Source: Opitutus terrae PB90-1
GTDB taxonomy: Bacteria > Verrucomicrobiota > Verrucomicrobiia > Opitutales > Opitutaceae
Length of the DNA: 64,000 nucleotides
Assembly: GCF_000019965.1 (NCBI RefSeq)
Contig: NC_010571.1
Location: 1,736,001 to 1,800,000 of the forward strand
Direction: 5' to 3'
Made by a program: the position numbers and the translations under genes. How positions within the stretch are numbered: the stretch's first letter is position 1; each line of letters begins with the position of its first letter. A model generated the notes under the pieces. It was not told where the DNA came from, made no database searches, and saw nothing but the letters and a program-made list of their open reading frames with translations. Positions 1 through 64,000 of the stretch are shown in pieces.

Positions 1-1476
1 CACTGGGAACTGCACGCCTGGGTGCTGATCATGTTGGCCGGCTTGTTCGTGCCTTTCTATTACAAGTCGGGTGTCCAAACGATCCCGGAATTCCTCGAGA
101 AGCGGTTCAACGCCCGCGCGCGGACGATTCTCTCCTGCGTCTCGTTGGTCGCCTATGTTTTCACGAAAGTCAGCGTGACGGTGTATGCCGGCGCCATCGT
201 GTTCCAGGCGCTGCTGCCCGAAGTTACGATGAGCCTGTTGGGCGTAACGCTCGACGCATTTTGGATCGGGGCGTTCACCACCGTGATCATCACCGGCGTC
301 TACACTGTTTTCGGCGGCATGCGGGCGATCATGTACACCGCCACTCCGCAGGCGGTGATCATCCTTTTTGGCTCGTTCGTGATCACGGCAATCGGGCTGA
401 ACAAACTCGGCGGCTGGGGCGAACTCGTCTCCATGGCGAAGAGCAACTCCGATCAGTTCGCGCTGTGGCGGCCGTTGTCCGACCCGCAGTTCCCGTGGCT
501 CGGCGTGTTGATTGCCTCGCCGATCATCGGCATCTGGTATTGGTGCACGGACCAATACATCGTGCAGCGCGCGCTTTCGGCCAAGGATCTTGCCACCGCC
601 CGGCGCGGCGCGCTGTTTGGCGGTCTGCTCAAAGTGTGGCCGGTGCTGATCTTCCTCATCCCTGGCATGATCGGCTGGGCGCTGCATCAGAAGGGGATCA
701 TTCATTTGCCGATGAAAATGGTCGGCGGTGTCGAGACGGGCGCGATCAATGGCGATTTGGTGTTCCCGACGCTGGTGAAAGAGCTGCTGCCGGTCGGCAT
801 TCGCGGCCTGATCGTCGCCTGCCTGCTCGCGGCGCTGATGAGCTCGCTCGCCTCGTTGTTCAATTCGAGCGCGTCGCTGTTCACGGTCGACATCTATGAA
901 AAGCTGCGGCCGGGCAAGTCGCCGAAACACCTGCTGATGGTTGGCCGGGTCGCGACCACGGTGGTGGTCTTTCTCGGGATCGTCTGGATTCCGGTCATGG
1001 CGAAAATTTCCGGCGGCGGCTTGTATCAATACCTGCAGAGCGTGCAGGGGTATCTTGCACCGCCGATCACCGCGGTGTTTCTCCTCGGGTTGTTCTGGAA
1101 GCGACTCAACGCGAGCGGTGCCGAATGGGCGTTGGGTGTCGGGTTCGTGCTGGGCATGATCAAGCTCACCCTCCAAGGCTTCTTCGGCGCCGGGAAGATC
1201 GAAAACCCGGCGTGGCTCGCTTGGATCGGCGACTTCAACTTCCTCTACGCCACCGGCGTGTTGCTGGTCATCAGCGCGGTCATCATGATCGTCGCGTCAT
1301 TCCTGACCGCACCGCAGCCGGAAGAGAAAACCCGTGGGCTCACCTACGGTTCGGTTCATCAACTCGCGGGAGAAGAGATCAAGAAGAGCTGGGATGCGGG
1401 CAACAAGTTCATGGCGGGCGCCATTCTGGTGCTGGTGCTGGGGCTCTACCTGTATTTCAGCTTCTGGCTCCGCTGA
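1..1476 (+). CDS. Sodium:solute symporter (SSS family), 5' truncated by window edge
   Basis: A polytopic inner-membrane protein of the SSS (SGLT-like) family, which couples Na+ entry to uptake of a sugar or other small solute. The frame is open to the left edge and the first visible residues already belong to a membrane segment, so the true start and roughly the first 70-90 residues lie outside the window; the GTG at 22 is internal. The visible part contains the family-typical stretch QTIPEFLEKRF and about a dozen hydrophobic segments, and ends in a last helix closing with FWLR. A strong hairpin terminator follows the stop by 22 bases, so this is the last gene of its transcript. The substrate cannot be read from the sequence. 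Confidence 0.88.
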   Translation, partial: HWELHAWVLIMLAGLFVPFYYKSGVQTIPEFLEKRFNARARTILSCVSLVAYVFTKVSVTVYAGAIVFQALLPEVTMSLLGVTLDAFWIGAFTTVIITGVYTVFGGMRAIMYTATPQAVIILFGSFVITAIGLNKLGGWGELVSMAKSNSDQFALWRPLSDPQFPWLGVLIASPIIGIWYWCTDQYIVQRALSAKDLATARRGALFGGLLKVWPVLIFLIPGMIGWALHQKGIIHLPMKMVGGVETGAINGDLVFPTLVKELLPVGIRGLIVACLLAALMSSLASLFNSSASLFTVDIYEKLRPGKSPKHLLMVGRVATTVVVFLGIVWIPVMAKISGGGLYQYLQSVQGYLAPPITAVFLLGLFWKRLNASGAEWALGVGFVLGMIKLTLQGFFGAGKIENPAWLAWIGDFNFLYATGVLLVISAVIMIVASFLTAPQPEEKTRGLTYGSVHQLAGEEIKKSWDAGNKFMAGAILVLVLGLYLYFSFWLR

Positions 1477-1498
1477 TCTGAGAAGAAGGTCTTTTCGC

Positions 1499-1530
1499 CG
1501 GCCGCAGCCTCCGGGCTGCGGCCGTTTTTG
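1499..1530 (+). terminator. Rho-independent terminator after the SSS symporter
   Basis: Perfect 11-bp stem (CGGCCGCAGCC at 1499-1509 against GGCTGCGGCCG at 1514-1524), 4-base loop, then five T. A textbook intrinsic terminator on the plus strand, 22 bases after the symporter stop. Confidence 0.9.
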
Positions 1531-1821
1531 TCTTTGGCGTTCGCACTGATGGCGACGAGGCCCAGCCATGGAGCTGGCGCACGACGGCCGCGGTGCGCGC
1601 CAGCATTACGGTGAAGTGGGTTTCGACTGGCGAACGCCGAGGGGGTGTTTCACTTGCTCAGGTGCCATGAACGCCCCCGCATGCGCGACCTGAAGCCCCT
1701 CGGGTTTTAAGTTGGTCCCCTCGCTTGTGAATTCTCACCCCACGACACTTTGCGACGTCTCGCCGCGACGGCCAACCGCCCGGACGCTGCCGCGCTGAGC
1801 GTGCGCCAAGCGTTTCCCGCC
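1531..1821. other. Intergenic region with no recognised feature
   Basis: About 290 bases between the symporter terminator and the ATG chosen for the sigma factor. The sigma frame stays open back to a TTG at 1750, but that extension looks non-coding. It presumably carries the promoter of the sigma-kinase pair; I see no convincing promoter boxes. Confidence 0.4.
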
Positions 1822-2391
1822 ATGCCCGCCCTTTCCGAACTCACCCTGGCGCTCCAATCCCTCGACCAGCCGGAGGGTCATGCCGCCGAGGAGGTGCTGC
1901 CGCTGGTCTACGACGATTTGCGCCGGCAGGCCGGCGCGCAGATGGCGCGCGAGTCGGCGGGACAGACGCTGCAGGCGACCGCGCTCGTGCACGAGGCCTG
2001 GCTGCGGATCGTGGGCAACGGCCATCATCAGCGCTGGCAGAACCGCGGGCACTTTTTTGGCGCCGCCGCCGAGGCGATGCGCCGGATCCTGATCGAGAAC
2101 GCCCGCCGCAAGGCCCGGTTGAAGCGCGGCGGCAATCCGCTGCGGCTCGACATCGACGAGGTCGAACTCGCCGACACGACGCCCGAGGAAAAGGTGCTGT
2201 TGATCAACGAAGCCGTGGAAAAGCTCGAGGCGCAGGATCCCGAGCGCGCGCGCGTGGTGGTGTTGAAGTTTTTCGGCGGGTTCACCAACCACGAGGTCGC
2301 CGCCAGCCTCGGCGTGACGGAGCGCACGATCGAGCGGCACTGGGCGTTCGCCAAGGCGTGGTTGTTTGACGCAATCCGGGCGGCGCAGTAG
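1822..2391 (+). CDS. ECF-like RNA polymerase sigma factor (Sigma70_ECF, kinase-associated type)
   Basis: A 189-residue sigma factor of the ECF-like family common in Verrucomicrobia, Planctomycetes and Acidobacteria. Region 2 starts with the LPLVYDDLRRQA type sequence near residue 25 and continues through WLRIVG and FFGAAAEAMRRIL; region 4 holds the helix-turn-helix around ASLGVTERTIERHW, with the C-terminal WAFAKAWL typical of this family. The ATG at 1822 gives MPALSELTLALQ, a normal family start; the longer TTG start at 1750 adds an unlikely Arg/Ala-rich stretch. The kinase gene starts at or overlaps its end, so the two are co-transcribed, and the kinase is the probable regulatory partner. 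The promoters it recognises are unknown. Confidence 0.88.
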   Translation: MPALSELTLALQSLDQPEGHAAEEVLPLVYDDLRRQAGAQMARESAGQTLQATALVHEAWLRIVGNGHHQRWQNRGHFFGAAAEAMRRILIENARRKARLKRGGNPLRLDIDEVELADTTPEEKVLLINEAVEKLEAQDPERARVVVLKFFGGFTNHEVAASLGVTERTIERHWAFAKAWLFDAIRAAQ

Positions 2392-2401
2392 TCGATCGAC
2401 C

Positions 2402-4660
2402 GTGCAGGCGAATCCGCGAGTCACGGTCGGCCCCGGCAACGCGGCCAAGACGGTCACGCAGCGGGAGGAGGAGCTGTTCGATGCGGCGCGCGCGTTGCCC
2501 GAACGGCAGCGCAGCGCGTATCTGGACCAGGCTTGCGGCAGCGACGCGGCGTTGAGGCGGCGCCTGGACGAGCTGCTCACGAGCGTGCAGCAGGCGGACG
2601 CGTTTTTCGCCGAGGGCACGTCGCTGGTGACGGCGACACGGCTGTCGCAGACGCCGCTGCGGAACACCGGCGATCGGCCGGCGGACTCGCTCGGCGAGGA
2701 ACCGATCGGCACGCGCATCGGGCGCTACAAGCTCCTGGAAAAAATCGGCGAGGGCGGCTGCGGGGTGGTCTACATGGCCGAGCAGGAGGAGCCGGTGCAT
2801 CGGCGCGTGGCGCTGAAGATCATCAAGCTCGGGATGGAAACGAAGAGCGTGATCGCGCGGTTCGAGGCCGAGCGGCAGGCGCTGGCGATGATGGATCATC
2901 CGAACATCGCGCGCGTGTTCGACGCGGGCGCGACGGACCGCGGCCCGCCGTATTTCATCATGGAGCTGGTGCGCGGCGTGCAGATCACGAAATACTGCGA
3001 CCAGCACCGGCTCGACACGCGCGCACGGCTGGACCTGTTCATCCAGATCTGCCACGCGATCCAGCACGCGCACCAGAAGGGCATCATCCATGGCGACGTA
3101 AAGCCGTCGAATATCATGGTCGCGCTGCACGACGGCCGGCCGATGCCGAAGGTGATTGACTTCGGGATCGCGAAGGCGACCGAGGCGCGGCTGACCGAGA
3201 AATTTCTCCTGAGTGCCTATGCGCAGCTGGTCGGCACTCCGGCCTACATGAGCCCGGAGCAGGCCGAGCTCGGCGGCGTGGACATCGACACGCGCAGCGA
3301 CATCTACAGCCTCGGCGTGCTGCTCTACGAATTGCTGACCGGCCGCACGCCGTTCGATGCGAAGGAGCTGCTCGCCTCCGGGCTCGACGAGATGCGGAAA
3401 ACGCTGCGCGAACGCGAGCCGGCGCGTCCTTCGGCTAAGCTCGCGGGGCTGGCGCCCGAGGACGCGCGGGCGGTCGCGCAGGCTCGCGCAACGGATCCGG
3501 GGCGGCTCGCGGCGGTGCTGCGGGGGGATCTCGATTGGATCGTGATGAAGGCGCTGGAGAAGGATCGCAGCCGTCGTTACGAAACGGCGAACGGACTGGC
3601 GATGGACGTCGAGCGGCACCTCGATAATGAACCCGTCGTGGCCCGGCCGCCGAGCTGGTCGTATCGTTCGCTGAAGCTGATGCGGCGCAACCGCGGGGTG
3701 TTCGTCGGCGTGGGCGCGGTGGGCTTGGCGCTGATTCTGGGGCTCGGCACCTCGACATGGCTGTTCCTGAAGGAGCGAGAAGCGCGGCAGCGCGCCGTCG
3801 CGGCGGAGCAGCAGCAAATGCGGCTGCGGCACGAGGCCGAAGTGCGCGAAAAAATCACGCAGGCTGCGCTGCTCGTGACGCAGGACAAGCTGCAGCAGGC
3901 CGACGCACTGCTGTCCGACTTGCGGCTCACGGAAGCGACGATCGAAGGGGCCGCGGTGCTCCGATCCCTCGGTGAATGGCACGCGCTGCAGAACCGGTGG
4001 GGACACGCGGCGGAGCGCTTTCTCCGCGTGCTGCAAATCAACCAGCTCGATGGTCCCGATGTCTCGAGCATGGATTATTTGGAATGCGGGCCGGCGCTGC
4101 TCGAAGCGAACGATTTGGTCAGCTACGAGCGTTTCAGGACCGAGGCGATCGCGCGATTTGCGACGACGCGGACGGTTTTCTCCGATCGGGTCGTCAAGAT
4201 CAGCCTGCTGAAACCGGCCAACGCTGCGCTGCTCGAGTCGTTGCAGCCGTTGGTGGCGGGCATGGAGCAATCGTTTGCGGCGGCGCAGGCCGCGGGGGAT
4301 TCGTTCACGGCCGCGTGGCGGGCGATGGCGGTGAGCCTGCTCGAATACCGGCGCGGCGACTATGCGGCGGCGGCGCGTTGGAGCGAGCAGTGCCTGGGCT
4401 ACCTGGAAGAGAATCCACCGCGGACCGCCACGGCGCAGCTGATTCTGGCGATGGCCTACTACCAGCTCGGCCGCTCCGGGGAGGCCGCGGCGCAGCTCGC
4501 GGCGGCGGAGGAGTCGATCGAGAGCCGCTTCAAGGGCCCGATGAGCCGCGGCAGTCCGATCAAGGGATTCTGGTTCGATTGGATGTTTGCGCGGATTCTG
4601 GAGCGCGAGGCGAAGGGCTTGATCCACGGCAGCTCATCGGGCGAAGCAACCCAGAGCTGA
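2402..4660 (+). CDS. Membrane-bound Ser/Thr protein kinase (PknB/Stk type) with non-RD catalytic loop
   Basis: A one-pass membrane Ser/Thr kinase of about 752 residues. The kinase domain (residues ~105-390) shows the glycine loop IGEGGCGVV, the VALK lysine, DFG, and GTPAYMSPEQ. The catalytic loop reads HGDVKPSN (codons around 3089-3097) where the family usually has HRD, so this is a non-RD kinase. A single membrane helix lies near residue 450, followed by a C-terminal region of about 300 residues with helical, partly TPR-like repeats, probably periplasmic. The GTG at 2402 was chosen because it lies just after the sigma-factor stop; a TTG at 2366, overlapping the sigma gene, is the alternative. 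The last codons, CAG AGC TGA, lie inside an intergenic repeat. It likely controls the upstream sigma factor. Confidence 0.88.
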   Translation: MQANPRVTVGPGNAAKTVTQREEELFDAARALPERQRSAYLDQACGSDAALRRRLDELLTSVQQADAFFAEGTSLVTATRLSQTPLRNTGDRPADSLGEEPIGTRIGRYKLLEKIGEGGCGVVYMAEQEEPVHRRVALKIIKLGMETKSVIARFEAERQALAMMDHPNIARVFDAGATDRGPPYFIMELVRGVQITKYCDQHRLDTRARLDLFIQICHAIQHAHQKGIIHGDVKPSNIMVALHDGRPMPKVIDFGIAKATEARLTEKFLLSAYAQLVGTPAYMSPEQAELGGVDIDTRSDIYSLGVLLYELLTGRTPFDAKELLASGLDEMRKTLREREPARPSAKLAGLAPEDARAVAQARATDPGRLAAVLRGDLDWIVMKALEKDRSRRYETANGLAMDVERHLDNEPVVARPPSWSYRSLKLMRRNRGVFVGVGAVGLALILGLGTSTWLFLKEREARQRAVAAEQQQMRLRHEAEVREKITQAALLVTQDKLQQADALLSDLRLTEATIEGAAVLRSLGEWHALQNRWGHAAERFLRVLQINQLDGPDVSSMDYLECGPALLEANDLVSYERFRTEAIARFATTRTVFSDRVVKISLLKPANAALLESLQPLVAGMEQSFAAAQAAGDSFTAAWRAMAVSLLEYRRGDYAAAARWSEQCLGYLEENPPRTATAQLILAMAYYQLGRSGEAAAQLAAAEESIESRFKGPMSRGSPIKGFWFDWMFARILEREAKGLIHGSSSGEATQS

Positions 4661-4760
4661 GAATCCAGAGCTGAGAGCAGGAGGCCAGGGGTGCGCGCCG
4701 CATCCGTTGCGATTCCTACCGGAGTGCGAGCTCTGGACTCTGGGCTCCAGACTCTCGACT
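4651..4760. repeat. AGAGCTGAGAGTC-type repeat, inverted pair after the kinase gene
   Basis: Two blocks: 4651-4682 with units like CCAGAGCTGAGAATCC, and 4728-4760 with the reverse-complement type (GAGCTCTGGACTCTGGGCTC). They could fold into a long imperfect hairpin. The kinase stop TGA (4658-4660) is part of the first block. The same family occurs at 7638, 17208, 17339, 22563, 22760 and 50118. Confidence 0.8.
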
Positions 4761-5149
4761 GCATAGACCTGTTGTCGGGTTTTGCCGGGCGGTGGCGCAT
4801 GTAGGCGTGGGAAGCACTCACGCCATTCCGGCCTCTGACGCCCCAGCTTCCCTCAAGATCTTTTCCACGTCGGCTCAGCCGACCGTCGGCCGTTCCGCGC
4901 TGGTCGCGGGGCGCCGACGGCGCGGAAGCCGGCAATTCCCCACCCGATATTCCAATTCTGCAGCGAGATGTGCCGGCGGACGGCGGTTTCAACGCCGTTT
5001 GCCGCGAATGCGCCACCCCTTTGGTCGTCTGTTCTAGGTAGGGTGAACCGGGAGGCGGGCCTCGAGCTCGCCTCCCGGGACGCTCTCAACCACAACGAAC
5101 ACACCTGCGCCGCGCCTCCGCTCTCCGATCCCTCTTCAGCCTCGCGCCC
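4761..5149. other. Intergenic region before the arabinanase gene
   Basis: About 390 bases with no credible gene. It contains a GC-rich perfect 10-bp dyad at 5048-5078 (CCGGGAGGCG / CGCCTCCCGG, 11-base loop) about 70 bases before the abnA start, and several shorter self-complementary GC stretches at 4869-4925. The promoter of the arabinan cluster should lie here, but I cannot place it. Confidence 0.5.
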
Positions 5150-6175
5150 ATGCATCTCATCCCCACCTCTGTTCGCCACCTCCTTTGGCTGGTTGTGGCG
5201 GCGCTCGCCGCCAGCGCTTCGGCCCGACAGGTCAGCATTCACGATCCCGTGATGGCCAAGGAAGGCGACACGTTCTACCTGTTCAGCACCGGCCCGGGCA
5301 TCACGCTCTACAGCAGCAAGGACATGAAAACGTGGGAGCTGCGCGGCCGGGTTTTCCCGGGCGATCCGACGTGGGCGAAGTCCGTGGCGCCGAGCTTCAA
5401 CGGTCACATCTGGGCGCCGGACATCGTCCAGCATGACGGCAAGTTCTACCTTTACTATTCGGTGTCGGCGTTTGGCCGCAACACGTCGGCAATCGGCGTG
5501 ACGATCAACCGGACGCTGAACCCCGATTCGCCGGACTACCAGTGGGAGGATCAGGGGATCGTGCTGCGTTCGGTACCGAACCGCGATCTCTGGAACGCGA
5601 TTGATCCGGCGGTGATCGCCGACGAACAGGGCACGCCGTGGATGAGCTTCGGGTCGTTCTGGGGCGGGCTGAAACTGGTGAAGCTGGCTCCGGACTGGAA
5701 GTCGGTCGCGGAGCCGCAGGAGTGGTATTCGCTCGCGAAGCGCGAGCGTTCCGTGCTGATCAGCGACACCGAGGCGGGCCCGGCGGAGATCGAGGCGCCG
5801 TTCATCTTCCGCAAGAATGGCTATTACTACCTCTTCATGTCGTGGGACAAATGCTGCCGCGGCAAGGACAGCACTTACAAGCTGCTCGTCGGTCGTTCCA
5901 AGACGCTGACCGGTCCGTACGTCGATCGTACGGGCAAGCCGCTGGCGCAGGGCGGCGGCACGCTGGTGCTCGCGGGCAATGCGGACTGGGCGGGGCTCGG
6001 GCACAACAGCGTCTACACGTTCGACGGAAAGGACTACCTCGTCTTTCACGCCTATGAGAACGCGGATAACGGGCTGCAGAAGCTCAAGATCGCCGAGCTG
6101 ACGTGGGACTCTGCGGACTGGCCGGTGGTCGACGAGCGTGTGCTGCGCGATTACGTGAGCGAACTGGTGCGGTGA
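5150..6175 (+). CDS. abnA: Secreted endo-1,5-alpha-L-arabinanase (GH43)
   Basis: A 341-residue enzyme that cuts the alpha-1,5-arabinan backbone. Residues 1-26 form a signal peptide ending ASASA, so it acts in the periplasm or outside the cell. The GH43 five-blade propeller shows the catalytic base Asp32 (HDPV), the pKa-modulating Asp152 (IDPAVI) and the catalytic acid Glu215 (EIEAPF); the conserved histidine motif GLGHNSVY lies near residue 285. Length and motifs fit small bacterial AbnA enzymes. It is followed after 22 bases by a GPH-type symporter, so the two probably form one transcript. Starch-like or xylan substrates are less likely because the active-site motifs match the arabinanase group. 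Confidence 0.9.
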   Translation: MHLIPTSVRHLLWLVVAALAASASARQVSIHDPVMAKEGDTFYLFSTGPGITLYSSKDMKTWELRGRVFPGDPTWAKSVAPSFNGHIWAPDIVQHDGKFYLYYSVSAFGRNTSAIGVTINRTLNPDSPDYQWEDQGIVLRSVPNRDLWNAIDPAVIADEQGTPWMSFGSFWGGLKLVKLAPDWKSVAEPQEWYSLAKRERSVLISDTEAGPAEIEAPFIFRKNGYYYLFMSWDKCCRGKDSTYKLLVGRSKTLTGPYVDRTGKPLAQGGGTLVLAGNADWAGLGHNSVYTFDGKDYLVFHAYENADNGLQKLKIAELTWDSADWPVVDERVLRDYVSELVR

Positions 6176-6197
6176 CACGACAACTCCTCCTCTTTTC

Positions 6198-7583
6198 GTG
6201 AACAAAGCTGCTTCCTCAAAGCTCCCGGTCCTGGAAAAGATCGGCTTCGGTGCCGGCGATGCGGCGGTCAACGTCGTCTGGTCCGCCCTCGCGATCATCA
6301 TCACGTTCTTCTACACGGACGTGTATCGGCTGAACGTCGCGCACCTTGCGATGCTCGGACTGATCCCGCGCTTGATCGACGCCTTCGCGGACATCGCGAT
6401 GGGCATCTACACTGACACGCGGACCACGCGCTGGGGCCGCTATCGGCCCTACCTGCTGATCTTCGCGGTGCCATTCGGATTGTCGGTCATGCTGGTGTTC
6501 ACGACGCCGGACCTGCCTTACGCGGGGAAGCTCATCTGGGCCTACGCGACCTACATCACGATGATGCTGGTGTTCACGGTGGTCGTGATTCCGTACATCT
6601 CGCTGCCGGGCGTGCTGACGGCGGATCCGCAGGAGCGACTCTCGGCGAACGGCTACCGGTTGTTCTTCGCAAAAGGCGCGTCGCTGCTCGTGAACACGTT
6701 CGTGCCGATCTTTGCCGCGCGTTGGGGGCAGGAGCATCTCGCCAAGGGCTACCAGATTTCGATGGCGCTGATGGCGGTGATGGCGACGCTGCTGTTCATC
6801 TTCTGCTTCTTCACCACGAAGGAGCGCGTGCAGTTCCAGAACGATCGCAAGCCGATCGGCGAGCAGGTCGGGCTGCTCTTCCGCAATGACCAGTGGCAGA
6901 TCCTGTTTTGGGTCTGCCTCGTCGGCACGGTCGGCTATGTGATCCGCGGTTCCGCCGCGCTCTACTACGCGAAGTATTACCTCGGCGGCGACGCGAAGCT
7001 GCAGGCGGCGTTCGTCACCACCGGCATCGTGGGCAACATTCTCTCGATGGTGGCGTCGACGTGGATCACCAAAAAATTCTGCAAGATCCAACTCTTCCGC
7101 TGGTCGCAGCTGATCACGTTCGCGCTGAGCGTGGGCATGTTCTTCGCGGTGGAGCCGGCGAGCGGAATCGCGTTGGCCTTCGTGCTCTACTTCCTGATCA
7201 ACTTCATCGTCGACCTGCAGGGCCCCGTGTTCTGGTCGATCATCTCGGAGGCGGTGGACTACGGCCAGCTCAAGAGCGGCAAGCGCGTCGCCGGCATGGC
7301 GTTCGGCGGCGTGTCGTTTGCCCAGAAGATGGGCATGAGCCTCGCGGCTGGCATGGTCGGCTGGCTGCTGACCTACTTCCAGTACCAGCCCGACGTCGTC
7401 CAGAGCGCATTCACGCTCACGGGTCTGGCGCTGTTGCTCACCGTGATTCCGGGCGTGTTCCACCTCGGCATGGGCCTGCTGATGTATCGCTACAAAATCA
7501 CCGACGCCTACTACAACCGGATCAAGGAAGACCTCGCCGCGCAGGGAAAGATCGTCATTGCCGGCGAGGCGAAGCCGGCGTGA
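6198..7583 (+). CDS. GPH-family sugar:cation symporter (MFS_2), probably for arabino-oligosaccharides
   Basis: A 461-residue inner-membrane protein of the glycoside-pentoside-hexuronide:cation symporter family, with about twelve hydrophobic segments. The loop between helices 2 and 3 carries GIYTDTRTTRWGRYRPY, the family signature with its conserved Asp and Arg residues. It starts with GTG at 6198, 22 bases after the arabinanase stop, and is followed by a cytoplasmic GH43 enzyme. Family knowledge and position suggest that it imports arabinose oligomers made by the arabinanase, using H+ or Na+. The exact substrate is inference. Confidence 0.9.
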   Translation: MNKAASSKLPVLEKIGFGAGDAAVNVVWSALAIIITFFYTDVYRLNVAHLAMLGLIPRLIDAFADIAMGIYTDTRTTRWGRYRPYLLIFAVPFGLSVMLVFTTPDLPYAGKLIWAYATYITMMLVFTVVVIPYISLPGVLTADPQERLSANGYRLFFAKGASLLVNTFVPIFAARWGQEHLAKGYQISMALMAVMATLLFIFCFFTTKERVQFQNDRKPIGEQVGLLFRNDQWQILFWVCLVGTVGYVIRGSAALYYAKYYLGGDAKLQAAFVTTGIVGNILSMVASTWITKKFCKIQLFRWSQLITFALSVGMFFAVEPASGIALAFVLYFLINFIVDLQGPVFWSIISEAVDYGQLKSGKRVAGMAFGGVSFAQKMGMSLAAGMVGWLLTYFQYQPDVVQSAFTLTGLALLLTVIPGVFHLGMGLLMYRYKITDAYYNRIKEDLAAQGKIVIAGEAKPA

Positions 7584-7591
7584 ACGACCGC

Positions 7592-7612
7592 AGCCCGCCG
7601 AGGCGGCGGGCT
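7592..7612 (+). terminator. Hairpin after the GPH symporter (weak or non-terminating)
   Basis: Perfect 9-bp stem AGCCCGCCG / CGGCGGGCT with a 3-base loop, 9 bases after the symporter stop. No T run follows, so it may attenuate transcription or protect the 3' end of the message rather than terminate. Confidence 0.4.
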
Positions 7613-7637
7613 CCGCCTGTAATGTGCCGGGTGTCAC

Positions 7638-7669
7638 GCTCTCAGCTCTAGACTCTCAGCTCTCAGCTC
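7638..7669. repeat. AGAGCTGAGAGTC-type repeat before the GH43 gene
   Basis: Pyrimidine-rich block of units such as CTCTCAGCTCTAGACTC ending 13 bases before the next ATG; the same family as at 4651 and 17208, in the orientation seen upstream of genes. Confidence 0.75.
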
Positions 7670-7682
7670 AATTGTTTCTCTC

Positions 7683-8630
7683 ATGCAGCCGCTCAAACCT
7701 CTCATTCTCCAACGTGCGGATCCGTGTATCCGCAAGCACAGCGACGGCTACTACTACTTCACCGCGTCGGTGCCGGCTTACGATCGGATTGAGCTTCGTC
7801 GCGCGAAGACGCTCGCCGGACTCGCCACGGCGCCGACCGTGGATGTCTGGCGCAAGCCGGACATCGGGGCGTACAGCGAGCTGATCTGGGCGCCGGAAAT
7901 TCACTTCATCGACGGCGCGTGGTATGTCTATTTCGCCGCGGCGCCGTCGCGCGAGATCAAGGACAACCTCTTCCAGCACCGGATGTGGGTGATCTCCACG
8001 ACCGCCGCGAATCCGCTCGAGGGCGAGTGGAAGTTTTTGGGGCAGATGGACAGCGGCATGGACACGTTCTGCCTCGACGCGACGACGTTCACGCACCGCG
8101 GCGTGAACTACTACGTCTGGGCGCAGAAGGATCGCGAGATCGCCGGCAACTCCAACCTCTACATCGCGCGGCTGGCGTCGCCGACAAAGCTGGCGACGAA
8201 GCCGGTGCGGCTCTCGATTCCCGAACTCGATTGGGAGACGCGCGGATTCTCGGTGAACGAAGGCCCCGCGGTGTTGATCAGCCACGGGAAGGTGTTCCTG
8301 AGCTATTCCGCGAGTGCGACCGACGAGAATTACTGCCTCGGCCTGCTGCACGCCGACGAGAACGCCGACCTGCTCGATCCGCACAGCTGGACGAAGTCGA
8401 AGGAGCCGGTGTTCAAAACCTGCTTCGAACTCAATGTGTTTGGTCCGGGGCACAACAACTTCACGAAAGCGGAGGACGATCGGACCGACCTTCTGGTCTA
8501 CCATGCGCGAACCTACCGCGAGATCGTGGGAGACCCGCTGTGGAATCCGGACCGGCATACCTTCGTGAAGCCGATCAAGTGGAGTGCGGACGGCATGCCG
8601 GTCTTCGGCCGGCCGTCGTGCGTGGAGTGA
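7683..8630 (+). CDS. GH43 alpha-L-arabinofuranosidase-like enzyme, cytoplasmic
   Basis: A 315-residue GH43 enzyme with no signal peptide, so it should act in the cytoplasm on imported arabino-oligosaccharides. The propeller triad is visible: Asp13 (RADPC), Asp132 (LDATTF) and Glu193 (NEGPAV). The sequence near the N-terminus (KHSDGYYYFTASVP) matches exo-acting GH43 arabinofuranosidases. It follows the GPH symporter by 99 bases with a repeat between. Together with the two secreted GH43 proteins it completes an external-cut, import, internal-cut route. Beta-xylosidase activity cannot be excluded. Confidence 0.85.
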   Translation: MQPLKPLILQRADPCIRKHSDGYYYFTASVPAYDRIELRRAKTLAGLATAPTVDVWRKPDIGAYSELIWAPEIHFIDGAWYVYFAAAPSREIKDNLFQHRMWVISTTAANPLEGEWKFLGQMDSGMDTFCLDATTFTHRGVNYYVWAQKDREIAGNSNLYIARLASPTKLATKPVRLSIPELDWETRGFSVNEGPAVLISHGKVFLSYSASATDENYCLGLLHADENADLLDPHSWTKSKEPVFKTCFELNVFGPGHNNFTKAEDDRTDLLVYHARTYREIVGDPLWNPDRHTFVKPIKWSADGMPVFGRPSCVE

Positions 8631-8725
8631 AGGAGGGAGGGAGGGGACGATGCGACGGACTCAACAGCGATTGTCAGTGAACCTTGAGGGTGGCCCGCTC
8701 CGGGAGCAGCGGGACCAGCGTGTTG

Positions 8726-8806
8726 TTGTAGGGCGGGGTTTCCCGACCCCGCCGCGAGCGAGCATGAGCGCTGGAAACGGCGGGGTCGGGAGACCCCGCC
8801 CTACAA
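8726..8806. repeat. Palindromic element (TTGTAGGGCGGGG...), 29-bp inverted arms
   Basis: Arms 8726-8754 and 8778-8806 are inverted copies with one mismatch, separated by 23 bases. The ends read TTGTAGGG / CCCTACAA. It belongs with other TGTAG...CTACA-ended palindromes in this window (20271, 20413, 36003, 54207) and lies directly before the large GH43 gene. Confidence 0.92.
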
Positions 8807-8826
8807 GGTGGGCTGGGGTGTGTACG

Positions 8827-11259
8827 ATGCTTGGCGCTTTGATGCTGGGAGCGGTTTCCGCTCAGCCGCTGCCTACGCCGACGTTCACCAACGTCACCGT
8901 GCACGATCCCTCCGTCATCAAGGCCGGCGCCCGCTGGTATGTCTACGGCTCGCACGGAGCGTCCGCCTGGACGGAGGACCTGATGCACTGGACCCAAGTG
9001 GCGACGAGCGTTACGTCGGGCAATCCGGCTCACTTCAACACCTTTGCGAGCGAGCTTTCGGAACTGATCGACTGGACGCACGCAGACACCCTCTGGGCAC
9101 CAGACGTCGTCCAGCTGCCGGATGGGAAATTCTACTATTACTACGACGTCTGGACGAATTACCTGAACTACCGCAGCTACATGGGGCTGGCTTCGGCCGA
9201 CGGAATCGAAGGGCCGTTCACCGATGTGGGCGAGATCATGAAGGGCGGCACGAACGTGTCCGGCTTCGACCCCGCCATCCATCCCAACACGATCGATCCG
9301 GATGTTTTCTACGATCGGGATGGCCAGCTGTGGATGGTCTATGGATCGTACTCGGGTGGCATTTTCATTCTCCGGCTCGACCAGACGGTGGGCTCCGCGA
9401 CGTTCGGACGTCCGCTCCCCGGCCAGAGCTGGGGCACCAAGCTCATCGGCGGCAACCATGCGCGGATCGAAGGCCCCTGCATCATCTACAGCCCGGAATC
9501 GCAGTACTACTATCTGTTCCTCTCGTTTGGCGGACTCGCGGCGAACGACGGCTACAACATTCGCGTGGCCCGTTCGCGCAATCCCGACGGGCCGTATGTC
9601 GACGCGGCGGGCAACGACCTGAAGAACGTCGGCGGTTCGGACGCGGCGATCGCACCCTACGGCGTCAAGCTCATCGGCAACTATCAATTCGCGCACGTGG
9701 CCGGCGAACCGCGGAACACCAGTCGCGGCTACCTCTCACCCGGACACAACTCCGTCTATCGCGATCCGGCGACGGGGAAGTACTTCCTGCTGTTCCACAC
9801 CCGGTTTGTCGGCTTGGGCGAGACCCACGAGGTTCGCGTTCACCAGATGTTCCTGAACGCCGACGGCTGGTTCGTGGTCGCGCCGCAACGCTACGCCGGC
9901 GAGACGATCGCCCCGATCACCGCGCGGCAGGTGCCGGGCAGCTTCAAGCTGATCAACCACGGCTGGGTGATCTCCTCCGCGGTCAACGGCTCCAGCCTGA
10001 TCACGCTCAATGCGGACGGCACGATCAGCGGTAGCGTGAGCGGCACGTGGCAAGTGACGGGGGACAACAGCGTCACGCTTTCGTACAACGGCGCGAACTA
10101 TCGTGGCGTGTTCGTGTTGCAATGGGACGACGACAACCAGGTGTGGATACTGGGCTTCACGGCGCTTTCCGCGGACGGCACCGCGATCTGGGGCAGCAAG
10201 GTCGCCGCGCTCAATGCGGTCGCCGCGCCCGCGCTGACCGGCACGCCCTCCAGCCAGACAGTCGCAGCCGGCGGCACGGCGACGCTGACGGCCGCCGCGA
10301 GCGGCGTGCCCGCGCCCGAGCTGCAATGGGAGCGGAACGGTTCCGCCGTCGTTGGCGCGAACAGCACCGTGCTCACGCTCGCGAACCTCGCGCCCGCCGA
10401 TGCGGGAATCTACACGATCGATGCGTCGAATTTTGCGGGCAGCGCTCCGAGCGCGCCGGCGATTGTGGGCCTGACCTCCGCCGCGAAAGTGATCGGCACG
10501 GGCGAGGAGCTGACGCCGGTGGATATCCATCATCCGAACGGAAACATTTTCGACCAGGTGCTGCTGACCGGTGCGGCAGAAACCATCACGGCCGATGCGG
10601 GCCAGGTCACTCGGACGTCCTATATCGACCTCGACAACGACATCGTGCAGGTCGAGTTCAGCGGTCCGGGTTCGCTATCGCTGGTGCTGGACAACGCCTC
10701 CGGCCGGGCGAAGCCGGAGAACTACAACCAGGACATCGACTACATGAAGGGCCACGCGGGGATCGTCATCACTGGCGCCACGGAAAACACACATGTGTCG
10801 GTCTTCTCAGTGGGCCGGGCGACGGCGGTGAACCAGGCGCTGTTCAAGGACACGGTAAACTACGACGGAATCGCGGACATCGCGTTCATTGCCATCTCGT
10901 CGTCGAACGGCCGGTTCGGTGGCGTGCGCACCGCGAACGCGAACTACTTCGCGTCGCGCGGCGTGACCGGCGTGTACGCACCCGGCGTGGCGTTCGATGG
11001 ACCGGTGTTCGTCGGCAACATCACCGCGTTCGATGCTGCGCAGCCGAAAATCGTGCTGGGTTCGGTCAGCGATGCGCGGATCGCCGGCGGCGATCTGTAT
11101 CAGGACAATGGTGCTGCGGTGCAGGTGAGCGGGATCACCCAGCTGAAGTTCACGAACGGTTCCGATTCTCACGGCAACACGATCCTGGCCAAAGCCAACC
11201 GCGCCGTGCTGCAGGAAAACGGTGAGGACGTCACCAACCGGATCGTCACGGGACCATAG
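8827..11259 (+). CDS. Large secreted arabinanase: GH43 + GH43_C lipocalin-like + Ig-like + shared C-terminal module
   Basis: An 810-residue exported enzyme. A short signal peptide (MLGALMLGAVSA) leads into a GH43 propeller with Asp27 (VHDPS), a second Asp near 158 (IDPDV) and a Glu near 215 (IEGPC). Residues ~360-460 resemble the small beta-barrel that follows endo-arabinanases of the Bacteroides/Bacillus type (GH43_C). An Ig-like domain (~470-550, with PELQWERNG and DAGIYTIDASN) comes next, then a 258-residue module almost identical to the end of the RCC1 protein downstream. The ATG at 8827 was chosen because the frame upstream runs through a palindromic repeat and the previous gene. It probably degrades long or surface-bound arabinan. 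Confidence 0.86.
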   Translation: MLGALMLGAVSAQPLPTPTFTNVTVHDPSVIKAGARWYVYGSHGASAWTEDLMHWTQVATSVTSGNPAHFNTFASELSELIDWTHADTLWAPDVVQLPDGKFYYYYDVWTNYLNYRSYMGLASADGIEGPFTDVGEIMKGGTNVSGFDPAIHPNTIDPDVFYDRDGQLWMVYGSYSGGIFILRLDQTVGSATFGRPLPGQSWGTKLIGGNHARIEGPCIIYSPESQYYYLFLSFGGLAANDGYNIRVARSRNPDGPYVDAAGNDLKNVGGSDAAIAPYGVKLIGNYQFAHVAGEPRNTSRGYLSPGHNSVYRDPATGKYFLLFHTRFVGLGETHEVRVHQMFLNADGWFVVAPQRYAGETIAPITARQVPGSFKLINHGWVISSAVNGSSLITLNADGTISGSVSGTWQVTGDNSVTLSYNGANYRGVFVLQWDDDNQVWILGFTALSADGTAIWGSKVAALNAVAAPALTGTPSSQTVAAGGTATLTAAASGVPAPELQWERNGSAVVGANSTVLTLANLAPADAGIYTIDASNFAGSAPSAPAIVGLTSAAKVIGTGEELTPVDIHHPNGNIFDQVLLTGAAETITADAGQVTRTSYIDLDNDIVQVEFSGPGSLSLVLDNASGRAKPENYNQDIDYMKGHAGIVITGATENTHVSVFSVGRATAVNQALFKDTVNYDGIADIAFIAISSSNGRFGGVRTANANYFASRGVTGVYAPGVAFDGPVFVGNITAFDAAQPKIVLGSVSDARIAGGDLYQDNGAAVQVSGITQLKFTNGSDSHGNTILAKANRAVLQENGEDVTNRIVTGP
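10483..11259 (+). repeat. Duplicated C-terminal module, copy 1 (777 bp)
   Basis: Codes for 258 residues from AKVIGTGEELTP to the stop. Copy 2 at 14112-14888 has exactly the same length and no indels; by my reading the proteins differ at about 10 residues. DNA is identical over 246 bases (10530-10775 against 14159-14404). Function unknown; its position after Ig-like domains suggests surface anchoring, sorting or binding. Confidence 0.95.
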
Positions 11260-11423
11260 GAAGCGCTCAAATCGGCGAGGTTCCCAGCATCCGGGGCCGC
11301 CTGTTACGCCTGCTCTAGCCTAGAGACGAGAAGTCCTAATGCCAGTAAGGGTTGCGACTCTTACCTCCGTTGGTGCAGGCGATCGTAGTTTACGATAGTA
11401 CCGCTCGCACTCAGATTCATGCG

Positions 11424-14400
11424 ATGACCGATGCCCTCCGGCCCGTTGTACGTGGATGGTCCGCCTTCAGAGGCTTTCGAACTCGGTTAAGACTTCGTCA
11501 GCGCGGGATGTGCATCGGGGTGCTCGTAGGCGCCATCGGCTTCAGTGCACGGGCCGCCGTGACGTCCGTCTCCGCGGGGCTCGATCACACGATGTTCATT
11601 CTGGCCGATGGCACATTGGCGGGCATGGGGACCAACTATGCCGGGCAACTGGGGGATTTGAGTATTGAAGGCATGACCAGCCGGCCAATGAGGATCGGGA
11701 CGGGCGTGAGGTCCGTGGTCGTGGGGCAGCACCACACCCTGTTCGTTCGCACCGATCATACCCTCTGGGGCATGGGCGAGAACGTGTCCGGGCAACTTGG
11801 CGACGGCACCACGGTCGCACGAAGCTCTCCGATTCAAGTCACCAGCGATGTGGCACAAGTGGCGACGACCAGTCCCTCCTTCACGGGCCTGACCACCGAG
11901 CAGCACAGCGCGTTCGTCAGAACAGATGGCACCCTGTGGACGGTTGGCGCCAACAACGCCGGACAATTGGGCGATGGGACACGTGCGAGTCGCAGTACAC
12001 CTGTGCAGGTGGCCACCGGGGTCGCTGCTGTCGGCGCGGGGAAAGGCTACACCGTATTCTTAAAGACGGACGGGACGCTCTGGATGATGGGCACGGATTC
12101 AGCGACAAAACGTCTGTTGCCGGTGCAGGTGGCAACCGGGGTAGAGACGTTCTCCTGTGGACGCGGCTATGTGCTGTTTGTGAAGTCGGATCATACACTC
12201 TGGCGATTCAGCGACTACGGCGCGTCTCAGCCCAGCTTCGGGACCGCGACACTGGTTTCCGCGGATGTGAACTCGGCTACGGCAGGTGTCGACCATATGC
12301 TCTTCATCAAGGCGGATGACACGCTCTGGGGAAGAGGCCGCAATCTGACCGGTCAGCTTGGTATCGGCCCGGATTCAGAAGGAGGGAGCGATGGCGTACA
12401 GATCGCGACATCAGTGCTCGCGGCCTCGGCTGGTGACCAGAAAAGTTTCTTCGTCAAAAAAGACGGTTCGCTTTGGGCTATGGGCGACAATGTCTTCGGG
12501 CAGCTGGGCGACGGCACGCGGGTGGATCGCTGGACGCCGGTGGAGGTCCCGCAGATGTTGGGTCTTCCGTCTGTTGTGGTGTTTCCCACCACCCAAGTGG
12601 TGCATCCGCGACAACAAGCCACGCTCACCTGTGCGGGCAACGGCTTGGTCCCGCGGTCGTTTCAGTGGTACCATGACGATGTGCCGATCGCGGGTGCGAC
12701 GGAGAGCACCTACGTTTGCCGTGATCCCGGCCCCGACGACGGCGGCAGATATGCAGTAGTACTCACCAACGCCCTCGGCACGGCGCGTAGTGAAACTTTG
12801 GAACTGGTGATCGCGACACCCGTGCAGAAGGTGGTTTCGGTCGTCACGAGCGACGAGCACACCCTCTTTCTTCGGACGGACGGCTCGCTGTGGGGGACGG
12901 GTGCCAATCGCTGGGGGCAGTTGGGTGATGGCACGACCACGGATCGCGCCCTTTCCGTTCAGATTGCAACTGACGTGGTTTCGGTCGCTGTGACTCCCGA
13001 GGCGAGCTTCTTTGCCAAAGCGGATGGGACGCTCTGGGCCACGGGGAGCAACCGCGATGGCGAGATCGGGGACGGGACGACCGAGCAACGAAACAGTCCG
13101 GTGCAGGTGGCGACGGACGTGGCCTCCGTTTTCGCCGGGAGGTACAACGCGATGTACCTGACGCGTGACGGCACGCTGGTGAGTATCGGCGTGCTTGGTC
13201 GGCTGGGGTCCGGTGGCGTGCGCGTGCCGATCGCAACCGGCGTCACCTCTGCGGCGGTTGGCGCGAACCATGCCATTTTTGTGAAAACCGATGGCACACT
13301 CTGGGGAACGGGCGCGAATAACTTCGGCCAACTTGGACTCGGCGATGTTCTCGAGGCAGACTCCACTTTGATCGCGAACGACGTGGTTTCCGTCGCGGCG
13401 GGCAGTTTCCACAGTTTGTTCATCAAGCGGGATGGTACGCTCTGGGGTATGGGAACCAACTCGACCGGGCAGCTCGGGCTTGGGGAGAATGTTGTTGGTT
13501 CGAAAACCCCCGTGCAGATCGCGACCGGCGTGGCGCTCGTCGTCGCTAGCCTCAGCAATGACTCTCCACGCACGATGTTTGTGAAGACGGATGGCTCACT
13601 TTGGGGAATGGGGCGCAATCGACTAGGCGAGATGGGCGAGTTCGTGGTTCCTCCAGGTGCTCTGGATGGACCGGAGTACCTGGGTTACGATGGCATCGTG
13701 GCGCCGGCCGCAGGTGCAGTTCACTCTCTGTTCGTGCGGGCGAATGGCACGCTGTGGGGCATGGGACTCGGCCGTGCCGGACAGTTGGGCATCGGGATTG
13801 CCTACGTCGAGAACGCGTCCAGCAAACCGCGCCCGGTCACCCAGGGTGCAGGCATACCGTTCATCTCCGAGCATCCGGCGAACGTGGCGGCGGATGGTCG
13901 CAGCCCCGTGGTTTTACATGCAGCTGCGGAGGCCTCTGAAACGCCGAGCATGCGGTGGCAGTACAATGGCGCCGACATTCCCTCCGTGACAGGCGGTACG
14001 ATGACCCTCGCCAAGGCAGCGTCGTCAAGCGCAGGTCTGTACGCGGCTGTCGCCGAAAACCGGCTGGGACAGGTTACGAGCGATTGTGCGATCGTTGGTA
14101 TCGTGAGCACCGCGAAGGTGATCGGCACGGGCGAGGAGCTGACGCCCGTGGATATTCCTCATCCGAACGGAAACATTTTCGACCAGGTGCTGCTGACCGG
14201 TGCGGCAGAAACCATCACGGCCGATGCGGGCCAGGTCACTCGGACGTCCTATATCGACCTCGACAACGACATCGTGCAGGTCGAGTTCAGCGGTCCGGGT
14301 TCGCTATCGCTGGTGCTGGACAACGCCTCCGGCCGGGCGAAGCCGGAGAACTACAACCAGGACATCGACTACATGAAGGGCCACGCGGGGATCGTCATCA

Positions 14401-14888
14401 CTGGTGCCACGGAAAATACGCATGTGTCGGTCTTCTCAGTGGGTCGGGCGACGGCGGTGAACCAGGCGCTTTTCAAGGATACGGTGAATTACGACGGGAT
14501 CGCTGACATCGCGTTCATTGCCGTCTCGTCGTCGAACGGCCGATTCGGTGGCGTGCGCACCGCGAACGCGAACTACTTCGCGTCGCGCGGCGTCACCGGC
14601 GTGTACGCGCCGGGCGTGGCGTTCGACGGACCGGTGTTTGTCGGCAACATCACGGCGTTCGACACCGCGCAGCCGAAAATCGTGCTCGGGTCGGTCAACG
14701 ACGCGCGGATCACGGGCGGCGACCTGTATCAGGACAATGGCGCCGCGGTGCAGGTGAGCGGGATTACCCAGCTGAAGTTCACGAACGGTTCCGATTCCCA
14801 CGGCAACACGATCCTGGCCAAAGCCAACCGCGCCGTGCTGGAGGAAAACGGGCAGGACGTGACGAGTCGGATCGTGGTGAATCCGTAG
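11424..14888 (+). CDS. Secreted protein with two seven-bladed RCC1 propellers, two Ig-like domains and the shared C-terminal module
   Basis: A 1154-residue exported protein. After a basic start and a hydrophobic signal (CIGVLVGAIGFSARA), I count seven RCC1-type repeats of the form HTLFVRTDGTLWGMGxNxxGQLGDG, an Ig-like domain (residues ~375-460, with QWYHDD and GRYAVVLTN), seven more RCC1 repeats, a second Ig-like domain (RWQYNGADI, GLYAAVAEN), and a 258-residue C-terminal module shared with the GH43 protein upstream. Each set of seven should close one propeller. Blades 4 and 5 of the first set and blade 3 of the second are degenerate. The ATG at 11424 is preferred over a TTG at 11352. The role is unknown; such repeats usually bind proteins or glycans. 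Confidence 0.85.
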   Translation: MTDALRPVVRGWSAFRGFRTRLRLRQRGMCIGVLVGAIGFSARAAVTSVSAGLDHTMFILADGTLAGMGTNYAGQLGDLSIEGMTSRPMRIGTGVRSVVVGQHHTLFVRTDHTLWGMGENVSGQLGDGTTVARSSPIQVTSDVAQVATTSPSFTGLTTEQHSAFVRTDGTLWTVGANNAGQLGDGTRASRSTPVQVATGVAAVGAGKGYTVFLKTDGTLWMMGTDSATKRLLPVQVATGVETFSCGRGYVLFVKSDHTLWRFSDYGASQPSFGTATLVSADVNSATAGVDHMLFIKADDTLWGRGRNLTGQLGIGPDSEGGSDGVQIATSVLAASAGDQKSFFVKKDGSLWAMGDNVFGQLGDGTRVDRWTPVEVPQMLGLPSVVVFPTTQVVHPRQQATLTCAGNGLVPRSFQWYHDDVPIAGATESTYVCRDPGPDDGGRYAVVLTNALGTARSETLELVIATPVQKVVSVVTSDEHTLFLRTDGSLWGTGANRWGQLGDGTTTDRALSVQIATDVVSVAVTPEASFFAKADGTLWATGSNRDGEIGDGTTEQRNSPVQVATDVASVFAGRYNAMYLTRDGTLVSIGVLGRLGSGGVRVPIATGVTSAAVGANHAIFVKTDGTLWGTGANNFGQLGLGDVLEADSTLIANDVVSVAAGSFHSLFIKRDGTLWGMGTNSTGQLGLGENVVGSKTPVQIATGVALVVASLSNDSPRTMFVKTDGSLWGMGRNRLGEMGEFVVPPGALDGPEYLGYDGIVAPAAGAVHSLFVRANGTLWGMGLGRAGQLGIGIAYVENASSKPRPVTQGAGIPFISEHPANVAADGRSPVVLHAAAEASETPSMRWQYNGADIPSVTGGTMTLAKAASSSAGLYAAVAENRLGQVTSDCAIVGIVSTAKVIGTGEELTPVDIPHPNGNIFDQVLLTGAAETITADAGQVTRTSYIDLDNDIVQVEFSGPGSLSLVLDNASGRAKPENYNQDIDYMKGHAGIVITGATENTHVSVFSVGRATAVNQALFKDTVNYDGIADIAFIAVSSSNGRFGGVRTANANYFASRGVTGVYAPGVAFDGPVFVGNITAFDTAQPKIVLGSVNDARITGGDLYQDNGAAVQVSGITQLKFTNGSDSHGNTILAKANRAVLEENGQDVTSRIVVNP
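14112..14888 (+). repeat. Duplicated C-terminal module, copy 2 (777 bp)
   Basis: Partner of 10483-11259. Differences cluster at the end of the module and in third codon positions after 14404, while the first third is identical, which points to recent duplication or gene conversion. Confidence 0.95.
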
Positions 14889-14919
14889 GTTGGGAGCGCG
14901 GCCGCCCTCGGCCGCTATT

Positions 14920-15012
14920 CGTGCTCTTTCTCGTAATCGGTGGGGTTGTCTCGGCCAGCTCGCACGAAGGCAAGAGAACGAGAAAGAGAACGATTACGAG
15001 AACGAGAGAGGG
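14920..15012. repeat. GAGAACGA-type purine-rich repeat with inverted arms
   Basis: Arms CTCTTTCTCGTAATCG (14924-14939) and CGATTACGAGAACGAG (14991-15006) pair with one mismatch; between them run units like GAGAACGAGAAAGAGAACG. It lies in the convergent gap between the RCC1 gene and lutC, where a two-way terminator would be expected, but no clear T run follows. Confidence 0.7.
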
Positions 15013-15075
15013 TTGACATTCCTCGCGTGAGGGCGCGGTCTCCGGACCCTTTTTTCGGCCGAGAGCGTCGTCACG

Positions 15076-15687
15076 TCACTCGATCAGCAGCGCGGCCTGT
15101 ACGCCGGGGCCGTGGACGCCTTCGATCAGGATGCCCTCGACATCCGCGGTCTTCGACGGACCCGTGCACCAGATCACATTCGGATCGGCCGGCAGCGCGG
15201 CCAGCGCGGCGGTGAGGTCGGCATGAATCTGGTCACGACGCAGCACGGCCACATGCACCCACGGCGCGAGCGCACCGAGCCGGCTCGACGTGCCCGCGTC
15301 GGAAAGAATCAACGTGCCGGTTTCCGCAATCGCGCCGATCGCCGCAGTGATACCGAACTGGTAGTCATCGAGCCGTGCGCGGTCGAAGCTCGTCTCCACT
15401 TTGAACGAGGCGGAAAACGCGCTCGCCAGCTGCGGCCACAGCGCCGGATCACAGTAGCCGTGCCGGTGGCCGTGCTGATCGAGAAAGCCGACGAGCTCCG
15501 CCACGGAGGTGAACGTCGTGCCGTTCACCGCGCGCAGCCGTTCCGTGAAATGCGTCCACCGGTCGACGTCGGCGCGCGTCTGGCGCAGCGTGATGAGATC
15601 GCGGTCCCAATCCGGCAGCGGGGCGCGCTTCGGCAGCGGCGCGAGGGCGCCCCGGACACGCGAGAGAATCTGTTCGCGAGAGTTCAT
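15076..15687 (-). CDS. lutC: LutC-like L-lactate oxidation complex subunit
   Basis: A 203-residue member of the LUD/YkgG (DUF162) family, third subunit of the iron-sulfur LutABC complex that oxidises L-lactate to pyruvate in the cytoplasm. The conserved part includes GITAAIGAIAETGTLIL and the closing VEGVHGP-type segment (GILIEGVHGPG). The ATG at 15687 begins MNSREQIL; the longer frame adds five unsupported residues. It is the last gene of a lutA-lutB-lutC set on the minus strand; a 116-base spacer with a repeat separates it from lutB. Confidence 0.9.
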   Translation of the reverse strand: MNSREQILSRVRGALAPLPKRAPLPDWDRDLITLRQTRADVDRWTHFTERLRAVNGTTFTSVAELVGFLDQHGHRHGYCDPALWPQLASAFSASFKVETSFDRARLDDYQFGITAAIGAIAETGTLILSDAGTSSRLGALAPWVHVAVLRRDQIHADLTAALAALPADPNVIWCTGPSKTADVEGILIEGVHGPGVQAALLIE

Positions 15688-15692
15688 GGATG

Positions 15693-15803
15693 GTGGCCAC
15701 AAAAGGCACGCAAGGCGTAGAAGGAGTCATTCATCTGGGTCGGTCGGCTCGGCATCGGGTTGCTCCGTGCTCCGGATCTTTTGTGCATTCTGTGCCTTAG
15801 CCC
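15693..15803. repeat. CACAAAAGGCAC-type repeat in the lutB-lutC spacer
   Basis: GTGGCCACAAAAGGCACGCA (15693-15712) faces TCTTTTGTGCATTCTGTGCC (15777-15796), an imperfect inverted pair filling the lutB-lutC spacer. Confidence 0.6.
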
Positions 15804-17201
15804 TTAGGGTTGTCGTCCGGGGCGGTTCTTCATCCATTTCCTGAACTCGCCGCCGCGCCATTGAGGGAGCGTGCGGGCCTTTTGCCAGGCTTGCAGCGCC
15901 GGCACGGGAATGAGGCTCGCGGGCAGGTAGTTCATCGCCTTGCCGGCCACGAGCGCCGCCTTCCAGGCGGCCGGCTGCGAAGCGAGCACCCCGAACGCAC
16001 CCATCGGCGGCGTGCCGGCGGCAGCGAGCGCGGCGTGCTCGCGTTTGCCACGGTCGCGCAGCCGCAGCAGCAGGTCGGGGATCGGAATGTCGACGGGACA
16101 CACCTCGTGGCACGCACCGCAGAGCGACGAGGCCTTGGGCAGATCGGCGAGCTCGGGAAAACGGTCGCCGGCGAGCAGTGGCGAGAGCACGGCGCCAACC
16201 GGACCGGGATACACGCTGCGGTAAGCGTGGCCGCTCACCTGGCGGTAAACGGGGCAAACGTTGAGGCACGCTCCGCAACGAATGCAGCGGAGAATCTCGC
16301 GGCACTCCGACGCGAGCACGGTGGTGCGGCCATTGTCCACGAAGATCACGTGCATCTCCTCGGGGCCCTCCGGCTGCGTCGGGGATTTTGGTCCGGAGAT
16401 GAACTCGGTGTAGACGGTGAGTTGCTGCGCCGTGGCGGAGCGGGCGAGCAGGTTCAGGAAAATACCGAGGTCGCGGTCGCGCGGCACGAGTTTCTCGATC
16501 CCGACGAGCGCGATGTGGCACTTCGTCGGCGCGAGGCAGAACCGCGAGTTGCCTTCGTTCGTCACGATGATGAGCCGGCCGCTTTCCACCGAGACGAAGT
16601 TTGCCCCCGTCAACCCCACGTCGGCCGCCATGTATTTCTGCCGCAGGAACGCGCGCGCGCGGCGGGTGATCGTCTCCGGATCGTCGTTGTAGGCGCCGAG
16701 TCCCTCGCGCTCGAAGCTCTGCGCGATCTCGCGGCGGTTCTTGTGAATGATCGGCCGGACGAGGTGGCTGGGATGGTCGTGATCGATCTGAACGATGAAC
16801 TCGCCGAGGTCGGTCTCCAGCGCCTCGATGCCGCGTTTCTCCAGAAAAGCGGCGAGCTCGATCTCCTCGCTCACCATGGTCTTCGACTTGACCATCTTCG
16901 TGGCGCCGCGCGCCTGCATGATTTGGAGCACGGCTTCGCAGGCCTCTTCCGCGGTCGCGGCCCAATGCACCTTCGCGCCATTGGCCTGAAGCTTCGCTTC
17001 CACCGCCGGCAGGTAGGTGTCGAGGTTTTCCACGACGTGCTGCTTGATCTCGCCGGCGAGCTGGCGCAGCCGATTCGGATCGGCGAAGTGATCGAACAGC
17101 AGCTTCGTGCGCTTCTCGTGCGTGATCTTCGTGCCGCTGTAGACGGCAGCACGCTTCTCAGGCGGCAACGAAGCGACGAACTGGTCGATGGGCTGTTTCA
17201 T
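15804..17201 (-). CDS. lutB: LutB-like iron-sulfur lactate oxidation subunit
   Basis: A 465-residue subunit of the LutABC lactate oxidase. The N-terminal and middle part is the LUD domain (MVKSKTMVSEEIEL near residue 105, then TEGNSR-like VTNEGNSRF near 205). Two ferredoxin-type 4Fe-4S clusters follow: CIRCGACLNVCPV near residue 310 and CGACHEVCPV near 360. Length and layout match Bacillus LutB and E. coli YkgF. It lies between lutA and lutC; the spacers on both sides are filled with repeats, but the order and strand support one operon. Confidence 0.93.
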   Translation of the reverse strand: MKQPIDQFVASLPPEKRAAVYSGTKITHEKRTKLLFDHFADPNRLRQLAGEIKQHVVENLDTYLPAVEAKLQANGAKVHWAATAEEACEAVLQIMQARGATKMVKSKTMVSEEIELAAFLEKRGIEALETDLGEFIVQIDHDHPSHLVRPIIHKNRREIAQSFEREGLGAYNDDPETITRRARAFLRQKYMAADVGLTGANFVSVESGRLIIVTNEGNSRFCLAPTKCHIALVGIEKLVPRDRDLGIFLNLLARSATAQQLTVYTEFISGPKSPTQPEGPEEMHVIFVDNGRTTVLASECREILRCIRCGACLNVCPVYRQVSGHAYRSVYPGPVGAVLSPLLAGDRFPELADLPKASSLCGACHEVCPVDIPIPDLLLRLRDRGKREHAALAAAGTPPMGAFGVLASQPAAWKAALVAGKAMNYLPASLIPVPALQAWQKARTLPQWRGGEFRKWMKNRPGRQP

Positions 17202-17207
17202 TTCAGA

Positions 17208-17277
17208 AGTCTAGAGCCAAGAGTCCAGAGCTGAGAGCCCGGAAGTTGAGAGTTGAGGGCTGAGTGTTGAGAGCCCG
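17208..17277. repeat. AGAGCTGAGAGTC-type repeat, lutB side of the lutA-lutB spacer
   Basis: Begins 6 bases upstream of the lutB ATG with AGTCTAGAGCCAAGAGTCC and continues with GAGAGTTGAGGGCTGAG units. With the opposite-facing block at 17339-17372 it could form a long hairpin across the lutA-lutB spacer. Confidence 0.8.
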
Positions 17278-17338
17278 AACCAGAGGCGCACACGGCGGAC
17301 GTGCTGAAATTCTGGAATTGTTCGCATCGACGGTGATT

Positions 17339-17372
17339 GGCTCTCGGCTCTGGACTCTCAGCTCTCGACTCC
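17339..17372. repeat. AGAGCTGAGAGTC-type repeat, covering the lutA stop
   Basis: GGCTCTCGGCTCTGGACTCT and following bases; on the minus strand the unit GAGAGCTGA supplies the last sense codons and the stop of lutA (17358-17360). Confidence 0.8.
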
Positions 17373-18146
17373 GCCGGCCAGCAGGCCGGCGTTCTTGAGC
17401 GCATCGCGCAGGACCTGCGCGAGGTGTTGGGTGCGGATCGGCTGGCCGGCTTTTTCGGCGAGCCCGCCCTGATGCATCAGGCAGCTCATGTCCGCCGAGA
17501 CCACCACGTCCGGATTGCTGGCGCGGATGTGTTCCAGCTTCAGCTGACCCATCGCCGCGGAAATGTTGGGAAAGCTGACCGCGAATGTGCCGCCGAAACC
17601 GCAGCACTGCTCCGGCTCACCATACGTCGCGAGCTGCACGCCGGCGATGGACGCGAGCAGCGCTTCCGCCGCCGGGGCGCTCGGCGTGCCGCGCAAATGA
17701 CACGAGCGGTGAAAGGCGATGCGCGCGTCGTAGCGGCCGGGCCAGGTTTTCACGCCGAGTGCATTGACCAGAAAATCCCCGAGCTCCCACGTGCGGCGGC
17801 CAAGCGCGGCCACTTCCGCCCGATCCGGCTCGTGCTCGAATTCGAGCAGCGCGCCGTGAAACATCATCGCCGCGCACGAGCCGGATGGCACCACCACCGG
17901 CACGTCGCCGGTGAACGTGCGCACGGTGTGACGCACGACCTTGCGCGACGCCGCCCAGTCGCCACCGTTGAAAGCGGGCTGTCCGCAGCAGGTCTGTGCC
18001 GCGGGAAAGTCGACGGTGCAGCCGGCATACTCGAGCACCTCCACCGTCGCGCGAGCCACGTCGTCATAAAACGCGTCGCAGAGGCACGTGGCCATGAGCT
18101 GGATGCGCCGGTCGGAGGCGGGCAGTCGCCGGTGGGAGAGATCCAT
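17358..18146 (-). CDS. lutA: LutA-like lactate oxidation subunit (CCG domain protein)
   Basis: A 262-residue protein with two cysteine-rich CCG domains: TCCGQP near residue 53 and QCCGFGGTF near 185, plus the conserved SCHLRG near 148. It is the first subunit of the LutABC L-lactate oxidising complex and resembles the cysteine-rich subunit of heterodisulfide reductase and glycolate oxidase. The ATG at 18146 begins MDLSHRRLP; an internal ATG at residue 18 (MATCLCD) matches the usual family start better and could be the real one. First gene of the minus-strand lut operon. Confidence 0.92.
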   Translation of the reverse strand: MDLSHRRLPASDRRIQLMATCLCDAFYDDVARATVEVLEYAGCTVDFPAAQTCCGQPAFNGGDWAASRKVVRHTVRTFTGDVPVVVPSGSCAAMMFHGALLEFEHEPDRAEVAALGRRTWELGDFLVNALGVKTWPGRYDARIAFHRSCHLRGTPSAPAAEALLASIAGVQLATYGEPEQCCGFGGTFAVSFPNISAAMGQLKLEHIRASNPDVVVSADMSCLMHQGGLAEKAGQPIRTQHLAQVLRDALKNAGLLAGGVES

Positions 18147-18379
18147 GAGGAGCTTTTACCAAAGCCAGCCGCCGGCTGCGCGCAATCTTCCGTCGCTCGG
18201 TCTGTCTGAATGGGCCTGCGCGCGCGACCTGCACCGGAGAAGGTGGCGGCGATAAGGGCCAGCTGGGAACGGCTGCCGCTGTGCTAATGATGGAACGGAA
18301 AACCCTCCCGCGGCCGGCGCGCGGCGCAACCGATCGCGTAACGATGCGTCAAGCCGGGTTACTCACCCCTCCAGCTCGC

Positions 18380-20257
18380 ATGCACGCCTTGACCCGCCGC
18401 GGCCTCTCTCTGCTGGTGCTCTGTTCGCTGTGCGTCGCCGTGCTGCGGGCGGGACACTACCAGAATTTCCGGACGGCGGTCTATGTTCGCGCCTACGAGG
18501 TCCAGAAGATGAAGGATCCGGAGTGGTTGAAGGCCAACTGGGACGTCATCGAACGGCAGCTGAAGGTGGACAAAATCTACCTCGAGACGCACCGCGACCT
18601 GATCGTGATCGACGACGCCACGCTGCAGGCGGCGAAGCGGTTTTTCGAACAGAAGGGCATCCAGCCGGCCGCCGGCATCGCCTACGTGCGCAACGAGCGC
18701 AATCTGTTCGAAACCTTCTGCTACACGAAGCCGGACCACCGCGCCAAGGTGAAGGAGATCATCGAGGTGTCCGCGCGGAATTTTGACGAGGTCATCCTCG
18801 ACGATTTCTTCTTCACGAGCTGCAAGTGCGAGGAGTGCATCCGCGCCAAGGGCGACCGCACCTGGGCCGAGTATCGGATGGCGCTGCTCACCGAGGTCTC
18901 GCGCGAACTGATCGCGGCGGCCCGCGCGGTGAATCCGCAGGTGAAGCTCACGATCAAGTATCCCAACTGGTACGAGCACTTCCACGGGATGGGCTACAAC
19001 CTCGAGGCACAGCCGCGGATGTTCGACAAGATTTACACCGGCACGGAGACACGCGACTCACGCTACAACCACCAGCACCTCCAGCCCTACCAGAGTTTTC
19101 AACAGGTCCGGTATTTCGAGAACATCAAGCCGGGCGGAAATTTGGGCGGCTGGGTGGACACCGGCAACCGGATCGTGGCCGACCGGTACGCGGAGCAGCT
19201 GTGGCTGACGATGTTCGCGAAGGCGCCCGAGATCATGCTGTTCGCGCTGCACGAGCTGCTGGAGCCGCTGACCAAGGAGGATCGCGCGCCGTGGCAGGGG
19301 CAGGGGACGAGCTTCGACTACGACACGATCGCGCAGCCGGTGCCGGGGTTGAAGGAGACGACGATGGCGCGCGCCGCTGGCGTGTCGCTGGAGCAGGTCG
19401 ACCGCTACCTCGGCAAGCTCGGCCGGCCCGTGGGCATCGCGAGCTATCGGCCGTATCACTCGTCCACGCAGGAGGATTTTCTCCACAATTATCTCGGCGG
19501 GATCGGGCTGCCGATCGATCTGCATCCGGAATTTCCGAGTGATGCACCCTTGGTGCTGCTCACGGAAGGCGCGGCGGCGGATCCGCAGATCGTGACGAAG
19601 ATCAAGACGCACCTGCTCAGCGGGAAGGACGTGGTGATCACTTCGGGGCTGTTGCGCGAGATCCAGGATCAGGGTTTTCGCCGCGACATCGCGGACGTGC
19701 GCTGCACGGAACACAAGGCGCTCACGCGGGAGTTCTGGGGCTGGCCGCTCGGCCGCGGTGTCCGCGCGGTCATGGATCGCGACATCCTGATCCCCGAGCT
19801 GCGCTACAATACGAACGACTCGTGGGAGCTGGTGGCGAGCATGACGAACGGGCTTGGCTACCCGCTGGCGCACTATGTGCCGTATGCGAACGCGAAACTT
19901 TATGTGCTCACGATGCCGGAGAATTTCGGCGATCTCTACGAGCTGCCGGCACCGGTGCTGAATTTCATTCGCCAGACCGCATCGAAGGGCTTGTTCGCGC
20001 GGCTGGAAGCTCCCGCGCGAATCGCGCTGCTGCCTTACGACAATCGCGCCTTGGTCGTGGAATCGTTTCGCGACGAACCGGCGGAGGTGCGGATCGTCAC
20101 CGGACCGGAGATCAAACAGCTGAAGAACGAGATTACGGGCGAACTCGTGGTCGGAACGCTGGAAAAGGGTGGCGGGTTTCGGATGCCGGCGGAGGAGCGG
20201 ATGATTTTTACGACGAGGGTGAAACCACATTCGTTCGTGGTGTTCACGTCGCAATGA
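18380..20257 (+). CDS. Secreted protein of unknown function, possible TIM-barrel glycosidase-like fold
   Basis: A 625-residue protein with a clear signal peptide (LSLLVLCSLCVAVLRAG). I do not recognise the family. The first part (~residues 30-330) alternates beta-like and helical segments and contains the striking ILDDFFFTSCKCEECI near residue 140, where two Asp and three Cys stand close together, followed by KGDRTWAEYR; this layout resembles catalytic regions of TIM-barrel hydrolases of the GHL or DUF4434-like kind. The C-terminal third looks like a small beta-sandwich. The ATG at 18380 starts the signal peptide; the longer frame from 18281 looks non-coding. It stands alone between the divergent lut operon and cstA. 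Confidence 0.7.
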   Translation: MHALTRRGLSLLVLCSLCVAVLRAGHYQNFRTAVYVRAYEVQKMKDPEWLKANWDVIERQLKVDKIYLETHRDLIVIDDATLQAAKRFFEQKGIQPAAGIAYVRNERNLFETFCYTKPDHRAKVKEIIEVSARNFDEVILDDFFFTSCKCEECIRAKGDRTWAEYRMALLTEVSRELIAAARAVNPQVKLTIKYPNWYEHFHGMGYNLEAQPRMFDKIYTGTETRDSRYNHQHLQPYQSFQQVRYFENIKPGGNLGGWVDTGNRIVADRYAEQLWLTMFAKAPEIMLFALHELLEPLTKEDRAPWQGQGTSFDYDTIAQPVPGLKETTMARAAGVSLEQVDRYLGKLGRPVGIASYRPYHSSTQEDFLHNYLGGIGLPIDLHPEFPSDAPLVLLTEGAAADPQIVTKIKTHLLSGKDVVITSGLLREIQDQGFRRDIADVRCTEHKALTREFWGWPLGRGVRAVMDRDILIPELRYNTNDSWELVASMTNGLGYPLAHYVPYANAKLYVLTMPENFGDLYELPAPVLNFIRQTASKGLFARLEAPARIALLPYDNRALVVESFRDEPAEVRIVTGPEIKQLKNEITGELVVGTLEKGGGFRMPAEERMIFTTRVKPHSFVVFTSQ

Positions 20258-20270
20258 CTTGGGGTTAGGA

Positions 20271-20326
20271 GTAGCTGCGGGCGTCGGCGGTAAACGTGGT
20301 GGTTCGCCGCCGGCGCCCGCGGCTAC
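20271..20326. repeat. Palindromic element, GTAGCTGCGGGCG type
   Basis: Arms 20271-20290 and 20307-20326 are inverted with 18 of 20 matches and a 16-base loop. Lies 13 bases after the unknown secreted gene and may also act as its transcript end. Confidence 0.85.
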
Positions 20327-20412
20327 AATAGGGAAGGGAACGGGGCCACAGGTTGACGTTCCCGACTCTTGCGCTGCGGGGCGTGCGGCGCATCATCCGC
20401 GATCTGCCCCGC

Positions 20413-20464
20413 TGTAGCCGGGGTCGCTGACCCGCCGGATCCGGCCTCGGCGAGGCCGGCTACA
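20413..20464. repeat. Palindromic element, TGTAGCCGGGGTCGCTGACC type
   Basis: 52 bases with 9-bp terminal inverted repeats TGTAGCCGG / CCGGCTACA and two internal hairpins. It ends 28 bases before the cstA ATG. A close relative lies inside the arnT coding region at 36003-36051. Confidence 0.88.
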
Positions 20465-20492
20465 ATGCACGGCTGGCTCGCCCCTTTTCGCC

Positions 20493-22580
20493 ATGTCTAC
20501 GGTTCCTGCTTCTGTTCGCCCTTGGACTCCCTGGCGCCTGCTTGGTTGGGCCGCGGTCGCATTGCTCGGAGCGGGCTCGATCGGCATTCTCGCCTGGTCG
20601 CGCGGCGAGCCGGTCAACGCGCTCTGGATGGTCGTCGCGTCCGTCTGCGTTTTTGCCATCGCGTACCGGTTCCACTCCGCGTGGTTGATGGCCAAGGTGC
20701 TGACGCTGGACGAACTGCGGGCCACGCCGGCGGTGGTGCACGAGGACGGCAAGGATTTCGTGCAGACCAACCGGTGGGTCGTGTTCGGCCACCACTTCGC
20801 CGCGATCGCGGGGCCGGGGCCGCTCGTGGGGCCGGTGCTGGCGGCGCAATTTGGCTTCCTGCCGGGCATGCTGTGGATCCTGATCGGCGCGACGCTCGGC
20901 GGGGCGGTGCACGACAGCGTGATCCTGTTTTGCTCGGTCCGGCGCGGTGGCCGCTCGCTGGGCCAGATTGTCAGCGACGAGGTCGGCCGGTTCGCAGGCG
21001 TCGTCGCGCTGCTGAGCATCGTGGCGATCATGGTGATTCTCATCGCGGTGCTCGCGCTCGTGGTGGTCAACGCACTCGCGGAAAGCCCGTGGGGCCTGTT
21101 CACGATTGCCGCGACCATGCCGATCGCCGTGATCATGGGTTGCGCGATGCGTTACGGGCCGCACGGCGGCCGCTGGCTCGGTTGGGTGAGCGCGTTCGGC
21201 GTCGTTGCACTGCTCGGCTCGGTCTACTGCGGGCAGTTCATGAACCAATGGGGCTGGGCGGAAGCCCTGACCCTCAAGGGCACGACGCTGGCGTGGTGGA
21301 TTATCGGCTACGGCGTACTGGCGTCGATCCTGCCGGTGTGGCTGCTGCTCGCGCCCCGCGATTATCTGAGCACGTTCATGAAAATCGGCACGGTCGCCGC
21401 CCTCGGCGTGGCGATCGTGCTGCTCGCGCCGGTGCTGAAGATGCCGGCGCTCACGCGTTTCGTGGACGGCACCGGGCCGGTGTTTGCGGGGCCGGTATTC
21501 CCGTTCTGCTTCATCACCATCGCGTGCGCGGCGGTGTCCGGCTTCCACTCGCTGATCGCATCCGGCACCACGCCGAAGCTGCTGACCCGCGAGAGCGATA
21601 TTCGGGTGATCGGTTACGGCGCCATGATCACGGAGATGCTGGTCGGCATCATGGCGCTGATCGCCGCATGCACGATGGAGCCGGGGCAATATTTCGCCAT
21701 CAACATGAAGGGCGAGGCGGCGGCGGTGACCGCGCAGATTACGCAACTCGGGTTTCCGGTGACGCCGGCCGACATGGCGGCGCTCGCAGACGAGGTCGGC
21801 GAAAAGACGATGATTGGGCGAGCCGGCGGCGCGCCGACGTTCGCGGCCGGCATGGCGCACATGTTTGCCGGCGTGCTGGGCGGCAAGACCGCACTCGCGC
21901 TCTGGTATCACTTTGCGATCATGTTCGAGGCGCTGTTCATCCTCACGACGATCGACGCGGGCACGCGGGTGGGCCGGTTCATCGTGCAGGACCTGCTTGG
22001 ACATGTCTCGAAGCCGCTGAGCAACACGCGCTCGGTTGGCGGCAGCACGCTGGCCACGCTGTTGTTCGTTGGCGCCTGGGGCTGGTTCCTTTACCAGGGC
22101 GTGATCGATCCGCTTGGCGGCATCAACTCGCTCTGGCCGATCTTTGGGGTCGCGAACCAACTGCTGGCGGTGATCGCGCTCGCGCTCGGCACGACGGTCC
22201 TGATCAAGATGGGCCGCACGCGCTACGTGTGGTGCACGCTTGCCCCGTTGGCGTGGCTGCTCGCCGTCACGATGAGCGCGGGTTGGATGAAGATTTTTGG
22301 CGCGAATCCGCGGCTCGGTTTCCTGTCGGCGGCGCGTGATCTGGCGGCGAAGATCGCGAGCGGTGGCACGCCGGCGCAGCTCGCGCAATGGGAGCGGCTG
22401 CTCTTCAACAACTACGTCAACACCGCCATCACGGCGACGTTTCTAGTGCTGGTGGCGATCGTGGTGATCGCGAACGCTCGCGTCTGGTGGCAGCTGCTCT
22501 CCGGCCGCCGCGCGGCGGACCTGCACGAGGAGAAATATGTGGCGGTGAGGGTGGCGGAAAGCCCAGAGCTGAGCGTCTAG
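20493..22580 (+). CDS. cstA: CstA carbon starvation protein / pyruvate transporter
   Basis: A 695-residue polytopic inner-membrane protein of the CstA family, known in enterobacteria as a peptide- or pyruvate-uptake system induced by starvation. The family core is clear: RWVVFGHHFAAIAGPGPLVGP near residue 95, GGAVHDSVIL, AVSGFHSLIASGTTPK near residue 345 and TRVGRFIVQD near residue 490. About 16 to 18 hydrophobic segments are visible. The ATG at 20493 (MSTVPASVRPW) is the only sensible start. The final codons and TAG stop come from an AGAGCTGAG-type repeat. Pyruvate uptake fits a cell that also oxidises lactate through LutABC close by. Confidence 0.93.
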   Translation: MSTVPASVRPWTPWRLLGWAAVALLGAGSIGILAWSRGEPVNALWMVVASVCVFAIAYRFHSAWLMAKVLTLDELRATPAVVHEDGKDFVQTNRWVVFGHHFAAIAGPGPLVGPVLAAQFGFLPGMLWILIGATLGGAVHDSVILFCSVRRGGRSLGQIVSDEVGRFAGVVALLSIVAIMVILIAVLALVVVNALAESPWGLFTIAATMPIAVIMGCAMRYGPHGGRWLGWVSAFGVVALLGSVYCGQFMNQWGWAEALTLKGTTLAWWIIGYGVLASILPVWLLLAPRDYLSTFMKIGTVAALGVAIVLLAPVLKMPALTRFVDGTGPVFAGPVFPFCFITIACAAVSGFHSLIASGTTPKLLTRESDIRVIGYGAMITEMLVGIMALIAACTMEPGQYFAINMKGEAAAVTAQITQLGFPVTPADMAALADEVGEKTMIGRAGGAPTFAAGMAHMFAGVLGGKTALALWYHFAIMFEALFILTTIDAGTRVGRFIVQDLLGHVSKPLSNTRSVGGSTLATLLFVGAWGWFLYQGVIDPLGGINSLWPIFGVANQLLAVIALALGTTVLIKMGRTRYVWCTLAPLAWLLAVTMSAGWMKIFGANPRLGFLSAARDLAAKIASGGTPAQLAQWERLLFNNYVNTAITATFLVLVAIVVIANARVWWQLLSGRRAADLHEEKYVAVRVAESPELSV

Positions 22581-22583
22581 AGG
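22563..22583. repeat. AGAGCTGAGAGTC-type repeat covering the cstA stop
   Basis: CCAGAGCTGAGCGTCTAGAG supplies the residues PELSV and the TAG stop of cstA. Confidence 0.7.
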
Positions 22584-22587
22584 CCAC

Positions 22588-22735
22588 CCGAAAACGGTCG
22601 GTGGGGAGGGCGAGGTGTCCTCGCCGAGCCTTTCGACAAGCTCAAGGCGAGCCGTTGCGACAGGCTCAGTGCCCTGAGCAGTGTCGAGGGGCCGCGGCTC
22701 ACCGGGGACGGTTCGCCCTACCGGCCGACCCCCTT
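22588..22735. repeat. Nested palindromic element between cstA and the TonB receptor gene
   Basis: Outer arms (22596-22630 and 22696-22730) are imperfect inverted copies around GGTCGGTGGGGAGGGCGAGG and its partner ending CCGGCCGACC. Inside lies a second element, CCTTTCGACAAGCTCA (22630-22645) against CTCAGTGCCCTGAGCAGTGT, the type of CTTTCGACA...TGTCGAGGG repeat seen dispersed in many bacterial genomes. Confidence 0.7.
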
Positions 22736-23098
22736 CGAAAACTAGGATTCGGATATGCGCTAGAGCTGAGAGCAGGGCCGCACGGCTGCCGCGAATTTTT
22801 TTTGAGATGCCAATTTGGCATTTCAAATGAACAACGTCCTTCGCGTTCAGCCGAAACATGAATCCTCCCGAAAACGGTCGGCATTCCGGCGCAACGCGCG
22901 ATTCAACGCGCCGGTTTCGACTCCGTAGGGCGTTGCCAGTTTGTAATCGAGCAACACGCGTTCCCGCGAAGCAGAGAGATGCGGGACTCGACATCCCCGA
23001 TGGGAACGATGGCGCCGGAACGAGCCACGGTCGCACGATACCGCTTTGAAGTCACAAATTCTGACCTCAAAGATTCGAGCTTGAGTCGCCGCCTTCGT
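22736..23098. other. Intergenic region between convergent cstA and TonB receptor genes
   Basis: About 360 bases without a credible gene. Holds a short AGAGCTGAGAGC unit (22760-22775), a run of eight T at 22797-22806 followed by a small hairpin ATGCCA-ATT-TGGCAT, and a dyad-poor AT/GC-mixed stretch. The hairpin has its T run on the wrong side to terminate either neighbour. Confidence 0.5.
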
Positions 23099-25135
23099 TT
23101 ACCACTTCAATCCGATCGCCACGCCCCAGGTTCGCGGCGCGCCGGGCGTGGCGTGGCCGGTGCCGGGCGTGATCGCGGTGTAATACTCTTCGTCCGTGAG
23201 ATTCGCGCCGAAAACCGTGACGCGATAGCGACCGGTCGCATAGCCGAGCTGCGCACTCACCAGCGCGTAGGAGCGCTGCGCGAACATGAGTTCCTCGCCT
23301 TCGGTGTAATACGTCCGGCCAACCGCACTGTAGTCGGCCCCGACGAAGAAGCCGCTGCGATGTTCGTAGCTCGCACGCAGACTCAGGTCGTGCGTCGGCA
23401 CGGCGGGTGCGCGGCGGCCGTCGTAGCGGACCCCGCTGAATGGATCGCGAAACTCGCGGAGCTCGACGTCTGTCGCGCCGAGATCGGCGGCGATCACGAG
23501 GCCGGACAACGGCCGCCACGCGAGCTCGAGTTCGCCGCCCAGCGAGCGCGCGTGAGGGGCGTTGCGCACGAGGTAGTCGTCCGTCTGCGCGTTGGTCGCG
23601 AAGGAGCGTTCGATCTGATAGCCCGAGATGTCATACCAGAAAACGCGGGCGGTGACTGACAGCGTGCGGTCGGCGAGCGCGTGCGTCACGCCGGCTTCGA
23701 ACGCCTTGGTCCGCTCGGGGCCGAAGGACGCGAGCGCGGCGTTGCTCGTGAACGCGGAAAACCCGCCCGGCTTGTAGCCGCCGCCGATCGAGGCGAACAC
23801 ACTCGTGGCACCATCGACCACGTAACGCGCCGCGAGTTTCGGCAGCAGCGCCGTCGACTCGTGCTCCCGGCCGAACGAGTAGAGCGCGGGCACAAACTGC
23901 GTGCGCGCGAAATCCTTCCGCACATCCTCCACCCGCACGCCGGCCGTGACGCTGAAGGCGGGCGTCACGTCCATCGTCGCTTCGCCAAACGCCGCGATCG
24001 AGCGCGTGTCGACGCGATAGGTGGAGTTTTCGTAAACGAACGGGCCGAACGCGCGCAGGAAAGTGCCTTGGGTTTTGCCATCGGAAAAAAACGCGCCGGC
24101 CTGCCAGCGCAGCTCACTGCGTTCATCCGAGCGAAGCTTGAGCTCCTCGCTCCACGCACGCTGCTCCTGGTTCACCGCGTTGGAGAGCTCGGCGAAGCCG
24201 AAATCGAGCGTGTTGGAGTAGGGCCCGAGTTCCCAGCTGCTGAAACTCGTCACCGCCGTGAGCTCGCCCAGGGCGGTGGCGAAGGCGGCTTTGAGCGAGG
24301 CATTGTAGGCGTCGACGTCCGTCTCGCCTTCCGCGCTGCGGTTCACGGTATCGAGCGGGCCGCCGAGCGGCACGAGGGGCTGCACGCCGTCGCGCGCCCG
24401 GAACGTGGTGAGCAGCAGCGTCAGTTCCGCCGTCTCGGTCGGCCGATAGCGAAACCGGGCGAGCCCCGAGAGGGCGTTCTGATCGTCGACGTCGCGGTTG
24501 AGCCTCGTGTTGGTGAGATAACCGTCGCGCGCGGCCCAGCCGGCGCCGACATAGGCATCGGCGGCGCCGCCGCTCGCGCTGCTCACCTCGGCGGAGGCGG
24601 ACCGGCTGCGGTAGTTGCCGAAACTGGCCCGCACCTCGCCCGTTGCAACCGCGGTGGGCGCCGGCGTGGAAAACGTCAGCACACCGGCGGATCCGGCCCG
24701 GCCAAACACGGTGTTCTGGCTCGGGCCGCGATGCAGCTCGGCCCGCGCGAATCCCGCGAGCGCGCTCGGGAACGTGAATCCGCTGCCGAGCGGCAGGTCG
24801 TCGAGATAAACGCTTACCGCGGGATCGCCGAAGATCGGCGTGTTCGTGAGTCCGCGGAGGGAGAAGATGTCCGTGAACGAGCGCGCGCCGTTGTCCGCGA
24901 CGAAGAAGTTGGCCGTCCGATCGGCAATCTGTGCCGTCGAAACCTGCAGCTGGGGCGTGTCATTGAGCTCGATGCGCGAGACCGTGGCGGGCGAGCCGGT
25001 GAGCAACCGTTCCCGCACGATCAGCGGTTCGCCCCGCACGACGGGCTCGGCGGCGGGCGCGGTCTGGGCCCGCGCGGCGAAGGCGCATGCGAGGCACGAG
25101 AGCAACAGAAGGTCCAGGCGGAAGGCTCGACTCAT
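23099..25135 (-). CDS. TonB-dependent outer-membrane receptor
   Basis: A 678-residue outer-membrane transporter. Signal peptide MSRAFRLDLLLLSCLACAFA; plug domain at residues ~50-160 with the typical SLRGLTNTPIFGDPAVSVYLDDLP; the rest is a 22-strand barrel with many aromatic turn pairs, ending in GVAIGLKW with the C-terminal aromatic residue used for barrel assembly. A possible TonB box lies near PLIVRERL after the signal. The ATG at 25135 fixes the start; the frame further upstream crosses a palindromic repeat. Subfamily features (FGRAGSAGVLTFSTP) recall FecA/siderophore-like plugs rather than SusC. The ligand is unknown; no transporter partner is adjacent. Confidence 0.9.
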   Translation of the reverse strand: MSRAFRLDLLLLSCLACAFAARAQTAPAAEPVVRGEPLIVRERLLTGSPATVSRIELNDTPQLQVSTAQIADRTANFFVADNGARSFTDIFSLRGLTNTPIFGDPAVSVYLDDLPLGSGFTFPSALAGFARAELHRGPSQNTVFGRAGSAGVLTFSTPAPTAVATGEVRASFGNYRSRSASAEVSSASGGAADAYVGAGWAARDGYLTNTRLNRDVDDQNALSGLARFRYRPTETAELTLLLTTFRARDGVQPLVPLGGPLDTVNRSAEGETDVDAYNASLKAAFATALGELTAVTSFSSWELGPYSNTLDFGFAELSNAVNQEQRAWSEELKLRSDERSELRWQAGAFFSDGKTQGTFLRAFGPFVYENSTYRVDTRSIAAFGEATMDVTPAFSVTAGVRVEDVRKDFARTQFVPALYSFGREHESTALLPKLAARYVVDGATSVFASIGGGYKPGGFSAFTSNAALASFGPERTKAFEAGVTHALADRTLSVTARVFWYDISGYQIERSFATNAQTDDYLVRNAPHARSLGGELELAWRPLSGLVIAADLGATDVELREFRDPFSGVRYDGRRAPAVPTHDLSLRASYEHRSGFFVGADYSAVGRTYYTEGEELMFAQRSYALVSAQLGYATGRYRVTVFGANLTDEEYYTAITPGTGHATPGAPRTWGVAIGLKW

Positions 25136-25265
25136 GAGAAACGGAAATCGTGGAGGAAGAAAGCAGTGTGCGACAATGAAAGATTCGCGCGGAGAGATTT
25201 CGATCAGCCGGCCGAGGGCGGCCGCGCTCCCACGCCAGCGGGTTTGCGGCGACGTGCGACTCGTC

Positions 25266-25317
25266 GTGGCATGGCGTCGCCCGTGAGAACTCGCCCCGGG
25301 CGAGACGCCCATGCCAC
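25266..25317. repeat. Palindromic element, GTGGCAnGG...CCnTGCCAC type
   Basis: GTGGCATGGCGTCGCCCG (25266-25283) faces CGGGCGAGACGCCCATGCCA (25297-25316), pairing with small gaps. The same type occurs at 28414 and 53124. Confidence 0.75.
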
Positions 25318-25320
25318 AGC

Positions 25321-25352
25321 AACAAAAAGGCCGGTCGCGGCGACCGGCCTTT
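25321..25352 (-). terminator. Rho-independent terminator after the phosphofructokinase gene
   Basis: Perfect 12-bp stem AAAGGCCGGTCG / CGACCGGCCTTT with a 3-base loop (25326-25352); read on the minus strand it is followed by five T (25328-25324). It lies 31 bases after the phosphofructokinase stop. Confidence 0.9.
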
Positions 25353-25383
25353 GCTTGGCGCGCATGCGCCGAACTGATTTTGC

Positions 25384-26640
25384 TCAGGCGACGAACGCCG
25401 GCAGCGTCTTGTCGACGCGCACCTTGTCGAGCCGCGCGAACACCGGCACGCCGCTCTCGAACGGCACGGCGACCTCGCCCTGAATCAGCGGCTGGGCATA
25501 GCGCAGGAACTGGAAGTTCATGCTCGTGCCGTCCTCGTTGATCCACTCGCGCGGCAGCTTCTTCACGCCGTTGGCGATCTCGGCGAGCGGCGCCAGCCCG
25601 GTCTCACAGGTGTAGTGGTCCGTGTCACCGCGGACGAGCGTGACCATCTTGTCGGTTTCGCCCTTGATCGCGGCCTGCACGGCGGCCTGGCCGGCGAGGA
25701 ACGCCTCGTCGGCGTCGGTCTTCGAGCCGGCATGGGCGGCGGCGCGCTGGATGATGCCCGGCTTCGCGAGGCGGGCTTTCACGCCTGGAATATTCGTCTC
25801 GACCAGCTCCTTCAGAAAATCGCCCGCGCCGCCGAGCTGCGCGTGACCGAACGAATCGGTCGCCGCATCGGCGGCGACGTAGTTGCCATCGGCGTCGATC
25901 AGGCCCTCGCCGACGACGACCATGCAGAATTTCTCGCGCTTGAGCACGCGGCGGACGTCCTCGAGGCACTTGGCCTGGTCGAACGGGATTTCCGGGAGGT
26001 AAATCAGGTGCGGCGGATCGTGGGGGTGATCGCGGCGCTTCGCCAGCGCGGCGCCGGCGGCAATCCAGCCCGCGCTGCGGCCCATGACTTCCACGATCGA
26101 GACGAGATCGCCCTGGCCCATGGCTTCGTGATCACAGGCGAGCTCGCGGATCGTCGTGGCGGTGTATTTCACCACGCTGCCGTAGCCCGGCGTGTGGTCG
26201 GTGATCGGGAGATCGTTGTCGATCGTCTTCGGCACGCCGATGACGCGCAGTTCGTAGCCCTGCTGCTGCGCGAGCTTGGAGATCTTGTCGGCGGTGTCCT
26301 GCGAGTCATTGCCGCCGATGTAGAAAAAGTAGCGGATGTTGTGCGCCTTGAAGACCTCGAGCACGCGCTCGTAGTCGGACTGCTTCTTCAGCTTGTAGCG
26401 GCAGGTGCCGAGCGCCGCACCCGGAGTGTGCCGGAGCGCGCGGATCTGCTGCTGGGACTCAGCGGCGAGGTCGATCAGATCTTCCTGAAGGATCCCGAGG
26501 ACGCCGTTCAACGCGCCATAGATCTCTTCAATGCACTCGTGGTTGAGCGCTTCGGCCACAATTCCGGCAACGCTCGCGTTGATGACGGCGGTAGGGCCAC
26601 CCGACTGGCCCACCAAGACATTTCCTACGAGTTCAGCCAT
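25384..26640 (-). CDS. pfp: Pyrophosphate-type 6-phosphofructokinase
   Basis: A 418-residue member of the PFKA family that phosphorylates fructose 6-phosphate, reversibly if PPi is the donor. The nucleotide/PPi site reads IGGNDSQDTA near residue 90, not the GGDGS of ATP enzymes, and the catalytic loop reads PKTIDNDL near 130 with the lysine typical of PPi-dependent enzymes. GYGSVVKY and VEVMGRSAGW form the sugar-phosphate site. The ATG at 26640 (MAELVGNVLVGQSGG) begins just before the first beta strand. A strong terminator follows. Donor preference is inferred from these motifs. Confidence 0.9.
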   Translation of the reverse strand: MAELVGNVLVGQSGGPTAVINASVAGIVAEALNHECIEEIYGALNGVLGILQEDLIDLAAESQQQIRALRHTPGAALGTCRYKLKKQSDYERVLEVFKAHNIRYFFYIGGNDSQDTADKISKLAQQQGYELRVIGVPKTIDNDLPITDHTPGYGSVVKYTATTIRELACDHEAMGQGDLVSIVEVMGRSAGWIAAGAALAKRRDHPHDPPHLIYLPEIPFDQAKCLEDVRRVLKREKFCMVVVGEGLIDADGNYVAADAATDSFGHAQLGGAGDFLKELVETNIPGVKARLAKPGIIQRAAAHAGSKTDADEAFLAGQAAVQAAIKGETDKMVTLVRGDTDHYTCETGLAPLAEIANGVKKLPREWINEDGTSMNFQFLRYAQPLIQGEVAVPFESGVPVFARLDKVRVDKTLPAFVA

Positions 26641-26822
26641 GAGAATGTATGTAAAGGGTTGGAAACAACGTGAACGGGCAAGAAAGCGGGGCCCCGAGAG
26701 GGGATGCAAACTCAAATTTCCAGCTCGCCGGAGCTACCGGGAAACCCCCGGGCAAAGAACCGTCGAATCGAGACGGCATCGATCAGGCGTGGGCAGGGCA
26801 GGGGGCAGGAGCCCGGTAGAGC

Positions 26823-26874
26823 CGCGACGCCCTCGCCGCGGTGTCCAAGCTGGAAATGCGACGAGGGCGTCGCG
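26823..26874. repeat. Palindromic element with perfect 13-bp arms
   Basis: CGCGACGCCCTCG (26823-26835) and CGAGGGCGTCGCG (26862-26874) are exact inverted copies with a 26-base loop, between the purB 3' end and the phosphofructokinase start (both minus). Confidence 0.85.
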
Positions 26875-26891
26875 TCCCCAAGGGGAACCGC

Positions 26892-28343
26892 TTACAGCAG
26901 CCGCGCGGGCCGGTAGTCGGTGGCGCCCTTGTGCTTTTTTGCCAAGGGCTTCACGTCATCGAGAAACGCGTCGACCTGATGCGGCGCGGCGCCGACGAAT
27001 CGGGCGCTTTCGCCCAAAATCGTTTGCAGCGCTCTTTTGTTCAGCCCGATCCGTTTGTCGCCAGCGAGTCGGCTGAGCAGGTCGGCATCGCCGCCGCCGG
27101 AGCGCAGTGCCTTCGCGGCCGCGAGCGTGTGCTCCTTGATGGCGGCATGCGCGGTCTCGCGACCGCCGCCTCGCTTCACCGCCTCCATCAGGATCGTCGT
27201 CGTTGCGAGGAACGGCAGGTTGCGCTCGTTCTCCGCCGCGATCGCCGCCGGGAAAACCTCCATCTGCCGCAGCACCGTGATGAACGTCTCGAGCAGTCCG
27301 TCGATCGCGAAGAACGAATCGGGCAGCGCCAGCCGGCGCACCACCGAGCACGACACATCGCCCTCGTTCCACTGGTGACCCGAGAGCCCGCTCGTCATCG
27401 TCACAAACCCGCCGAGAATCGTGGAGAAGCCGCAGATCCGCTCGCAGTTTCGCGCGTTGACCTTGTGCGGCATCGAGGAGGAGCCGACCTGGCCTTCCTG
27501 GAATCCCTCCGTTACCAACCCGGCGCCGGCCATGAGTCGCACCGTGGTGGCGCAGCTCGCGGCCGCGGCGCCGACCTGGTGCAGCGCGGACACGACCTCG
27601 AAATCAAGGCTGCGCGGATAAACCTGTCCGACCGCAAACAGCGAGGCGCGGAAACCCAGATGGCGCAGCACGCGCGCCTCGAGCTGGTCGACCTTGCCGC
27701 TGTCGCCGCCGAGCAGCGTGAGCTGGTCGAGCTGGGTGCCGACGGCGCCCTTCAATCCGCGCACCGGGTAGCGTTCGAGCAATTCCTCGAGCCGGGTGAA
27801 CGCGATCAGCAGTTCCTGGCCGAACATCGCGAGCCGCTTGCCGAGCGTGGTCGGTTGCGCCGGGACGTTGTGCGTGCGGCCGGTGATCATCAGATCGCGA
27901 TGCGCCTCGGCCTGCCGGCCGAGCGCGAGCAGCGCGGCGGCGGTTTTGAACCGCACGGTTTTCAGCGCGCGAAAGATCTGCAGCTGTTCGACGTTCTCCG
28001 TGAGATCACGGCTCGTAAGCCCGAGGTGGATGAACTGGCGCTTGGCGAGATCGGAGAATTCCTCGATGCGCGCCTTGACGTCGTGGAGGGTGACGCGCTC
28101 GCGCTTGTCGATCGAGGCGAGGTCGATCTGGCCCTTCACGCGCTCGTAGTCCTTGATGGCGTCGGCGGGGATTGGGACGCCGAGGTCGCGCTGTGCCTTC
28201 ATCACCGCGATCCAGAAATCGCGCTCCAGTGCGATGCGGCCCGTCTGCGACCAGATGTCTTTCATCGCCACGGAAGCGTAGCGCTCGGCAAGAACGTTCG
28301 GAATGGGCGCGGCGGTGGGGAAGGGCGTGGGCGTGTCGTTCAC
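26892..28343 (-). CDS. purB: Adenylosuccinate lyase
   Basis: A 483-residue lyase of the fumarase/aspartase superfamily, acting in the cytoplasm on adenylosuccinate and SAICAR in purine synthesis. The signature loop GSSSMPHKVN near residue 290 carries the catalytic serine; TGRTHNVPAQPTTLGKR near 155 holds the catalytic histidine region, and GLTSRDLTENV near 108 forms part of the substrate site. Length fits the eukaryote-like PurB subgroup. The start is GTG at 28343 (NDTPTPFPT follows). It lies downstream of ppnP on the same strand, both purine-related. Confidence 0.92.
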   Translation of the reverse strand: MNDTPTPFPTAAPIPNVLAERYASVAMKDIWSQTGRIALERDFWIAVMKAQRDLGVPIPADAIKDYERVKGQIDLASIDKRERVTLHDVKARIEEFSDLAKRQFIHLGLTSRDLTENVEQLQIFRALKTVRFKTAAALLALGRQAEAHRDLMITGRTHNVPAQPTTLGKRLAMFGQELLIAFTRLEELLERYPVRGLKGAVGTQLDQLTLLGGDSGKVDQLEARVLRHLGFRASLFAVGQVYPRSLDFEVVSALHQVGAAAASCATTVRLMAGAGLVTEGFQEGQVGSSSMPHKVNARNCERICGFSTILGGFVTMTSGLSGHQWNEGDVSCSVVRRLALPDSFFAIDGLLETFITVLRQMEVFPAAIAAENERNLPFLATTTILMEAVKRGGGRETAHAAIKEHTLAAAKALRSGGGDADLLSRLAGDKRIGLNKRALQTILGESARFVGAAPHQVDAFLDDVKPLAKKHKGATDYRPARLL

Positions 28344-28413
28344 GGCAGGCGGTGAGGGCTAAGCGACGTCCTGCAGGTTGGCGAACGGAAAGTGAGACAG
28401 CGCGGGGTCGAAG

Positions 28414-28440
28414 GTGGCACGGCCGTCTCGCCCGTGCCAC
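28414..28440. repeat. Short GTGGCACGG / CCGTGCCAC palindrome
   Basis: Perfect 9-bp arms with a 9-base loop, in the ppnP-purB gap; same family as 25266 and 53124. Confidence 0.75.
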
Positions 28441-28444
28441 TCGT

Positions 28445-28771
28445 TCACAGGAACGAGCAGACGTATTCGCAGATGCCGCTGGTCACCTCGATGTCGAACC
28501 CGGACTTGCCGGGCACGTCGAATTGCTGGCCGGCGGCGTAGTCGCGCGTTTCGGTTGCGCCGTCGAGCTTGGCCCGGCACGAGCCGGCGACGATCTCCAT
28601 CCGTTCCGGCGCACCGGTGCCGAAGTGGTAGTTGCCGGGGTAAATCAGCCCGAGGGTTTTCTTCACCCCATCGGCGAAGACGATCGTGTGGCTCACCACC
28701 CGGCCGTCGAAGTAGACGTTGGCCTTGGTGACGGCAGTGACGTTGGCAAACTGCGCAGGGACGGAGGACAT
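28445..28771 (-). CDS. ppnP: Pyrimidine/purine nucleoside phosphorylase PpnP
   Basis: A 108-residue cupin-fold protein of the YaiE/PpnP (DUF1255) family, which splits ribonucleosides with phosphate into base and ribose 1-phosphate. The family pattern is complete: [15 protein letters not shown] near residue 18, [18 protein letters not shown] near 40-55, [11 protein letters not shown], and [17 protein letters not shown] at the end. Length is normal. Gene order ppnP-purB on the minus strand links nucleoside salvage with purine synthesis. Confidence 0.93.
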
Positions 28772-28852
28772 GGGGCCGGGAGCATCGGCAGCGGGCTCCC
28801 GGTGGGCAAGACTGCAACCGCGGCGTCTTTTCTCCCCGCTCCGAGCCTCCGT

Positions 28853-28879
28853 AAAGAGTAACCTAATGGGTTACTCTTT
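28853..28879. promoter_or_regulatory. Perfect 11-bp dyad AAAGAGTAACC / GGTTACTCTTT
   Basis: Exact inverted repeat with a 5-base spacer, 82 bases upstream of the ppnP start and 151 bases beyond the holA stop. It is AT-richer than its surroundings and has no T run long enough to be a good terminator, so a repressor operator is as likely as an RNA hairpin. Confidence 0.5.
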
Positions 28880-29030
28880 GGTTTCGTCGGCGCGCGGCTT
28901 GGGGGGGCGATTTCACCTCTGAAACGCGAACGAAAAACGGCCCCGGAGATGCCGCGAGGAGTTAACAAAGAAACAACCCGTTAGGTGCTCTTTGGGAGAA
29001 ACGCGCGGGGCGCGCTCAAAGGGTGACGCG

Positions 29031-30128
29031 TCAGGCCGCGAGACAACGTACGGCCATTTCGCGCAGAACATCCTCCTGCTCCTGCGGCCGGCGGATCAAT
29101 TCCTCGAATGCGGTGATGAACTCCTGCTGGTTGTCGATCAGCCGGCGCAGCGAAGGGAGCTTCGCGCTGCCGGCCAGCTTGCCGACATACCACGGATTTT
29201 GCGTAAAGAGATTGAACGAACTCTTCTCGGTCGCACCGGTGAACTTCGCGGCGTAGGTCGCGCCCGCTTTCGGCAAGCCGTCGAGCCCGCGTGGACCGAT
29301 CCGCGCCTCGCCCGCATCGATCAGCGCCCGGACCTGCAACAGGATTCGGTTGCGGTTCTGCAGCGCGGCGAGGATCGGCCGGGCGGCATTCGGCTCCGCG
29401 AAGAACTGCCGCTCGAGCGCGGCGAGCGTCCATTTCAGGTCGCCGCTGAAAAACGCCTCCGCCGCCTCGAAGAAATCGCCTTCGGCGACGTTGGGCGTGA
29501 GCTCGCCGACGTGGGCCTCCTCGATCGGCTGGCCCTCGCCGGCGTAGTTCGCGAGCTTGTGCACCTCCTCGACCAGCAAGCGCGTGTTCGCGCCCACGCG
29601 GACGAGCAGCAGCCGGACGGCATCGGGCGTGATCGTCGCGCCGACCGCTTTGGCCTCGGCGAGCACGACGCCCTCGAGCGCGGCGCCGTCTCCCGCGTCG
29701 GCGGCCACGAGCGTGAAGTCGGCGTTCTTCTCGCACCATTTCGGAAACGCCCGGCGGCGATCCACCGGCGCGGCCGTGATGAGCACTGCCGTCTCCGCGG
29801 GATCGATCTTCGTCAGAATTTCCTGCAGGTCCTCGAGCAGCTTCAGTGTGCTTTCCGCCCGACCGGTGACCGAGTCGGCCAGGAAGTTGACGTCTTTCAG
29901 CCAGACCACGCGGCGACCGCCGAACATCGAGATCGTCTGCACGGAATCGCGGAATCGGTTGATCGCGGATGCGACCTCGCCGACGTTGTTGGCAAACCCG
30001 CTCAGCACCTCGCGGGAAAACTCGTCCGGCACCTCGGCCGCCAGCGCGGCGAACTTTTCCGCCCCGAGCCGGCCGACGAGGAAATCGTCGGGGCCGCAGA
30101 TGAAAGTGAAATTCCGGCCGGCGGGCAT
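29031..30128 (-). CDS. holA: DNA polymerase III subunit delta
   Basis: A 365-residue clamp-loader subunit that opens the beta sliding clamp. The N-terminus (FTFICGPDDFLVGRLG) has the family pattern of strand, GxDD, helix; MFGGRRVVWLKD near residue 70 and LLVRVGANTRLLVEEVHKL near 190 match domains I and II, and the C-terminal helical collar contains RNRILLQVRALI. The ATG at 30128 fits homologues; an ATG at 30200 would add 24 residues rich in Arg and Pro. Divergent from the LTA-synthase-like gene. Confidence 0.88.
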   Translation of the reverse strand: MPAGRNFTFICGPDDFLVGRLGAEKFAALAAEVPDEFSREVLSGFANNVGEVASAINRFRDSVQTISMFGGRRVVWLKDVNFLADSVTGRAESTLKLLEDLQEILTKIDPAETAVLITAAPVDRRRAFPKWCEKNADFTLVAADAGDGAALEGVVLAEAKAVGATITPDAVRLLLVRVGANTRLLVEEVHKLANYAGEGQPIEEAHVGELTPNVAEGDFFEAAEAFFSGDLKWTLAALERQFFAEPNAARPILAALQNRNRILLQVRALIDAGEARIGPRGLDGLPKAGATYAAKFTGATEKSSFNLFTQNPWYVGKLAGSAKLPSLRRLIDNQQEFITAFEELIRRPQEQEDVLREMAVRCLAA

Positions 30129-30468
30129 GGCGCGATTTGGGAAGCGGGACGGCGGCAGGGCGACAAAAAACTTCCGCGGCGCGCGGACGTTCGCATTCAT
30201 GAGGGTACAGGCAGGAGATGGCGCGGCTGGTTGAGCCCGGGCCGGACGCAACGACCCGGCTACGCTGCCGCAATGCGGCCGGACAGGAATCTGCGAGTTG
30301 CGGGATAGTTGCGTATCATCCACACATGAACAGTAATTCATGCATCGTTCATACCCGGTTAATGCTTTTCGGGCATGCTACCCCTATCGAAACAAGCGTT
30401 TCGATCTCCCGACTCTGTCTTCCCCCAAGCCGCAGCGATGCGGCGATCCAGCTCCCACCGCTCCTTCT
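30129..30468. other. Divergent promoter region between holA and the LTA-synthase-like gene
   Basis: About 340 bases (about 270 if holA starts at 30200), including the AT-richest stretch of this part of the window. It contains a small dyad CATGAA-CAGTAA-TTCATG (30325-30342) and a loosely spaced TTGCGT / AGTAAT pair that could be a weak sigma-70 promoter for the plus-strand gene; neither is firm. Confidence 0.35.
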
Positions 30469-32478
30469 GTGAAAGTTCTCTCCCTGGTGAAGTCCGCCCT
30501 CGCCCGCCGCGACGGCGGCGTACTGCTGTTTGTGGTACTCTTCGTGAGCGTGTCCTGGCTCACTCGTTTGGCTCTGGGTCTGAAGGCATGGTCCGCCGTG
30601 TCGCTCGATTCGAGTCTGCTGGCGGCGGCAGCGTGGGCGCTGGCCTACGACCTCGGTGCCGCGTTGCTGTGGTCCTTGCCGCTCGTCGTGGTGTTGGTGC
30701 TGCTGCCGCGGCGCTTCTTCACCTCGTGGTGGGGACGATCGGCCGCGCACCTCGGGTTCTTCGTGGGGCTTTACGCGCTGTTGTTTGGCGGCGTGGCCGA
30801 ATGGTTTTTTTGGGACGAGTTCGGCGTGCGGTTCAATTTCATTGCGGTCGACTACCTCGTCTACACGAAGGAGGTCATCGGCAACATCCGCGAGTCGTAT
30901 CCGCTCCCGTGGGTGTTCGCCGGCCTTGGCGGCGCGACACTCGCGGGCTACTGGCTGTGGCTCCGTGCCGGCCTGATGAACCGGTGGCTTGCCGCGGAGC
31001 CCGAGCGGTTCCGCTGGCGGCTCGCGCGCGGCGGCGCGTGGATCGTGGCGACGATCGCGGTGGCGGTGACGCTGAACTCGGAGCAGATGCCGGGCTTTGC
31101 CAATAACTACAACCGCGAGCTGGCGAAGAACGGGCTGTGGTCGTTGTTCGCAGCCTTTCGGAACAACGAACTCGATTACGACCAGTTTTATCCGACGCTG
31201 CCGGTGGACGAAGCCTTTCAGCGCGTGCGGACCGAGCTCGCGGCCGATCGAAGCGACCCGCTTGGCGACGATGCGCGGGACACGCTGCGGTTCGTCCGCG
31301 GCGAGGGTGCCGAGCTGCATCCGAACGTCATCCAGATCACGGTCGAGAGCCTGAGCGCGGAGTTCCTCGGCCGCTACCATCAGGGGTCCACGCTGACGCC
31401 CAATCTGGACGCGCTTGCCGCGCGCAGCCTGGTTTTCGACAATCTTTACGCGACGGGCACGCGGACCGACCGGGGCATGGAAGCGCTGACGCTCAGCCTG
31501 CCGCCGACGCCGGGCCGCTCATTGATCAAACGGCCGCACAACGAGCACCTGTTCACGCTCGGCTCGGTGTTCCGCAGCCGGGGTTACGACACGGCGTTCC
31601 TCTACGGTGGCTACGGTTACTTCGACAACATGAACTATTTTTTCGGCCACAACGGCTATCGCGTGGTCGATCGGGCGTCCGTGGCCGGCAACGACATCAC
31701 CTTCGCCAATGCATGGGGCGCGTGTGACGAGGACCTTTACCGCTGGACGCTGCGTGAAGCGGATGCGGCGCATGCCGCCGGCAAGCCGTTTCATTTCTTC
31801 GTCATGACCACATCGAATCACCGGCCGTATACCTACCCGGAAGGCCGGATCGATCTGCCGTCGAAAATCTCGGGTCGCGCGGGCGCGGTGAAATACACCG
31901 ACTTCGCGATCGGCCAGTTCCTGCGCGACGCCGAGTCGAAGCCGTGGTTCCGCAACACCGTGTTCGTGGTCGTGGCGGATCATTGCGCGTCGGTGGCGGG
32001 CCGCACGACGTTGCCGGTGCAGAACTATCACATCCCGATGCTCATTTACGCGCCGGGCGGACAGGTCGCGCCGGGGCATGTGACGGAGTTGATGAGCCAG
32101 GTGGATTTCGCGCCCACGCTGCTCGGGCTGTTGCGCTGGAGCTACGCGAGCCGGTTTTTCGGCTGGGATGTGCGCACCGCGACGGGCGACCGCCGCGCGC
32201 TGATCGGCAACTACCAGAAACTCGGACTCTATGAAACGGGCATGCTGAGCGTCGTCATGCCGGTGCGCGCGGCGGAGGAATACAGCTACGATGCGACGAC
32301 CTTCGCGCTCACGCCGCGCCGCGCGGAATTCACGCCCGAGGCCATTGCGTATTATCAGACGGCCAGCTACCTCTTTCGTCATCGCCGCTATCGCGAGCTG
32401 TCGCCCGAGGAGCAGGCACACTTGCTTCGTGAGGCGCAGCACGCTCGTCCGCCGAGCGCAACGGTGGCCGTGCATTGA
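30469..32478 (+). CDS. LTA synthase/alkaline-phosphatase-fold membrane transferase (sulfatase family)
   Basis: A 669-residue inner-membrane enzyme: five N-terminal membrane helices (residues 15-230), then a periplasmic sulfatase-fold domain. Conserved sites are visible: metal-binding Glu in TVESLS near 292, the nucleophilic Thr333 (GTRTDRGMEA), HRPYTYP near 452, and ADHC near 505. Relatives are LtaS, OpgB/MdoB and other phosphoglycerol or phosphoethanolamine transferases. In a Gram-negative cell it most likely modifies periplasmic glucans or envelope lipids, in keeping with the lipid A modification genes downstream. The GTG at 30469 (VKVLSLVK) precedes the first helix; upstream codons look non-coding. 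Confidence 0.82.
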   Translation: MKVLSLVKSALARRDGGVLLFVVLFVSVSWLTRLALGLKAWSAVSLDSSLLAAAAWALAYDLGAALLWSLPLVVVLVLLPRRFFTSWWGRSAAHLGFFVGLYALLFGGVAEWFFWDEFGVRFNFIAVDYLVYTKEVIGNIRESYPLPWVFAGLGGATLAGYWLWLRAGLMNRWLAAEPERFRWRLARGGAWIVATIAVAVTLNSEQMPGFANNYNRELAKNGLWSLFAAFRNNELDYDQFYPTLPVDEAFQRVRTELAADRSDPLGDDARDTLRFVRGEGAELHPNVIQITVESLSAEFLGRYHQGSTLTPNLDALAARSLVFDNLYATGTRTDRGMEALTLSLPPTPGRSLIKRPHNEHLFTLGSVFRSRGYDTAFLYGGYGYFDNMNYFFGHNGYRVVDRASVAGNDITFANAWGACDEDLYRWTLREADAAHAAGKPFHFFVMTTSNHRPYTYPEGRIDLPSKISGRAGAVKYTDFAIGQFLRDAESKPWFRNTVFVVVADHCASVAGRTTLPVQNYHIPMLIYAPGGQVAPGHVTELMSQVDFAPTLLGLLRWSYASRFFGWDVRTATGDRRALIGNYQKLGLYETGMLSVVMPVRAAEEYSYDATTFALTPRRAEFTPEAIAYYQTASYLFRHRRYRELSPEEQAHLLREAQHARPPSATVAVH

Positions 32479-32527
32479 TGTCCAAGTCAGCGAACTCACC
32501 CGCCTGTCTGTTTGGAAAGGAACTCCG

Positions 32528-33265
32528 ATGAACAAAACACTGGTTTGGGACCTGCCCGTGCGCGTGTTGCATTGGGCGATTGCGCTGTCGATCACCGGCG
32601 CGCTCGTGCTCGGATTGGGCGTCGACGACGACAGTCCGTGGTTCGCTTATCACATGCTGTGCGGCCTTTGGGCCGGCGGGAGCATTTTTCTCCGCCTGAT
32701 CGTGGGCCTCATCGGGTCGCGGAACGCGCGGTTCTCGAGCTGGCCCTGGTCCGTGCCAGCCTTGGGGCGGTACCTGCGTGACGTCGTCGCCGGCCGCGCC
32801 ACCGCGTACGCCGCGCACAATCCGGGTTCGGTCTGGATGGCGGTCGTCGTGTTCGCATCCGTGCCGTTGCTTATCGGGACGGGACTGCTCGGCGGCGGCG
32901 AACGTTTCGAGGAGCCGCACGAGGTGCTCGCCTATGTGCTGCTCGGCGCCGTGGTGCTCCACTTGCTGGGCTTGGTGCTGCACACGCTGCGCCATCGCGA
33001 GAACATTGCGTGGTCGATGGTGAACGGCCGGAAGGTCGCGCCGGCCGCGAGCGCGATCCCGCACCAGGGCGCGTGGGCCGGGCTGGCGGTGGCGGCGCTC
33101 GTGGCGCTGATGGCCATCGGGCTGTTCCGCGGTTACGATCCGTCCACCGGTCGCGTGCACGTGCCGGCGATCGGGCTCGCTCTGACGCTGAACAGCGAGG
33201 CCACCGCGAAGCCGGCCGGGGAACATCGCGAAGAACGCGAGCGCCACCATCACGATCACGATTGA
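32528..33265 (+). CDS. Cytochrome b561-type diheme membrane protein
   Basis: A 245-residue inner-membrane electron carrier of the bacterial cytochrome b561/Ni-Fe hydrogenase b-type family. Candidate heme ligands are His in VRVLHWAIA (residue ~15), YHMLCG (~43) and LHLLGLVLH (~143-150). Four helices are followed by a fifth near 180-200 and a tail ending EHREERERHHHDHD, a likely metal-binding patch. The ATG at 32528 has a good Shine-Dalgarno sequence (GGAAAGGA). It precedes a response regulator by 155 bases, so it may belong to the same regulon. Confidence 0.85.
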   Translation: MNKTLVWDLPVRVLHWAIALSITGALVLGLGVDDDSPWFAYHMLCGLWAGGSIFLRLIVGLIGSRNARFSSWPWSVPALGRYLRDVVAGRATAYAAHNPGSVWMAVVVFASVPLLIGTGLLGGGERFEEPHEVLAYVLLGAVVLHLLGLVLHTLRHRENIAWSMVNGRKVAPAASAIPHQGAWAGLAVAALVALMAIGLFRGYDPSTGRVHVPAIGLALTLNSEATAKPAGEHREERERHHHDHD

Positions 33266-33420
33266 GCCGCCGGGAGACAGGCGCGGCCATGGATTTGATC
33301 GCAGCGGACGAGTCGGCGGACGAGCCCAGCGGCTCGTCCGCGGGCGGGGAGCTTGGCGGGTCGGCGGAGAGTTACGCTCGCTTTTCCGACGCAGCCGGGC
33401 TGTATCTGCCGTTGAATGCG

Positions 33421-34086
33421 ATGAAGATACTCGTGGTCGAGGACGAGCGCCGCGTCGGGCAGTTCGTCGAGAAGGCGCTGACGGAGCAAAACTACACCGC
33501 GCGGTTGGTGCGCACCTGCGCCGAGGCCCGCGATGTGCTGGCGGAATCGACCTTCGACGCCGTGGTGCTGGATCTGGGGCTGCCGGACGGCGACGGACTC
33601 GATCTGCTGCGGGAGTGGCGGGCCAGCGGGTTCAACGAACCGGTGCTCGTGCTGAGCGCGCGCGACGCCGTCGGCGATCGCGTGCGCGGGTTGAACATGG
33701 GTGCGGACGATTATCTGCCGAAGCCGTTCAGCGTCGACGAAGTGGTGGCGCGGGTCCGGTCTTTGCTGCGGCGGCATGCGGGCGTGAAGACGACCGTGCT
33801 CACCCACGGACCGGTGCGCATGGACTTGCTCGGTCGCAGCGTCACCTGCGCCGGCCGGCCGGTCGAGCTGACCAGCCGCGAATACGCGCTGCTGGAGCTG
33901 TTCCTGCAGAATCCGCGCCGGGTGCTGACGCGGACGCTGATCGCGGAAAAGGTATGGGAGGCGAGTTACGATCTCGAGACCAACCTGATCGACGTCTACG
34001 TACGCCGGCTGCGCCAGAAGCTCGAGGCGCCCGGCCAGCCGCCGCTGATCAAGACGATTCGCGGCACCGGTTATCAGCTTTCGTGA
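33421..34086 (+). CDS. OmpR/PhoB-family response regulator (PmrA-like)
   Basis: A 221-residue two-component regulator. Receiver domain: acidic pair Glu7/Asp8, phospho-acceptor Asp51 (VVLDLGLPD), Lys101 (LPKPF). The C-terminal winged helix contains ELTSREYALLELFLQNPRRVLTR and ends IRGTGYQLS. The ATG at 33421 gives MKILVVEDE, the classic start. The kinase gene follows after 43 bases, and that kinase overlaps arnT, so by position this pair is the functional counterpart of PmrAB/BasRS controlling lipid A modification. Confidence 0.92.
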   Translation: MKILVVEDERRVGQFVEKALTEQNYTARLVRTCAEARDVLAESTFDAVVLDLGLPDGDGLDLLREWRASGFNEPVLVLSARDAVGDRVRGLNMGADDYLPKPFSVDEVVARVRSLLRRHAGVKTTVLTHGPVRMDLLGRSVTCAGRPVELTSREYALLELFLQNPRRVLTRTLIAEKVWEASYDLETNLIDVYVRRLRQKLEAPGQPPLIKTIRGTGYQLS

Positions 34087-34129
34087 ATCGGGCGCATGTG
34101 CGGCCCCGGCTCGAGCTCCAGCGAACTCC

Positions 34130-35506
34130 ATGAGATCGTTCACCGCCCGTGTCACCTGGCAATTCGCGGCGCTCGTCACGGCGACGACCGCGTTGGTGCT
34201 GGCCGTGGGCGGCTGGCTGCAGTCGCGCGCCGCGGTGCGCGGGCTCGATTTTCTCAACGCGGCGGAGTTCGAGGAGCTGCACGCCCGGCTGGGCGAGGAA
34301 CCGCGCGGAGTGACGCGTCAGGAAGTGGATCAACGCGTGCGCGCGCATGCGACGATCGATGCTTCCCAATATTATTTTCAAGTCAGCACGCGCTCCGGCG
34401 TGGTGCTGTTTCGCTCGGACAACCTCGACGACCTGCAGCTACCCCTGCCGCAGACCGAGCAGCGGCAGTCGGCGGTGCTGCCCGAGATCGGCCGTGTGCG
34501 GGTGGCCGAATTCGTGACCGGTGATCTGCGGGTGCAGATCGCCAGTTCGCTCGAACCGGTGGAGCGGTTGCTGGGCGCCTATGCGCAGACGAGCCTGATG
34601 CTGCTCGGCGGCGTGGCGCTGGCGAGTGTGGGACTCGGCTGGTATTTCGCGCGGCTGACGCTGCGGCCAGTGCGGGCCATCCGCGAAACGGCCAGCCGGA
34701 TCGGCGCGGAGACGCTGAGTGAACGCATTCCGCTGCCGCCGGGCCGCGACGAACTGACGGCGCTGGCGGATTTGCTGAACCAGATGTTCGACCGGCTGGA
34801 AGGGTCGTTCGCGCAGGTGAAGCGGTTCACCGCGGACGCGTCGCACGAGCTGAAAACACCGCTGGCGCTGCTGCGGCTCAACGCCGAGAAGCTGCGCGGC
34901 CGACTGGCGGCCGATGCGGAGGCCAGCGCGGCGGTCGACGAGATGCTGGAGGATCTCGATGCGTTGCGTCGGGTGATCGACACGCTGCTGTTTCTCGCCA
35001 AGGCGGAGAGCGGCAGCCTGGCGCCGGCGATGAGCGAAATTTCCGCGGCGGAGTGGGTGAGGAGTTTTGGCGAAGATGCGGCCGTGATGAGCGAGGAGCG
35101 CGGTGTGGTTTTTGCAGTGACGCGCGCGGATGCAGGCGCCGTGCAGTGTGAACCGACGCTCGTCCGGCAGGTGTTGCTCAACCTGCTCACCAACGCGCTG
35201 CGGGTCGTGCCGGCGGGCGGACGGATCGAACTCGAATCCACCGTGACCGAAACGAGCTGGCGGTTGACGATGTCCGACGAAGGTCCGGGGCTGCCGCGCG
35301 AACAGGTGGAGCGGGTTTTCGAGCGATTTGTGCGGTTCGCGCATGGCGCGGTGGACGACGCGCAGCCGAACGGGCACGGGCTCGGGCTGGCCATTTGCCG
35401 GAGTATCGCGGGGCTCCACGGTGGGCGGATTCACGCCGAGAACCGGACGGAGCGTAGGGGCTTGCGCGTCGTGCTCGAGCTGCCCATTTCTGGCGTTCGC
35501 TCGTGA
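34130..35506 (+). CDS. Sensor histidine kinase (PmrB/CusS-like)
   Basis: A 458-residue inner-membrane sensor. Membrane helices at residues ~12-30 and ~155-175 flank a periplasmic sensor of about 120 residues with EFEELHARLGEE near the start, an acidic stretch that might bind metal or peptide. HAMP domain ~175-230, phospho-acceptor His239 (ASHELKTPL), N box NLLTNALR, G boxes DEGPGL and GHGLGLAI. Its stop overlaps the arnT GTG by four bases (GTGA), which couples sensor and target pathway in one transcript. Confidence 0.92.
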   Translation: MRSFTARVTWQFAALVTATTALVLAVGGWLQSRAAVRGLDFLNAAEFEELHARLGEEPRGVTRQEVDQRVRAHATIDASQYYFQVSTRSGVVLFRSDNLDDLQLPLPQTEQRQSAVLPEIGRVRVAEFVTGDLRVQIASSLEPVERLLGAYAQTSLMLLGGVALASVGLGWYFARLTLRPVRAIRETASRIGAETLSERIPLPPGRDELTALADLLNQMFDRLEGSFAQVKRFTADASHELKTPLALLRLNAEKLRGRLAADAEASAAVDEMLEDLDALRRVIDTLLFLAKAESGSLAPAMSEISAAEWVRSFGEDAAVMSEERGVVFAVTRADAGAVQCEPTLVRQVLLNLLTNALRVVPAGGRIELESTVTETSWRLTMSDEGPGLPREQVERVFERFVRFAHGAVDDAQPNGHGLGLAICRSIAGLHGGRIHAENRTERRGLRVVLELPISGVRS

Positions 35507-37257
35507 ACGCCCCTCTGCCTGCACCTCGAACCTCCTCCACTGGCTGGGCGCGCGACCTCGGTTGGCTGCTGCTCGCCTTCGCGCTGCTGTTCGGGCTGCG
35601 GCTGGGCTCGCATCCGTTGGCGAATCCCGACGAGGCCCGCTACGCGGAGATCCCGCGCGAAATGCTGGCGAGCGGCGACTGGGTCACGCCGCGGCTGAAC
35701 GGCGTGAACTATTTTGAGAAACCGCCGCTGGTGTATTGGGCCGAAGCGGTGAGCCTGCGCGTGTTCGGTCTGAACGATTGGGCGGCCCGGCTGCCGGCCG
35801 CGGCGTTCGCGCTGGGCGGGCTGGCGCTGACGTATGCGGCGACGCGCCGGATGTTCGGCCGCGCGGCGGGACGCTGGGCGGCGGTGGTGCTGGGCAGTTC
35901 GCTGCTTTATTTCGTGCTTGCGCGGACGCTGCTGCTGGACGGCGCGGTGTCAGTGCTGATGAGCGCCACGTTGTTTTGTTTCATCCTTGGCGTGCGCGAA
36001 CCTGTGGCCGGGGGCGCCGACCCCGGCCCGGCCTCAGCGAGGCCGGCGACAAGAATAGCAGGGCTGTCGCGCCGCCGATGGTTTTTCTACGGGCTGTATG
36101 CCAGCGCGGCGCTCGCGGTGCTGACCAAGGGGCTGATTGGCGTGCTCCTCAGCGGGCTCGTGATGTTCGTGTGGCTCCTGGTGTTTAACCAGTGGCGACG
36201 ACTCCGGCCGCTCTATCTGCCGACGGGCATTGTGCTGTTCCTGCTGATCGCCGCGCCCTGGCACCTGCTGGTGGCGCAGCGGAATCCCGACTGGGCGCAT
36301 TTCTATTTCGTGCGCGAACACTGGGAGCGGTTCACGACGACCACACATGGGCGGTTCGAGCCGTGGTGGTATTTCGTGCCGATCCTGTTTGTCGGCACGT
36401 TCCCCTGGATGGGTTTCCTGCCAATAGCCGTGAAACGGTTTCTCGCCGGCGGCTGGGCGGCGCGGAAAGAGCAGGCGGACCGGTGGTATTTCGCCACGTG
36501 GGCGCTGGTCATATTTCTGTTCTTCAGCAAGTCGCAGTCGAAGCTGATTCCCTACATCCTGCCGGTGCTGCCGGCGCTGGCGGCGATGCTGGGATGCTAC
36601 TTGGCGGAGCTGCGGCGCAATGCGGCGGCAAGACCGCGACTGCGCGATGGATTTGGATTGTTCGGCTTGGTGGCGGTGCTGCTCGGCGCGGCGTTCCTCA
36701 CTGTCGCGCTGCGACCGAACCTCGTGCGGAACGTGGAGCCCATTGCCGTGCTGCGGCCGTATGCGTGCGTGCTCGGCGGGGTGTTGCTGCTCGGCGGCGT
36801 CCTGACGGGGTGGTTCGCGGTGCGACGCGGCGCGCGCGCGGGATTGGGGACGCTGCTCGGCACTGTGGCCGTGATGTATGCGACGCTCGGTTTCGCCCAA
36901 CTGCACGTCGCCCGGCCATCCACTCGCGAACTTGCCGAGATCGTGACGGCGCGGGCGCAGCCGGCGGATCGGGTGTTGCACTATCAGGACTTCTTCCACG
37001 ATTTCACATTCTATGCGCAGCGCGAGGTCGGGGTCATTGGCTATCATGGTGAGCTCGAGGTGAAGGAGGACCCGCGGGCGCTGGCCAGTGGACGGTTCAT
37101 TGACGAAGCCGAGTTTCGACGCCAATGGCCGGGGCCGGACCGGCTGTGGGTTGTCGCCCGGAAGCGCGCCGTGGGCCGGTTGTTCGGCGATCCGTCGTTT
37201 CGTTATCATTTGATCGCGGAGACCCGCGGCCATTATCTGTTCAGCAACCAACCGTGA
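35503..37257 (+). CDS. arnT: ArnT-like undecaprenyl-phosphate Ara4N:lipid A transferase (GT83), with in-frame repeat insertion
   Basis: A 584-residue integral membrane glycosyltransferase that moves 4-amino-4-deoxy-L-arabinose from its undecaprenyl carrier to lipid A on the periplasmic side. The first periplasmic loop has the GT83 signature NPDEARYAEIPREM (41-54) with the catalytic Asp43-Glu44; FEKPPLVYW follows. About a dozen helices are visible. Residues ~168-184 (VAGGADPGPASARPATR) are encoded by a palindromic element also present in intergenic DNA at 20413; they lie in a loop between helices. GTG start at 35503 overlaps the kinase stop. First arn gene. Confidence 0.9.
   Translation: MNAPLPAPRTSSTGWARDLGWLLLAFALLFGLRLGSHPLANPDEARYAEIPREMLASGDWVTPRLNGVNYFEKPPLVYWAEAVSLRVFGLNDWAARLPAAAFALGGLALTYAATRRMFGRAAGRWAAVVLGSSLLYFVLARTLLLDGAVSVLMSATLFCFILGVREPVAGGADPGPASARPATRIAGLSRRRWFFYGLYASAALAVLTKGLIGVLLSGLVMFVWLLVFNQWRRLRPLYLPTGIVLFLLIAAPWHLLVAQRNPDWAHFYFVREHWERFTTTTHGRFEPWWYFVPILFVGTFPWMGFLPIAVKRFLAGGWAARKEQADRWYFATWALVIFLFFSKSQSKLIPYILPVLPALAAMLGCYLAELRRNAAARPRLRDGFGLFGLVAVLLGAAFLTVALRPNLVRNVEPIAVLRPYACVLGGVLLLGGVLTGWFAVRRGARAGLGTLLGTVAVMYATLGFAQLHVARPSTRELAEIVTARAQPADRVLHYQDFFHDFTFYAQREVGVIGYHGELEVKEDPRALASGRFIDEAEFRRQWPGPDRLWVVARKRAVGRLFGDPSFRYHLIAETRGHYLFSNQP
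36003..36051. repeat. TGTAGCC-type palindromic element inside the arnT coding sequence
   Basis: 49 bases aligning to 20413-20464 with one 3-base gap and about 41 matches. It is read in frame and adds about 17 residues to ArnT without a stop. Confidence 0.82.
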
Positions 37258-38432
37258 GCACTTCGCCCGCCGCCTCGACCGCGCCGTTTCTCCCGCTAAC
37301 CCGTCCCACGATCGATGAGGAAACGATCGCGGGCGTGGCCGACGTGCTGCGCTCCGGCTGGATTACCTCCGGCCCGAAGGTGAAGGAACTCGAGGCGAAG
37401 CTGTTCGATTACTTCGGCGGCCGGCCGGTGCGCGTGTTCAACTCGGGCACGTGCACGATGGAGATCGCACTGCGGATTGCAGGCGTCGGCCCGGGTGACG
37501 AGGTGATCACGACGCCGCTGTCGTGGGTGGCGACGAGCAATGTCATTCTCGAAGTGGGCGCGCGGCCGGTGTTCGTGGATATCGATCCGGTGACACGGAA
37601 CATCGATCTGGAGAAAATTGAACCGGCGATTACGGCGAAAACCCGCGCGCTGCTGCCGGTGGACCTCGCCGGGTTCCCGGTCGATCGCGACCGGCTGTAT
37701 GCGATCGCGCGCCAACACAAGCTGCGCGTGATCGAGGACGCCGCGCAGTCGTTCGGCAGCACCTGGGGCGGCCGGCGGATCGGTTCGTTTGGCGACTTCG
37801 TCTCGTTCAGTTTCCATCCGAACAAGAACATCACGACGATCGAAGGCGGCTGTCTTGTGCTGAACGACGAACGCGAGGCGAAACTCGCGGAGCAGTATCG
37901 GCTGCAGGGCGTCGTGCGCTCGGGCTTCGATGGGATGGAGGTCGAGGTGGTCGGCGGGAAGTTCAACCTCACCGACGTCGCGGCGCGCGTGGGGCTGGGG
38001 CAGTTGCCGCACATCGACGCGTTCAACGCCAAACGCGCGGAGCTGGTCCGCGCCTATTTCGAACTGCTCAGCGCGCCGGCGATCGCCGCGCTCGGGCTCG
38101 GATTGCCGCCGCAGGATTTCAGCGGGAGCAACTGGCACATGTTTCAAGTCGTGCTGCCGGACGATCAGCTGACGATCAAGCGGGCGGACGTGATGGCCCA
38201 GATGCACGCGTCCGGGATCGGCACCGGCGTGCATTATCCGGCGATTCATCTCTTCGCGGTTTACCGCCGGCTCGGCTGGAAGGAGGGCGATTTCCCCTTC
38301 GCCGAGAAAGTCTGCCGAAACATCCTGACGCTGCCGCTGTTTCCGGCGATGACGCGCGACGACGTGCGGCGCGTGGTGGAGGCGCTCGTGCGAATTCTGG
38401 AGGCGAATGCGAAAAATGAGCGCCACTCCTGA
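37254..38432 (+). CDS. arnB: UDP-4-amino-4-deoxy-L-arabinose aminotransferase
   Basis: A 392-residue PLP enzyme of the DegT/DnrJ/EryC1/StrS family. It transfers an amino group from glutamate to UDP-4-keto-arabinose, giving UDP-Ara4N. The PLP lysine is Lys191 (SFHPNKNITT), with the preceding VIEDAAQSFGS holding the PLP-ring Asp, and GSNWHMFQV near the C-terminal domain. GTG start at 37254 overlaps the arnT stop (GTGA). Members of this family act on many nucleotide sugars; the arn neighbours fix the substrate. Confidence 0.93.
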   Translation: MSTSPAASTAPFLPLTRPTIDEETIAGVADVLRSGWITSGPKVKELEAKLFDYFGGRPVRVFNSGTCTMEIALRIAGVGPGDEVITTPLSWVATSNVILEVGARPVFVDIDPVTRNIDLEKIEPAITAKTRALLPVDLAGFPVDRDRLYAIARQHKLRVIEDAAQSFGSTWGGRRIGSFGDFVSFSFHPNKNITTIEGGCLVLNDEREAKLAEQYRLQGVVRSGFDGMEVEVVGGKFNLTDVAARVGLGQLPHIDAFNAKRAELVRAYFELLSAPAIAALGLGLPPQDFSGSNWHMFQVVLPDDQLTIKRADVMAQMHASGIGTGVHYPAIHLFAVYRRLGWKEGDFPFAEKVCRNILTLPLFPAMTRDDVRRVVEALVRILEANAKNERHS

Positions 38433-39360
38433 GCTTTCGATCGTCATCCCCGTGTACAACGAGGAGCTGAATCTCCCGACGCTGTTCGCGCGGTTGTATC
38501 CCGTGCTCGACGCCATCGGCCGGAGCTACGAGGTGGTGTTCACCAATGACGGCAGCGCCGACCGCTCCATCGAGTTGCTGAAGGCGCAATTCGCCGCGCG
38601 ACCCGACGTGACGCGCGTGATCGATTTCAACTCCAACTACGGGCAGCACATGGCGATCATGGCCGCGTTCGAACGCGTGCGCGGCACGGTGATCGTCACG
38701 CTCGACGCGGACCTGCAGAATCCGCCGGAGGAGATTCCCAAGCTGCTGGAGAAAATCGATGCCGGGCATGATTACGTCGGCGGCTACCGGCTCGATCGGC
38801 AGGACTCGCTGTTCCGGACGTGGGCCTCACGGTTGATCAACATCGTCCGCGAACACACGACGAACATCGAGATGACGGACCAGGGCTGCATGTTGCGCGC
38901 TTATCGCCGGCCGATCATCGAGGCGATCGTGCACAGCGGCGCGATCAACACGTTCATCCCCGCGCTGGCCTACAGTTTCTCGAGCAATCCGGCCGAAGTC
39001 GGCGTGAAGCACGAGGAGCGGCATGCGGGGGCCTCGAACTACTCCGTCTACAAGCTCATCCGGCTGAACTTCGACCTGGTCACCGGATTCTCGATCGCGC
39101 CGCTGCAGTATTTCACGATGTTCGCGATGGCGTGTTGCGCGGGGAGCGCGCTGTTTGTGCTCGTGTTGGCCATCCGCCGGCTGTTCTTCGACTACACCGC
39201 GGCGGAAGGTTTGTTCACGCTGTTCGGGGTCTTGTTCTTCCTTATGAGCGTGGCGCTTCTGGGCATCGGGCTGATTGGCGAGTATGTCGGCCGGACCTAT
39301 CAGGTCGTGCGGGCGCGGCAGCGTTATTTCATCAAGGAAGTGCACGAGCGGAAAGAGTAG
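38416..39360 (+). CDS. arnC: ArnC undecaprenyl-phosphate Ara4FN transferase (GT2)
   Basis: A 314-residue membrane-associated GT2 enzyme that loads formylated Ara4N onto undecaprenyl phosphate on the cytoplasmic side. GT2 motifs: SIVIPVYNEELNLP at the start, FTNDGSAD near 45, LDADLQNPPEEIPK near 98, and the family-typical MTDQGCMLRAYRR near 155. Two C-terminal membrane helices (~230-255 and ~265-290) precede GEYVGRTYQVVRARQRY. It overlaps the end of arnB by 17 bases; an ATG at 38407 would add MRK. Confidence 0.93.
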   Translation: MSATPELSIVIPVYNEELNLPTLFARLYPVLDAIGRSYEVVFTNDGSADRSIELLKAQFAARPDVTRVIDFNSNYGQHMAIMAAFERVRGTVIVTLDADLQNPPEEIPKLLEKIDAGHDYVGGYRLDRQDSLFRTWASRLINIVREHTTNIEMTDQGCMLRAYRRPIIEAIVHSGAINTFIPALAYSFSSNPAEVGVKHEERHAGASNYSVYKLIRLNFDLVTGFSIAPLQYFTMFAMACCAGSALFVLVLAIRRLFFDYTAAEGLFTLFGVLFFLMSVALLGIGLIGEYVGRTYQVVRARQRYFIKEVHERKE

Positions 39361-39362
39361 GC

Positions 39363-40298
39363 ATGTCGAAGCCGCGAATCCTCTTCTTCGGTTACAGCGA
39401 AGTCGGCTACGAGTGTCTTTCGCTGCTGCTGGAACGCGGCGACAATGTTGTCGCGCTCGTCACGCACGAGGATAACCCGCACGAGAAAATCTGGTTCAAG
39501 ACGCCGGCGCAGGCCGCCCGCGAGCGAGGGATTCCGGTGTTCACGCCCGAGTCGGTGAACACGCCGGAGTGGCGCGAGCGGATCGCGAGGCTGCAGCCGG
39601 AGCTGATCCTCTCGGTCTACTACCGGCACATGATCGGCACGAAGCTCCTGGCGCTGCCGCGGCTCGGCGCCTTCAACCTGCACGGTTCGCTGCTGCCGAA
39701 ATATCGCGGCCGGGCGCCGATCAACTGGGCGGTGTTGCACGGCGAGCCGCGGATCGGGATGACGCTGCACCGCATGGTGAAGAGTGCCGACGCGGGCGCA
39801 ATCGTGGATCAGGACGGTGTGGATATTGGCCCGCGCGACACCGCCGAGCAGGCGTTCCGGAAAGTGCTGCCGTGCGCCCGGCGGGTGCTCGCGCGGCAGA
39901 TCGATGCGCTGCTCGCCGGTACCGCGAAGGAGAGGCCGCAGGACGATACGCAGGCGACCTACTTCGGCGGACGAACGCCCGAGGACGGCCGGATCGACTG
40001 GACGCGGAGCAGCGCGCAGATTTTCAACCTGATCCGCGCGGTGACGGATCCGTATCCGGGCGCGTTCACGGACGTGGGCGGCGCGCGACTGATGGTCTGG
40101 TGGGCCGAGCAGGATTCCGCCGCGACGAGCGACCGCCGCGGCCGGCCGGGCGAGGTGTTGTCGCTCAATCCGCTCGTGATCGCGACGGGAGACGGCGCGC
40201 TGGAGTTGACGAAGACGGAATGGCGCGCGGCGCCGGTGCCGGAGCTGCAGGTTGGGCAGGTGCTGGAATCGACGGCGCCAACTCCGCCCGCATCGTAA
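39363..40298 (+). CDS. arnA: UDP-Ara4N formyltransferase (ArnA N-terminal half as a separate gene)
   Basis: A 311-residue formyltransferase that uses 10-formyl-tetrahydrofolate to make UDP-Ara4FN. The catalytic set matches the N-terminal domain of E. coli ArnA: Asn105 and His107 (FNLHGSLLPKYRGRAPINW) and an Asp near 139 (SADAGAIVDQ). The C-terminal small barrel runs from ~205 (EDGRIDWTRSS). In E. coli this domain is fused to the decarboxylase; here the decarboxylase is the next gene, 71 bases downstream. Starts 2 bases after the arnC stop. Confidence 0.92.
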   Translation: MSKPRILFFGYSEVGYECLSLLLERGDNVVALVTHEDNPHEKIWFKTPAQAARERGIPVFTPESVNTPEWRERIARLQPELILSVYYRHMIGTKLLALPRLGAFNLHGSLLPKYRGRAPINWAVLHGEPRIGMTLHRMVKSADAGAIVDQDGVDIGPRDTAEQAFRKVLPCARRVLARQIDALLAGTAKERPQDDTQATYFGGRTPEDGRIDWTRSSAQIFNLIRAVTDPYPGAFTDVGGARLMVWWAEQDSAATSDRRGRPGEVLSLNPLVIATGDGALELTKTEWRAAPVPELQVGQVLESTAPTPPAS

Positions 40299-40369
40299 CC
40301 GGCGCGGCTACAGCGGCCGGAGTGTTCTGTCGTGTCATTTCGGGATTTCGTGGTTAACCCTCGTTTCTG

Positions 40370-41407
40370 ATGCCCCTCAAAGTTCTCATCCTCGGAGTCA
40401 ACGGCTTCATCGGCAGCTCGCTCACGCGCGCGATCCTCAAGCACAAGGATTGGGAGGTCTACGGCATGGACATCGGCAGCCACAAGCTGGAGGACAGCCT
40501 CAACCATCCGCGCTTCAAGTTCGTCGAGGGCGACATCACGATCAATCGCGAGTACATCGAATACCACGTGAAGAAATGCGACGTGGTGATCCCGCTCGTC
40601 GCCATCGCGAATCCGATTCAATACGTGAAGGACCCGCTGCGGGTGTTCGAGCTCGATTTCGAGGCGAACCTCGACGTCGTCCGCAAATGCGCGAAATACC
40701 GGAAGCGGATCATTTTTCCGTCGACGTCCGAGGTCTACGGGATGTCGCCCGATCGCGAGCTGAACGAGGCGACGAGCGCGTTGGTGTATGGACCGATCGA
40801 GCGGCAGCGCTGGATCTACGCCTGCTCGAAGCAGCTGCTCGATCGCGTGATCTACGCCTACGGCGTGCGCGACAACGTCGACTACACGCTGTTTCGGCCG
40901 TTCAACTGGATCGGACCGAAGCTCGACGATGTCATGGAGCCAAAGGAGGGCAGTTCGCGGCTGTTCACGCAGTTCATCTCCAACGTGATTTTCCAGAAGC
41001 CGCTGCAGCTGGTCGACGGCGGCCGGCAAACGCGCTCGTTCACCTTCATCGATGACGGCATCGACGCGTTGCTGCGAATCATCGAGAACAAGGATGGCTG
41101 CGCGTCGCGGCAGATCTTCAATCTCGGCAATCCAAAGAACGAGGTGAGCGTGGTCCAGTTGGCGAAGCTGATCATCGCCGCGTTCAAGGATTATCCCGAC
41201 TACGCCGAGCACGTCGCGAAGGCGAAAACGGTGGTGGTGCCATCCGGCAAGTACTTCGGAAAATACTACCAGGACATTCAAAAGCGCGTACCCTCGATCA
41301 CCAACGCAACGAAGCGGCTCGGCTGGAAGCCGAAGGTCGCGTTGCGCGAAGCGATCAAGCGCACGCTGGATTACCATCTCGCGCACAAGGACTATCAGCT
41401 GGAGTGA
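40370..41407 (+). CDS. arnA: UDP-glucuronate oxidative decarboxylase (ArnA C-terminal half as a separate gene)
   Basis: A 345-residue short-chain dehydrogenase-like enzyme that oxidises and decarboxylates UDP-glucuronate to UDP-4-keto-arabinose, the substrate of ArnB. The Rossmann loop GVNGFIGS lies at 9-16; the catalytic STSEVYG (Ser120, Glu121) matches Ser433/Glu434 of E. coli ArnA, and the conserved Arg region reads GGRQTRSFTFIDD near 220. No formyltransferase domain is attached. It makes a stand-alone partner for the preceding gene. Confidence 0.92.
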   Translation: MPLKVLILGVNGFIGSSLTRAILKHKDWEVYGMDIGSHKLEDSLNHPRFKFVEGDITINREYIEYHVKKCDVVIPLVAIANPIQYVKDPLRVFELDFEANLDVVRKCAKYRKRIIFPSTSEVYGMSPDRELNEATSALVYGPIERQRWIYACSKQLLDRVIYAYGVRDNVDYTLFRPFNWIGPKLDDVMEPKEGSSRLFTQFISNVIFQKPLQLVDGGRQTRSFTFIDDGIDALLRIIENKDGCASRQIFNLGNPKNEVSVVQLAKLIIAAFKDYPDYAEHVAKAKTVVVPSGKYFGKYYQDIQKRVPSITNATKRLGWKPKVALREAIKRTLDYHLAHKDYQLE

Positions 41408-41461
41408 GGCGTATCGTGGGGTTGGTTGACTCCGCTCGGTCGCGCGCCATCTTCGACGGAC

Positions 41462-41680
41462 ATGGGTAGTATCTCGACGCGCTTTCCCGGTTTGGCGGAG
41501 GCCTCTCTCGAGGAGAAACTCGCGCTGATCGATGAACTCTGGGATGCGGTGCGTCGCTCCGGCGTGCCTCCGATTCCACGGGAGCACCTAACCGAATTGG
41601 AACGGCGAGTGACGCTGGTGGCTGAAGACCCATCGATTGCGCTGACGCCGGCGCAGGCTCGTGCGTTGCTGCGAAAGTGA
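41462..41680 (+). CDS. Antitoxin of a RelE/ParE-type module (putative addiction module component, CHP02574-like)
   Basis: A 72-residue acidic, helical protein: LEEKLALIDELWDAV near residue 16 and LTPAQARALLRK at the end, the pattern of small antitoxins paired with ParE/RelE toxins. It should neutralise the toxin encoded next and repress the pair. Its stop overlaps the toxin GTG by four bases. The module lies between the arnA decarboxylase and arnD, on the same strand as both, so it is embedded in the arn operon. Confidence 0.85.
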   Translation: MGSISTRFPGLAEASLEEKLALIDELWDAVRRSGVPPIPREHLTELERRVTLVAEDPSIALTPAQARALLRK

Positions 41681-41988
41681 AGAAGGCGGTGAAGATTGTG
41701 CCTTGGGTCGTCTCAGACGATCTCCAGGCGATCTATGACTACCACCGGTGTTTCTCAGCTGAGAAGGCCGAACGCATCCTCGAAGAATTCGATCGGATCG
41801 TGGCGTTGATCGAACTGAACCCATCGTTGTTTCACGAGCGAGACGCGGGGTGGCGGGTCTACCCGTTCGAATCAGGCACGTATCTGTTGTATTACCGCGA
41901 ACTCGAAACCATGTGGCTCGTCGCCGGTGTGTTTCATGCCCGGCGACATCCTCACTGGATTCGCAACCTGCTTGGGCAACGACGCTAA
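41677..41988 (+). CDS. RelE/ParE-superfamily toxin
   Basis: A 103-residue basic protein of the ParE/RelE superfamily: DDLQAIYDYHRCFSAEKAERIL forms the helical hairpin, and WRVYPFESGTYLLYYR and VAGVFHARRHPHW form the central sheet with the usual conserved Arg/His tail. Family members either cleave mRNA on the ribosome or poison gyrase; the sequence does not decide. GTG start overlaps the antitoxin stop; its own stop is 3 bases before the arnD ATG. Confidence 0.88.
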   Translation: MKKAVKIVPWVVSDDLQAIYDYHRCFSAEKAERILEEFDRIVALIELNPSLFHERDAGWRVYPFESGTYLLYYRELETMWLVAGVFHARRHPHWIRNLLGQRR

Positions 41989-41991
41989 ACC

Positions 41992-42897
41992 ATGCCCCTC
42001 CGTCTCGCCCTCAAAGTCGACGTCGACACCGATCGCGGCACGCGCGACGGCGTGCCGAACCTGGTGGCGGATTGCCGCGCGATCGGTGCGCCCGCGTGCT
42101 TTCTGTTCTCGCTGGGGCCAGACCAGACCGGCCGTGCGATCACGCGGGTGTTGCGGCCGGGTTTCTTCAAAAAGGTGAGTCGCACGAGCGTGGTGCAGAT
42201 CTACGGCGTGCGCACGCTGCTGAACGGTACGTTGCTGCCGGCGCCGCATATCGGCCGACGGCACGCCGCCACGATGCGGGCGGTACGCGACGCCGGCTTC
42301 GAGGTCGGCATCCACTGCTACAACCACTACCGCTGGCAGGACTACCTGCAGCGGATGACGCAGCCGGAAGTCGACGCGGAGTTCCTGGCCGCGCGTGCGG
42401 AGTTCCGGCGGATCTTCGGTGCTGAAGCACACACTGCCGGCGCGGCAGGCTGGCAGAGCAACGCGCGCAGCCGGCACGCTTACGACGCGGCCGGCCTGCG
42501 GTATGCGAGCGACACGCGGGGTGGGGCGCCGTTCTTTCCGCGGATCGCAGGCCAAGTGTTCCGCACGCTCGAAATTCCCAGCACGCTGCCGACGTTCGAT
42601 GAACTGATGGGCCGGCCAGAATACCCGGACGATGCGATCGTCGATCACTATCTCTCGTTGTTGCGCGATGATCTCGTGAACGTGCTGACGATTCACGCGG
42701 AGATCGAGGGGATGGGGCGGCGCGCGCTGTTTGGTGAATTGCTTTCGGCGCTGCGGCGGACGGGCGTGGAGTTCGTCCGGCTCGACGACTACGCGCGGGA
42801 ATTGCTCGCCAACCGCGCGGCGATTCCCGTGCGCGAGCAGGTGATGGCGGAAATCGACGGCCGCTCAGGACTCGTGGCCGCGCAGGCGCCGGACTGA
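41992..42897 (+). CDS. arnD: ArnD undecaprenyl-phosphate Ara4FN deformylase
   Basis: A 301-residue polysaccharide-deacetylase-fold enzyme that removes the formyl group from the carrier-linked Ara4FN, the step after ArnC. NodB-type motifs: LKVDVDTDRGTRDG at the start with the metal/catalytic Asp, GIHCYNHYRWQDY near 103-115 with the histidine pair, and ILTIHAEIEG-type (VLTIHAEIEGM) near 225. Length equals E. coli ArnD. It begins 3 bases after the toxin gene. No arnE/arnF flippase genes follow. Confidence 0.93.
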   Translation: MPLRLALKVDVDTDRGTRDGVPNLVADCRAIGAPACFLFSLGPDQTGRAITRVLRPGFFKKVSRTSVVQIYGVRTLLNGTLLPAPHIGRRHAATMRAVRDAGFEVGIHCYNHYRWQDYLQRMTQPEVDAEFLAARAEFRRIFGAEAHTAGAAGWQSNARSRHAYDAAGLRYASDTRGGAPFFPRIAGQVFRTLEIPSTLPTFDELMGRPEYPDDAIVDHYLSLLRDDLVNVLTIHAEIEGMGRRALFGELLSALRRTGVEFVRLDDYARELLANRAAIPVREQVMAEIDGRSGLVAAQAPD

Positions 42898-43076
42898 CGG
42901 CGTGTCGCGAAACGGACCGGGGACGCGGGCTCGTCGGGCCCGCCGCGCCCTTCGATCGTGACTCATCCTTCCGGCCGGCCCAGCCCTACCTTTTGCCCGA
43001 TTGGTTGCGGCAAAATCGCGGGGGGGATCTTCAGCCGCTCTCGGTGGGCGTGCCTACGGTTGGAATGTCGACGGGG

Positions 43077-44231
43077 CTACCGCCGCTCGATCCGCGCCAT
43101 CAGCCACAGGCCGAAGCCGATGAGGATGAAGTTGGGCAGCCAGAGCAGCAGGTCGGGCCGATACTCGGGATGTCGGTCCAGCACCTTGATCACGACGGTC
43201 ATGAGGTAATACACCAGCGTGATTCCCACCGCGACGGCGAAGTTCGCCGACGTCTCACGGCGCGAAACCTTGATCCCGAGCGGCACGCCGATCAGCGCGA
43301 GCGAGAACACCGCGAGCGCCGTGTTGATCTTGTCGTGAAACACGATCGCGAGCTTCATGCGCGTCCGGCGGGCCTGCTTCGCCTCGGCGGCGTCGGCCGG
43401 CAGCGGCTGCGCGGCGAGCCGCTCACCCTCGGCCTGCAGCTGACCATAGGTCATCCATTCCTGTTTCATCCGAATGCCGGCGTTGCGGCCGAAGAAGCGG
43501 TTCAGCGAGAGTTGAATCGGACCCCATTGTCCGAGCGACGCAACGAGCTGCGGCTTTTCGAAGCGCTCCGGATTTTCCTTCGCGCGCGACTCCACTTTCG
43601 CCTGCGTGAGCGTCAGCATCAGCGAATTGTTGGGCTCGTCATAATCGAAGCGACCCGACGCAGCGCGAACGAACCGCTCGACGCGACCTTCGGCATCAAG
43701 TTCCCACAACCAGAAGTCGCGCATGATGCCGCCCTGCTTTTCGCCCACGTAGACGACGTAACCCGGAAAGCTGCGGATGAACGTTTTCGGCACGATCAGG
43801 TTGAGCGGGTTCGCCTGAATCGCCGCGGCGAAGCCGCGCTCGTATTCGACGCGGGCCCGCGGCATCGATTCGAAATTCAGGTAGATCCCGAGCGCCGAGC
43901 CCATCGCGGCCAGCAACAGGATCGGCCGGACGATCCGCGGAATGCTCAAGCCCACGGCGCGCATCGCCGTGACTTCGCTGTCGGCCGACAACCGGCCCAG
44001 CGTGAGCAGCACGCCCGTCAGCATGCCCATCGGCAGCGCGTAGGACAGCGCGAGCGGCAGCAACGTGAAGACGAGCCGGGCGAACACGAGCAGCGAGAGC
44101 TGCCCGGTGAGCACGTAGGCCAGCATGTCCCGAAGAACATTAGGGACCAGGACGATGAACGTGAACAAAGCCACCGCGGCGGCGCAGGTGAACAGGACGC
44201 TTTTGAAGAGATAGCGATCGAGGAGATTCAA
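43077..44231 (-). CDS. LptF/LptG-family LPS export permease
   Basis: A 384-residue inner-membrane protein of the YjgP/YjgQ family, the membrane part of the LptB2FG machine that lifts LPS from the inner membrane to the periplasmic bridge. Three N-terminal helices (MNLLDRYLFKSVLF onward; LSYALPMGMLTGVLLTLGRLSADSEVTAMRAVG is the typical second segment), a periplasmic beta-jellyroll (~135-265), and three C-terminal helices. I cannot tell LptF from LptG, and no second copy is adjacent. It lies convergent to arnD. Confidence 0.88.
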   Translation of the reverse strand: MNLLDRYLFKSVLFTCAAAVALFTFIVLVPNVLRDMLAYVLTGQLSLLVFARLVFTLLPLALSYALPMGMLTGVLLTLGRLSADSEVTAMRAVGLSIPRIVRPILLLAAMGSALGIYLNFESMPRARVEYERGFAAAIQANPLNLIVPKTFIRSFPGYVVYVGEKQGGIMRDFWLWELDAEGRVERFVRAASGRFDYDEPNNSLMLTLTQAKVESRAKENPERFEKPQLVASLGQWGPIQLSLNRFFGRNAGIRMKQEWMTYGQLQAEGERLAAQPLPADAAEAKQARRTRMKLAIVFHDKINTALAVFSLALIGVPLGIKVSRRETSANFAVAVGITLVYYLMTVVIKVLDRHPEYRPDLLLWLPNFILIGFGLWLMARIERR

Positions 44232-44316
44232 GCGGAGGACGGTGCCGGGCGATTAGTCGCACACGCACGGCGCGCTGCCAAGGCGGTTCGTCGTCACGGT
44301 GGCATGTGTCACCACC

Positions 44317-45021
44317 TCAGCGAGCGGGTGCGGCCAGCAACGACGGCAACTCGCCCAAGGTGGAAATTTGAAAGAAACGTCCAGGCGCCTCGGGCACCGC
44401 GGTGGCGCGTTCGTGCGCCCACGTCAGCGCATAGGGGACGTGCACCGCCGAGCCGCCGAGCGCGAGCACGGGCAGGATGTCGGATTTCAGCGAGTTGCCG
44501 ACCATGAGGAACTCGGTGGGCGGGATCCCGCGCCGCTGCAGAATCGTGGTGTAGGTCGGCTCGTTTTTCTCCGACACGATTTCGATGCCGCGGAAATGCG
44601 AAGCGATGCCGGACTTCGCGAGCTTGCGCTCCTGATCGCGCAGGTCGCCTTTCGTGATCAGGAGCAATTCGTGGGTGGGTGCGAGCGTGGCGAGCACCTC
44701 GCTGACGCCCTCCAGCAGTTCCACCGGGTGGTTCAGCATCTCGCGGCCGAGTCCGATGATCGTGCGAATCTCCTGGGCGCTGATCTTGCCGTCGGTGAGC
44801 TCGATCGCGGTCTCGACCGTGGAAAGCATGAAGCCCTTGATGCCGTAGCCGTAGAGCTCGAGATTGCGCATCTCGGTCGCGAAGAGCGTGCGGTCGACGG
44901 TGGCGGCGTCGTGATAGTGGGCGAGCAGCGCGCGATACCGCTCGTGCACGCGTTCGAAAATCGTCTCGTTGTGCCAAAGCGTGTCGTCGGCATCGAACCC
45001 GATCGCGCGGAGGTGCTGCAT
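44317..45021 (-). CDS. HAD-family hydrolase (phosphatase-like)
   Basis: A 234-residue haloacid-dehalogenase-fold enzyme. Motif I FDADDTLWHNE with Asp10 and Asp12, motif II LLITKGD near 108, a Lys near 128-135, and motif IV MVGNSLKSDILPVL near 165. The helical cap follows motif I. The sequence resembles HAD proteins of the YjjG/pyrimidine-nucleotidase type; the substrate is unknown. The ATG at 45021 is chosen because motif I should lie near the N-terminus; the frame is open 25 codons further. Confidence 0.85.
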   Translation of the reverse strand: MQHLRAIGFDADDTLWHNETIFERVHERYRALLAHYHDAATVDRTLFATEMRNLELYGYGIKGFMLSTVETAIELTDGKISAQEIRTIIGLGREMLNHPVELLEGVSEVLATLAPTHELLLITKGDLRDQERKLAKSGIASHFRGIEIVSEKNEPTYTTILQRRGIPPTEFLMVGNSLKSDILPVLALGGSAVHVPYALTWAHERATAVPEAPGRFFQISTLGELPSLLAAPAR

Positions 45022-45272
45022 GGCCGAATGCAAATCCGCCGGCCGCGCCCCACGCAAGCCCCGCTGCCGGCTTCGAAGGGGTGCAGTACGTGACACTTTC
45101 GGGCGGGCGCGGGCGCGTGCATGAGGACAGATGGAACCCGGTGCCCCGCCGGGTTGGGTTGGACGTGAATAGCGCGCGGCGGCCGCAGCCCGGTGGGACG
45201 CCGGGCGTCACCCGGAGCACCTCGAGCATGCGCGTCGTTGCGAGACCGCTCCAAGCCGCGACGACTGTTCGC

Positions 45273-46352
45273 TCAAAACAACTCCAGCTGATTTCCACCC
45301 GGACGGCGGAAATGCTCCGTGGACAGCGCGGGGCTTTCGTCGTTCAGGCCGTGCCGACGGCAAGCGATCTCGAAGACGCGGCGCAGGTGTTCGGCCCAGA
45401 TGCCTTGTCCGCTCCAGCGCTGCGCCCAGTCGCTGTCGTAGAGCGAGCCGCCGCGAAGCGCGCGCAGCCGCTCGACGACGCGCGCTTTCTTGTCTGGCTC
45501 GTGATCGTCGAGCCAGCGCAGGAACACGTCCTTCACCGAATATGGCAGGCGCAAAACGATATAGCCCGCCTGCCGCGCGCCCGCCGCCGCCGCGGCGGCG
45601 AGGATTCCGGGCAGCTCGTGATCCGTGAGCCCGGGGATGGTCGGCGCGACCATCACGCCCACGGGGATCCCGGCGGCGCTCAATTCGCGGATCGCGTTGA
45701 GCCGTGCCGGCGGCCGCGAGGCGCGTGGCTCCAGCTTGCCGGCCAGCGTGCTGTCGAGCGTCGTGACAGAGAAGTTCACGCGGACGCAGTGCCAGCGGGC
45801 GAGTTCGCGCAGCACGTCGAGATCGCGAGTGACCAACGCGTTTTTCGTGATGATCGAAATCGGGTGCCGCAGCTCGGCGCAGACCTCCAGGCAGTGACGA
45901 CTCAGCCGGAAATGGCGTTCGGCCGGCTGGTAGCAGTCGGTGACTCCGCTCATGGCGATCAGCTGCGGCTGCCAGCGTGGCGCGCCCAACTCGCGGCGAA
46001 GCAACTCGGGCGCGCGCAGTTTCACGAGAATCTTGGTTTCGAAATCGAGCCCGCTGCTCCAGCCGAGATACTCGTGAAATGGCCGGGCGAAGCAGTAGGC
46101 GCAGCCGTGCTCACAGCCGCGGTAAGGGTTGAGCCCGTATTCGAAACCGACGTCGGGACTTTGATTGCGCGTCAGCAGCGATTCGCTGGCGTCGAAGAAA
46201 AACTGCGTGCGGGGATTCGGGCGTTCCTCCGGTGGGCAGTCGCACCACTCGGCATCCGCGGGATCGAGGCTCAGGTGCTGCGACTCGAACCGGTTCGGCG
46301 GATTAATGTTGGCGCCGCGGCCAATAGGGGGAGTTGCGCCACATGTGTTCAC
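45273..46352 (-). CDS. Radical SAM protein, PA0069/SplB-like family
   Basis: A 359-residue radical SAM protein. The 4Fe-4S cysteines are Cys80, Cys84 and Cys87 (GCEHGCAYCFAR). The family features SPDVGFEYGLNPYRGCEHG, MSGVTDCYQPAE and VAPTIPGLTDHE are all present, as in PA0069-type proteins and distant spore photoproduct lyase relatives. The N-terminal 50 residues contain a CDCPPEERPNPRT segment. Biological role unknown. Confidence 0.88.
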   Translation of the reverse strand: MNTCGATPPIGRGANINPPNRFESQHLSLDPADAEWCDCPPEERPNPRTQFFFDASESLLTRNQSPDVGFEYGLNPYRGCEHGCAYCFARPFHEYLGWSSGLDFETKILVKLRAPELLRRELGAPRWQPQLIAMSGVTDCYQPAERHFRLSRHCLEVCAELRHPISIITKNALVTRDLDVLRELARWHCVRVNFSVTTLDSTLAGKLEPRASRPPARLNAIRELSAAGIPVGVMVAPTIPGLTDHELPGILAAAAAAGARQAGYIVLRLPYSVKDVFLRWLDDHEPDKKARVVERLRALRGGSLYDSDWAQRWSGQGIWAEHLRRVFEIACRRHGLNDESPALSTEHFRRPGGNQLELF

Positions 46353-46502
46353 CTGAACACAGGTGAGTCGTTTCGCGGCGGGTGCAAGTCGATCCGGCGA
46401 TGGCGCTCCCGGGAGGCATTCAGCCAGGTCATCGACCTGGCTTACAACCCGCCGGTCACGTTGAAGGCCATGGCGGTGCGATGGCTCTTCTGCTCGCAGT
46501 GC

Positions 46503-48047
46503 CTATCCGTGCCGGTGGGGCGCGACCGCGGTCGAACCGTTGGTGCCGCTGAGCTTCGACCAGAAGAAACCGTAGAGCGCGATGACCGCGAAGCACCCGA
46601 GTGGCATCAGGAAAGCGATCGACATGTCGTAGACGTCGCCCAGCCGACCCATGAGCTTCGGCATCAACGCGCCGCCGGTGATGGACATGACGATAAACGC
46701 CGAGGCTTTCTTTTTCGAGTCGGAGCCCAGTCCGTGGATGCCGAGCGAGAAGATGGTCGGAAACATGAGCGACATGAAAAAGAAGGTGCCGAACACCGCC
46801 ATCACGGAGAACTGCGGAATCTTCATGACGACGAGAGCGCAAAGCACGGCATTGATCGCGGCATACAGGCCGAGCACGCGATGGGCCGAAGCCTTGCTCA
46901 GAATCGCCGCCCCGATCACCCGGCCGATGAAGAAGAGGAAGAACCCAACGCTCAGCAGCCGGCTCGCGCCCGAGTCGGTCAGGCGCCAGAGCCCCTCCAG
47001 CTGGCCGACGCCATCGCTGCCGCCCAAGATCCAATTGACGAAACCACTTTGGCGAAGCCCATCCGTGACCGTCGGGATCTCGGTCATGTAGTTGATGAAA
47101 AAGCTGAAGATTCCGGCTTGGGCCGCCACATAGGCGAACTGCGAAATCGTGGCGCCCGAAAAGTGGGGATGGCCCCAGATGCTGTGCGTCGTGAGGCGTC
47201 GCGAAATGCGCCACAGCCATACGGCGATGATCACGAGTGGCGTCAGATAAAACCATCCACGAATCTCGATCATCATGACATAGGTCAGAATGGCGTAGAC
47301 GGAGAAGACCAGCACGCCTGCGCCGGCCAGCATGAGCGTAAAGGCCAGCCCTGGGTGCGCGATCACCTCGCCGGTCCGGACGGGTTCGTCGGTGTGATAC
47401 TCGTCCTCCACCTTGATTTCCGGCAGCTTCGCGCGCCAGAAGAGCACCACGAGACCCAGGACAAAAATCGCGATGATGAGATACGGGATGTAGAGCGTCT
47501 TGCTCGCCGCCTCGGCGCCGCCCGTGGTCGCATAGAAAAACTTCGACGCGATGACCGGCCCCATGATCCAGCCGAAGCCGTTGAACGACTGGGCGAGGTT
47601 GATGCGGAAGGTGGCTTTCTCCTGCGGACCGAGGACAGTGGTGTAGGGATTGGCCACCGTTTCCAGCACCGTGAGCCCCATCGCGACGAAACAGACGCCC
47701 AACAGGAAGCCCCAGAACTGCGCGATGTAGGTGGCCGGCACGAACCAGAAGCCTCCGAGCGAGACGAGCAGTAGCCCGAAGATGATGCCGCCCTTGTAGC
47801 CGATCTTTCTCGTGATCAGCCCCGCCGGCAGCGCCATGAGAGTGTAGCCAAAATAGTGCGCGAACTGCACCCAGGCCGACTGCGCCTTGGAGAGGCCCAG
47901 CAGGTTCTGAAAGTGCTTGTCCATCGTGTCGATCATGCTGTTGAGCACGGCCCAAAGCATGAAAAGCGTCGCGACGAGGAAGAACGCGGCGGCGTAGCTG
48001 CGTCCGTCGGGCGATTGAAAGACGCCGCGGGATTTCGGGGTAGTCAT
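46503..48047 (-). CDS. fucP: L-fucose:H+ symporter
   Basis: A 514-residue major-facilitator protein of the FucP group: FFLVATLFMLWAVLNSMIDTM (helix 1) and FAHYFGYTLMALPAGLITRKIGYKGG (helix 2 and loop) are characteristic, as is the long cytoplasmic insert EVKVEDEYHTDEPV between helices 6 and 7. It imports L-fucose, and in relatives L-galactose or D-arabinose. It lies downstream of a sugar dehydrogenase, an L-galactose-dehydrogenase-like reductase and a lactonase-like hydrolase on the same strand, which together suggest non-phosphorylating L-fucose breakdown. Confidence 0.9.
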   Translation of the reverse strand: MTTPKSRGVFQSPDGRSYAAAFFLVATLFMLWAVLNSMIDTMDKHFQNLLGLSKAQSAWVQFAHYFGYTLMALPAGLITRKIGYKGGIIFGLLLVSLGGFWFVPATYIAQFWGFLLGVCFVAMGLTVLETVANPYTTVLGPQEKATFRINLAQSFNGFGWIMGPVIASKFFYATTGGAEAASKTLYIPYLIIAIFVLGLVVLFWRAKLPEIKVEDEYHTDEPVRTGEVIAHPGLAFTLMLAGAGVLVFSVYAILTYVMMIEIRGWFYLTPLVIIAVWLWRISRRLTTHSIWGHPHFSGATISQFAYVAAQAGIFSFFINYMTEIPTVTDGLRQSGFVNWILGGSDGVGQLEGLWRLTDSGASRLLSVGFFLFFIGRVIGAAILSKASAHRVLGLYAAINAVLCALVVMKIPQFSVMAVFGTFFFMSLMFPTIFSLGIHGLGSDSKKKASAFIVMSITGGALMPKLMGRLGDVYDMSIAFLMPLGCFAVIALYGFFWSKLSGTNGSTAVAPHRHG

Positions 48048-48089
48048 GTTTGGGGTGAAACGAGTGGGGAAAACGGCGGTGGGCCCGGA

Positions 48090-49121
48090 TCAATCCGCGA
48101 CGTGGATCATCGCTTTCAATACTCCGGAGGCGGGCTCGGTCCAGCTCGAGAAACGGTCCGGCACGTCGGTCAGCGCGGCCCGATGAGTGATCCAGGGCGT
48201 GGTGTCGACGCGTCCAGACTCGACGAGATCGATGATCCGGCGGAAATCCTCCGGGCGCGAGTTGCGGCTGGCGAGTAGCGTGAGTTCGCGCCGGTGAAAA
48301 TTCGGATCGTTGAACGTCACGTCGCCGGGAAACAGTCCGACGAATACGAGCCGGCCACCCGGCGCCGGATAGTGAAACGCCGCTGCCATCGAGGCCGCGT
48401 TGCCGGTCGCGTCGAAGACCGCCGTGGGCAGATCGCCGGCGGTGAGTTCACCGAGCCGCGCGGCCACGTCGGCGTCCCGCGCGTCAATCAGGTCGCTAGC
48501 CGCAAGCGCCAGCCGCTCGTGGCAGAAGGCGAGTCGGGCTGGGTTGACGTCGACGACGAGCACGCGGGCTCCGGCGGCGAGGGCAAACTGGATCACGGAA
48601 AGCCCAATCGGTCCCGCGCCGAGCACGGCGACCGTCTCGCCGGGAGTGACGGCGGCGCGCTGGACCGCGTGGGCGCCGATACCCAGCGTTTCCACCAGGG
48701 CGAGCTGATCGAAGGAAAGGAGGCGGGACCGGTGCAGCTTGGCCGCGGGCAGGACCAAACGTTCACGCATTCCGCCGTCGACATGGACGCCGAGCACCTG
48801 CAGATCGCGGCAGCAGTTGGGTTTTCCCTGGCGGCAGGCGATGCAACGGCCGCAGTTGAGATAAGGCTCGACGGCACAGCGGTCGTTCGCGGCGACGTTG
48901 GTCACTCCGGCGCCGACGGCGAGAACCTCGACGCCTAGCTCGTGGCCGAGGATGCGCGGGTAGGAAAAGAACGGCTGCCGGCCGGCGAAGGCGTGCAGGT
49001 CGGTGCCGCAGACTCCGACGCGGTGCACGCGCACCAACGCCTCGCCGGCGCCTGGCGCGGCGGGTTCGGGCGAGGTGGCGCCGATCAGTCGGCCGGGTTC
49101 CTGGAGAATCAGCGTGTTCAT
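48090..49121 (-). CDS. Zinc-dependent medium-chain alcohol/polyol dehydrogenase
   Basis: A 343-residue zinc dehydrogenase. Catalytic zinc ligands lie in GVCGTDLHA (Cys ~38) and GHEL (His ~60); the structural zinc has the four-Cys set CGRCIACRQGKPNC near 90-103; the NAD loop is VLGAGPIGLSV near 165. Its place between fucP and the aldo/keto reductase suggests oxidation of an intermediate of L-fucose breakdown, for example 2-keto-3-deoxy-L-fuconate or L-fucose itself; in the known pathway that step is usually done by a short-chain dehydrogenase, so the assignment is inference. ATG at 49121. Confidence 0.85.
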   Translation of the reverse strand: MNTLILQEPGRLIGATSPEPAAPGAGEALVRVHRVGVCGTDLHAFAGRQPFFSYPRILGHELGVEVLAVGAGVTNVAANDRCAVEPYLNCGRCIACRQGKPNCCRDLQVLGVHVDGGMRERLVLPAAKLHRSRLLSFDQLALVETLGIGAHAVQRAAVTPGETVAVLGAGPIGLSVIQFALAAGARVLVVDVNPARLAFCHERLALAASDLIDARDADVAARLGELTAGDLPTAVFDATGNAASMAAAFHYPAPGGRLVFVGLFPGDVTFNDPNFHRRELTLLASRNSRPEDFRRIIDLVESGRVDTTPWITHRAALTDVPDRFSSWTEPASGVLKAMIHVAD

Positions 49122-49149
49122 AACAGCAGCAGCAATTCGGCGGGTGCGC

Positions 49150-50103
49150 TCAGCCGATGATCGGGTCGCGGTTTTCCGGCCGACCGCGGGTAAAGTTGTG
49201 ATTGTGGATCGGCTGCAGAATCTCGAGCACCCGCGCCAGCAACTCGCGATCGACCGGTTCGCTGGCGTACGCGATGTTGCGGCGGATGTTTTCCGAGCTG
49301 GCACTGCCCACCAGCGTCGTGGCGATGCCCGGGTGCGCGACGGCGAACTGAATCGCGAGTTTCACGATGTCGGCGCCGACCGACTGGCAAAATTCGACGG
49401 CCCGTCGCGCGCCGGCGACGAGCGCGGGCGGAGCGGGATGCCATGACGGCACGCCGCGGGGCGTGAGCAGACCCATGCCGATCGGCGAGGCGTTGATCAC
49501 GCCGACGCGCTTTTGCTCGAAGTAGGGGAGGAGCGATTCGAGCGAGGAGTCGTTGAGCTCGTAGTGGCAGAACGAGAGCACCGTCTCGACTGCACCGGGG
49601 GCCACGCGATCGATGACTGCGGGGAAAATCTTCAGCGGCAGCCCGGTGATCCCGATGTGTCCGATTCGGCCGGCTTGTTTCAGCTGCAGCAGGGCCGGGA
49701 TGGTTTCGGTGACGATCTGGTCGAGCGACGCGAACTCGATGTCATGGCACTGCAGCAGATCGATGTAGTCGACGCCCAGCCGCGCACAACTTTCGTCGAG
49801 GCTGCGGGTGACCCGTGCAGCCGAGAAGTCGAATTCGCCTTCGCCGTATTGACCAGCCTTGGTCGCCAGAAAATAGCGATCGCGGGGAATTTCCCGGAGG
49901 GCCTTGCCGAGCACCGTCTCGGCGCGCGTGGCGCCGTAGTAGGGCGACACGTCGATGAAGTTGATGCCGAGGTCCACCGCGGTATGCACGGTGCGGATGC
50001 TTTCCGCGTCGTCGGTGGTCCGGAAAACACCGCCCAGCGAGGACGCGCCGAAGCTGAGGATCGAGACGTCGAGACCGGTGTTTCCGAGGCGGCGGCGGTG
50101 CAT
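49150..50103 (-). CDS. Aldo/keto reductase, L-galactose/L-fucose 1-dehydrogenase-like
   Basis: A 317-residue NAD(P)-dependent barrel enzyme with the catalytic tetrad Asp51, Tyr56, Lys82 and His120. The N-terminus (RRLGNTGLDVSILSFGASSLG) and NFIDVSPYYGATRAE closely resemble plant L-galactose dehydrogenase. L-fucose is 6-deoxy-L-galactose, so oxidation of L-fucose to L-fuconolactone fits the fucP and lactonase neighbours. The ATG at 50103 directly follows a repeat array; codons further upstream are repeat, not gene. Confidence 0.87.
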   Translation of the reverse strand: MHRRRLGNTGLDVSILSFGASSLGGVFRTTDDAESIRTVHTAVDLGINFIDVSPYYGATRAETVLGKALREIPRDRYFLATKAGQYGEGEFDFSAARVTRSLDESCARLGVDYIDLLQCHDIEFASLDQIVTETIPALLQLKQAGRIGHIGITGLPLKIFPAVIDRVAPGAVETVLSFCHYELNDSSLESLLPYFEQKRVGVINASPIGMGLLTPRGVPSWHPAPPALVAGARRAVEFCQSVGADIVKLAIQFAVAHPGIATTLVGSASSENIRRNIAYASEPVDRELLARVLEILQPIHNHNFTRGRPENRDPIIG

Positions 50104-50117
50104 GGAAAGGAAATTCA

Positions 50118-50196
50118 GCCGAGAGCCGAGCGTCCAGAGCGGAGAGCCGGAGCCGTTGAGAGTTGAGCGTTGAGAGTTGAGAGCCGAAAGCCGCCA
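50118..50196. repeat. AGAGCTGAGAGTC-type repeat array upstream of the aldo/keto reductase gene
   Basis: Units such as GAGAGCCGAGCGTCCAGAGC and TTGAGAGTTGAGCGTTGAGA, starting 15 bases upstream of the reductase ATG and filling most of the spacer to the lactonase gene. Confidence 0.82.
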
Positions 50197-50254
50197 ACTG
50201 GAGGCAACCGGTTCCCGGCGCGGCAATGTAGGCTCTGGATTCGCGGCTGCATGG

Positions 50255-51097
50255 TCACGACTGATCAGCGAGTCGATAGAACGCCGTCGCCGTGCCACCG
50301 AGAACCGCGGCGCGTTCATCGGCCGACAAGGTCCGCACGCAGTCGTCCACGAAAGCGAACCAGCGGGCGTAGTCGGCGGCGACGAGGCAGACCGGCCAAT
50401 CCGAGCCGAACATCAGCCGGCGCGGACCGAACGTTTCGAGCGCGACGTCGAAGTAGGGGCGGAGCAACTCGGGCGTCCAGTGCCAGCCGGGCACCTCGGT
50501 GACGACGCCGGAAAACTTGCAGCAGATCCGCTCGCGCCGGGCGAGTTCGCGGAGTTGTTCGCGCCACTCGCGCGGCGGTGCGCCCTGCACGACGGGCTTC
50601 GCAATGTGGTCGAGCACGATGCGGAGCGACGGATGCCGATCCGCCCACGCAACGGCTGTCGGCAACTGCCGGGCGAAGATCAGGAGATCGTAAGTCAACC
50701 CGCGCGCGCTGACCTCCTCGAGCGCCTCATTGAACTTGGCGTCCGCGAAATAGCCGTCCGGTTCGGCCTGCAGGACGTGCCGGAGGCCTTTGAATCGCGG
50801 ATTCGCGGCAAACCGATCGAGCAACGCTCCGATCCGCGCGCCCTCGTCTGCGAGCGGCAGCCAGCCGACCACGCCCTTGACCAGCGGATGCGCCGCCGCC
50901 AGCTGCAGCAGCCACTCGGTCTCGGCGAGCGACTGTCGCGCCTGGACGGCCACGCTGCCATCGAGTCCGACCGTGGACAGATGAGGCGCCAGGTCCGCCG
51001 GCAGGAAATCGCGGCGAATGGCCTGCAGGGAATCGTCGATCCACCCGTAGTCGGCGGCACGGTAGCGCCAGAAGTGTTGGTGGGCGTCGATCTGCAT
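50255..51097 (-). CDS. Amidohydrolase family 2 protein, probable L-fuconolactone hydrolase
   Basis: A 280-residue TIM-barrel metal hydrolase. Metal ligands His6 and His8 (MQIDAHQHFW), a His in IVLDHIAKP near 165, and an Asp in FGSDWPVCL near 237. This is the pattern of COG3618 sugar lactonases, including L-fucono-1,4-lactonase and L-rhamnono-lactonase. With the L-galactose-dehydrogenase-like reductase and FucP next to it, opening of L-fuconolactone to L-fuconate is the likely reaction. No fuconate dehydratase gene lies in the window. Confidence 0.87.
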   Translation of the reverse strand: MQIDAHQHFWRYRAADYGWIDDSLQAIRRDFLPADLAPHLSTVGLDGSVAVQARQSLAETEWLLQLAAAHPLVKGVVGWLPLADEGARIGALLDRFAANPRFKGLRHVLQAEPDGYFADAKFNEALEEVSARGLTYDLLIFARQLPTAVAWADRHPSLRIVLDHIAKPVVQGAPPREWREQLRELARRERICCKFSGVVTEVPGWHWTPELLRPYFDVALETFGPRRLMFGSDWPVCLVAADYARWFAFVDDCVRTLSADERAAVLGGTATAFYRLADQS

Positions 51098-51148
51098 GCG
51101 CAGGGGGCGGGGAGGCAGGACAAGCGTAGCCGATTGTCGGGAGGAGTT

Positions 51149-51190
51149 GAATGGCGGTTCTTGCCCGTGGAATGGCGATTCTTGACTCGT
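51149..51190. promoter_or_regulatory. Tandem 21-bp direct repeats, probable AraC-type operator
   Basis: GAATGGCGGTTCTTGCCCGT (51149-51168) and GAATGGCGATTCTTGACTCG (51170-51189) are direct repeats spaced exactly 21 bases, two helix turns, in the divergent gap between the lactonase gene and the AraC regulator. Tandem half-sites of this spacing are typical for AraC-family dimers. Confidence 0.7.
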
Positions 51191-51224
51191 TGCTTTCCGG
51201 AGCTGACCTGGCTTTGCTCGCGTG

Positions 51225-52100
51225 ATGCCCCGCCGTTCTCTGCCGTTGCCTGGGTTTATGTCGAGTCAAGTGGCCGAGGCGCGGAGGTTTTATGTGGAAC
51301 GAACCTCGGACGGCGGGCCGGGACCGTTCGTGGTCGGCGGCGGCTGGGAGCGCTGCGCGGTGGACTATGAGATCCGGCGAGCAGGGTTTCCGCACGTCAC
51401 GCTCGAGTTCGTGGCGGGGGGGCGCGGCGATCTGCAGATGAACGGCCGATCGCATGCGCTGACCCGCGGCTGCGTGTTCGCTTACGGCCCGGGGATTGCG
51501 CACGCGATCACGACCGATCCCGCGGACCGATTGTCCAAATACTTCGTCAACTTTTCGGGCCGTGGTGCTGCGGCCGTGATGCGGTCTGCGGGGCTGACGC
51601 TGGGCGAATGTCACGCGGTGGCCGCGGTCGACGAGGTGCAGGCAGCATTCGAGCAGTTGTTGTTCGCCGGGCGACGCGGCACGCGAACCGGAGCGCGGAT
51701 CGCGGCGCTGCAGGGGCAGATCCTGCTGCTGCTGGTGTCCGAGGTCCGGTTGCCCAACGCACAGCGGTCGAATCCGTCGCTCGCCACCTTCCTGCGGTGC
51801 CAGCGTTTCCTGGAGGAACATTTTCTGGCCGTGAGCACCGCGGAGGAGGCGGCGGCCGCTTGTCGGGTGGCGCCGGCGTATCTGAGCCGGTTGTTCCAGC
51901 GGTTCGCCGGCCAACCGCCCTATCGATTCTTGATGCGGTTGAAGATGCACCATGCGGCCACGCTGCTGGAGGAGAAACAACTGATCGTGCGCGAGGCGGC
52001 GGACGTGCTGGGGATGGATCCGTTCCATTTCTCCCGGGCCTTCAAGCGCGTGCACGGGCTGTCGCCGCTGGCGTTTCTGCGGAGTCGCAGCACGGGATGA
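51225..52100 (+). CDS. AraC-family transcriptional regulator
   Basis: A 291-residue regulator: N-terminal cupin-like sugar-sensing domain (~25-170, with GPFVVGGGWERCAVDYEIRR and LTRGCVFAYGPGIAH), and a C-terminal double helix-turn-helix (~190-290) with CRVAPAYLSRLFQRFAGQPP and ADVLGMDPFHFSRAFKRVHG. Divergent from the lactonase-reductase-dehydrogenase-fucP genes and next to a tandem direct-repeat operator, so probably their activator, responding to L-fucose or a derivative. An overlapping GTG at 51222 adds one residue. Confidence 0.9.
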   Translation: MPRRSLPLPGFMSSQVAEARRFYVERTSDGGPGPFVVGGGWERCAVDYEIRRAGFPHVTLEFVAGGRGDLQMNGRSHALTRGCVFAYGPGIAHAITTDPADRLSKYFVNFSGRGAAAVMRSAGLTLGECHAVAAVDEVQAAFEQLLFAGRRGTRTGARIAALQGQILLLLVSEVRLPNAQRSNPSLATFLRCQRFLEEHFLAVSTAEEAAAACRVAPAYLSRLFQRFAGQPPYRFLMRLKMHHAATLLEEKQLIVREAADVLGMDPFHFSRAFKRVHGLSPLAFLRSRSTG

Positions 52101-52232
52101 ACCGGTAGGTGGCACGGGCATGCGCAGTGCCGTTCCAGGTTTGCGCTGGCACCTTGGCTCAGCGACCGTGTCGCACTCCACCCCATGCATTCCTGGGTTT
52201 CCTGTCAGTTATCCGGTGCCCGCTGGCCGGCG

Positions 52233-53075
52233 ATGAGTTGCCGCGTGTTCGTGGCTGCGGCTCTGCTTGGTCTTGCCTCCCTCCGTGCGCAGGAGAGCGA
52301 ATCGTTGGCGGAGCGCGGGCTCAAGCAGTTGATCGAACAGCAGCAGGCGCTGATGGCCGAGGCGGCGAAGGAGAACCCCAAGTTCGACGAAGAGGCGTTT
52401 GCGCAGCAGATGGAGCAGGTGTGCCGCGGCTACGAGGCGCTGTTGCGCGCGAACCCGAACCTCGCACAGGGGTACGCCGCGTATGGTTACCTGCTCAGCA
52501 AGCTCGACCAGCGCAAGCAGGCGATCGTGATGCTGCTGAAGGCGAACGAGCTCGATCCGAACCAGCCGCTGGTGAAAAACCAGATCGGCAATTACCTGGC
52601 GGAAGAGGGCAAGCCGCTCGAGGCGGTGAACTATTTCCTCGCCGCGATCAAACTCGCGCCCAGGGAACCGCTTTACCACTACCAGCTCGGCACGCTGCTG
52701 CACGAAGCCCGCGACGATTTCATCACGTCGGGCGAGTGGAAGGCGGACGCGATCGACCGCGCCATCCATCACGCATTCCGGCAGGCGGCGGAACTCGCGC
52801 CGGACCGGATCGAGTTCACCTATCGCTACGCCGAGTCCTTTTACGAAATGAACCCGCCCGACTGGGACGGAGCCTTGAAGGCGTGGAGTGAACTGGAGGA
52901 GAAAGCGCCGACGCCGGTCGAGCGCGAGACGATGCGGCTGCATGCGGCGAATGTGCTGATCAAGCAGGACAAACGGGATCACGCCCGGGCGCTGCTGGAG
53001 ACCGTGCAGGAGCCGGCGCTGCAAACGCAGAAACAGAAGTTGTTGGATCAACTCGCCAAACCGGCGGAGAGCTGA
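52233..53075 (+). CDS. Exported TPR-repeat protein
   Basis: A 280-residue protein with a signal peptide (RVFVAAALLGLASLRAQ), so probably periplasmic or membrane-attached. Four or five TPR-type helical pairs span residues ~50-270, for example NPNLAQGYAAYGYLLSKLDQ and APREPLYHYQLGTLLHEA. TPR arrays mediate protein contacts; no partner is evident. The ATG at 52233 (MSCRVFVAAALL) is preferred to 52185. It stands alone between the AraC gene and a membrane protein gene. Confidence 0.8.
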   Translation: MSCRVFVAAALLGLASLRAQESESLAERGLKQLIEQQQALMAEAAKENPKFDEEAFAQQMEQVCRGYEALLRANPNLAQGYAAYGYLLSKLDQRKQAIVMLLKANELDPNQPLVKNQIGNYLAEEGKPLEAVNYFLAAIKLAPREPLYHYQLGTLLHEARDDFITSGEWKADAIDRAIHHAFRQAAELAPDRIEFTYRYAESFYEMNPPDWDGALKAWSELEEKAPTPVERETMRLHAANVLIKQDKRDHARALLETVQEPALQTQKQKLLDQLAKPAES

Positions 53076-53123
53076 AAGCGCAGCGGTCCGGTTGCGCCAA
53101 ACCTTCCGGCCGCCTCGCCTTCG

Positions 53124-53206
53124 TGGCACGGGCATCTTGCCCGTGTTGCGGTCCTGCCCGTGACGGCGGCGCGGCGAGCTTCCTCGGGCGGGATGCCCGT
53201 GCCACG
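53124..53206. repeat. Palindromic element, GTGGCACGGGCATCTTGCCC type
   Basis: Arms 53124-53144 and 53186-53206 are inverted with 19 of 21 matches. A partial copy (GGTGGCACGGGCATGC) lies at 52109, and relatives at 25266 and 28414. Confidence 0.85.
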
Positions 53207-53322
53207 GCCAAGTCGGCGCTTTCGCGTTGCGGGCGAACAGTTCATGGATTCCGCTACCGAGCCCGCAGTCCCGCCCGTCGGGGCCGGCGCGTTCCTTTCG
53301 ACCCTTTCTCCTCCGCCTCCTG

Positions 53323-54153
53323 ATGCCACTGCTCGATCCTCTTGAACGACGTTTCGGCCGGTTCGCCCCGACGAACATCACGCTCTATCTCATCATCGGG
53401 CAGGTGTTCGTCACGCTCGCGGCGATGCTCGGCCTGCTGGATCTGCGTCAGTTCGTGTTGGTGCCGGTGCTGGTGATGAACGGCGAACCATGGCGTGTCT
53501 TCACGTTCCTGTTCTATCCGCCGCCGGTGAACTTTGGTTCGATGTTCAGCCTGATGCTGCTGCCGTTCGCGTGGTGGATTTTCTACCTCATGGGCAATGC
53601 GCTGGAGCACTACTGGGGCGCCTTTCGCTACAATGCTTTTCTGCTGCTCGGTTGCGTGCTGACGGTGGCGGCGGCGTTCCTCACGCCCGGTGCGCCGGTG
53701 ACGAACGCTTTCATTGCCGGTTCCGTGTTCCTAGCCTTCGCGTGGTTGAATCCCGATTTCGAACTCGCGCTGTTCTTCATCCTGCCGATCAAGATCAAGT
53801 GGCTCGCGCTGCTTACCGTGCTCGGTTACGCCTACGGGCTGGTGGTGGGTGCGCCTTCGACACGCTGGCAGATTCTCGCGTCGGTGGGCAACTTCCTGCT
53901 CTTTTTCGGCCGGGACATCATCGACACCATGCGCTCGCGTCGGCGCAGCATGGCCGCGCAGGCGCGCCGGGCGGTTGAGGAACGCAAGGACCGCGAGCCG
54001 CGCCATCGCTGTTACATCTGCGGCAAAACCGACCTCACGAATCCGGAGATGGATTTCCGCTACTGCTCCAAGTGTACGGGTGACCAGTGCTATTGTCCCG
54101 AGCACATTTTCAATCACGAGCACGTGGTTGAGGAGAAAGAGGCGAAAGAGTAG
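53323..54153 (+). CDS. Rhomboid-like integral membrane protein with C-terminal zinc ribbon
   Basis: A 276-residue protein with about six membrane helices (residues ~20-200) arranged like rhomboid or Derlin-type proteins, beginning LERRFGRFAPTNITLYLIIGQ. I do not see the GxSG serine motif of active rhomboid proteases; the equivalent helix reads FIAGSVFLAF. The cytoplasmic tail after a basic linker (RSRRRSMAAQARR) holds CYICGK and YCSKCTGDQCYCPEH, a probable four-Cys or Cys/His zinc site, and ends in an acidic stretch. Probably an inactive rhomboid relative; the role is unknown. ATG at 53323. Confidence 0.75.
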   Translation: MPLLDPLERRFGRFAPTNITLYLIIGQVFVTLAAMLGLLDLRQFVLVPVLVMNGEPWRVFTFLFYPPPVNFGSMFSLMLLPFAWWIFYLMGNALEHYWGAFRYNAFLLLGCVLTVAAAFLTPGAPVTNAFIAGSVFLAFAWLNPDFELALFFILPIKIKWLALLTVLGYAYGLVVGAPSTRWQILASVGNFLLFFGRDIIDTMRSRRRSMAAQARRAVEERKDREPRHRCYICGKTDLTNPEMDFRYCSKCTGDQCYCPEHIFNHEHVVEEKEAKE

Positions 54154-54206
54154 AGCCGGGCCGCGGACACTGCGTTTCCCAACGGATGAAGACCGCCGAG
54201 GGCAAC

Positions 54207-54278
54207 TGTAGGAGCGGCTTTATGCCGCGATCCGGAGCGCCAGAGACGGACCCATCGCGGCGTAAAGCCGCTCCTACA
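54207..54278. repeat. Palindromic element, TGTAGGAGCGGCTTTATGCC type
   Basis: Arms 54207-54230 and 54255-54278 are inverted with 23 of 24 matches, loop 24 bases. This TGTAGGAGCGGCTTTA type is known as a dispersed palindrome in several Gram-negative genomes. Confidence 0.92.
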
Positions 54279-54322
54279 TGGCATCAACCGGGCGGCGATG
54301 GATGTGGGCGGGAGCGCGACCA

Positions 54323-55243
54323 ATGAAAGGGAATTCGCCCTCCGATCCCTTCGCACGCACCGACGCGCTGGCGACGCTGGGCGACTGGCTGCGGTTCGCA
54401 GAGAAACTCTACACCCGCGAGAACGTGGCCCTTGGCCAGGTGGCGACGAATGCGCACGACGAGGCGCTCTACCTGCTGCTGCGAACGCTGAAGCTCTCGC
54501 TCGAGAGCGACGCCAGCGTCCTGACGCGCAAGCTCACGCCGGTCGAGCGCGCGGACGTACGCGACGTGCTGCGGCGACGGGTGGTCGACCGGGTGCCGGC
54601 GGCGTACCTGACGCGCGAAGCGTGGCTCGGCGAACACCGCTTCTACGTCGATGAGCGCGTGATCATCCCGCGCAGTTATTTTCTGGAACTCATTCCCGGC
54701 GCGTTGCGCGACTGGCTGCCGGATCACGGGCGGCGGTTGAAGCGTGCGGTCGATGTCTGCACGGGCTCGGGCTGCCTTGCGATCCTGTTGGCGCACGAAT
54801 TTCCGCGGGCCGTCGTGGACGCCATCGATGTTTCAACGCCGGCGCTGGACGTGGCGGTGATCAACGTCCGCGAACATCGGCTCGGTCAGCGCGTGCACCT
54901 GTTCCAGAGTGACGTCTTCGACGAGGTGCCGGCCGCGCGCTACGACATCATCCTGAGCAATCCGCCGTATGAACCGAGCCGGCATGTCGACCGGCAGGCG
55001 CCGGAGTTTGCCGCCGAACCGCGGCTGGCGCACGACGGCGGGCCGGACGGCCTCATGATCATCCGCAAGCTGCTGCACCAGGCCAAGGGGCGGCTGGCGC
55101 CACATGGGATCGTGGTGATCGAGGTCGGCGGACTGCGGAAGGTGATCGATCGCGAATTCAAGGCGCTCGAGCCGCACTGGCTGCCCACGCAGGACGGCAG
55201 CGATTGCGTGTGCCTGTTCGAAGCCGAACGGCTGCGCGGCTGA
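54323..55243 (+). CDS. prmB: PrmB/HemK-type protein N5-glutamine methyltransferase
   Basis: A 306-residue SAM-dependent methyltransferase. The SAM loop VDVCTGSGCLAILLA lies near 140 and the catalytic LSNPPYEP near 210. The N-terminal helical part (WLRFAEKLYTRENVALGQVATNAHDEALYLLL) and PAAYLTREAWLGEHRFYVDERVIIPRSYF match PrmB, which methylates ribosomal protein L3, more than PrmC, which methylates release factors. The ATG at 54323 avoids reading out of the palindrome that precedes it. Confidence 0.9.
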   Translation: MKGNSPSDPFARTDALATLGDWLRFAEKLYTRENVALGQVATNAHDEALYLLLRTLKLSLESDASVLTRKLTPVERADVRDVLRRRVVDRVPAAYLTREAWLGEHRFYVDERVIIPRSYFLELIPGALRDWLPDHGRRLKRAVDVCTGSGCLAILLAHEFPRAVVDAIDVSTPALDVAVINVREHRLGQRVHLFQSDVFDEVPAARYDIILSNPPYEPSRHVDRQAPEFAAEPRLAHDGGPDGLMIIRKLLHQAKGRLAPHGIVVIEVGGLRKVIDREFKALEPHWLPTQDGSDCVCLFEAERLRG

Positions 55244-55338
55244 GTTAGGTGTGGTTCTAGCGCGCTGCGACGGCAGCCGAACGAACGGCGCACAAGGATT
55301 TTTGCTGTGTTGCGCCGACGGGCCAAGTGGCAGATCGG

Positions 55339-56580
55339 TCAGCGACTCAGTACGTTCGCGAGAATTTGGATGCCAAGAAAACCCATCACGAAGACGCTCA
55401 TGACGCCACCGCCGGCCACAACTGGGCCAATCACCACCTCGAAAACCACCATCGCCGCGACGAGAGCGAGCAGCACCGTGCAGCCGCCGAGAATCAACCG
55501 GGCGCGTTTCTGGCGCTGGAACGTGGCCGCGCCGCAGATCGACAGCGCCGCAAGCAACAGTGTGGCCAGCAACGGGAGCCCCGCGCGGGTCACCACCCAC
55601 CAGGTCAGCGCGGCGACAGCGGCTCCGGCAAGCGGGCCAAACCAGTACGTGGCGATCCGTTCGTCACGCGAGAGAACGTATCGTCCGAACCGATCGAACC
55701 GCAGCAGCAGGTTGAACATCGGGTGCGCGGTCCATGTGAGATAGACGAAGAGATAAAACACGAGCGCCAGCAGTATCAGGGCCCACGAGGCGTGCTCCGC
55801 ACCACGCAGCTGACTGTTCAGAAACCGCGAGAAGAAATAGGTCCCGATGATGATGCCCCATTGGAGCTTTGCTCCCTGGCGACCCATCCAGAGAAAGTAG
55901 GCAAGCATGGCGCGGTAGACTGGGTTCCGGGCCTTGAGCGCTTCGAGCATACCCTGTCGCGCAAACTCCATCGTTGGATCGAGCCGCAACGCTTCGCGGA
56001 AAAACTCCTGTGCCCGCCGGGGATCGTTGCGGTGAAGGTAGGTCCAGCCTTGGTTCGCGTGGGATAACGCGCTGTTGGGCGCGTGCTGGAGGGCGAAATC
56101 GACCGTTTCGGTCGCCTCAGCTTTGCGTCCGAGGCGCACCAATGCCATTGCCCTAAGATTCGCCGCTTCCACGTGCTCGGAGTCGATGGCAAGTGCCTGC
56201 TCCGCGGCGGTGAGGGCCGCGGGCGCGTTGCCGCGGGCGAGCTCGATGCCTGCGAGCAGCGAGAAAAAGTCGGGGTCCTCCGGATTCAAGCGGAGCGCGG
56301 CATTGATCCCGCTGTGAGCGGCGTCCTCGCGATCGAGGTGGTGGAGCGTCAACGCGTGCACGTAGTGCAAATACGCGTTGTCGGGCGCGAGACCGACCGC
56401 GGATTCGGCGGCCGCGAGCGCTTCCGGGCGTTTCTGCTGGGCGCAACGGCTAAGCGCGAGCAACGCGAGCGCCGCGGTATCTTGGGGGTCCGCGGAGAGT
56501 GCAAGCATCGCCTCCCGTTCGGCCTCGCCGGGCCGGGATTGTGCGAGTAGCAGTTGGGCGCGGGCAAGATGGGCGCTCAT
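55339..56580 (-). CDS. TPR protein with C-terminal membrane domain, partner of the AAA ATPase
   Basis: A 413-residue protein. The N-terminal half (residues 1-215) holds about six TPR units, such as PDNAYLHYVHALTLHHLDRE and HANQGWTYLHRNDPRRAQEF. The C-terminal half has about six membrane helices (~225-410). There is no signal peptide, so the TPR part faces the cytoplasm. Its ATG overlaps the stop of the TPR-AAA ATPase gene by four bases (ATGA), which suggests a fixed-ratio complex. I do not recognise a named family; a membrane anchor or substrate adaptor for the ATPase is inference. Confidence 0.8.
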   Translation of the reverse strand: MSAHLARAQLLLAQSRPGEAEREAMLALSADPQDTAALALLALSRCAQQKRPEALAAAESAVGLAPDNAYLHYVHALTLHHLDREDAAHSGINAALRLNPEDPDFFSLLAGIELARGNAPAALTAAEQALAIDSEHVEAANLRAMALVRLGRKAEATETVDFALQHAPNSALSHANQGWTYLHRNDPRRAQEFFREALRLDPTMEFARQGMLEALKARNPVYRAMLAYFLWMGRQGAKLQWGIIIGTYFFSRFLNSQLRGAEHASWALILLALVFYLFVYLTWTAHPMFNLLLRFDRFGRYVLSRDERIATYWFGPLAGAAVAALTWWVVTRAGLPLLATLLLAALSICGAATFQRQKRARLILGGCTVLLALVAAMVVFEVVIGPVVAGGGVMSVFVMGFLGIQILANVLSR

Positions 56581-57971
56581 TTGCTGATCTTCAGGAAGGC
56601 GAGGATCTCGTCGTAGAGGCCGCTTTGATTGGCGTAGAGCGCGTGGTTGCGCGCCGTCTCGAACCAATCGCGGGTGCTGGGCTTGTGCGTTTTGATCGCA
56701 GCGAGCAGGTCGGCGCCGGTGACCGGCTGGATCTTGCCGGAGGTCATGGCGACACGCAGCTTGGCCTCGACGGCGATATCGATCACCGCCTTCAAGTCTG
56801 CCCCGGAGAACCCATCGGCCTTTTTGGCCAGCGCGTCGAAGTCGAGTTCCGTGACTGGTTTTCCTTTCAGGAGCAACCGCAGGATCGTAGCGCGCGCAGG
56901 TTGATCGGGTGGCGGGACGAACAGGATACGATCGAACCGGCCAGGCCGGCGGAAAGCCGGGTCGAGATGCCAGGGGGTGTTGGTTGCGGCGAGGATCAGC
57001 ACGCCCTCGTTCGAGGCGCTGACACCGTCCAATTCGGAGAGGAACTGGTTGATGATCTGCCGGCCGCCGCTCTTGAGCATATCGGAGCGGCTGGCGCCGA
57101 GGGCGTCCACCTCGTCGAAGAACAGGACGCATGGTCGATGAGCGCGCGCCTGCTCGAAGAGCGCGTGGAGGTTCTTCTCGCTCTGGCCAATCCACATATC
57201 GAGCACGTCGCTGATGCCGATACTGAGGAATCCCGCCTGCACCTCGCCGGCGGTGGCGCGGGCGAGATAGGTTTTGCCGCAGCCGGGCGGACCATAGAGC
57301 AGGATGCCGCCGCCGATCTTCTTGCCGTAAGCCCTGAACAAGTCCGGCTGGCGCAGCGGCAGGATGATCTTCATGCGAATCTCTTCCTTCACGCGTTCCA
57401 TGCCGCCGACGTCGTCGAAGGAGAGTTGCGGGCGCTCGACATCAACCTCGGGACCAAGCGGGAGGTCGCCCGCCGGGAGCCGCTCCGGCGCTTGATCGGC
57501 TGCGTCGGACGGAAACGGGTCGCTGGTTGGTGGCTCCACTTTAGGTGTGCGGTGAAAATGCGACCCGAGTTCCTGTTCGATTGCGGAATCGGCGAGCGAC
57601 GGATCGGCCGCACAGGCTTTCTGATACTGCTGGGCGGCGAGTTTCGATTCGCCGGCATGAAGGGCGAGGCGCGCGTGTAACAACCACGCGCGCGGTGGCG
57701 GCGCCGACTGCTTGATCATGTCCTCAACGATCACCAGCGCCGCGCTGTGTTTACCTTGCTGAAAGAAAGCCGACGCCAGTCCAAGCCGCGCTGCTGATGA
57801 AGTCGCATCGAGCGCGAGCACCCGCTTGAACAAGGCCTCGGCTTCGGCGTAAGCGCCGTGGGCGAGTACGACTCCAGCGGCGTGCTGCAGGAGTGGAGCA
57901 TTGTTCGGGGACAAGCGGAGGGCGGCGCGAAGATCTGGGGGAATCGCCGAAAAGTCAGAGGGGTCGGACAC
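56577..57971 (-). CDS. AAA+ ATPase with N-terminal TPR domain
   Basis: A 464-residue cytoplasmic AAA ATPase of the VPS4/spastin/FtsH-like classic clade. N-terminal TPR units cover ~15-130 (YAEAEALFKRVLALDATSSA); the AAA module starts near 183 with FDDVGGMERVKEEI. Walker A GPPGCGKT 227-234, Walker B LFFDEVD ~283-289, sensor 1 AATNTP ~329, arginine fingers in RRPGRFDR ~341-348, and the helical lid with GFSGADLKAVIDIA. No protease domain follows. Coupled by a four-base overlap to a TPR membrane protein. Likely a substrate-remodelling ATPase acting at the membrane; the substrate is unknown. Confidence 0.9.
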   Translation of the reverse strand: MSDPSDFSAIPPDLRAALRLSPNNAPLLQHAAGVVLAHGAYAEAEALFKRVLALDATSSAARLGLASAFFQQGKHSAALVIVEDMIKQSAPPPRAWLLHARLALHAGESKLAAQQYQKACAADPSLADSAIEQELGSHFHRTPKVEPPTSDPFPSDAADQAPERLPAGDLPLGPEVDVERPQLSFDDVGGMERVKEEIRMKIILPLRQPDLFRAYGKKIGGGILLYGPPGCGKTYLARATAGEVQAGFLSIGISDVLDMWIGQSEKNLHALFEQARAHRPCVLFFDEVDALGASRSDMLKSGGRQIINQFLSELDGVSASNEGVLILAATNTPWHLDPAFRRPGRFDRILFVPPPDQPARATILRLLLKGKPVTELDFDALAKKADGFSGADLKAVIDIAVEAKLRVAMTSGKIQPVTGADLLAAIKTHKPSTRDWFETARNHALYANQSGLYDEILAFLKISK

Positions 57972-58042
57972 GTCCGGAGCTAAGCGAGTGAACTATGCGC
58001 GGGCCAAGCAAATTGCAGCACCCCAACAAGGGTTGGCGGGGG

Positions 58043-58999
58043 CTACTGCAGCGCGTTGAAGAGCCAGCCGACGAGCGCGGTGCCGACCAGCACGACGCAT
58101 GAGAACATCACGAGCAGTCGCACATGCATCACGCTGCGCAACATCACGAGTTCGGGAAATGACACCCCGACGGCCGAGAGCAGGAACGCGAGCGCCGTGC
58201 CGAGCGGCACGCCCTTGGTCACGAACGCCTCGAGCAACGGCACGGTGGCGTTGGCGCTGACGTAGAGCGGCAGTCCGATGAGCGAGGCGAGCGGGACGGT
58301 CCACGCCCCCGTGCCAGCGAATGCGCGCTCGAAGAACCCTGCGGGCACGAACCCATGCAACGCGGCGCCGAACGCGAGCGCCGCCAACAGCCACGGTGCG
58401 ATCTTCTTCAAGATATAGAGGCTGGTGTCCGCAGCATCGAACAGCCGTGCGCGCCAGCCGGTGATGGGCTTGTCCTCGGCCGCGTCTTCAGCGGGCATTG
58501 CGCCGGCGACGAGCCAGCGCTCCGCGTGCAGGAACGTGAGCATGAATCCGCCGGTGACGCCGAGCATGACGCCGACGAAGGCGTAGGTGAACGCGAACTT
58601 CCAGCCGAACAGCCCACCCATCAAGGCGACGGCGATTTCGTTCACCAGCGGCGAGGTGATGAGGAAGGCGAACGCGACGCCGATCGGAAACCGCGCCTGG
58701 ACGAAGCCGACGAAGATCGGCACGGAGGAACATGAGCAGAACGGCGTGATCGCGCCGAAGAGCGCGGCGGCCGGATAGCCGAGCGCACGGCCGCCCGGGC
58801 GCTCCAGCGCGCGTCGTAGTCGGGCGAGGGGCAATGCGCCGCGAATCAGCGCCATGACGAATGCGATCACGGCGATCAGGACCACGATCTTCAGCAGATC
58901 GTAGACGAAAAAGTGCACGGCGGCGCCGAGTCCATGCGCGGCATCGAGTCGCGCGAGCGACACCACCTGATTGGCAATCCATTCGGCCCAGATCCACAT
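58043..58999 (-). CDS. Permease of the DUF318/YraQ (ArsP-like) family
   Basis: A 318-residue inner-membrane permease with about eight helices. The signature TPFCSCSSVPIFVGF near residue 86 and VSANATVPLLEAF near 245 mark the PF03773 family, which includes ArsP for organoarsenicals and many uncharacterised transporters. A periplasmic/cytoplasmic loop (~165-190) is acidic. A rhodanese gene lies upstream on the same strand, 222 bases away; a link to sulfur or metalloid chemistry is possible but not shown. Confidence 0.88.
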   Translation of the reverse strand: MWIWAEWIANQVVSLARLDAAHGLGAAVHFFVYDLLKIVVLIAVIAFVMALIRGALPLARLRRALERPGGRALGYPAAALFGAITPFCSCSSVPIFVGFVQARFPIGVAFAFLITSPLVNEIAVALMGGLFGWKFAFTYAFVGVMLGVTGGFMLTFLHAERWLVAGAMPAEDAAEDKPITGWRARLFDAADTSLYILKKIAPWLLAALAFGAALHGFVPAGFFERAFAGTGAWTVPLASLIGLPLYVSANATVPLLEAFVTKGVPLGTALAFLLSAVGVSFPELVMLRSVMHVRLLVMFSCVVLVGTALVGWLFNALQ

Positions 59000-59221
59000 G
59001 GCGCGGGACGGTAAAGGTGACGGTAGGCGCCCGGCAATCTCGCGAGTGGGGCGTGCAGGTCGTGATGGCGCCCGCCGTGCCGGCGGACTGGTGGGACGCG
59101 TTGGAGCAGGTTCGCTCGCCGTACAGCGCCTCCAGGGCGAGGCGCTCCACCTCGCAGGGACATCTGATCACAAACCAATCCGCCGGGCGGCGGGGTCTAT
59201 CGCACGGGTCGGATGCGAACG

Positions 59222-59614
59222 CTACGGCTTTCGCACCGGCAGCCCCGCAGATTTCCAGTCGCGGAAGCCGCCGGCATTCGCGACCGGTTGCCCCTGGGCG
59301 GCGAGCTTGGCCGCGACCTTGCCGGAGCGAGAGCCGGACCGGCAGTAGAGGATCAGCTCCTTGCCGGCGTTCTTTTCCAAAAACGGTTTCCAGAGTTTCT
59401 GCTCGCCGTTGAAATCGCTCATCGGCAGCAGCACGGCGGGCTCGGCCACGCCCGTGTCGGCCCACTCGTTGGGCTCGCGCACATCGACGAGCACGGCTTG
59501 CCCTGCGGCGACGCGCTGGGCGGCTTCGGCGGGCGTGACGTTCGCGACCTCCCCCGCGTGGGCAGCGAGCGCGGTCAGGGCGAACAAGGCAACGAGGCGG
59601 GCGACGAACTTCAT
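59222..59614 (-). CDS. Exported single-domain rhodanese
   Basis: A 130-residue protein with a signal peptide (MKFVARLVALFALTALAAHAG) and one rhodanese domain. The active-site loop is LYCRSGSRSGK with Cys91; VLVDVREPNEW near 41-51 is the CH2A-type motif and GGFRDWKSAGLPV closes the domain. It would transfer sulfane sulfur, or bind similar anions, in the periplasm. The ATG at 59614 starts the signal; the frame upstream is not coding-like. Confidence 0.9.
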   Translation of the reverse strand: MKFVARLVALFALTALAAHAGEVANVTPAEAAQRVAAGQAVLVDVREPNEWADTGVAEPAVLLPMSDFNGEQKLWKPFLEKNAGKELILYCRSGSRSGKVAAKLAAQGQPVANAGGFRDWKSAGLPVRKP

Positions 59615-59715
59615 GCGGGCAAGCTGATGAGCTTTTCCGACGATGCAACGATGCGAACGCGCTTCCGTTTCGGCTTGGACTGTAATACTTCGGCGGCGTC
59701 GGGGTTTATCCTTCC

Positions 59716-60369
59716 GTGCAGACTGTCTTCCTTGGATTTCGCTGGTTCGAGGCGTTCCCCGGGTGGGGCGGATGGCCGTGTGCGCAAGCCGGCGCGGATG
59801 AAGAAGTCCCACCGCCGATATCACCGCCGCGGGAGGAGGAGGCGATCTGGCTGGCCCGGATCGCGCGCGGTGACGATGCCGCGCTGCAGCATCTCTTCGA
59901 CAAGTGGAAGCTGCCGCTCCTGAGCTTTTTCTACCGGGCGCTGGGGGCGCATGGGGATGCCGAGGATCTCACGCTCGAGGTGTTCGTGCGGCTGCACCGC
60001 GCAGCGCCGACGTATCGGTCGGAAGCAAAGTTTTCCACCTATCTGTTCACCATTGCGCGCAATCTGCTCCGGAACGAGCGGCGTCGGCTGCGACGCAAGC
60101 CGCTCGATCCGGTTGCGCCGGAGCTGATGACCGAGCTGCCCGAGCCCGCGAGCGATGCGGCCCGCCGGCTCGCGGAAACGGAGGAGGTGTTTCAGCGGGC
60201 GCTCACGCGGCTTCCCGAAAAGGCGCGCACCGCCCTGTTGCTGCTGCACCAGCAGCAGCTCGAACAACCTGCCGCCGCCGCGATCTTGCGAATCAGCGAG
60301 AACGCACTGCGCGTGCTGCTGCACCGCGCGCGCCGGCTGCTGAAGCAAGAAATGGAGGCCCTGCAATGA
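59716..60369 (+). CDS. ECF-family RNA polymerase sigma factor
   Basis: A 217-residue sigma-70 ECF protein. Region 2: LFDKWKLPLLSFFYRALGAHGDAEDLTLEVFVRLHR, then FSTYLFTIARNLLRNERRR; region 4: LPEKARTALLLLHQQQLEQPAAAAILRISENALRVLLHRARRLL. The GTG at 59716 leaves an N-terminal extension of about 40 residues that is not conserved in character, so the true start may be later, but no better start codon was found. It overlaps the next gene by ATGA and is the first of three coupled genes. Confidence 0.87.
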   Translation: MQTVFLGFRWFEAFPGWGGWPCAQAGADEEVPPPISPPREEEAIWLARIARGDDAALQHLFDKWKLPLLSFFYRALGAHGDAEDLTLEVFVRLHRAAPTYRSEAKFSTYLFTIARNLLRNERRRLRRKPLDPVAPELMTELPEPASDAARRLAETEEVFQRALTRLPEKARTALLLLHQQQLEQPAAAAILRISENALRVLLHRARRLLKQEMEALQ

Positions 60370-60743
60370 CTCCGCCCGATCCAGTTCCGTCCGACGATGA
60401 GGTGGACCGGCTGCTCCGCCGCCGGCTGAAGGACACCACCCCCGAGTTCGAAGCCCGGTGGATCGAACTGAAGCGCGCGCTGCGCGCCACCCCGCGCCGC
60501 CGGAGCAGTATTTGGGCGCGACCGCTCTGGAGCGTGTTGCTTGCGACGAGCGTGGCCGTTGCAGCGCTGCTGCTGATCCCGCGTTCGCCGCGGCCGGTCG
60601 CGACGGAGGCGTCGCCCAAGCTGGCCGAGCTCTGGAAGATGGACCAGACCCTCGCGGGCAGCACCGCCCTGCTCAGCTCGGAGACCCGCGCGGAACTCCT
60701 CCACGTCGACGCAGCGCAACCCTCTTCGCCGGATTCGCCATGA
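60366..60743 (+). CDS. Single-pass membrane protein, probable anti-sigma factor
   Basis: A 125-residue protein: cytoplasmic N-terminal part (residues 1-50) starting DEVDRLLRRRLKD, one membrane helix (PLWSVLLATSVAVAALLLIP, ~55-74), and a short periplasmic tail. Size, topology and the ATGA overlaps with the sigma gene before it and the next gene after it point to an anti-sigma factor, though I see no ZAS Cys/His motif. Function inferred from context. Confidence 0.72.
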   Translation: MTPPDPVPSDDEVDRLLRRRLKDTTPEFEARWIELKRALRATPRRRSSIWARPLWSVLLATSVAVAALLLIPRSPRPVATEASPKLAELWKMDQTLAGSTALLSSETRAELLHVDAAQPSSPDSP

Positions 60744-61222
60744 ACTCGATACGTATTTTCAGCACGCTTCTTCTCGCGCTGCTCGCCAGCGTGACCCGGA
60801 CGATCGCGGCCGATCCGGCCAGCACTGCGAGCCCCGGCACGCCGCCGGCCCGCGAGTTTGCGGCCGTGGAGCAGTTTTTGCACCTGAGCGATGCCGAGCT
60901 CGACGAGATCGCACGGGTGGTGGAGCGCATCCGCGCGATGACGCCGGAGCAGCGCGCCACGCTCGCCAAGGAGATCGCCGCGTTCCGCGCCATGCCCGAG
61001 CCGCAACGCCGCCATTTGCGGCAAGGCTGGGGACAGGTGTCGGACGAGCTGCGCGACGGCTGGCGCGCCATGATGCAGGCCGCCACCCCTGAACGGCACG
61101 CCGAGATCCGCGCGAAGCTGCAGAGCCTTCCGCCGGAAGAACGTGCCGCTTATCGGCAGCGGCTCGTCGAGGAATTTCTCGCGCAGCGCCACCCTCCGGC
61201 CGCTACGTCGCGGGAAAAGTAG
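60740..61222 (+). CDS. Exported DUF3106/Spy-like helical protein
   Basis: A 160-residue exported protein with signal peptide (IFSTLLLALLASVTRTIAA). The rest is helical and charged, with repeats of the kind MTPEQRATLAKEIAAFRAMPEPQRR and LPPEERAAYRQRL, as in DUF3106 and CpxP/Spy-like periplasmic proteins. It is translationally coupled (ATGA) to the anti-sigma-like gene, so it may be the periplasmic sensor or effector of this sigma system. Confidence 0.75.
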   Translation: MNSIRIFSTLLLALLASVTRTIAADPASTASPGTPPAREFAAVEQFLHLSDAELDEIARVVERIRAMTPEQRATLAKEIAAFRAMPEPQRRHLRQGWGQVSDELRDGWRAMMQAATPERHAEIRAKLQSLPPEERAAYRQRLVEEFLAQRHPPAATSREK

Positions 61223-61319
61223 GACGCTGCCGTAGCGCAATCGGCGCCGCTGGAGCCCACCTCAATGAGCTGGGCCGGTGCGAGTCAACGGGCTGCGGCG
61301 CCTGCTCGCGCCATCGGCC

Positions 61320-61715
61320 TCAGGCGACCGCTTCCTCCATGATCCGAACCATCGTGTCCTCGACCTCCTGCGCCACGGCAGCCGCCGCGGGGACGGCGAA
61401 CAGCGTCAACAGCCGCGTGGGCTTCAGCGTGGCGAGCACCGTGCGTCCGTCCTGCTCGTAGGCGGAGATCCGGCAGGGGAGCGCAGTGGAGATTTCCATC
61501 GCCTGGGTGAGCACGCGCTGCGCCTGCTGCGGATTGCAGACCTCGAACACGCGACACTCGCGGCCGAACGGCACGCCCTTGCTTTCCATCTTCTGCTTCA
61601 AGTCGTGCGTGCCGAGCACGCCGAATTTGTGTTGCTGCGCGATATCCGGGAGGCGCTGGCAAACCGTTTCGAGCGGCTGCGTGCTGGTGCGGGTGATGAG
61701 GTATTCGTTGTTCAT
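61320..61715 (-). CDS. DUF302 domain protein
   Basis: A 131-residue cytoplasmic protein of the DUF302 family. The conserved core HKFGVLGTHDLKQKMESKGVPF near 30-50, ECRVFEVCNPQQAQRVLTQ and LPCRISAYEQDGRTVLATLKP are present, ending in a helix EVEDTMVRIMEEAV. The fold is known and the function is not; members often sit near redox or metal-stress genes. ATG at 61715. Confidence 0.88.
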   Translation of the reverse strand: MNNEYLITRTSTQPLETVCQRLPDIAQQHKFGVLGTHDLKQKMESKGVPFGRECRVFEVCNPQQAQRVLTQAMEISTALPCRISAYEQDGRTVLATLKPTRLLTLFAVPAAAAVAQEVEDTMVRIMEEAVA

Positions 61716-61893
61716 GGCGAGAGAGACTCCGATCCGACCCGCAAGGTAGCGCGATCTGCGGCAACGCAACCGAGCCCGTTGGTTCGGGCCGGCGCCTGGC
61801 GGCCTCGACACGCAGTGCCAAGCTGATCGATTTTCGCGCGCGGTGAAATGTTCGGCGCGGACCGGGGTTTCCTTGGGTGAACCAATCTTACTC

Positions 61894-62664
61894 ATGATGA
61901 AAACCCGTCTCTTGGTCTTTCTTCTTCTTCCCGTCATCGCGAACGCCGCTCCGGCCCGTTTTGGCGCGCAAGGCACTGCCGGTGGTCAGGGCGCGGCTGG
62001 CAATGCGGCCGAGCCCGGTACGCAACTCTGCGATGGAACGGGCAACGGCCCCGGCGCCGGCCTCGGCATGCGCGCAGGGACCGGCCCGGCCCAGCGGCGC
62101 GGCGGCGGAGCCGGCCTGTGCCAGCAGCAGGGCACGTGTCCGCTCACGACCATCACGCCCGTCGTGCCGACCACGCTGCCGGGGGCGGAACTCATTTACG
62201 CCGTCGAAGAAGAGCGCGTGGCCCGCGATCTTTATCTCACCGCGGCCGAGCGCTGGAGTCTGCGAGTCTTCGAGCGCATCGCCCGGTCCGAGGCGCAGCA
62301 TGAGGCGGCGGTGACGCAGCTCGCCGGCAGCGTGGCGGTCACCTTGCCGGTGGCCGCGCGCGGGGTGTATGCCACGCCGGAGTTGCAGAAGCTCTACACC
62401 GATTCGCTCGTGCTGGTGAACGAGTCGGAGGTGGCCGCGTTGCGCGTCGGCGCGCTGGTGGAGGAATCCGACATTGCCGAGCTGCGCCGGCTCGCGGGCG
62501 TGGCGACCGACGACGGCACGCGTGCGGTGCTGGCCCATATGGAGCAGGCTTCGACGCGACACTTGAACGCGTTTGTGCGCAGCCTGGCGCGCTTCGGGGA
62601 AAGTTATCAGCCGCAGGTCCTCGCGGTCGAGGATTTCGTGGCCTTGATCGTCCCCCGCGGCTGA
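61894..62664 (+). CDS. Exported DUF2202 ferritin-like protein
   Basis: A 256-residue exported protein. Signal peptide MMKTRLLVFLLLPVIANA, then a Gly/Ala-rich linker with four Cys (to ~95), then a four-helix ferritin-like domain of the DUF2202 family: LIYAVEEERVARDLYLTAAERW near 107, IARSEAQHEAAV near 140, LVEESDIAELRRL near 190, HMEQASTRHLNAFVRSL near 215. The Glu and His residues could bind a di-metal centre. A strong terminator follows. Confidence 0.88.
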   Translation: MMKTRLLVFLLLPVIANAAPARFGAQGTAGGQGAAGNAAEPGTQLCDGTGNGPGAGLGMRAGTGPAQRRGGGAGLCQQQGTCPLTTITPVVPTTLPGAELIYAVEEERVARDLYLTAAERWSLRVFERIARSEAQHEAAVTQLAGSVAVTLPVAARGVYATPELQKLYTDSLVLVNESEVAALRVGALVEESDIAELRRLAGVATDDGTRAVLAHMEQASTRHLNAFVRSLARFGESYQPQVLAVEDFVALIVPRG

Positions 62665-62706
62665 GCGGCGGCTCGATCGGTCTGTTGCGGACCGATCTCG
62701 ACAGCA

Positions 62707-62741
62707 CGGGGCGCAGGCTGCTGCGCCCCGATTTGTTTTTT
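62707..62741 (+). terminator. Rho-independent terminator after the DUF2202 gene
   Basis: Perfect 10-bp stem CGGGGCGCAG / CTGCGCCCCG with a 4-base loop, followed by ATTTGTTTTTT. Confidence 0.9.
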
Positions 62742-62860
62742 CCGGCGCACGTCGCCGCTTCCGAAGGCGGCGCCGTGTGATGGGGCGCGCTTGACGAGCT
62801 ATGAGACGTCAGACTCGTCGCGCTCGGGGGGTGTCCGGTTCGAATACCCGAGGCGTTCTG

Positions 62861-63322
62861 CTATTGCCCGGCGGCTGCGGCCGGCCAGACGCGACGATTG
62901 CGCAACCAGTGCGCCTGCAGGCCGGTCGAATGTCGCTGCAGCACGGTTTGCACGATCATCGCGTCGTCGAGCAGGCCGATTTCCGGCACCGTGTCCGGGA
63001 TGCGATCGAAACCCTTAAGAAAATAGAGCAGCGCGAACGCCACCTCGTGCTGGAGCTGCGGATCCGTCGGTCCGGCATCACACGTGTCATCGAAATACGT
63101 CGCGAGCAATTCGAGCCGCTGCCGCAGCAGTTCCGAATCATTGATCGCGTCGATTTTTGCCTGTAGCTGCGGACGCAGTTGCATCAGCGCGCGAATCGCC
63201 TCCGGCGTGATCAGCTCGGCGCCGCGATCGACATAGCTGGCCGTACTCGGCAGATCGTCGCTGGCGTTGGCGGACAGATGTTGGTTGAGGGCTTCAGGGA
63301 TTTGAATGGAAGGAGGATTCAT
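62861..63322 (-). CDS. DUF1232 (YkvA-like) protein
   Basis: A 153-residue protein. The DUF1232 core is at residues ~90-125: VAFALLYFLKGFDRIPDTVPEIGLLDDAMIV, where the IPD-x-P-x-GLLDD pattern is diagnostic. The N-terminal 80 residues are helical and acidic. Function unknown; members are often membrane-associated. It lies downstream of the TerC-like gene on the same strand with 65 bases between. Confidence 0.88.
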   Translation of the reverse strand: MNPPSIQIPEALNQHLSANASDDLPSTASYVDRGAELITPEAIRALMQLRPQLQAKIDAINDSELLRQRLELLATYFDDTCDAGPTDPQLQHEVAFALLYFLKGFDRIPDTVPEIGLLDDAMIVQTVLQRHSTGLQAHWLRNRRVWPAAAAGQ

Positions 63323-63387
63323 GGGAGTAAGGGATGGGAAGGTGGACCGGGAAACGCGGGGTCGGTGCCGTGGGGCCGAGCGGCGGG

Positions 63388-64000
63388 TTACCGACCAGGC
63401 AGGGCCGGATTGCGGCGAACGCGCAAGGTCCTGGCGCGCGCGGCCCGGGAAACCGGCGAGGTCGGCCGCTTGGGCTTGAGGAGTGACCAGACGATGCTGA
63501 CGACCAGGATCAGCAGGATGACGCCGAGCGCGACGAGCGTGTCGATCTTCCAGCCCGTGTGACCGAGGATCATCTTCACGCCGACGAATCCGAGTACGAC
63601 CCCGAGGCCGATTTTGAGGTAGTGAAACTTGTCCATCACCCCGGCCAAGGCGAAGTAGAGCGAGCGCAGTCCGAGGATCGCGAAGACGTTGGAAGTATAC
63701 ACGATGAAGGGATCGCTGGTGACCGCGAAGATGGCGGGAATGGAATCCACCGCGAAGATCAGATCGGAGAACTCGACCAGGAGGAGCACCACGAAGAGCG
63801 GCGTGGCCATGAGCACCCCGCGTTCGCGCACGAAGAAGCTGTCGCCGCGATAGTCGGCGGTGACCGGCATCAGCCGCTTGAAGCCGCGGACGATCGGGTT
63901 GCGCTCGGGATGAATCTCCTCCGCGCGTTTCACGATCATCTTCACGCCGGTAAGGATGAGGAACGCCCCGAAGACGTAGATGATCCAGCTGAACCGGGCG
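63388..64000 (-). CDS. TerC-family integral membrane protein, truncated by window edge
   Basis: At least 203 residues of a TerC/Alx-type membrane protein; the frame runs open to the right edge, so the N-terminal part is missing (the ATG at 63945 is internal, since FSWIIYVFGAFLILTGVK precedes it). Conserved acidic residues appear in VEFSDLIFAVDSIPAIFAVTSD and the next helix FAILGLRSLYFALAGVMDKFHYL is typical. Family members export or handle metal ions, such as Mn2+ in Alx/MntY. The Arg-rich tail (VSRAARARTLRVRRN) is unusual. Confidence 0.9.
   Translation of the reverse strand, partial: ARFSWIIYVFGAFLILTGVKMIVKRAEEIHPERNPIVRGFKRLMPVTADYRGDSFFVRERGVLMATPLFVVLLLVEFSDLIFAVDSIPAIFAVTSDPFIVYTSNVFAILGLRSLYFALAGVMDKFHYLKIGLGVVLGFVGVKMILGHTGWKIDTLVALGVILLILVVSIVWSLLKPKRPTSPVSRAARARTLRVRRNPALPGR

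Follow-up and report, generated by a model that had tools for sequence, protein, structure and literature searches.

The 49 bases at positions 36003-36051 (forward strand) of the window, i.e. the whole 64,000-nucleotide stretch of the Opitutus terrae PB90-1 genome that was analysed, are a GTAG-tagged REP head-to-head dimer of the REPIN type located inside an arnT-like open reading frame. Very probably, a GTAG dimer entered arnT in this lineage, most likely via a RAYT, and survived in a permissive cytosolic loop. Four hallmarks of REPIN/GTAG dimers were found, namely a family tag, two opposed hairpin arms, many dispersed copies and a RAYT gene with repeats of the same kind on either side.

The host gene (35503-37257, forward strand) was recognized by its open reading frame, Pfam and NCBIfam matches and AlphaFold fold as coding for a 584-residue glycosyltransferase of the GT-C/PMT superfamily. 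The protein matches the PMT family PF02366, and its best NCBIfam match is PRK13279 (ArnT) with 232 bits. Because this score is below the curated cut-off of 567, ArnT-like is the safe name. The AlphaFold model superimposes on the ArnT structure of C. metallidurans (5f15) with 518 residues aligned (Z 39.6; 2.8 A), and the ArnT fold is accompanied by an arn-type gene neighbourhood. Upstream, on the same strand, are genes for a PmrA/CztR-like response regulator (33010-34086; all NCBIfam matches shown are below their cut-offs) and a sensor histidine kinase (34130-35506; NCBIfam matches likewise below cut-offs), the latter extending 4 bases into arnT. About 137 codons of the response regulator frame precede the conserved domain, and its true start is probably internal. 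Downstream follow, also on the forward strand, genes for an arnB-like aminotransferase (37254-38432, start assumed; PRK11658, 310 bits, cut-off 631), an arnC-like undecaprenyl-phosphate transferase (38407-39360; PRK10714, 326 bits, cut-off 529), a UDP-4-keto-pentose/UDP-xylose synthase of the ArnA C-terminal type (40370-41407; PRK11908, 597 bits, cut-off 294) and an arnD-like deformylase (41992-42897; PRK15394, 222 bits, cut-off 382). Only the arnA-C-like one of these four scores above its cut-off.

Sequence, fold and copies define the first REP arm at 36004-36026 (forward strand) and, after a 1-base spacer, the second arm in opposite orientation at 36028-36050 (reverse strand); their tags read GTGG and GTCG, respectively, where GTAG is found mostly elsewhere. 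A BLAST search of the whole 5.96 Mb genome with the 49-base segment plus 14 flank bases returned at least 49 raw matches, which correspond to at least 41 distinct places including arnT, some of these being partial; with 40 of 87 first-look candidates scored, this count is a lower bound. The closest other copy among the scored candidates is 92% identical (E 1e-13). The relationship to an intergenic sequence at 20413-20464 (52 nt, forward strand), noted in the first-pass annotation, was borne out (83% identity, E 3.3e-7, a 3-base gap between the two), and the second arm of that copy was also matched by a pattern search. Single arms of the type GTAGCCGGSSYCGNNGRSSCCGG occur 190 times in the genome when up to one mismatch is allowed, as compared to one hit for the reversed control. 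The repeated unit is a pair of hairpin arms joined head to head with GTAG outermost and, in most of 30 copies, a spacer of about one base. Typical of the family is the A at the third base of the tag, present at one end in 38 of the 40 other places, and the matching T at the other end in 33 of 40. By contrast, the tags of the arnT copy are altered, with G at positions 4 and 46; a further G is present at position 12, where 37 of the 40 other places have T. Two of these three bases are synonymous in the frame used and one changes Val to Gly. The notion that they are private to the arnT copy was rejected, as a recount over the 40 other places showed them to be uncommon only.

Several other repeats were noticed in the window. 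An inverted repeat beginning with TTGTAGGGCGGGG at 8726-8806 (29-nt arms, 97% complementary) is of the GTAG type and resembles the second ArnT insert of the homologue L120 (see below), and another GTAG-type palindrome, beginning with TGTAGGAGCGGC, lies at 54207-54278 (25-nt arms, 96% complementary). A dispersed repeat of the AGAGCTGAGA type is found at 4653-4689, 7627-7663, 17208-17370 and 50122-50199. In addition, 10481-10780 and 14110-14409 form a direct repeat of 300 nt with 98% identity and a distance of 3.6 kb.

The element is read through without a stop codon inside the 584-codon frame, as the first-pass annotation had stated. Codon 167 (P167) takes its third base from the element, and the 16 codons 168-183 (V168-T183) lie in it as a whole. 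It codes for a flexible stretch rich in Ala, Gly and Pro; EPVAGGADPGPASARPATR is a predicted peptide of the insert. The earlier estimate of about 17 added residues was right in that extra residues are present; the number has to be revised, because 16 whole codons derive from the element and the span LGV..LYA comprises 39 residues in the window's ArnT versus 20 in most homologues, an excess of 19. Hence, about three residues within the adjoining RIAGLS (184-189; 36052-36069, forward strand) are also extra compared with homologues. The 57-nt excess is 8 nt longer than the 49-nt element, which counts against our favoured explanation.

To place the insert in a phylogenetic context we used ArnT homologues from 125 of 252 genomes of the family (that of O. 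terrae included) and 60 loci of a second collection. The 189 loci taken, each of which could be aligned to the left and to the right of the loop, gave 140 rows, 129 of them distinct by DNA over residues 120-230, some rows being one record present in both collections. Among these 129, the loop span is 20 residues in 112, 18 or 19 in seven, and longer in ten. None of the 129 carries the insert residues of the window, and the repeat family has at least 40 further places in the genome; the two observations on which the earlier reading had been staked thus both turned out in its favour. Its expectation of a lineage-specific gap held as well. No exact empty site was found in a close relative, another genome of the same genus giving no ArnT match at E 1e-30, and the ends of the insertion are therefore not fixed.

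In the AlphaFold model (36 sequences, pTM 0.87), pLDDT values below 50 are confined to the N-terminus and to residues 172-187, between helices 146-165 and 190-209. This agrees with the previous assignment of the insert to a loop between membrane helices. For the B. cenocepacia ArnT, the available text of PMC5377068 reports a cytosolic location of Arg161, which lies between the membrane-buried residues Cys154 and Cys176, and likewise of Ile288 and Asp350; the transfer itself is catalysed on the periplasmic side. Judged by position rather than by direct alignment, these three residues would correspond to the three ArnT loops considered here, and by comparison with the ArnTs studied the insert-bearing loop is predicted to be cytosolic. 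The full-length reading frame, a codon usage like that of coding sequence before and after the insert, and the arn-type cluster support the view that ArnT tolerates the insert; the enzyme is presumably active and the insert neutral. A pseudogene was considered and judged unlikely, since the reading frame is full-length and homologues align on both sides.

arnT is not the only gene hosting a copy. In line with the suggestion that intragenic copies be listed, 13 of the 41 places were found inside supported open reading frames, representing 12 genes. Eleven of the 13 are backed by Pfam matches or by homology to solved structures, either flanking the site on both sides or spanning it; they lie in arnT, purL, cobW, uvrA, a DNA ligase gene (twice), and the genes for a WD40 protein, an E2 acyltransferase, an ABC_transp_aux protein, dihydrolipoamide dehydrogenase and an RND pump. 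The other two (L009 and L010) are supported by reading frame length and by codon usage on at least one side. The two copies in the DNA ligase gene (L018 and L027; genome positions 4092357-4092876) are about 475 bases apart. The in-frame REPINs in the genes for the E2 acyltransferase (L016, genome position 5417987) and the E3 dihydrolipoamide dehydrogenase (L029, 5419203) are separated by about 1.2 kb. In purL (L003), the REPIN copy is directly followed, in frame, by sequence similar to the AGAGCTGAGA-type repeat. A well-supported spanning gene is absent at 28 of the 41 places, which is not proof of an extragenic location. Ten of the places outside the 13 overlap open reading frames that lack two-sided support (accA at L134; L002, L004, L015, L019, L020, L024, L130, L135; and an antisense frame at L022), and the remaining ones have no spanning frame or low codon scores.

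All 13 gene-supported copies lie in the frame that reads the tag as GTA-G. The GGGGTC-type arm comes first in 11 and the GGGCTC arm in two of them, and the resulting peptides follow the pattern VAGxx[DE]PG. Counting both orientations of the places that fitted the search pattern (11 of the 41 were skipped), 60 copy-orientations were obtained, of which 59 have no stop codon in the GTA frame, as against 21 in the TGT frame and 3 in the TAG frame. Most of the single-frame bias is therefore due to stop codons blocking the other frames, and we do not argue for selection of one frame; if the survivors simply mirror the share of each frame among the stop-free ones (59/83, again with 11 of 41 places skipped), the chance of finding 13 out of 13 in the GTA frame is about 0.012. 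Among the ten less supported frames, eight have the tag at the relevant end, and these are evenly divided between the GTA frame (four) and others (four). The copy in accA is in another frame and upstream of the conserved domain.

Five regions of the genome match the Y1-transposase-like family PF01797, three of them above the cut-off. One is a short open reading frame at genome positions 2,530,363-2,530,884, whose match is modest (29.8 bits; cut-off 23) and which contains DHVHF and EYVRQNPVRAG, sequences that we take to be RAYT motifs. This RAYT-type gene is closely preceded by a GTAGCCGG dimer and closely followed by a single GTAGCCGG arm, while the surroundings of the other four matches contain different repeats or none. 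REP-flanked RAYT genes are described in the available text of PMC3733652. The dispersal of the repeats, the 13 copies in 12 genes and the RAYT-type gene flanked by the same repeats lend support to the past mobility postulated in the first-pass annotation, and the family has probably moved around the genome. We propose that the RAYT (Y1/HUH) transposase from 2,530,363-2,530,884 may have inserted a REP dimer into arnT, this being the most likely route. Survival of the insert would then have been favoured by an element that is nearly always stop-free in the GTA-G frame in both orientations, and by its landing in a short loop on the cytosolic side, which connects helices 146-165 and 190-209 and is remote from the active site in the periplasm. 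If the length of such loops is little constrained, selection would leave survivors in permissive cytosolic loops. The arnT copy, with its tags changed at both ends, is probably immobile by now.

In related bacteria, other repeats seem to have invaded this ArnT loop independently. It is longer in 10 of the 129 distinct homologues, in addition to that of the window, and in five of the ten repeats account for the extra length. On a quick tree from which the loop columns had been omitted (with 38 of its 135 inner branches open), the loop-length label requires at least nine gains or losses, seven of them forced by starred branches, with all expansions taken together. In L120 the loop contains a GTAG dimer of an unrelated type, for which scoring of 40 of 237 candidates gave at least 39 other places in the genome of L120; the matches mostly end at the ends of the element. 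The insert of L114 is built of TTCGACAAGCTCA-type repeats, pieces of which are also present in L037, L038 and L172; L037 and its relatives L088 and L089 constitute a near-empty-site pair for this repeat type. Exact TTCGACARGCTCA matches number 48, 13, 29 and 61 in the genomes of L114, L037, L038 and L172, respectively (controls 0-1), and 1-5 in four genomes without the insert. What counts against a tight association is that TTCGACARGCTCA is also common in the O. terrae genome (26) and in G252 (22), neither of which has such a loop insert. No recognized repeat was found in L163, L174, L170, the L110 group and the L117 group despite their longer loop, and the loop thus tolerates more than repeats.

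Two further loops of ArnT also hold repeats. At residues 310-320, L120 contains a GTAG repeat of a further type (with 79 genomic matches if both strands of a place are counted), so that its single ArnT gene harbours two different GTAG repeat types in two loops. TTCGAC-type pieces are present at residues 310-320 in L175 and L109 and, more weakly, in L177 and L194, and at residues 374-386 in L193/L124, probably one record held twice. Among 129 ArnT rows with a length of 480 residues or more, the eight matches to TTCGACARGCTCA that have up to one mismatch are all located in the three loops, and the reversed control has none. When two mismatches are allowed, 13 out of 16 are located there and three elsewhere, as are all three matches of the control. 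The repeat is enriched over the control in the genome of L175 (31 versus 1). The genomes of L177, L194 and L124 contain 11, 4 and 8 copies (controls 1, 0 and 0), and G074 is slightly enriched (4 versus 0). Enrichment was not seen in the genome of L109 (2 versus 2), which counts against the association, nor in G011, the genome of L198, whose ArnT is longer in another region (2 versus 2). In other Opitutaceae, different repeats appear to have reached these loops in separate events, and the loops may thus represent permissive landing places.

How the repeat came to lie in arnT can be explained in other ways. Recombination, gene conversion or template switching may have placed it there without a RAYT, and hairpin DNA is prone to template switching. 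Such a route, which we consider unlikely, would accommodate the roughly 8 nt beyond the element, the joining of the purL copy to a second, unrelated repeat, and the BLAST match to copy L005, which runs on through the 14 flank bases with 84% identity. However, no carry-over of flanks from a source copy was seen across the 40 places: an 8-mer of the flank downstream of the arnT insert recurs at three and one of the upstream flank at two of them, which does not exceed chance, as 20-mers picked at random from the window match 1.0 places on average and 51% match at least one. The presence of a RAYT gene with matching repeats also argues against this route. That the similarity is fortuitous, arising in a GC-rich loop or from a misread frame, has virtually no probability left. 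The genome is indeed GC-rich and has many spurious open reading frames, but the E value of the next copy, the excess of arms over their control, the coding-like codon usage on both sides and the alignment of homologues up to the insert from either side led us to reject it.

Another idea is that the segment was selected for a function, be it an mRNA hairpin tuning arnT translation or an interaction loop. On the coding strand it is predicted to fold with -32.6 kcal/mol (z -2.2), and two of its three uncommon bases are synonymous; yet the intergenic copy folds more strongly (z -4.3), the peptide is predicted to be unstructured, 112 of the 129 distinct homologues do without it, and three changes are too few for selection to be deduced. 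We therefore assign very little probability to such a function. Hardly more plausible is a loop that acts as a sequence- or structure-specific insertion target, beyond mere tolerance. The occupation of one loop by unrelated repeat types in different lineages would be expected under this model, but one of these types has no GTAG tag, two further loops were entered as well, the O. terrae copies are spread over 12 genes and have flanks of dissimilar appearance, and no recognized repeat is present in half of the homologues with a longer loop. It is tempting to speculate that the GTAG dimers of Opitutaceae are coding-ready mobile modules, almost always free of stops in either orientation owing to palindromy and the GTA frame. 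Together with other repeats they would recurrently extend the cytosolic ArnT loops 166-190, 310-320 and 374-386 in different lineages, their readiness being kept by selection on the repeat. If true, Opitutaceae would owe much of their new loop sequence to repeat families; we regard this extension as quite doubtful. Insertion of a GTAG dimer, most likely by a RAYT, followed by survival in a tolerant loop remains our preferred reading.

REP elements are usually described as extragenic. In the O. terrae genome, copies sit in core genes in one permissible frame. Like the REPINs of Bertels and Rainey (2011; PMC3116915), the arnT element belongs to a dispersed family of inverted REP doublets, and a RAYT-type gene lies beside matching repeats. 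Unlike those REPINs, which according to the available text are extragenic (14 of 1,067 occurrences of the commonest 16-mers overlap genes), 13 of the 41 places examined here are in supported genes. Closest are the GTAG REPs of O. terrae itself. Di Nocera et al. (2013; PMC3733652) distinguished 24 GTAG families and, in the available text, names O. terrae as the species with most intragenic GTAG repeats, lists its uvrA and DNA ligase genes among the carriers, and gives a distance of 1-2 bp between the partners of GTAG-17 head-to-head dimers. The element described here shares with these repeats the tag, the head-to-head arrangement, the 1-base spacer, dispersal, intragenic copies and the uvrA and ligase hosts, and differs in the changed tags of the arnT copy. 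Spacer and orientation suggest that it may belong to GTAG-17. Because intragenic GTAG repeats of O. terrae were reported in 2013, the surprise initially attached to the arnT insert was overrated: class, species and in-frame habit have been published, the arnT case is new at most as an instance, and the locus may already be contained in Additional file 3 of PMC3733652.

Similarity to the Rickettsia palindromic elements, which the first-pass annotation had pointed out, holds as an analogy, in that a palindromic repeat is present in frame within many protein genes. It does not extend to membership in that class, which we rejected on the basis of the tag: RPE-4 and RPE-6, from a different phylum, are of the CGTC class, with no associated transposase found according to the available text of PMC3733652, whereas the family tag of the arnT element is GTAG. 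The literature matches listed, which cover the field in part, include no paper on repeats inside ArnT, and neither these matches nor the available text of PMC3733652 report unrelated repeats sharing ArnT loops across genera. As the kind of event has been published, what is gained is not a new phenomenon but a clean comparative case that lends itself to testing. In Opitutaceae, ArnT serves as a natural experiment for asking which protein loops accept added sequence and in what way mobile palindromes provide it, and the pattern of its loops is the part worth following up. The nearest precedent in the available text of PMC3733652 is recB of X. campestris and X. oryzae, where different repeats are located at about the same site; unlike that case of one gene in two species, here unrelated repeat types are found across genera in one loop of a membrane protein.
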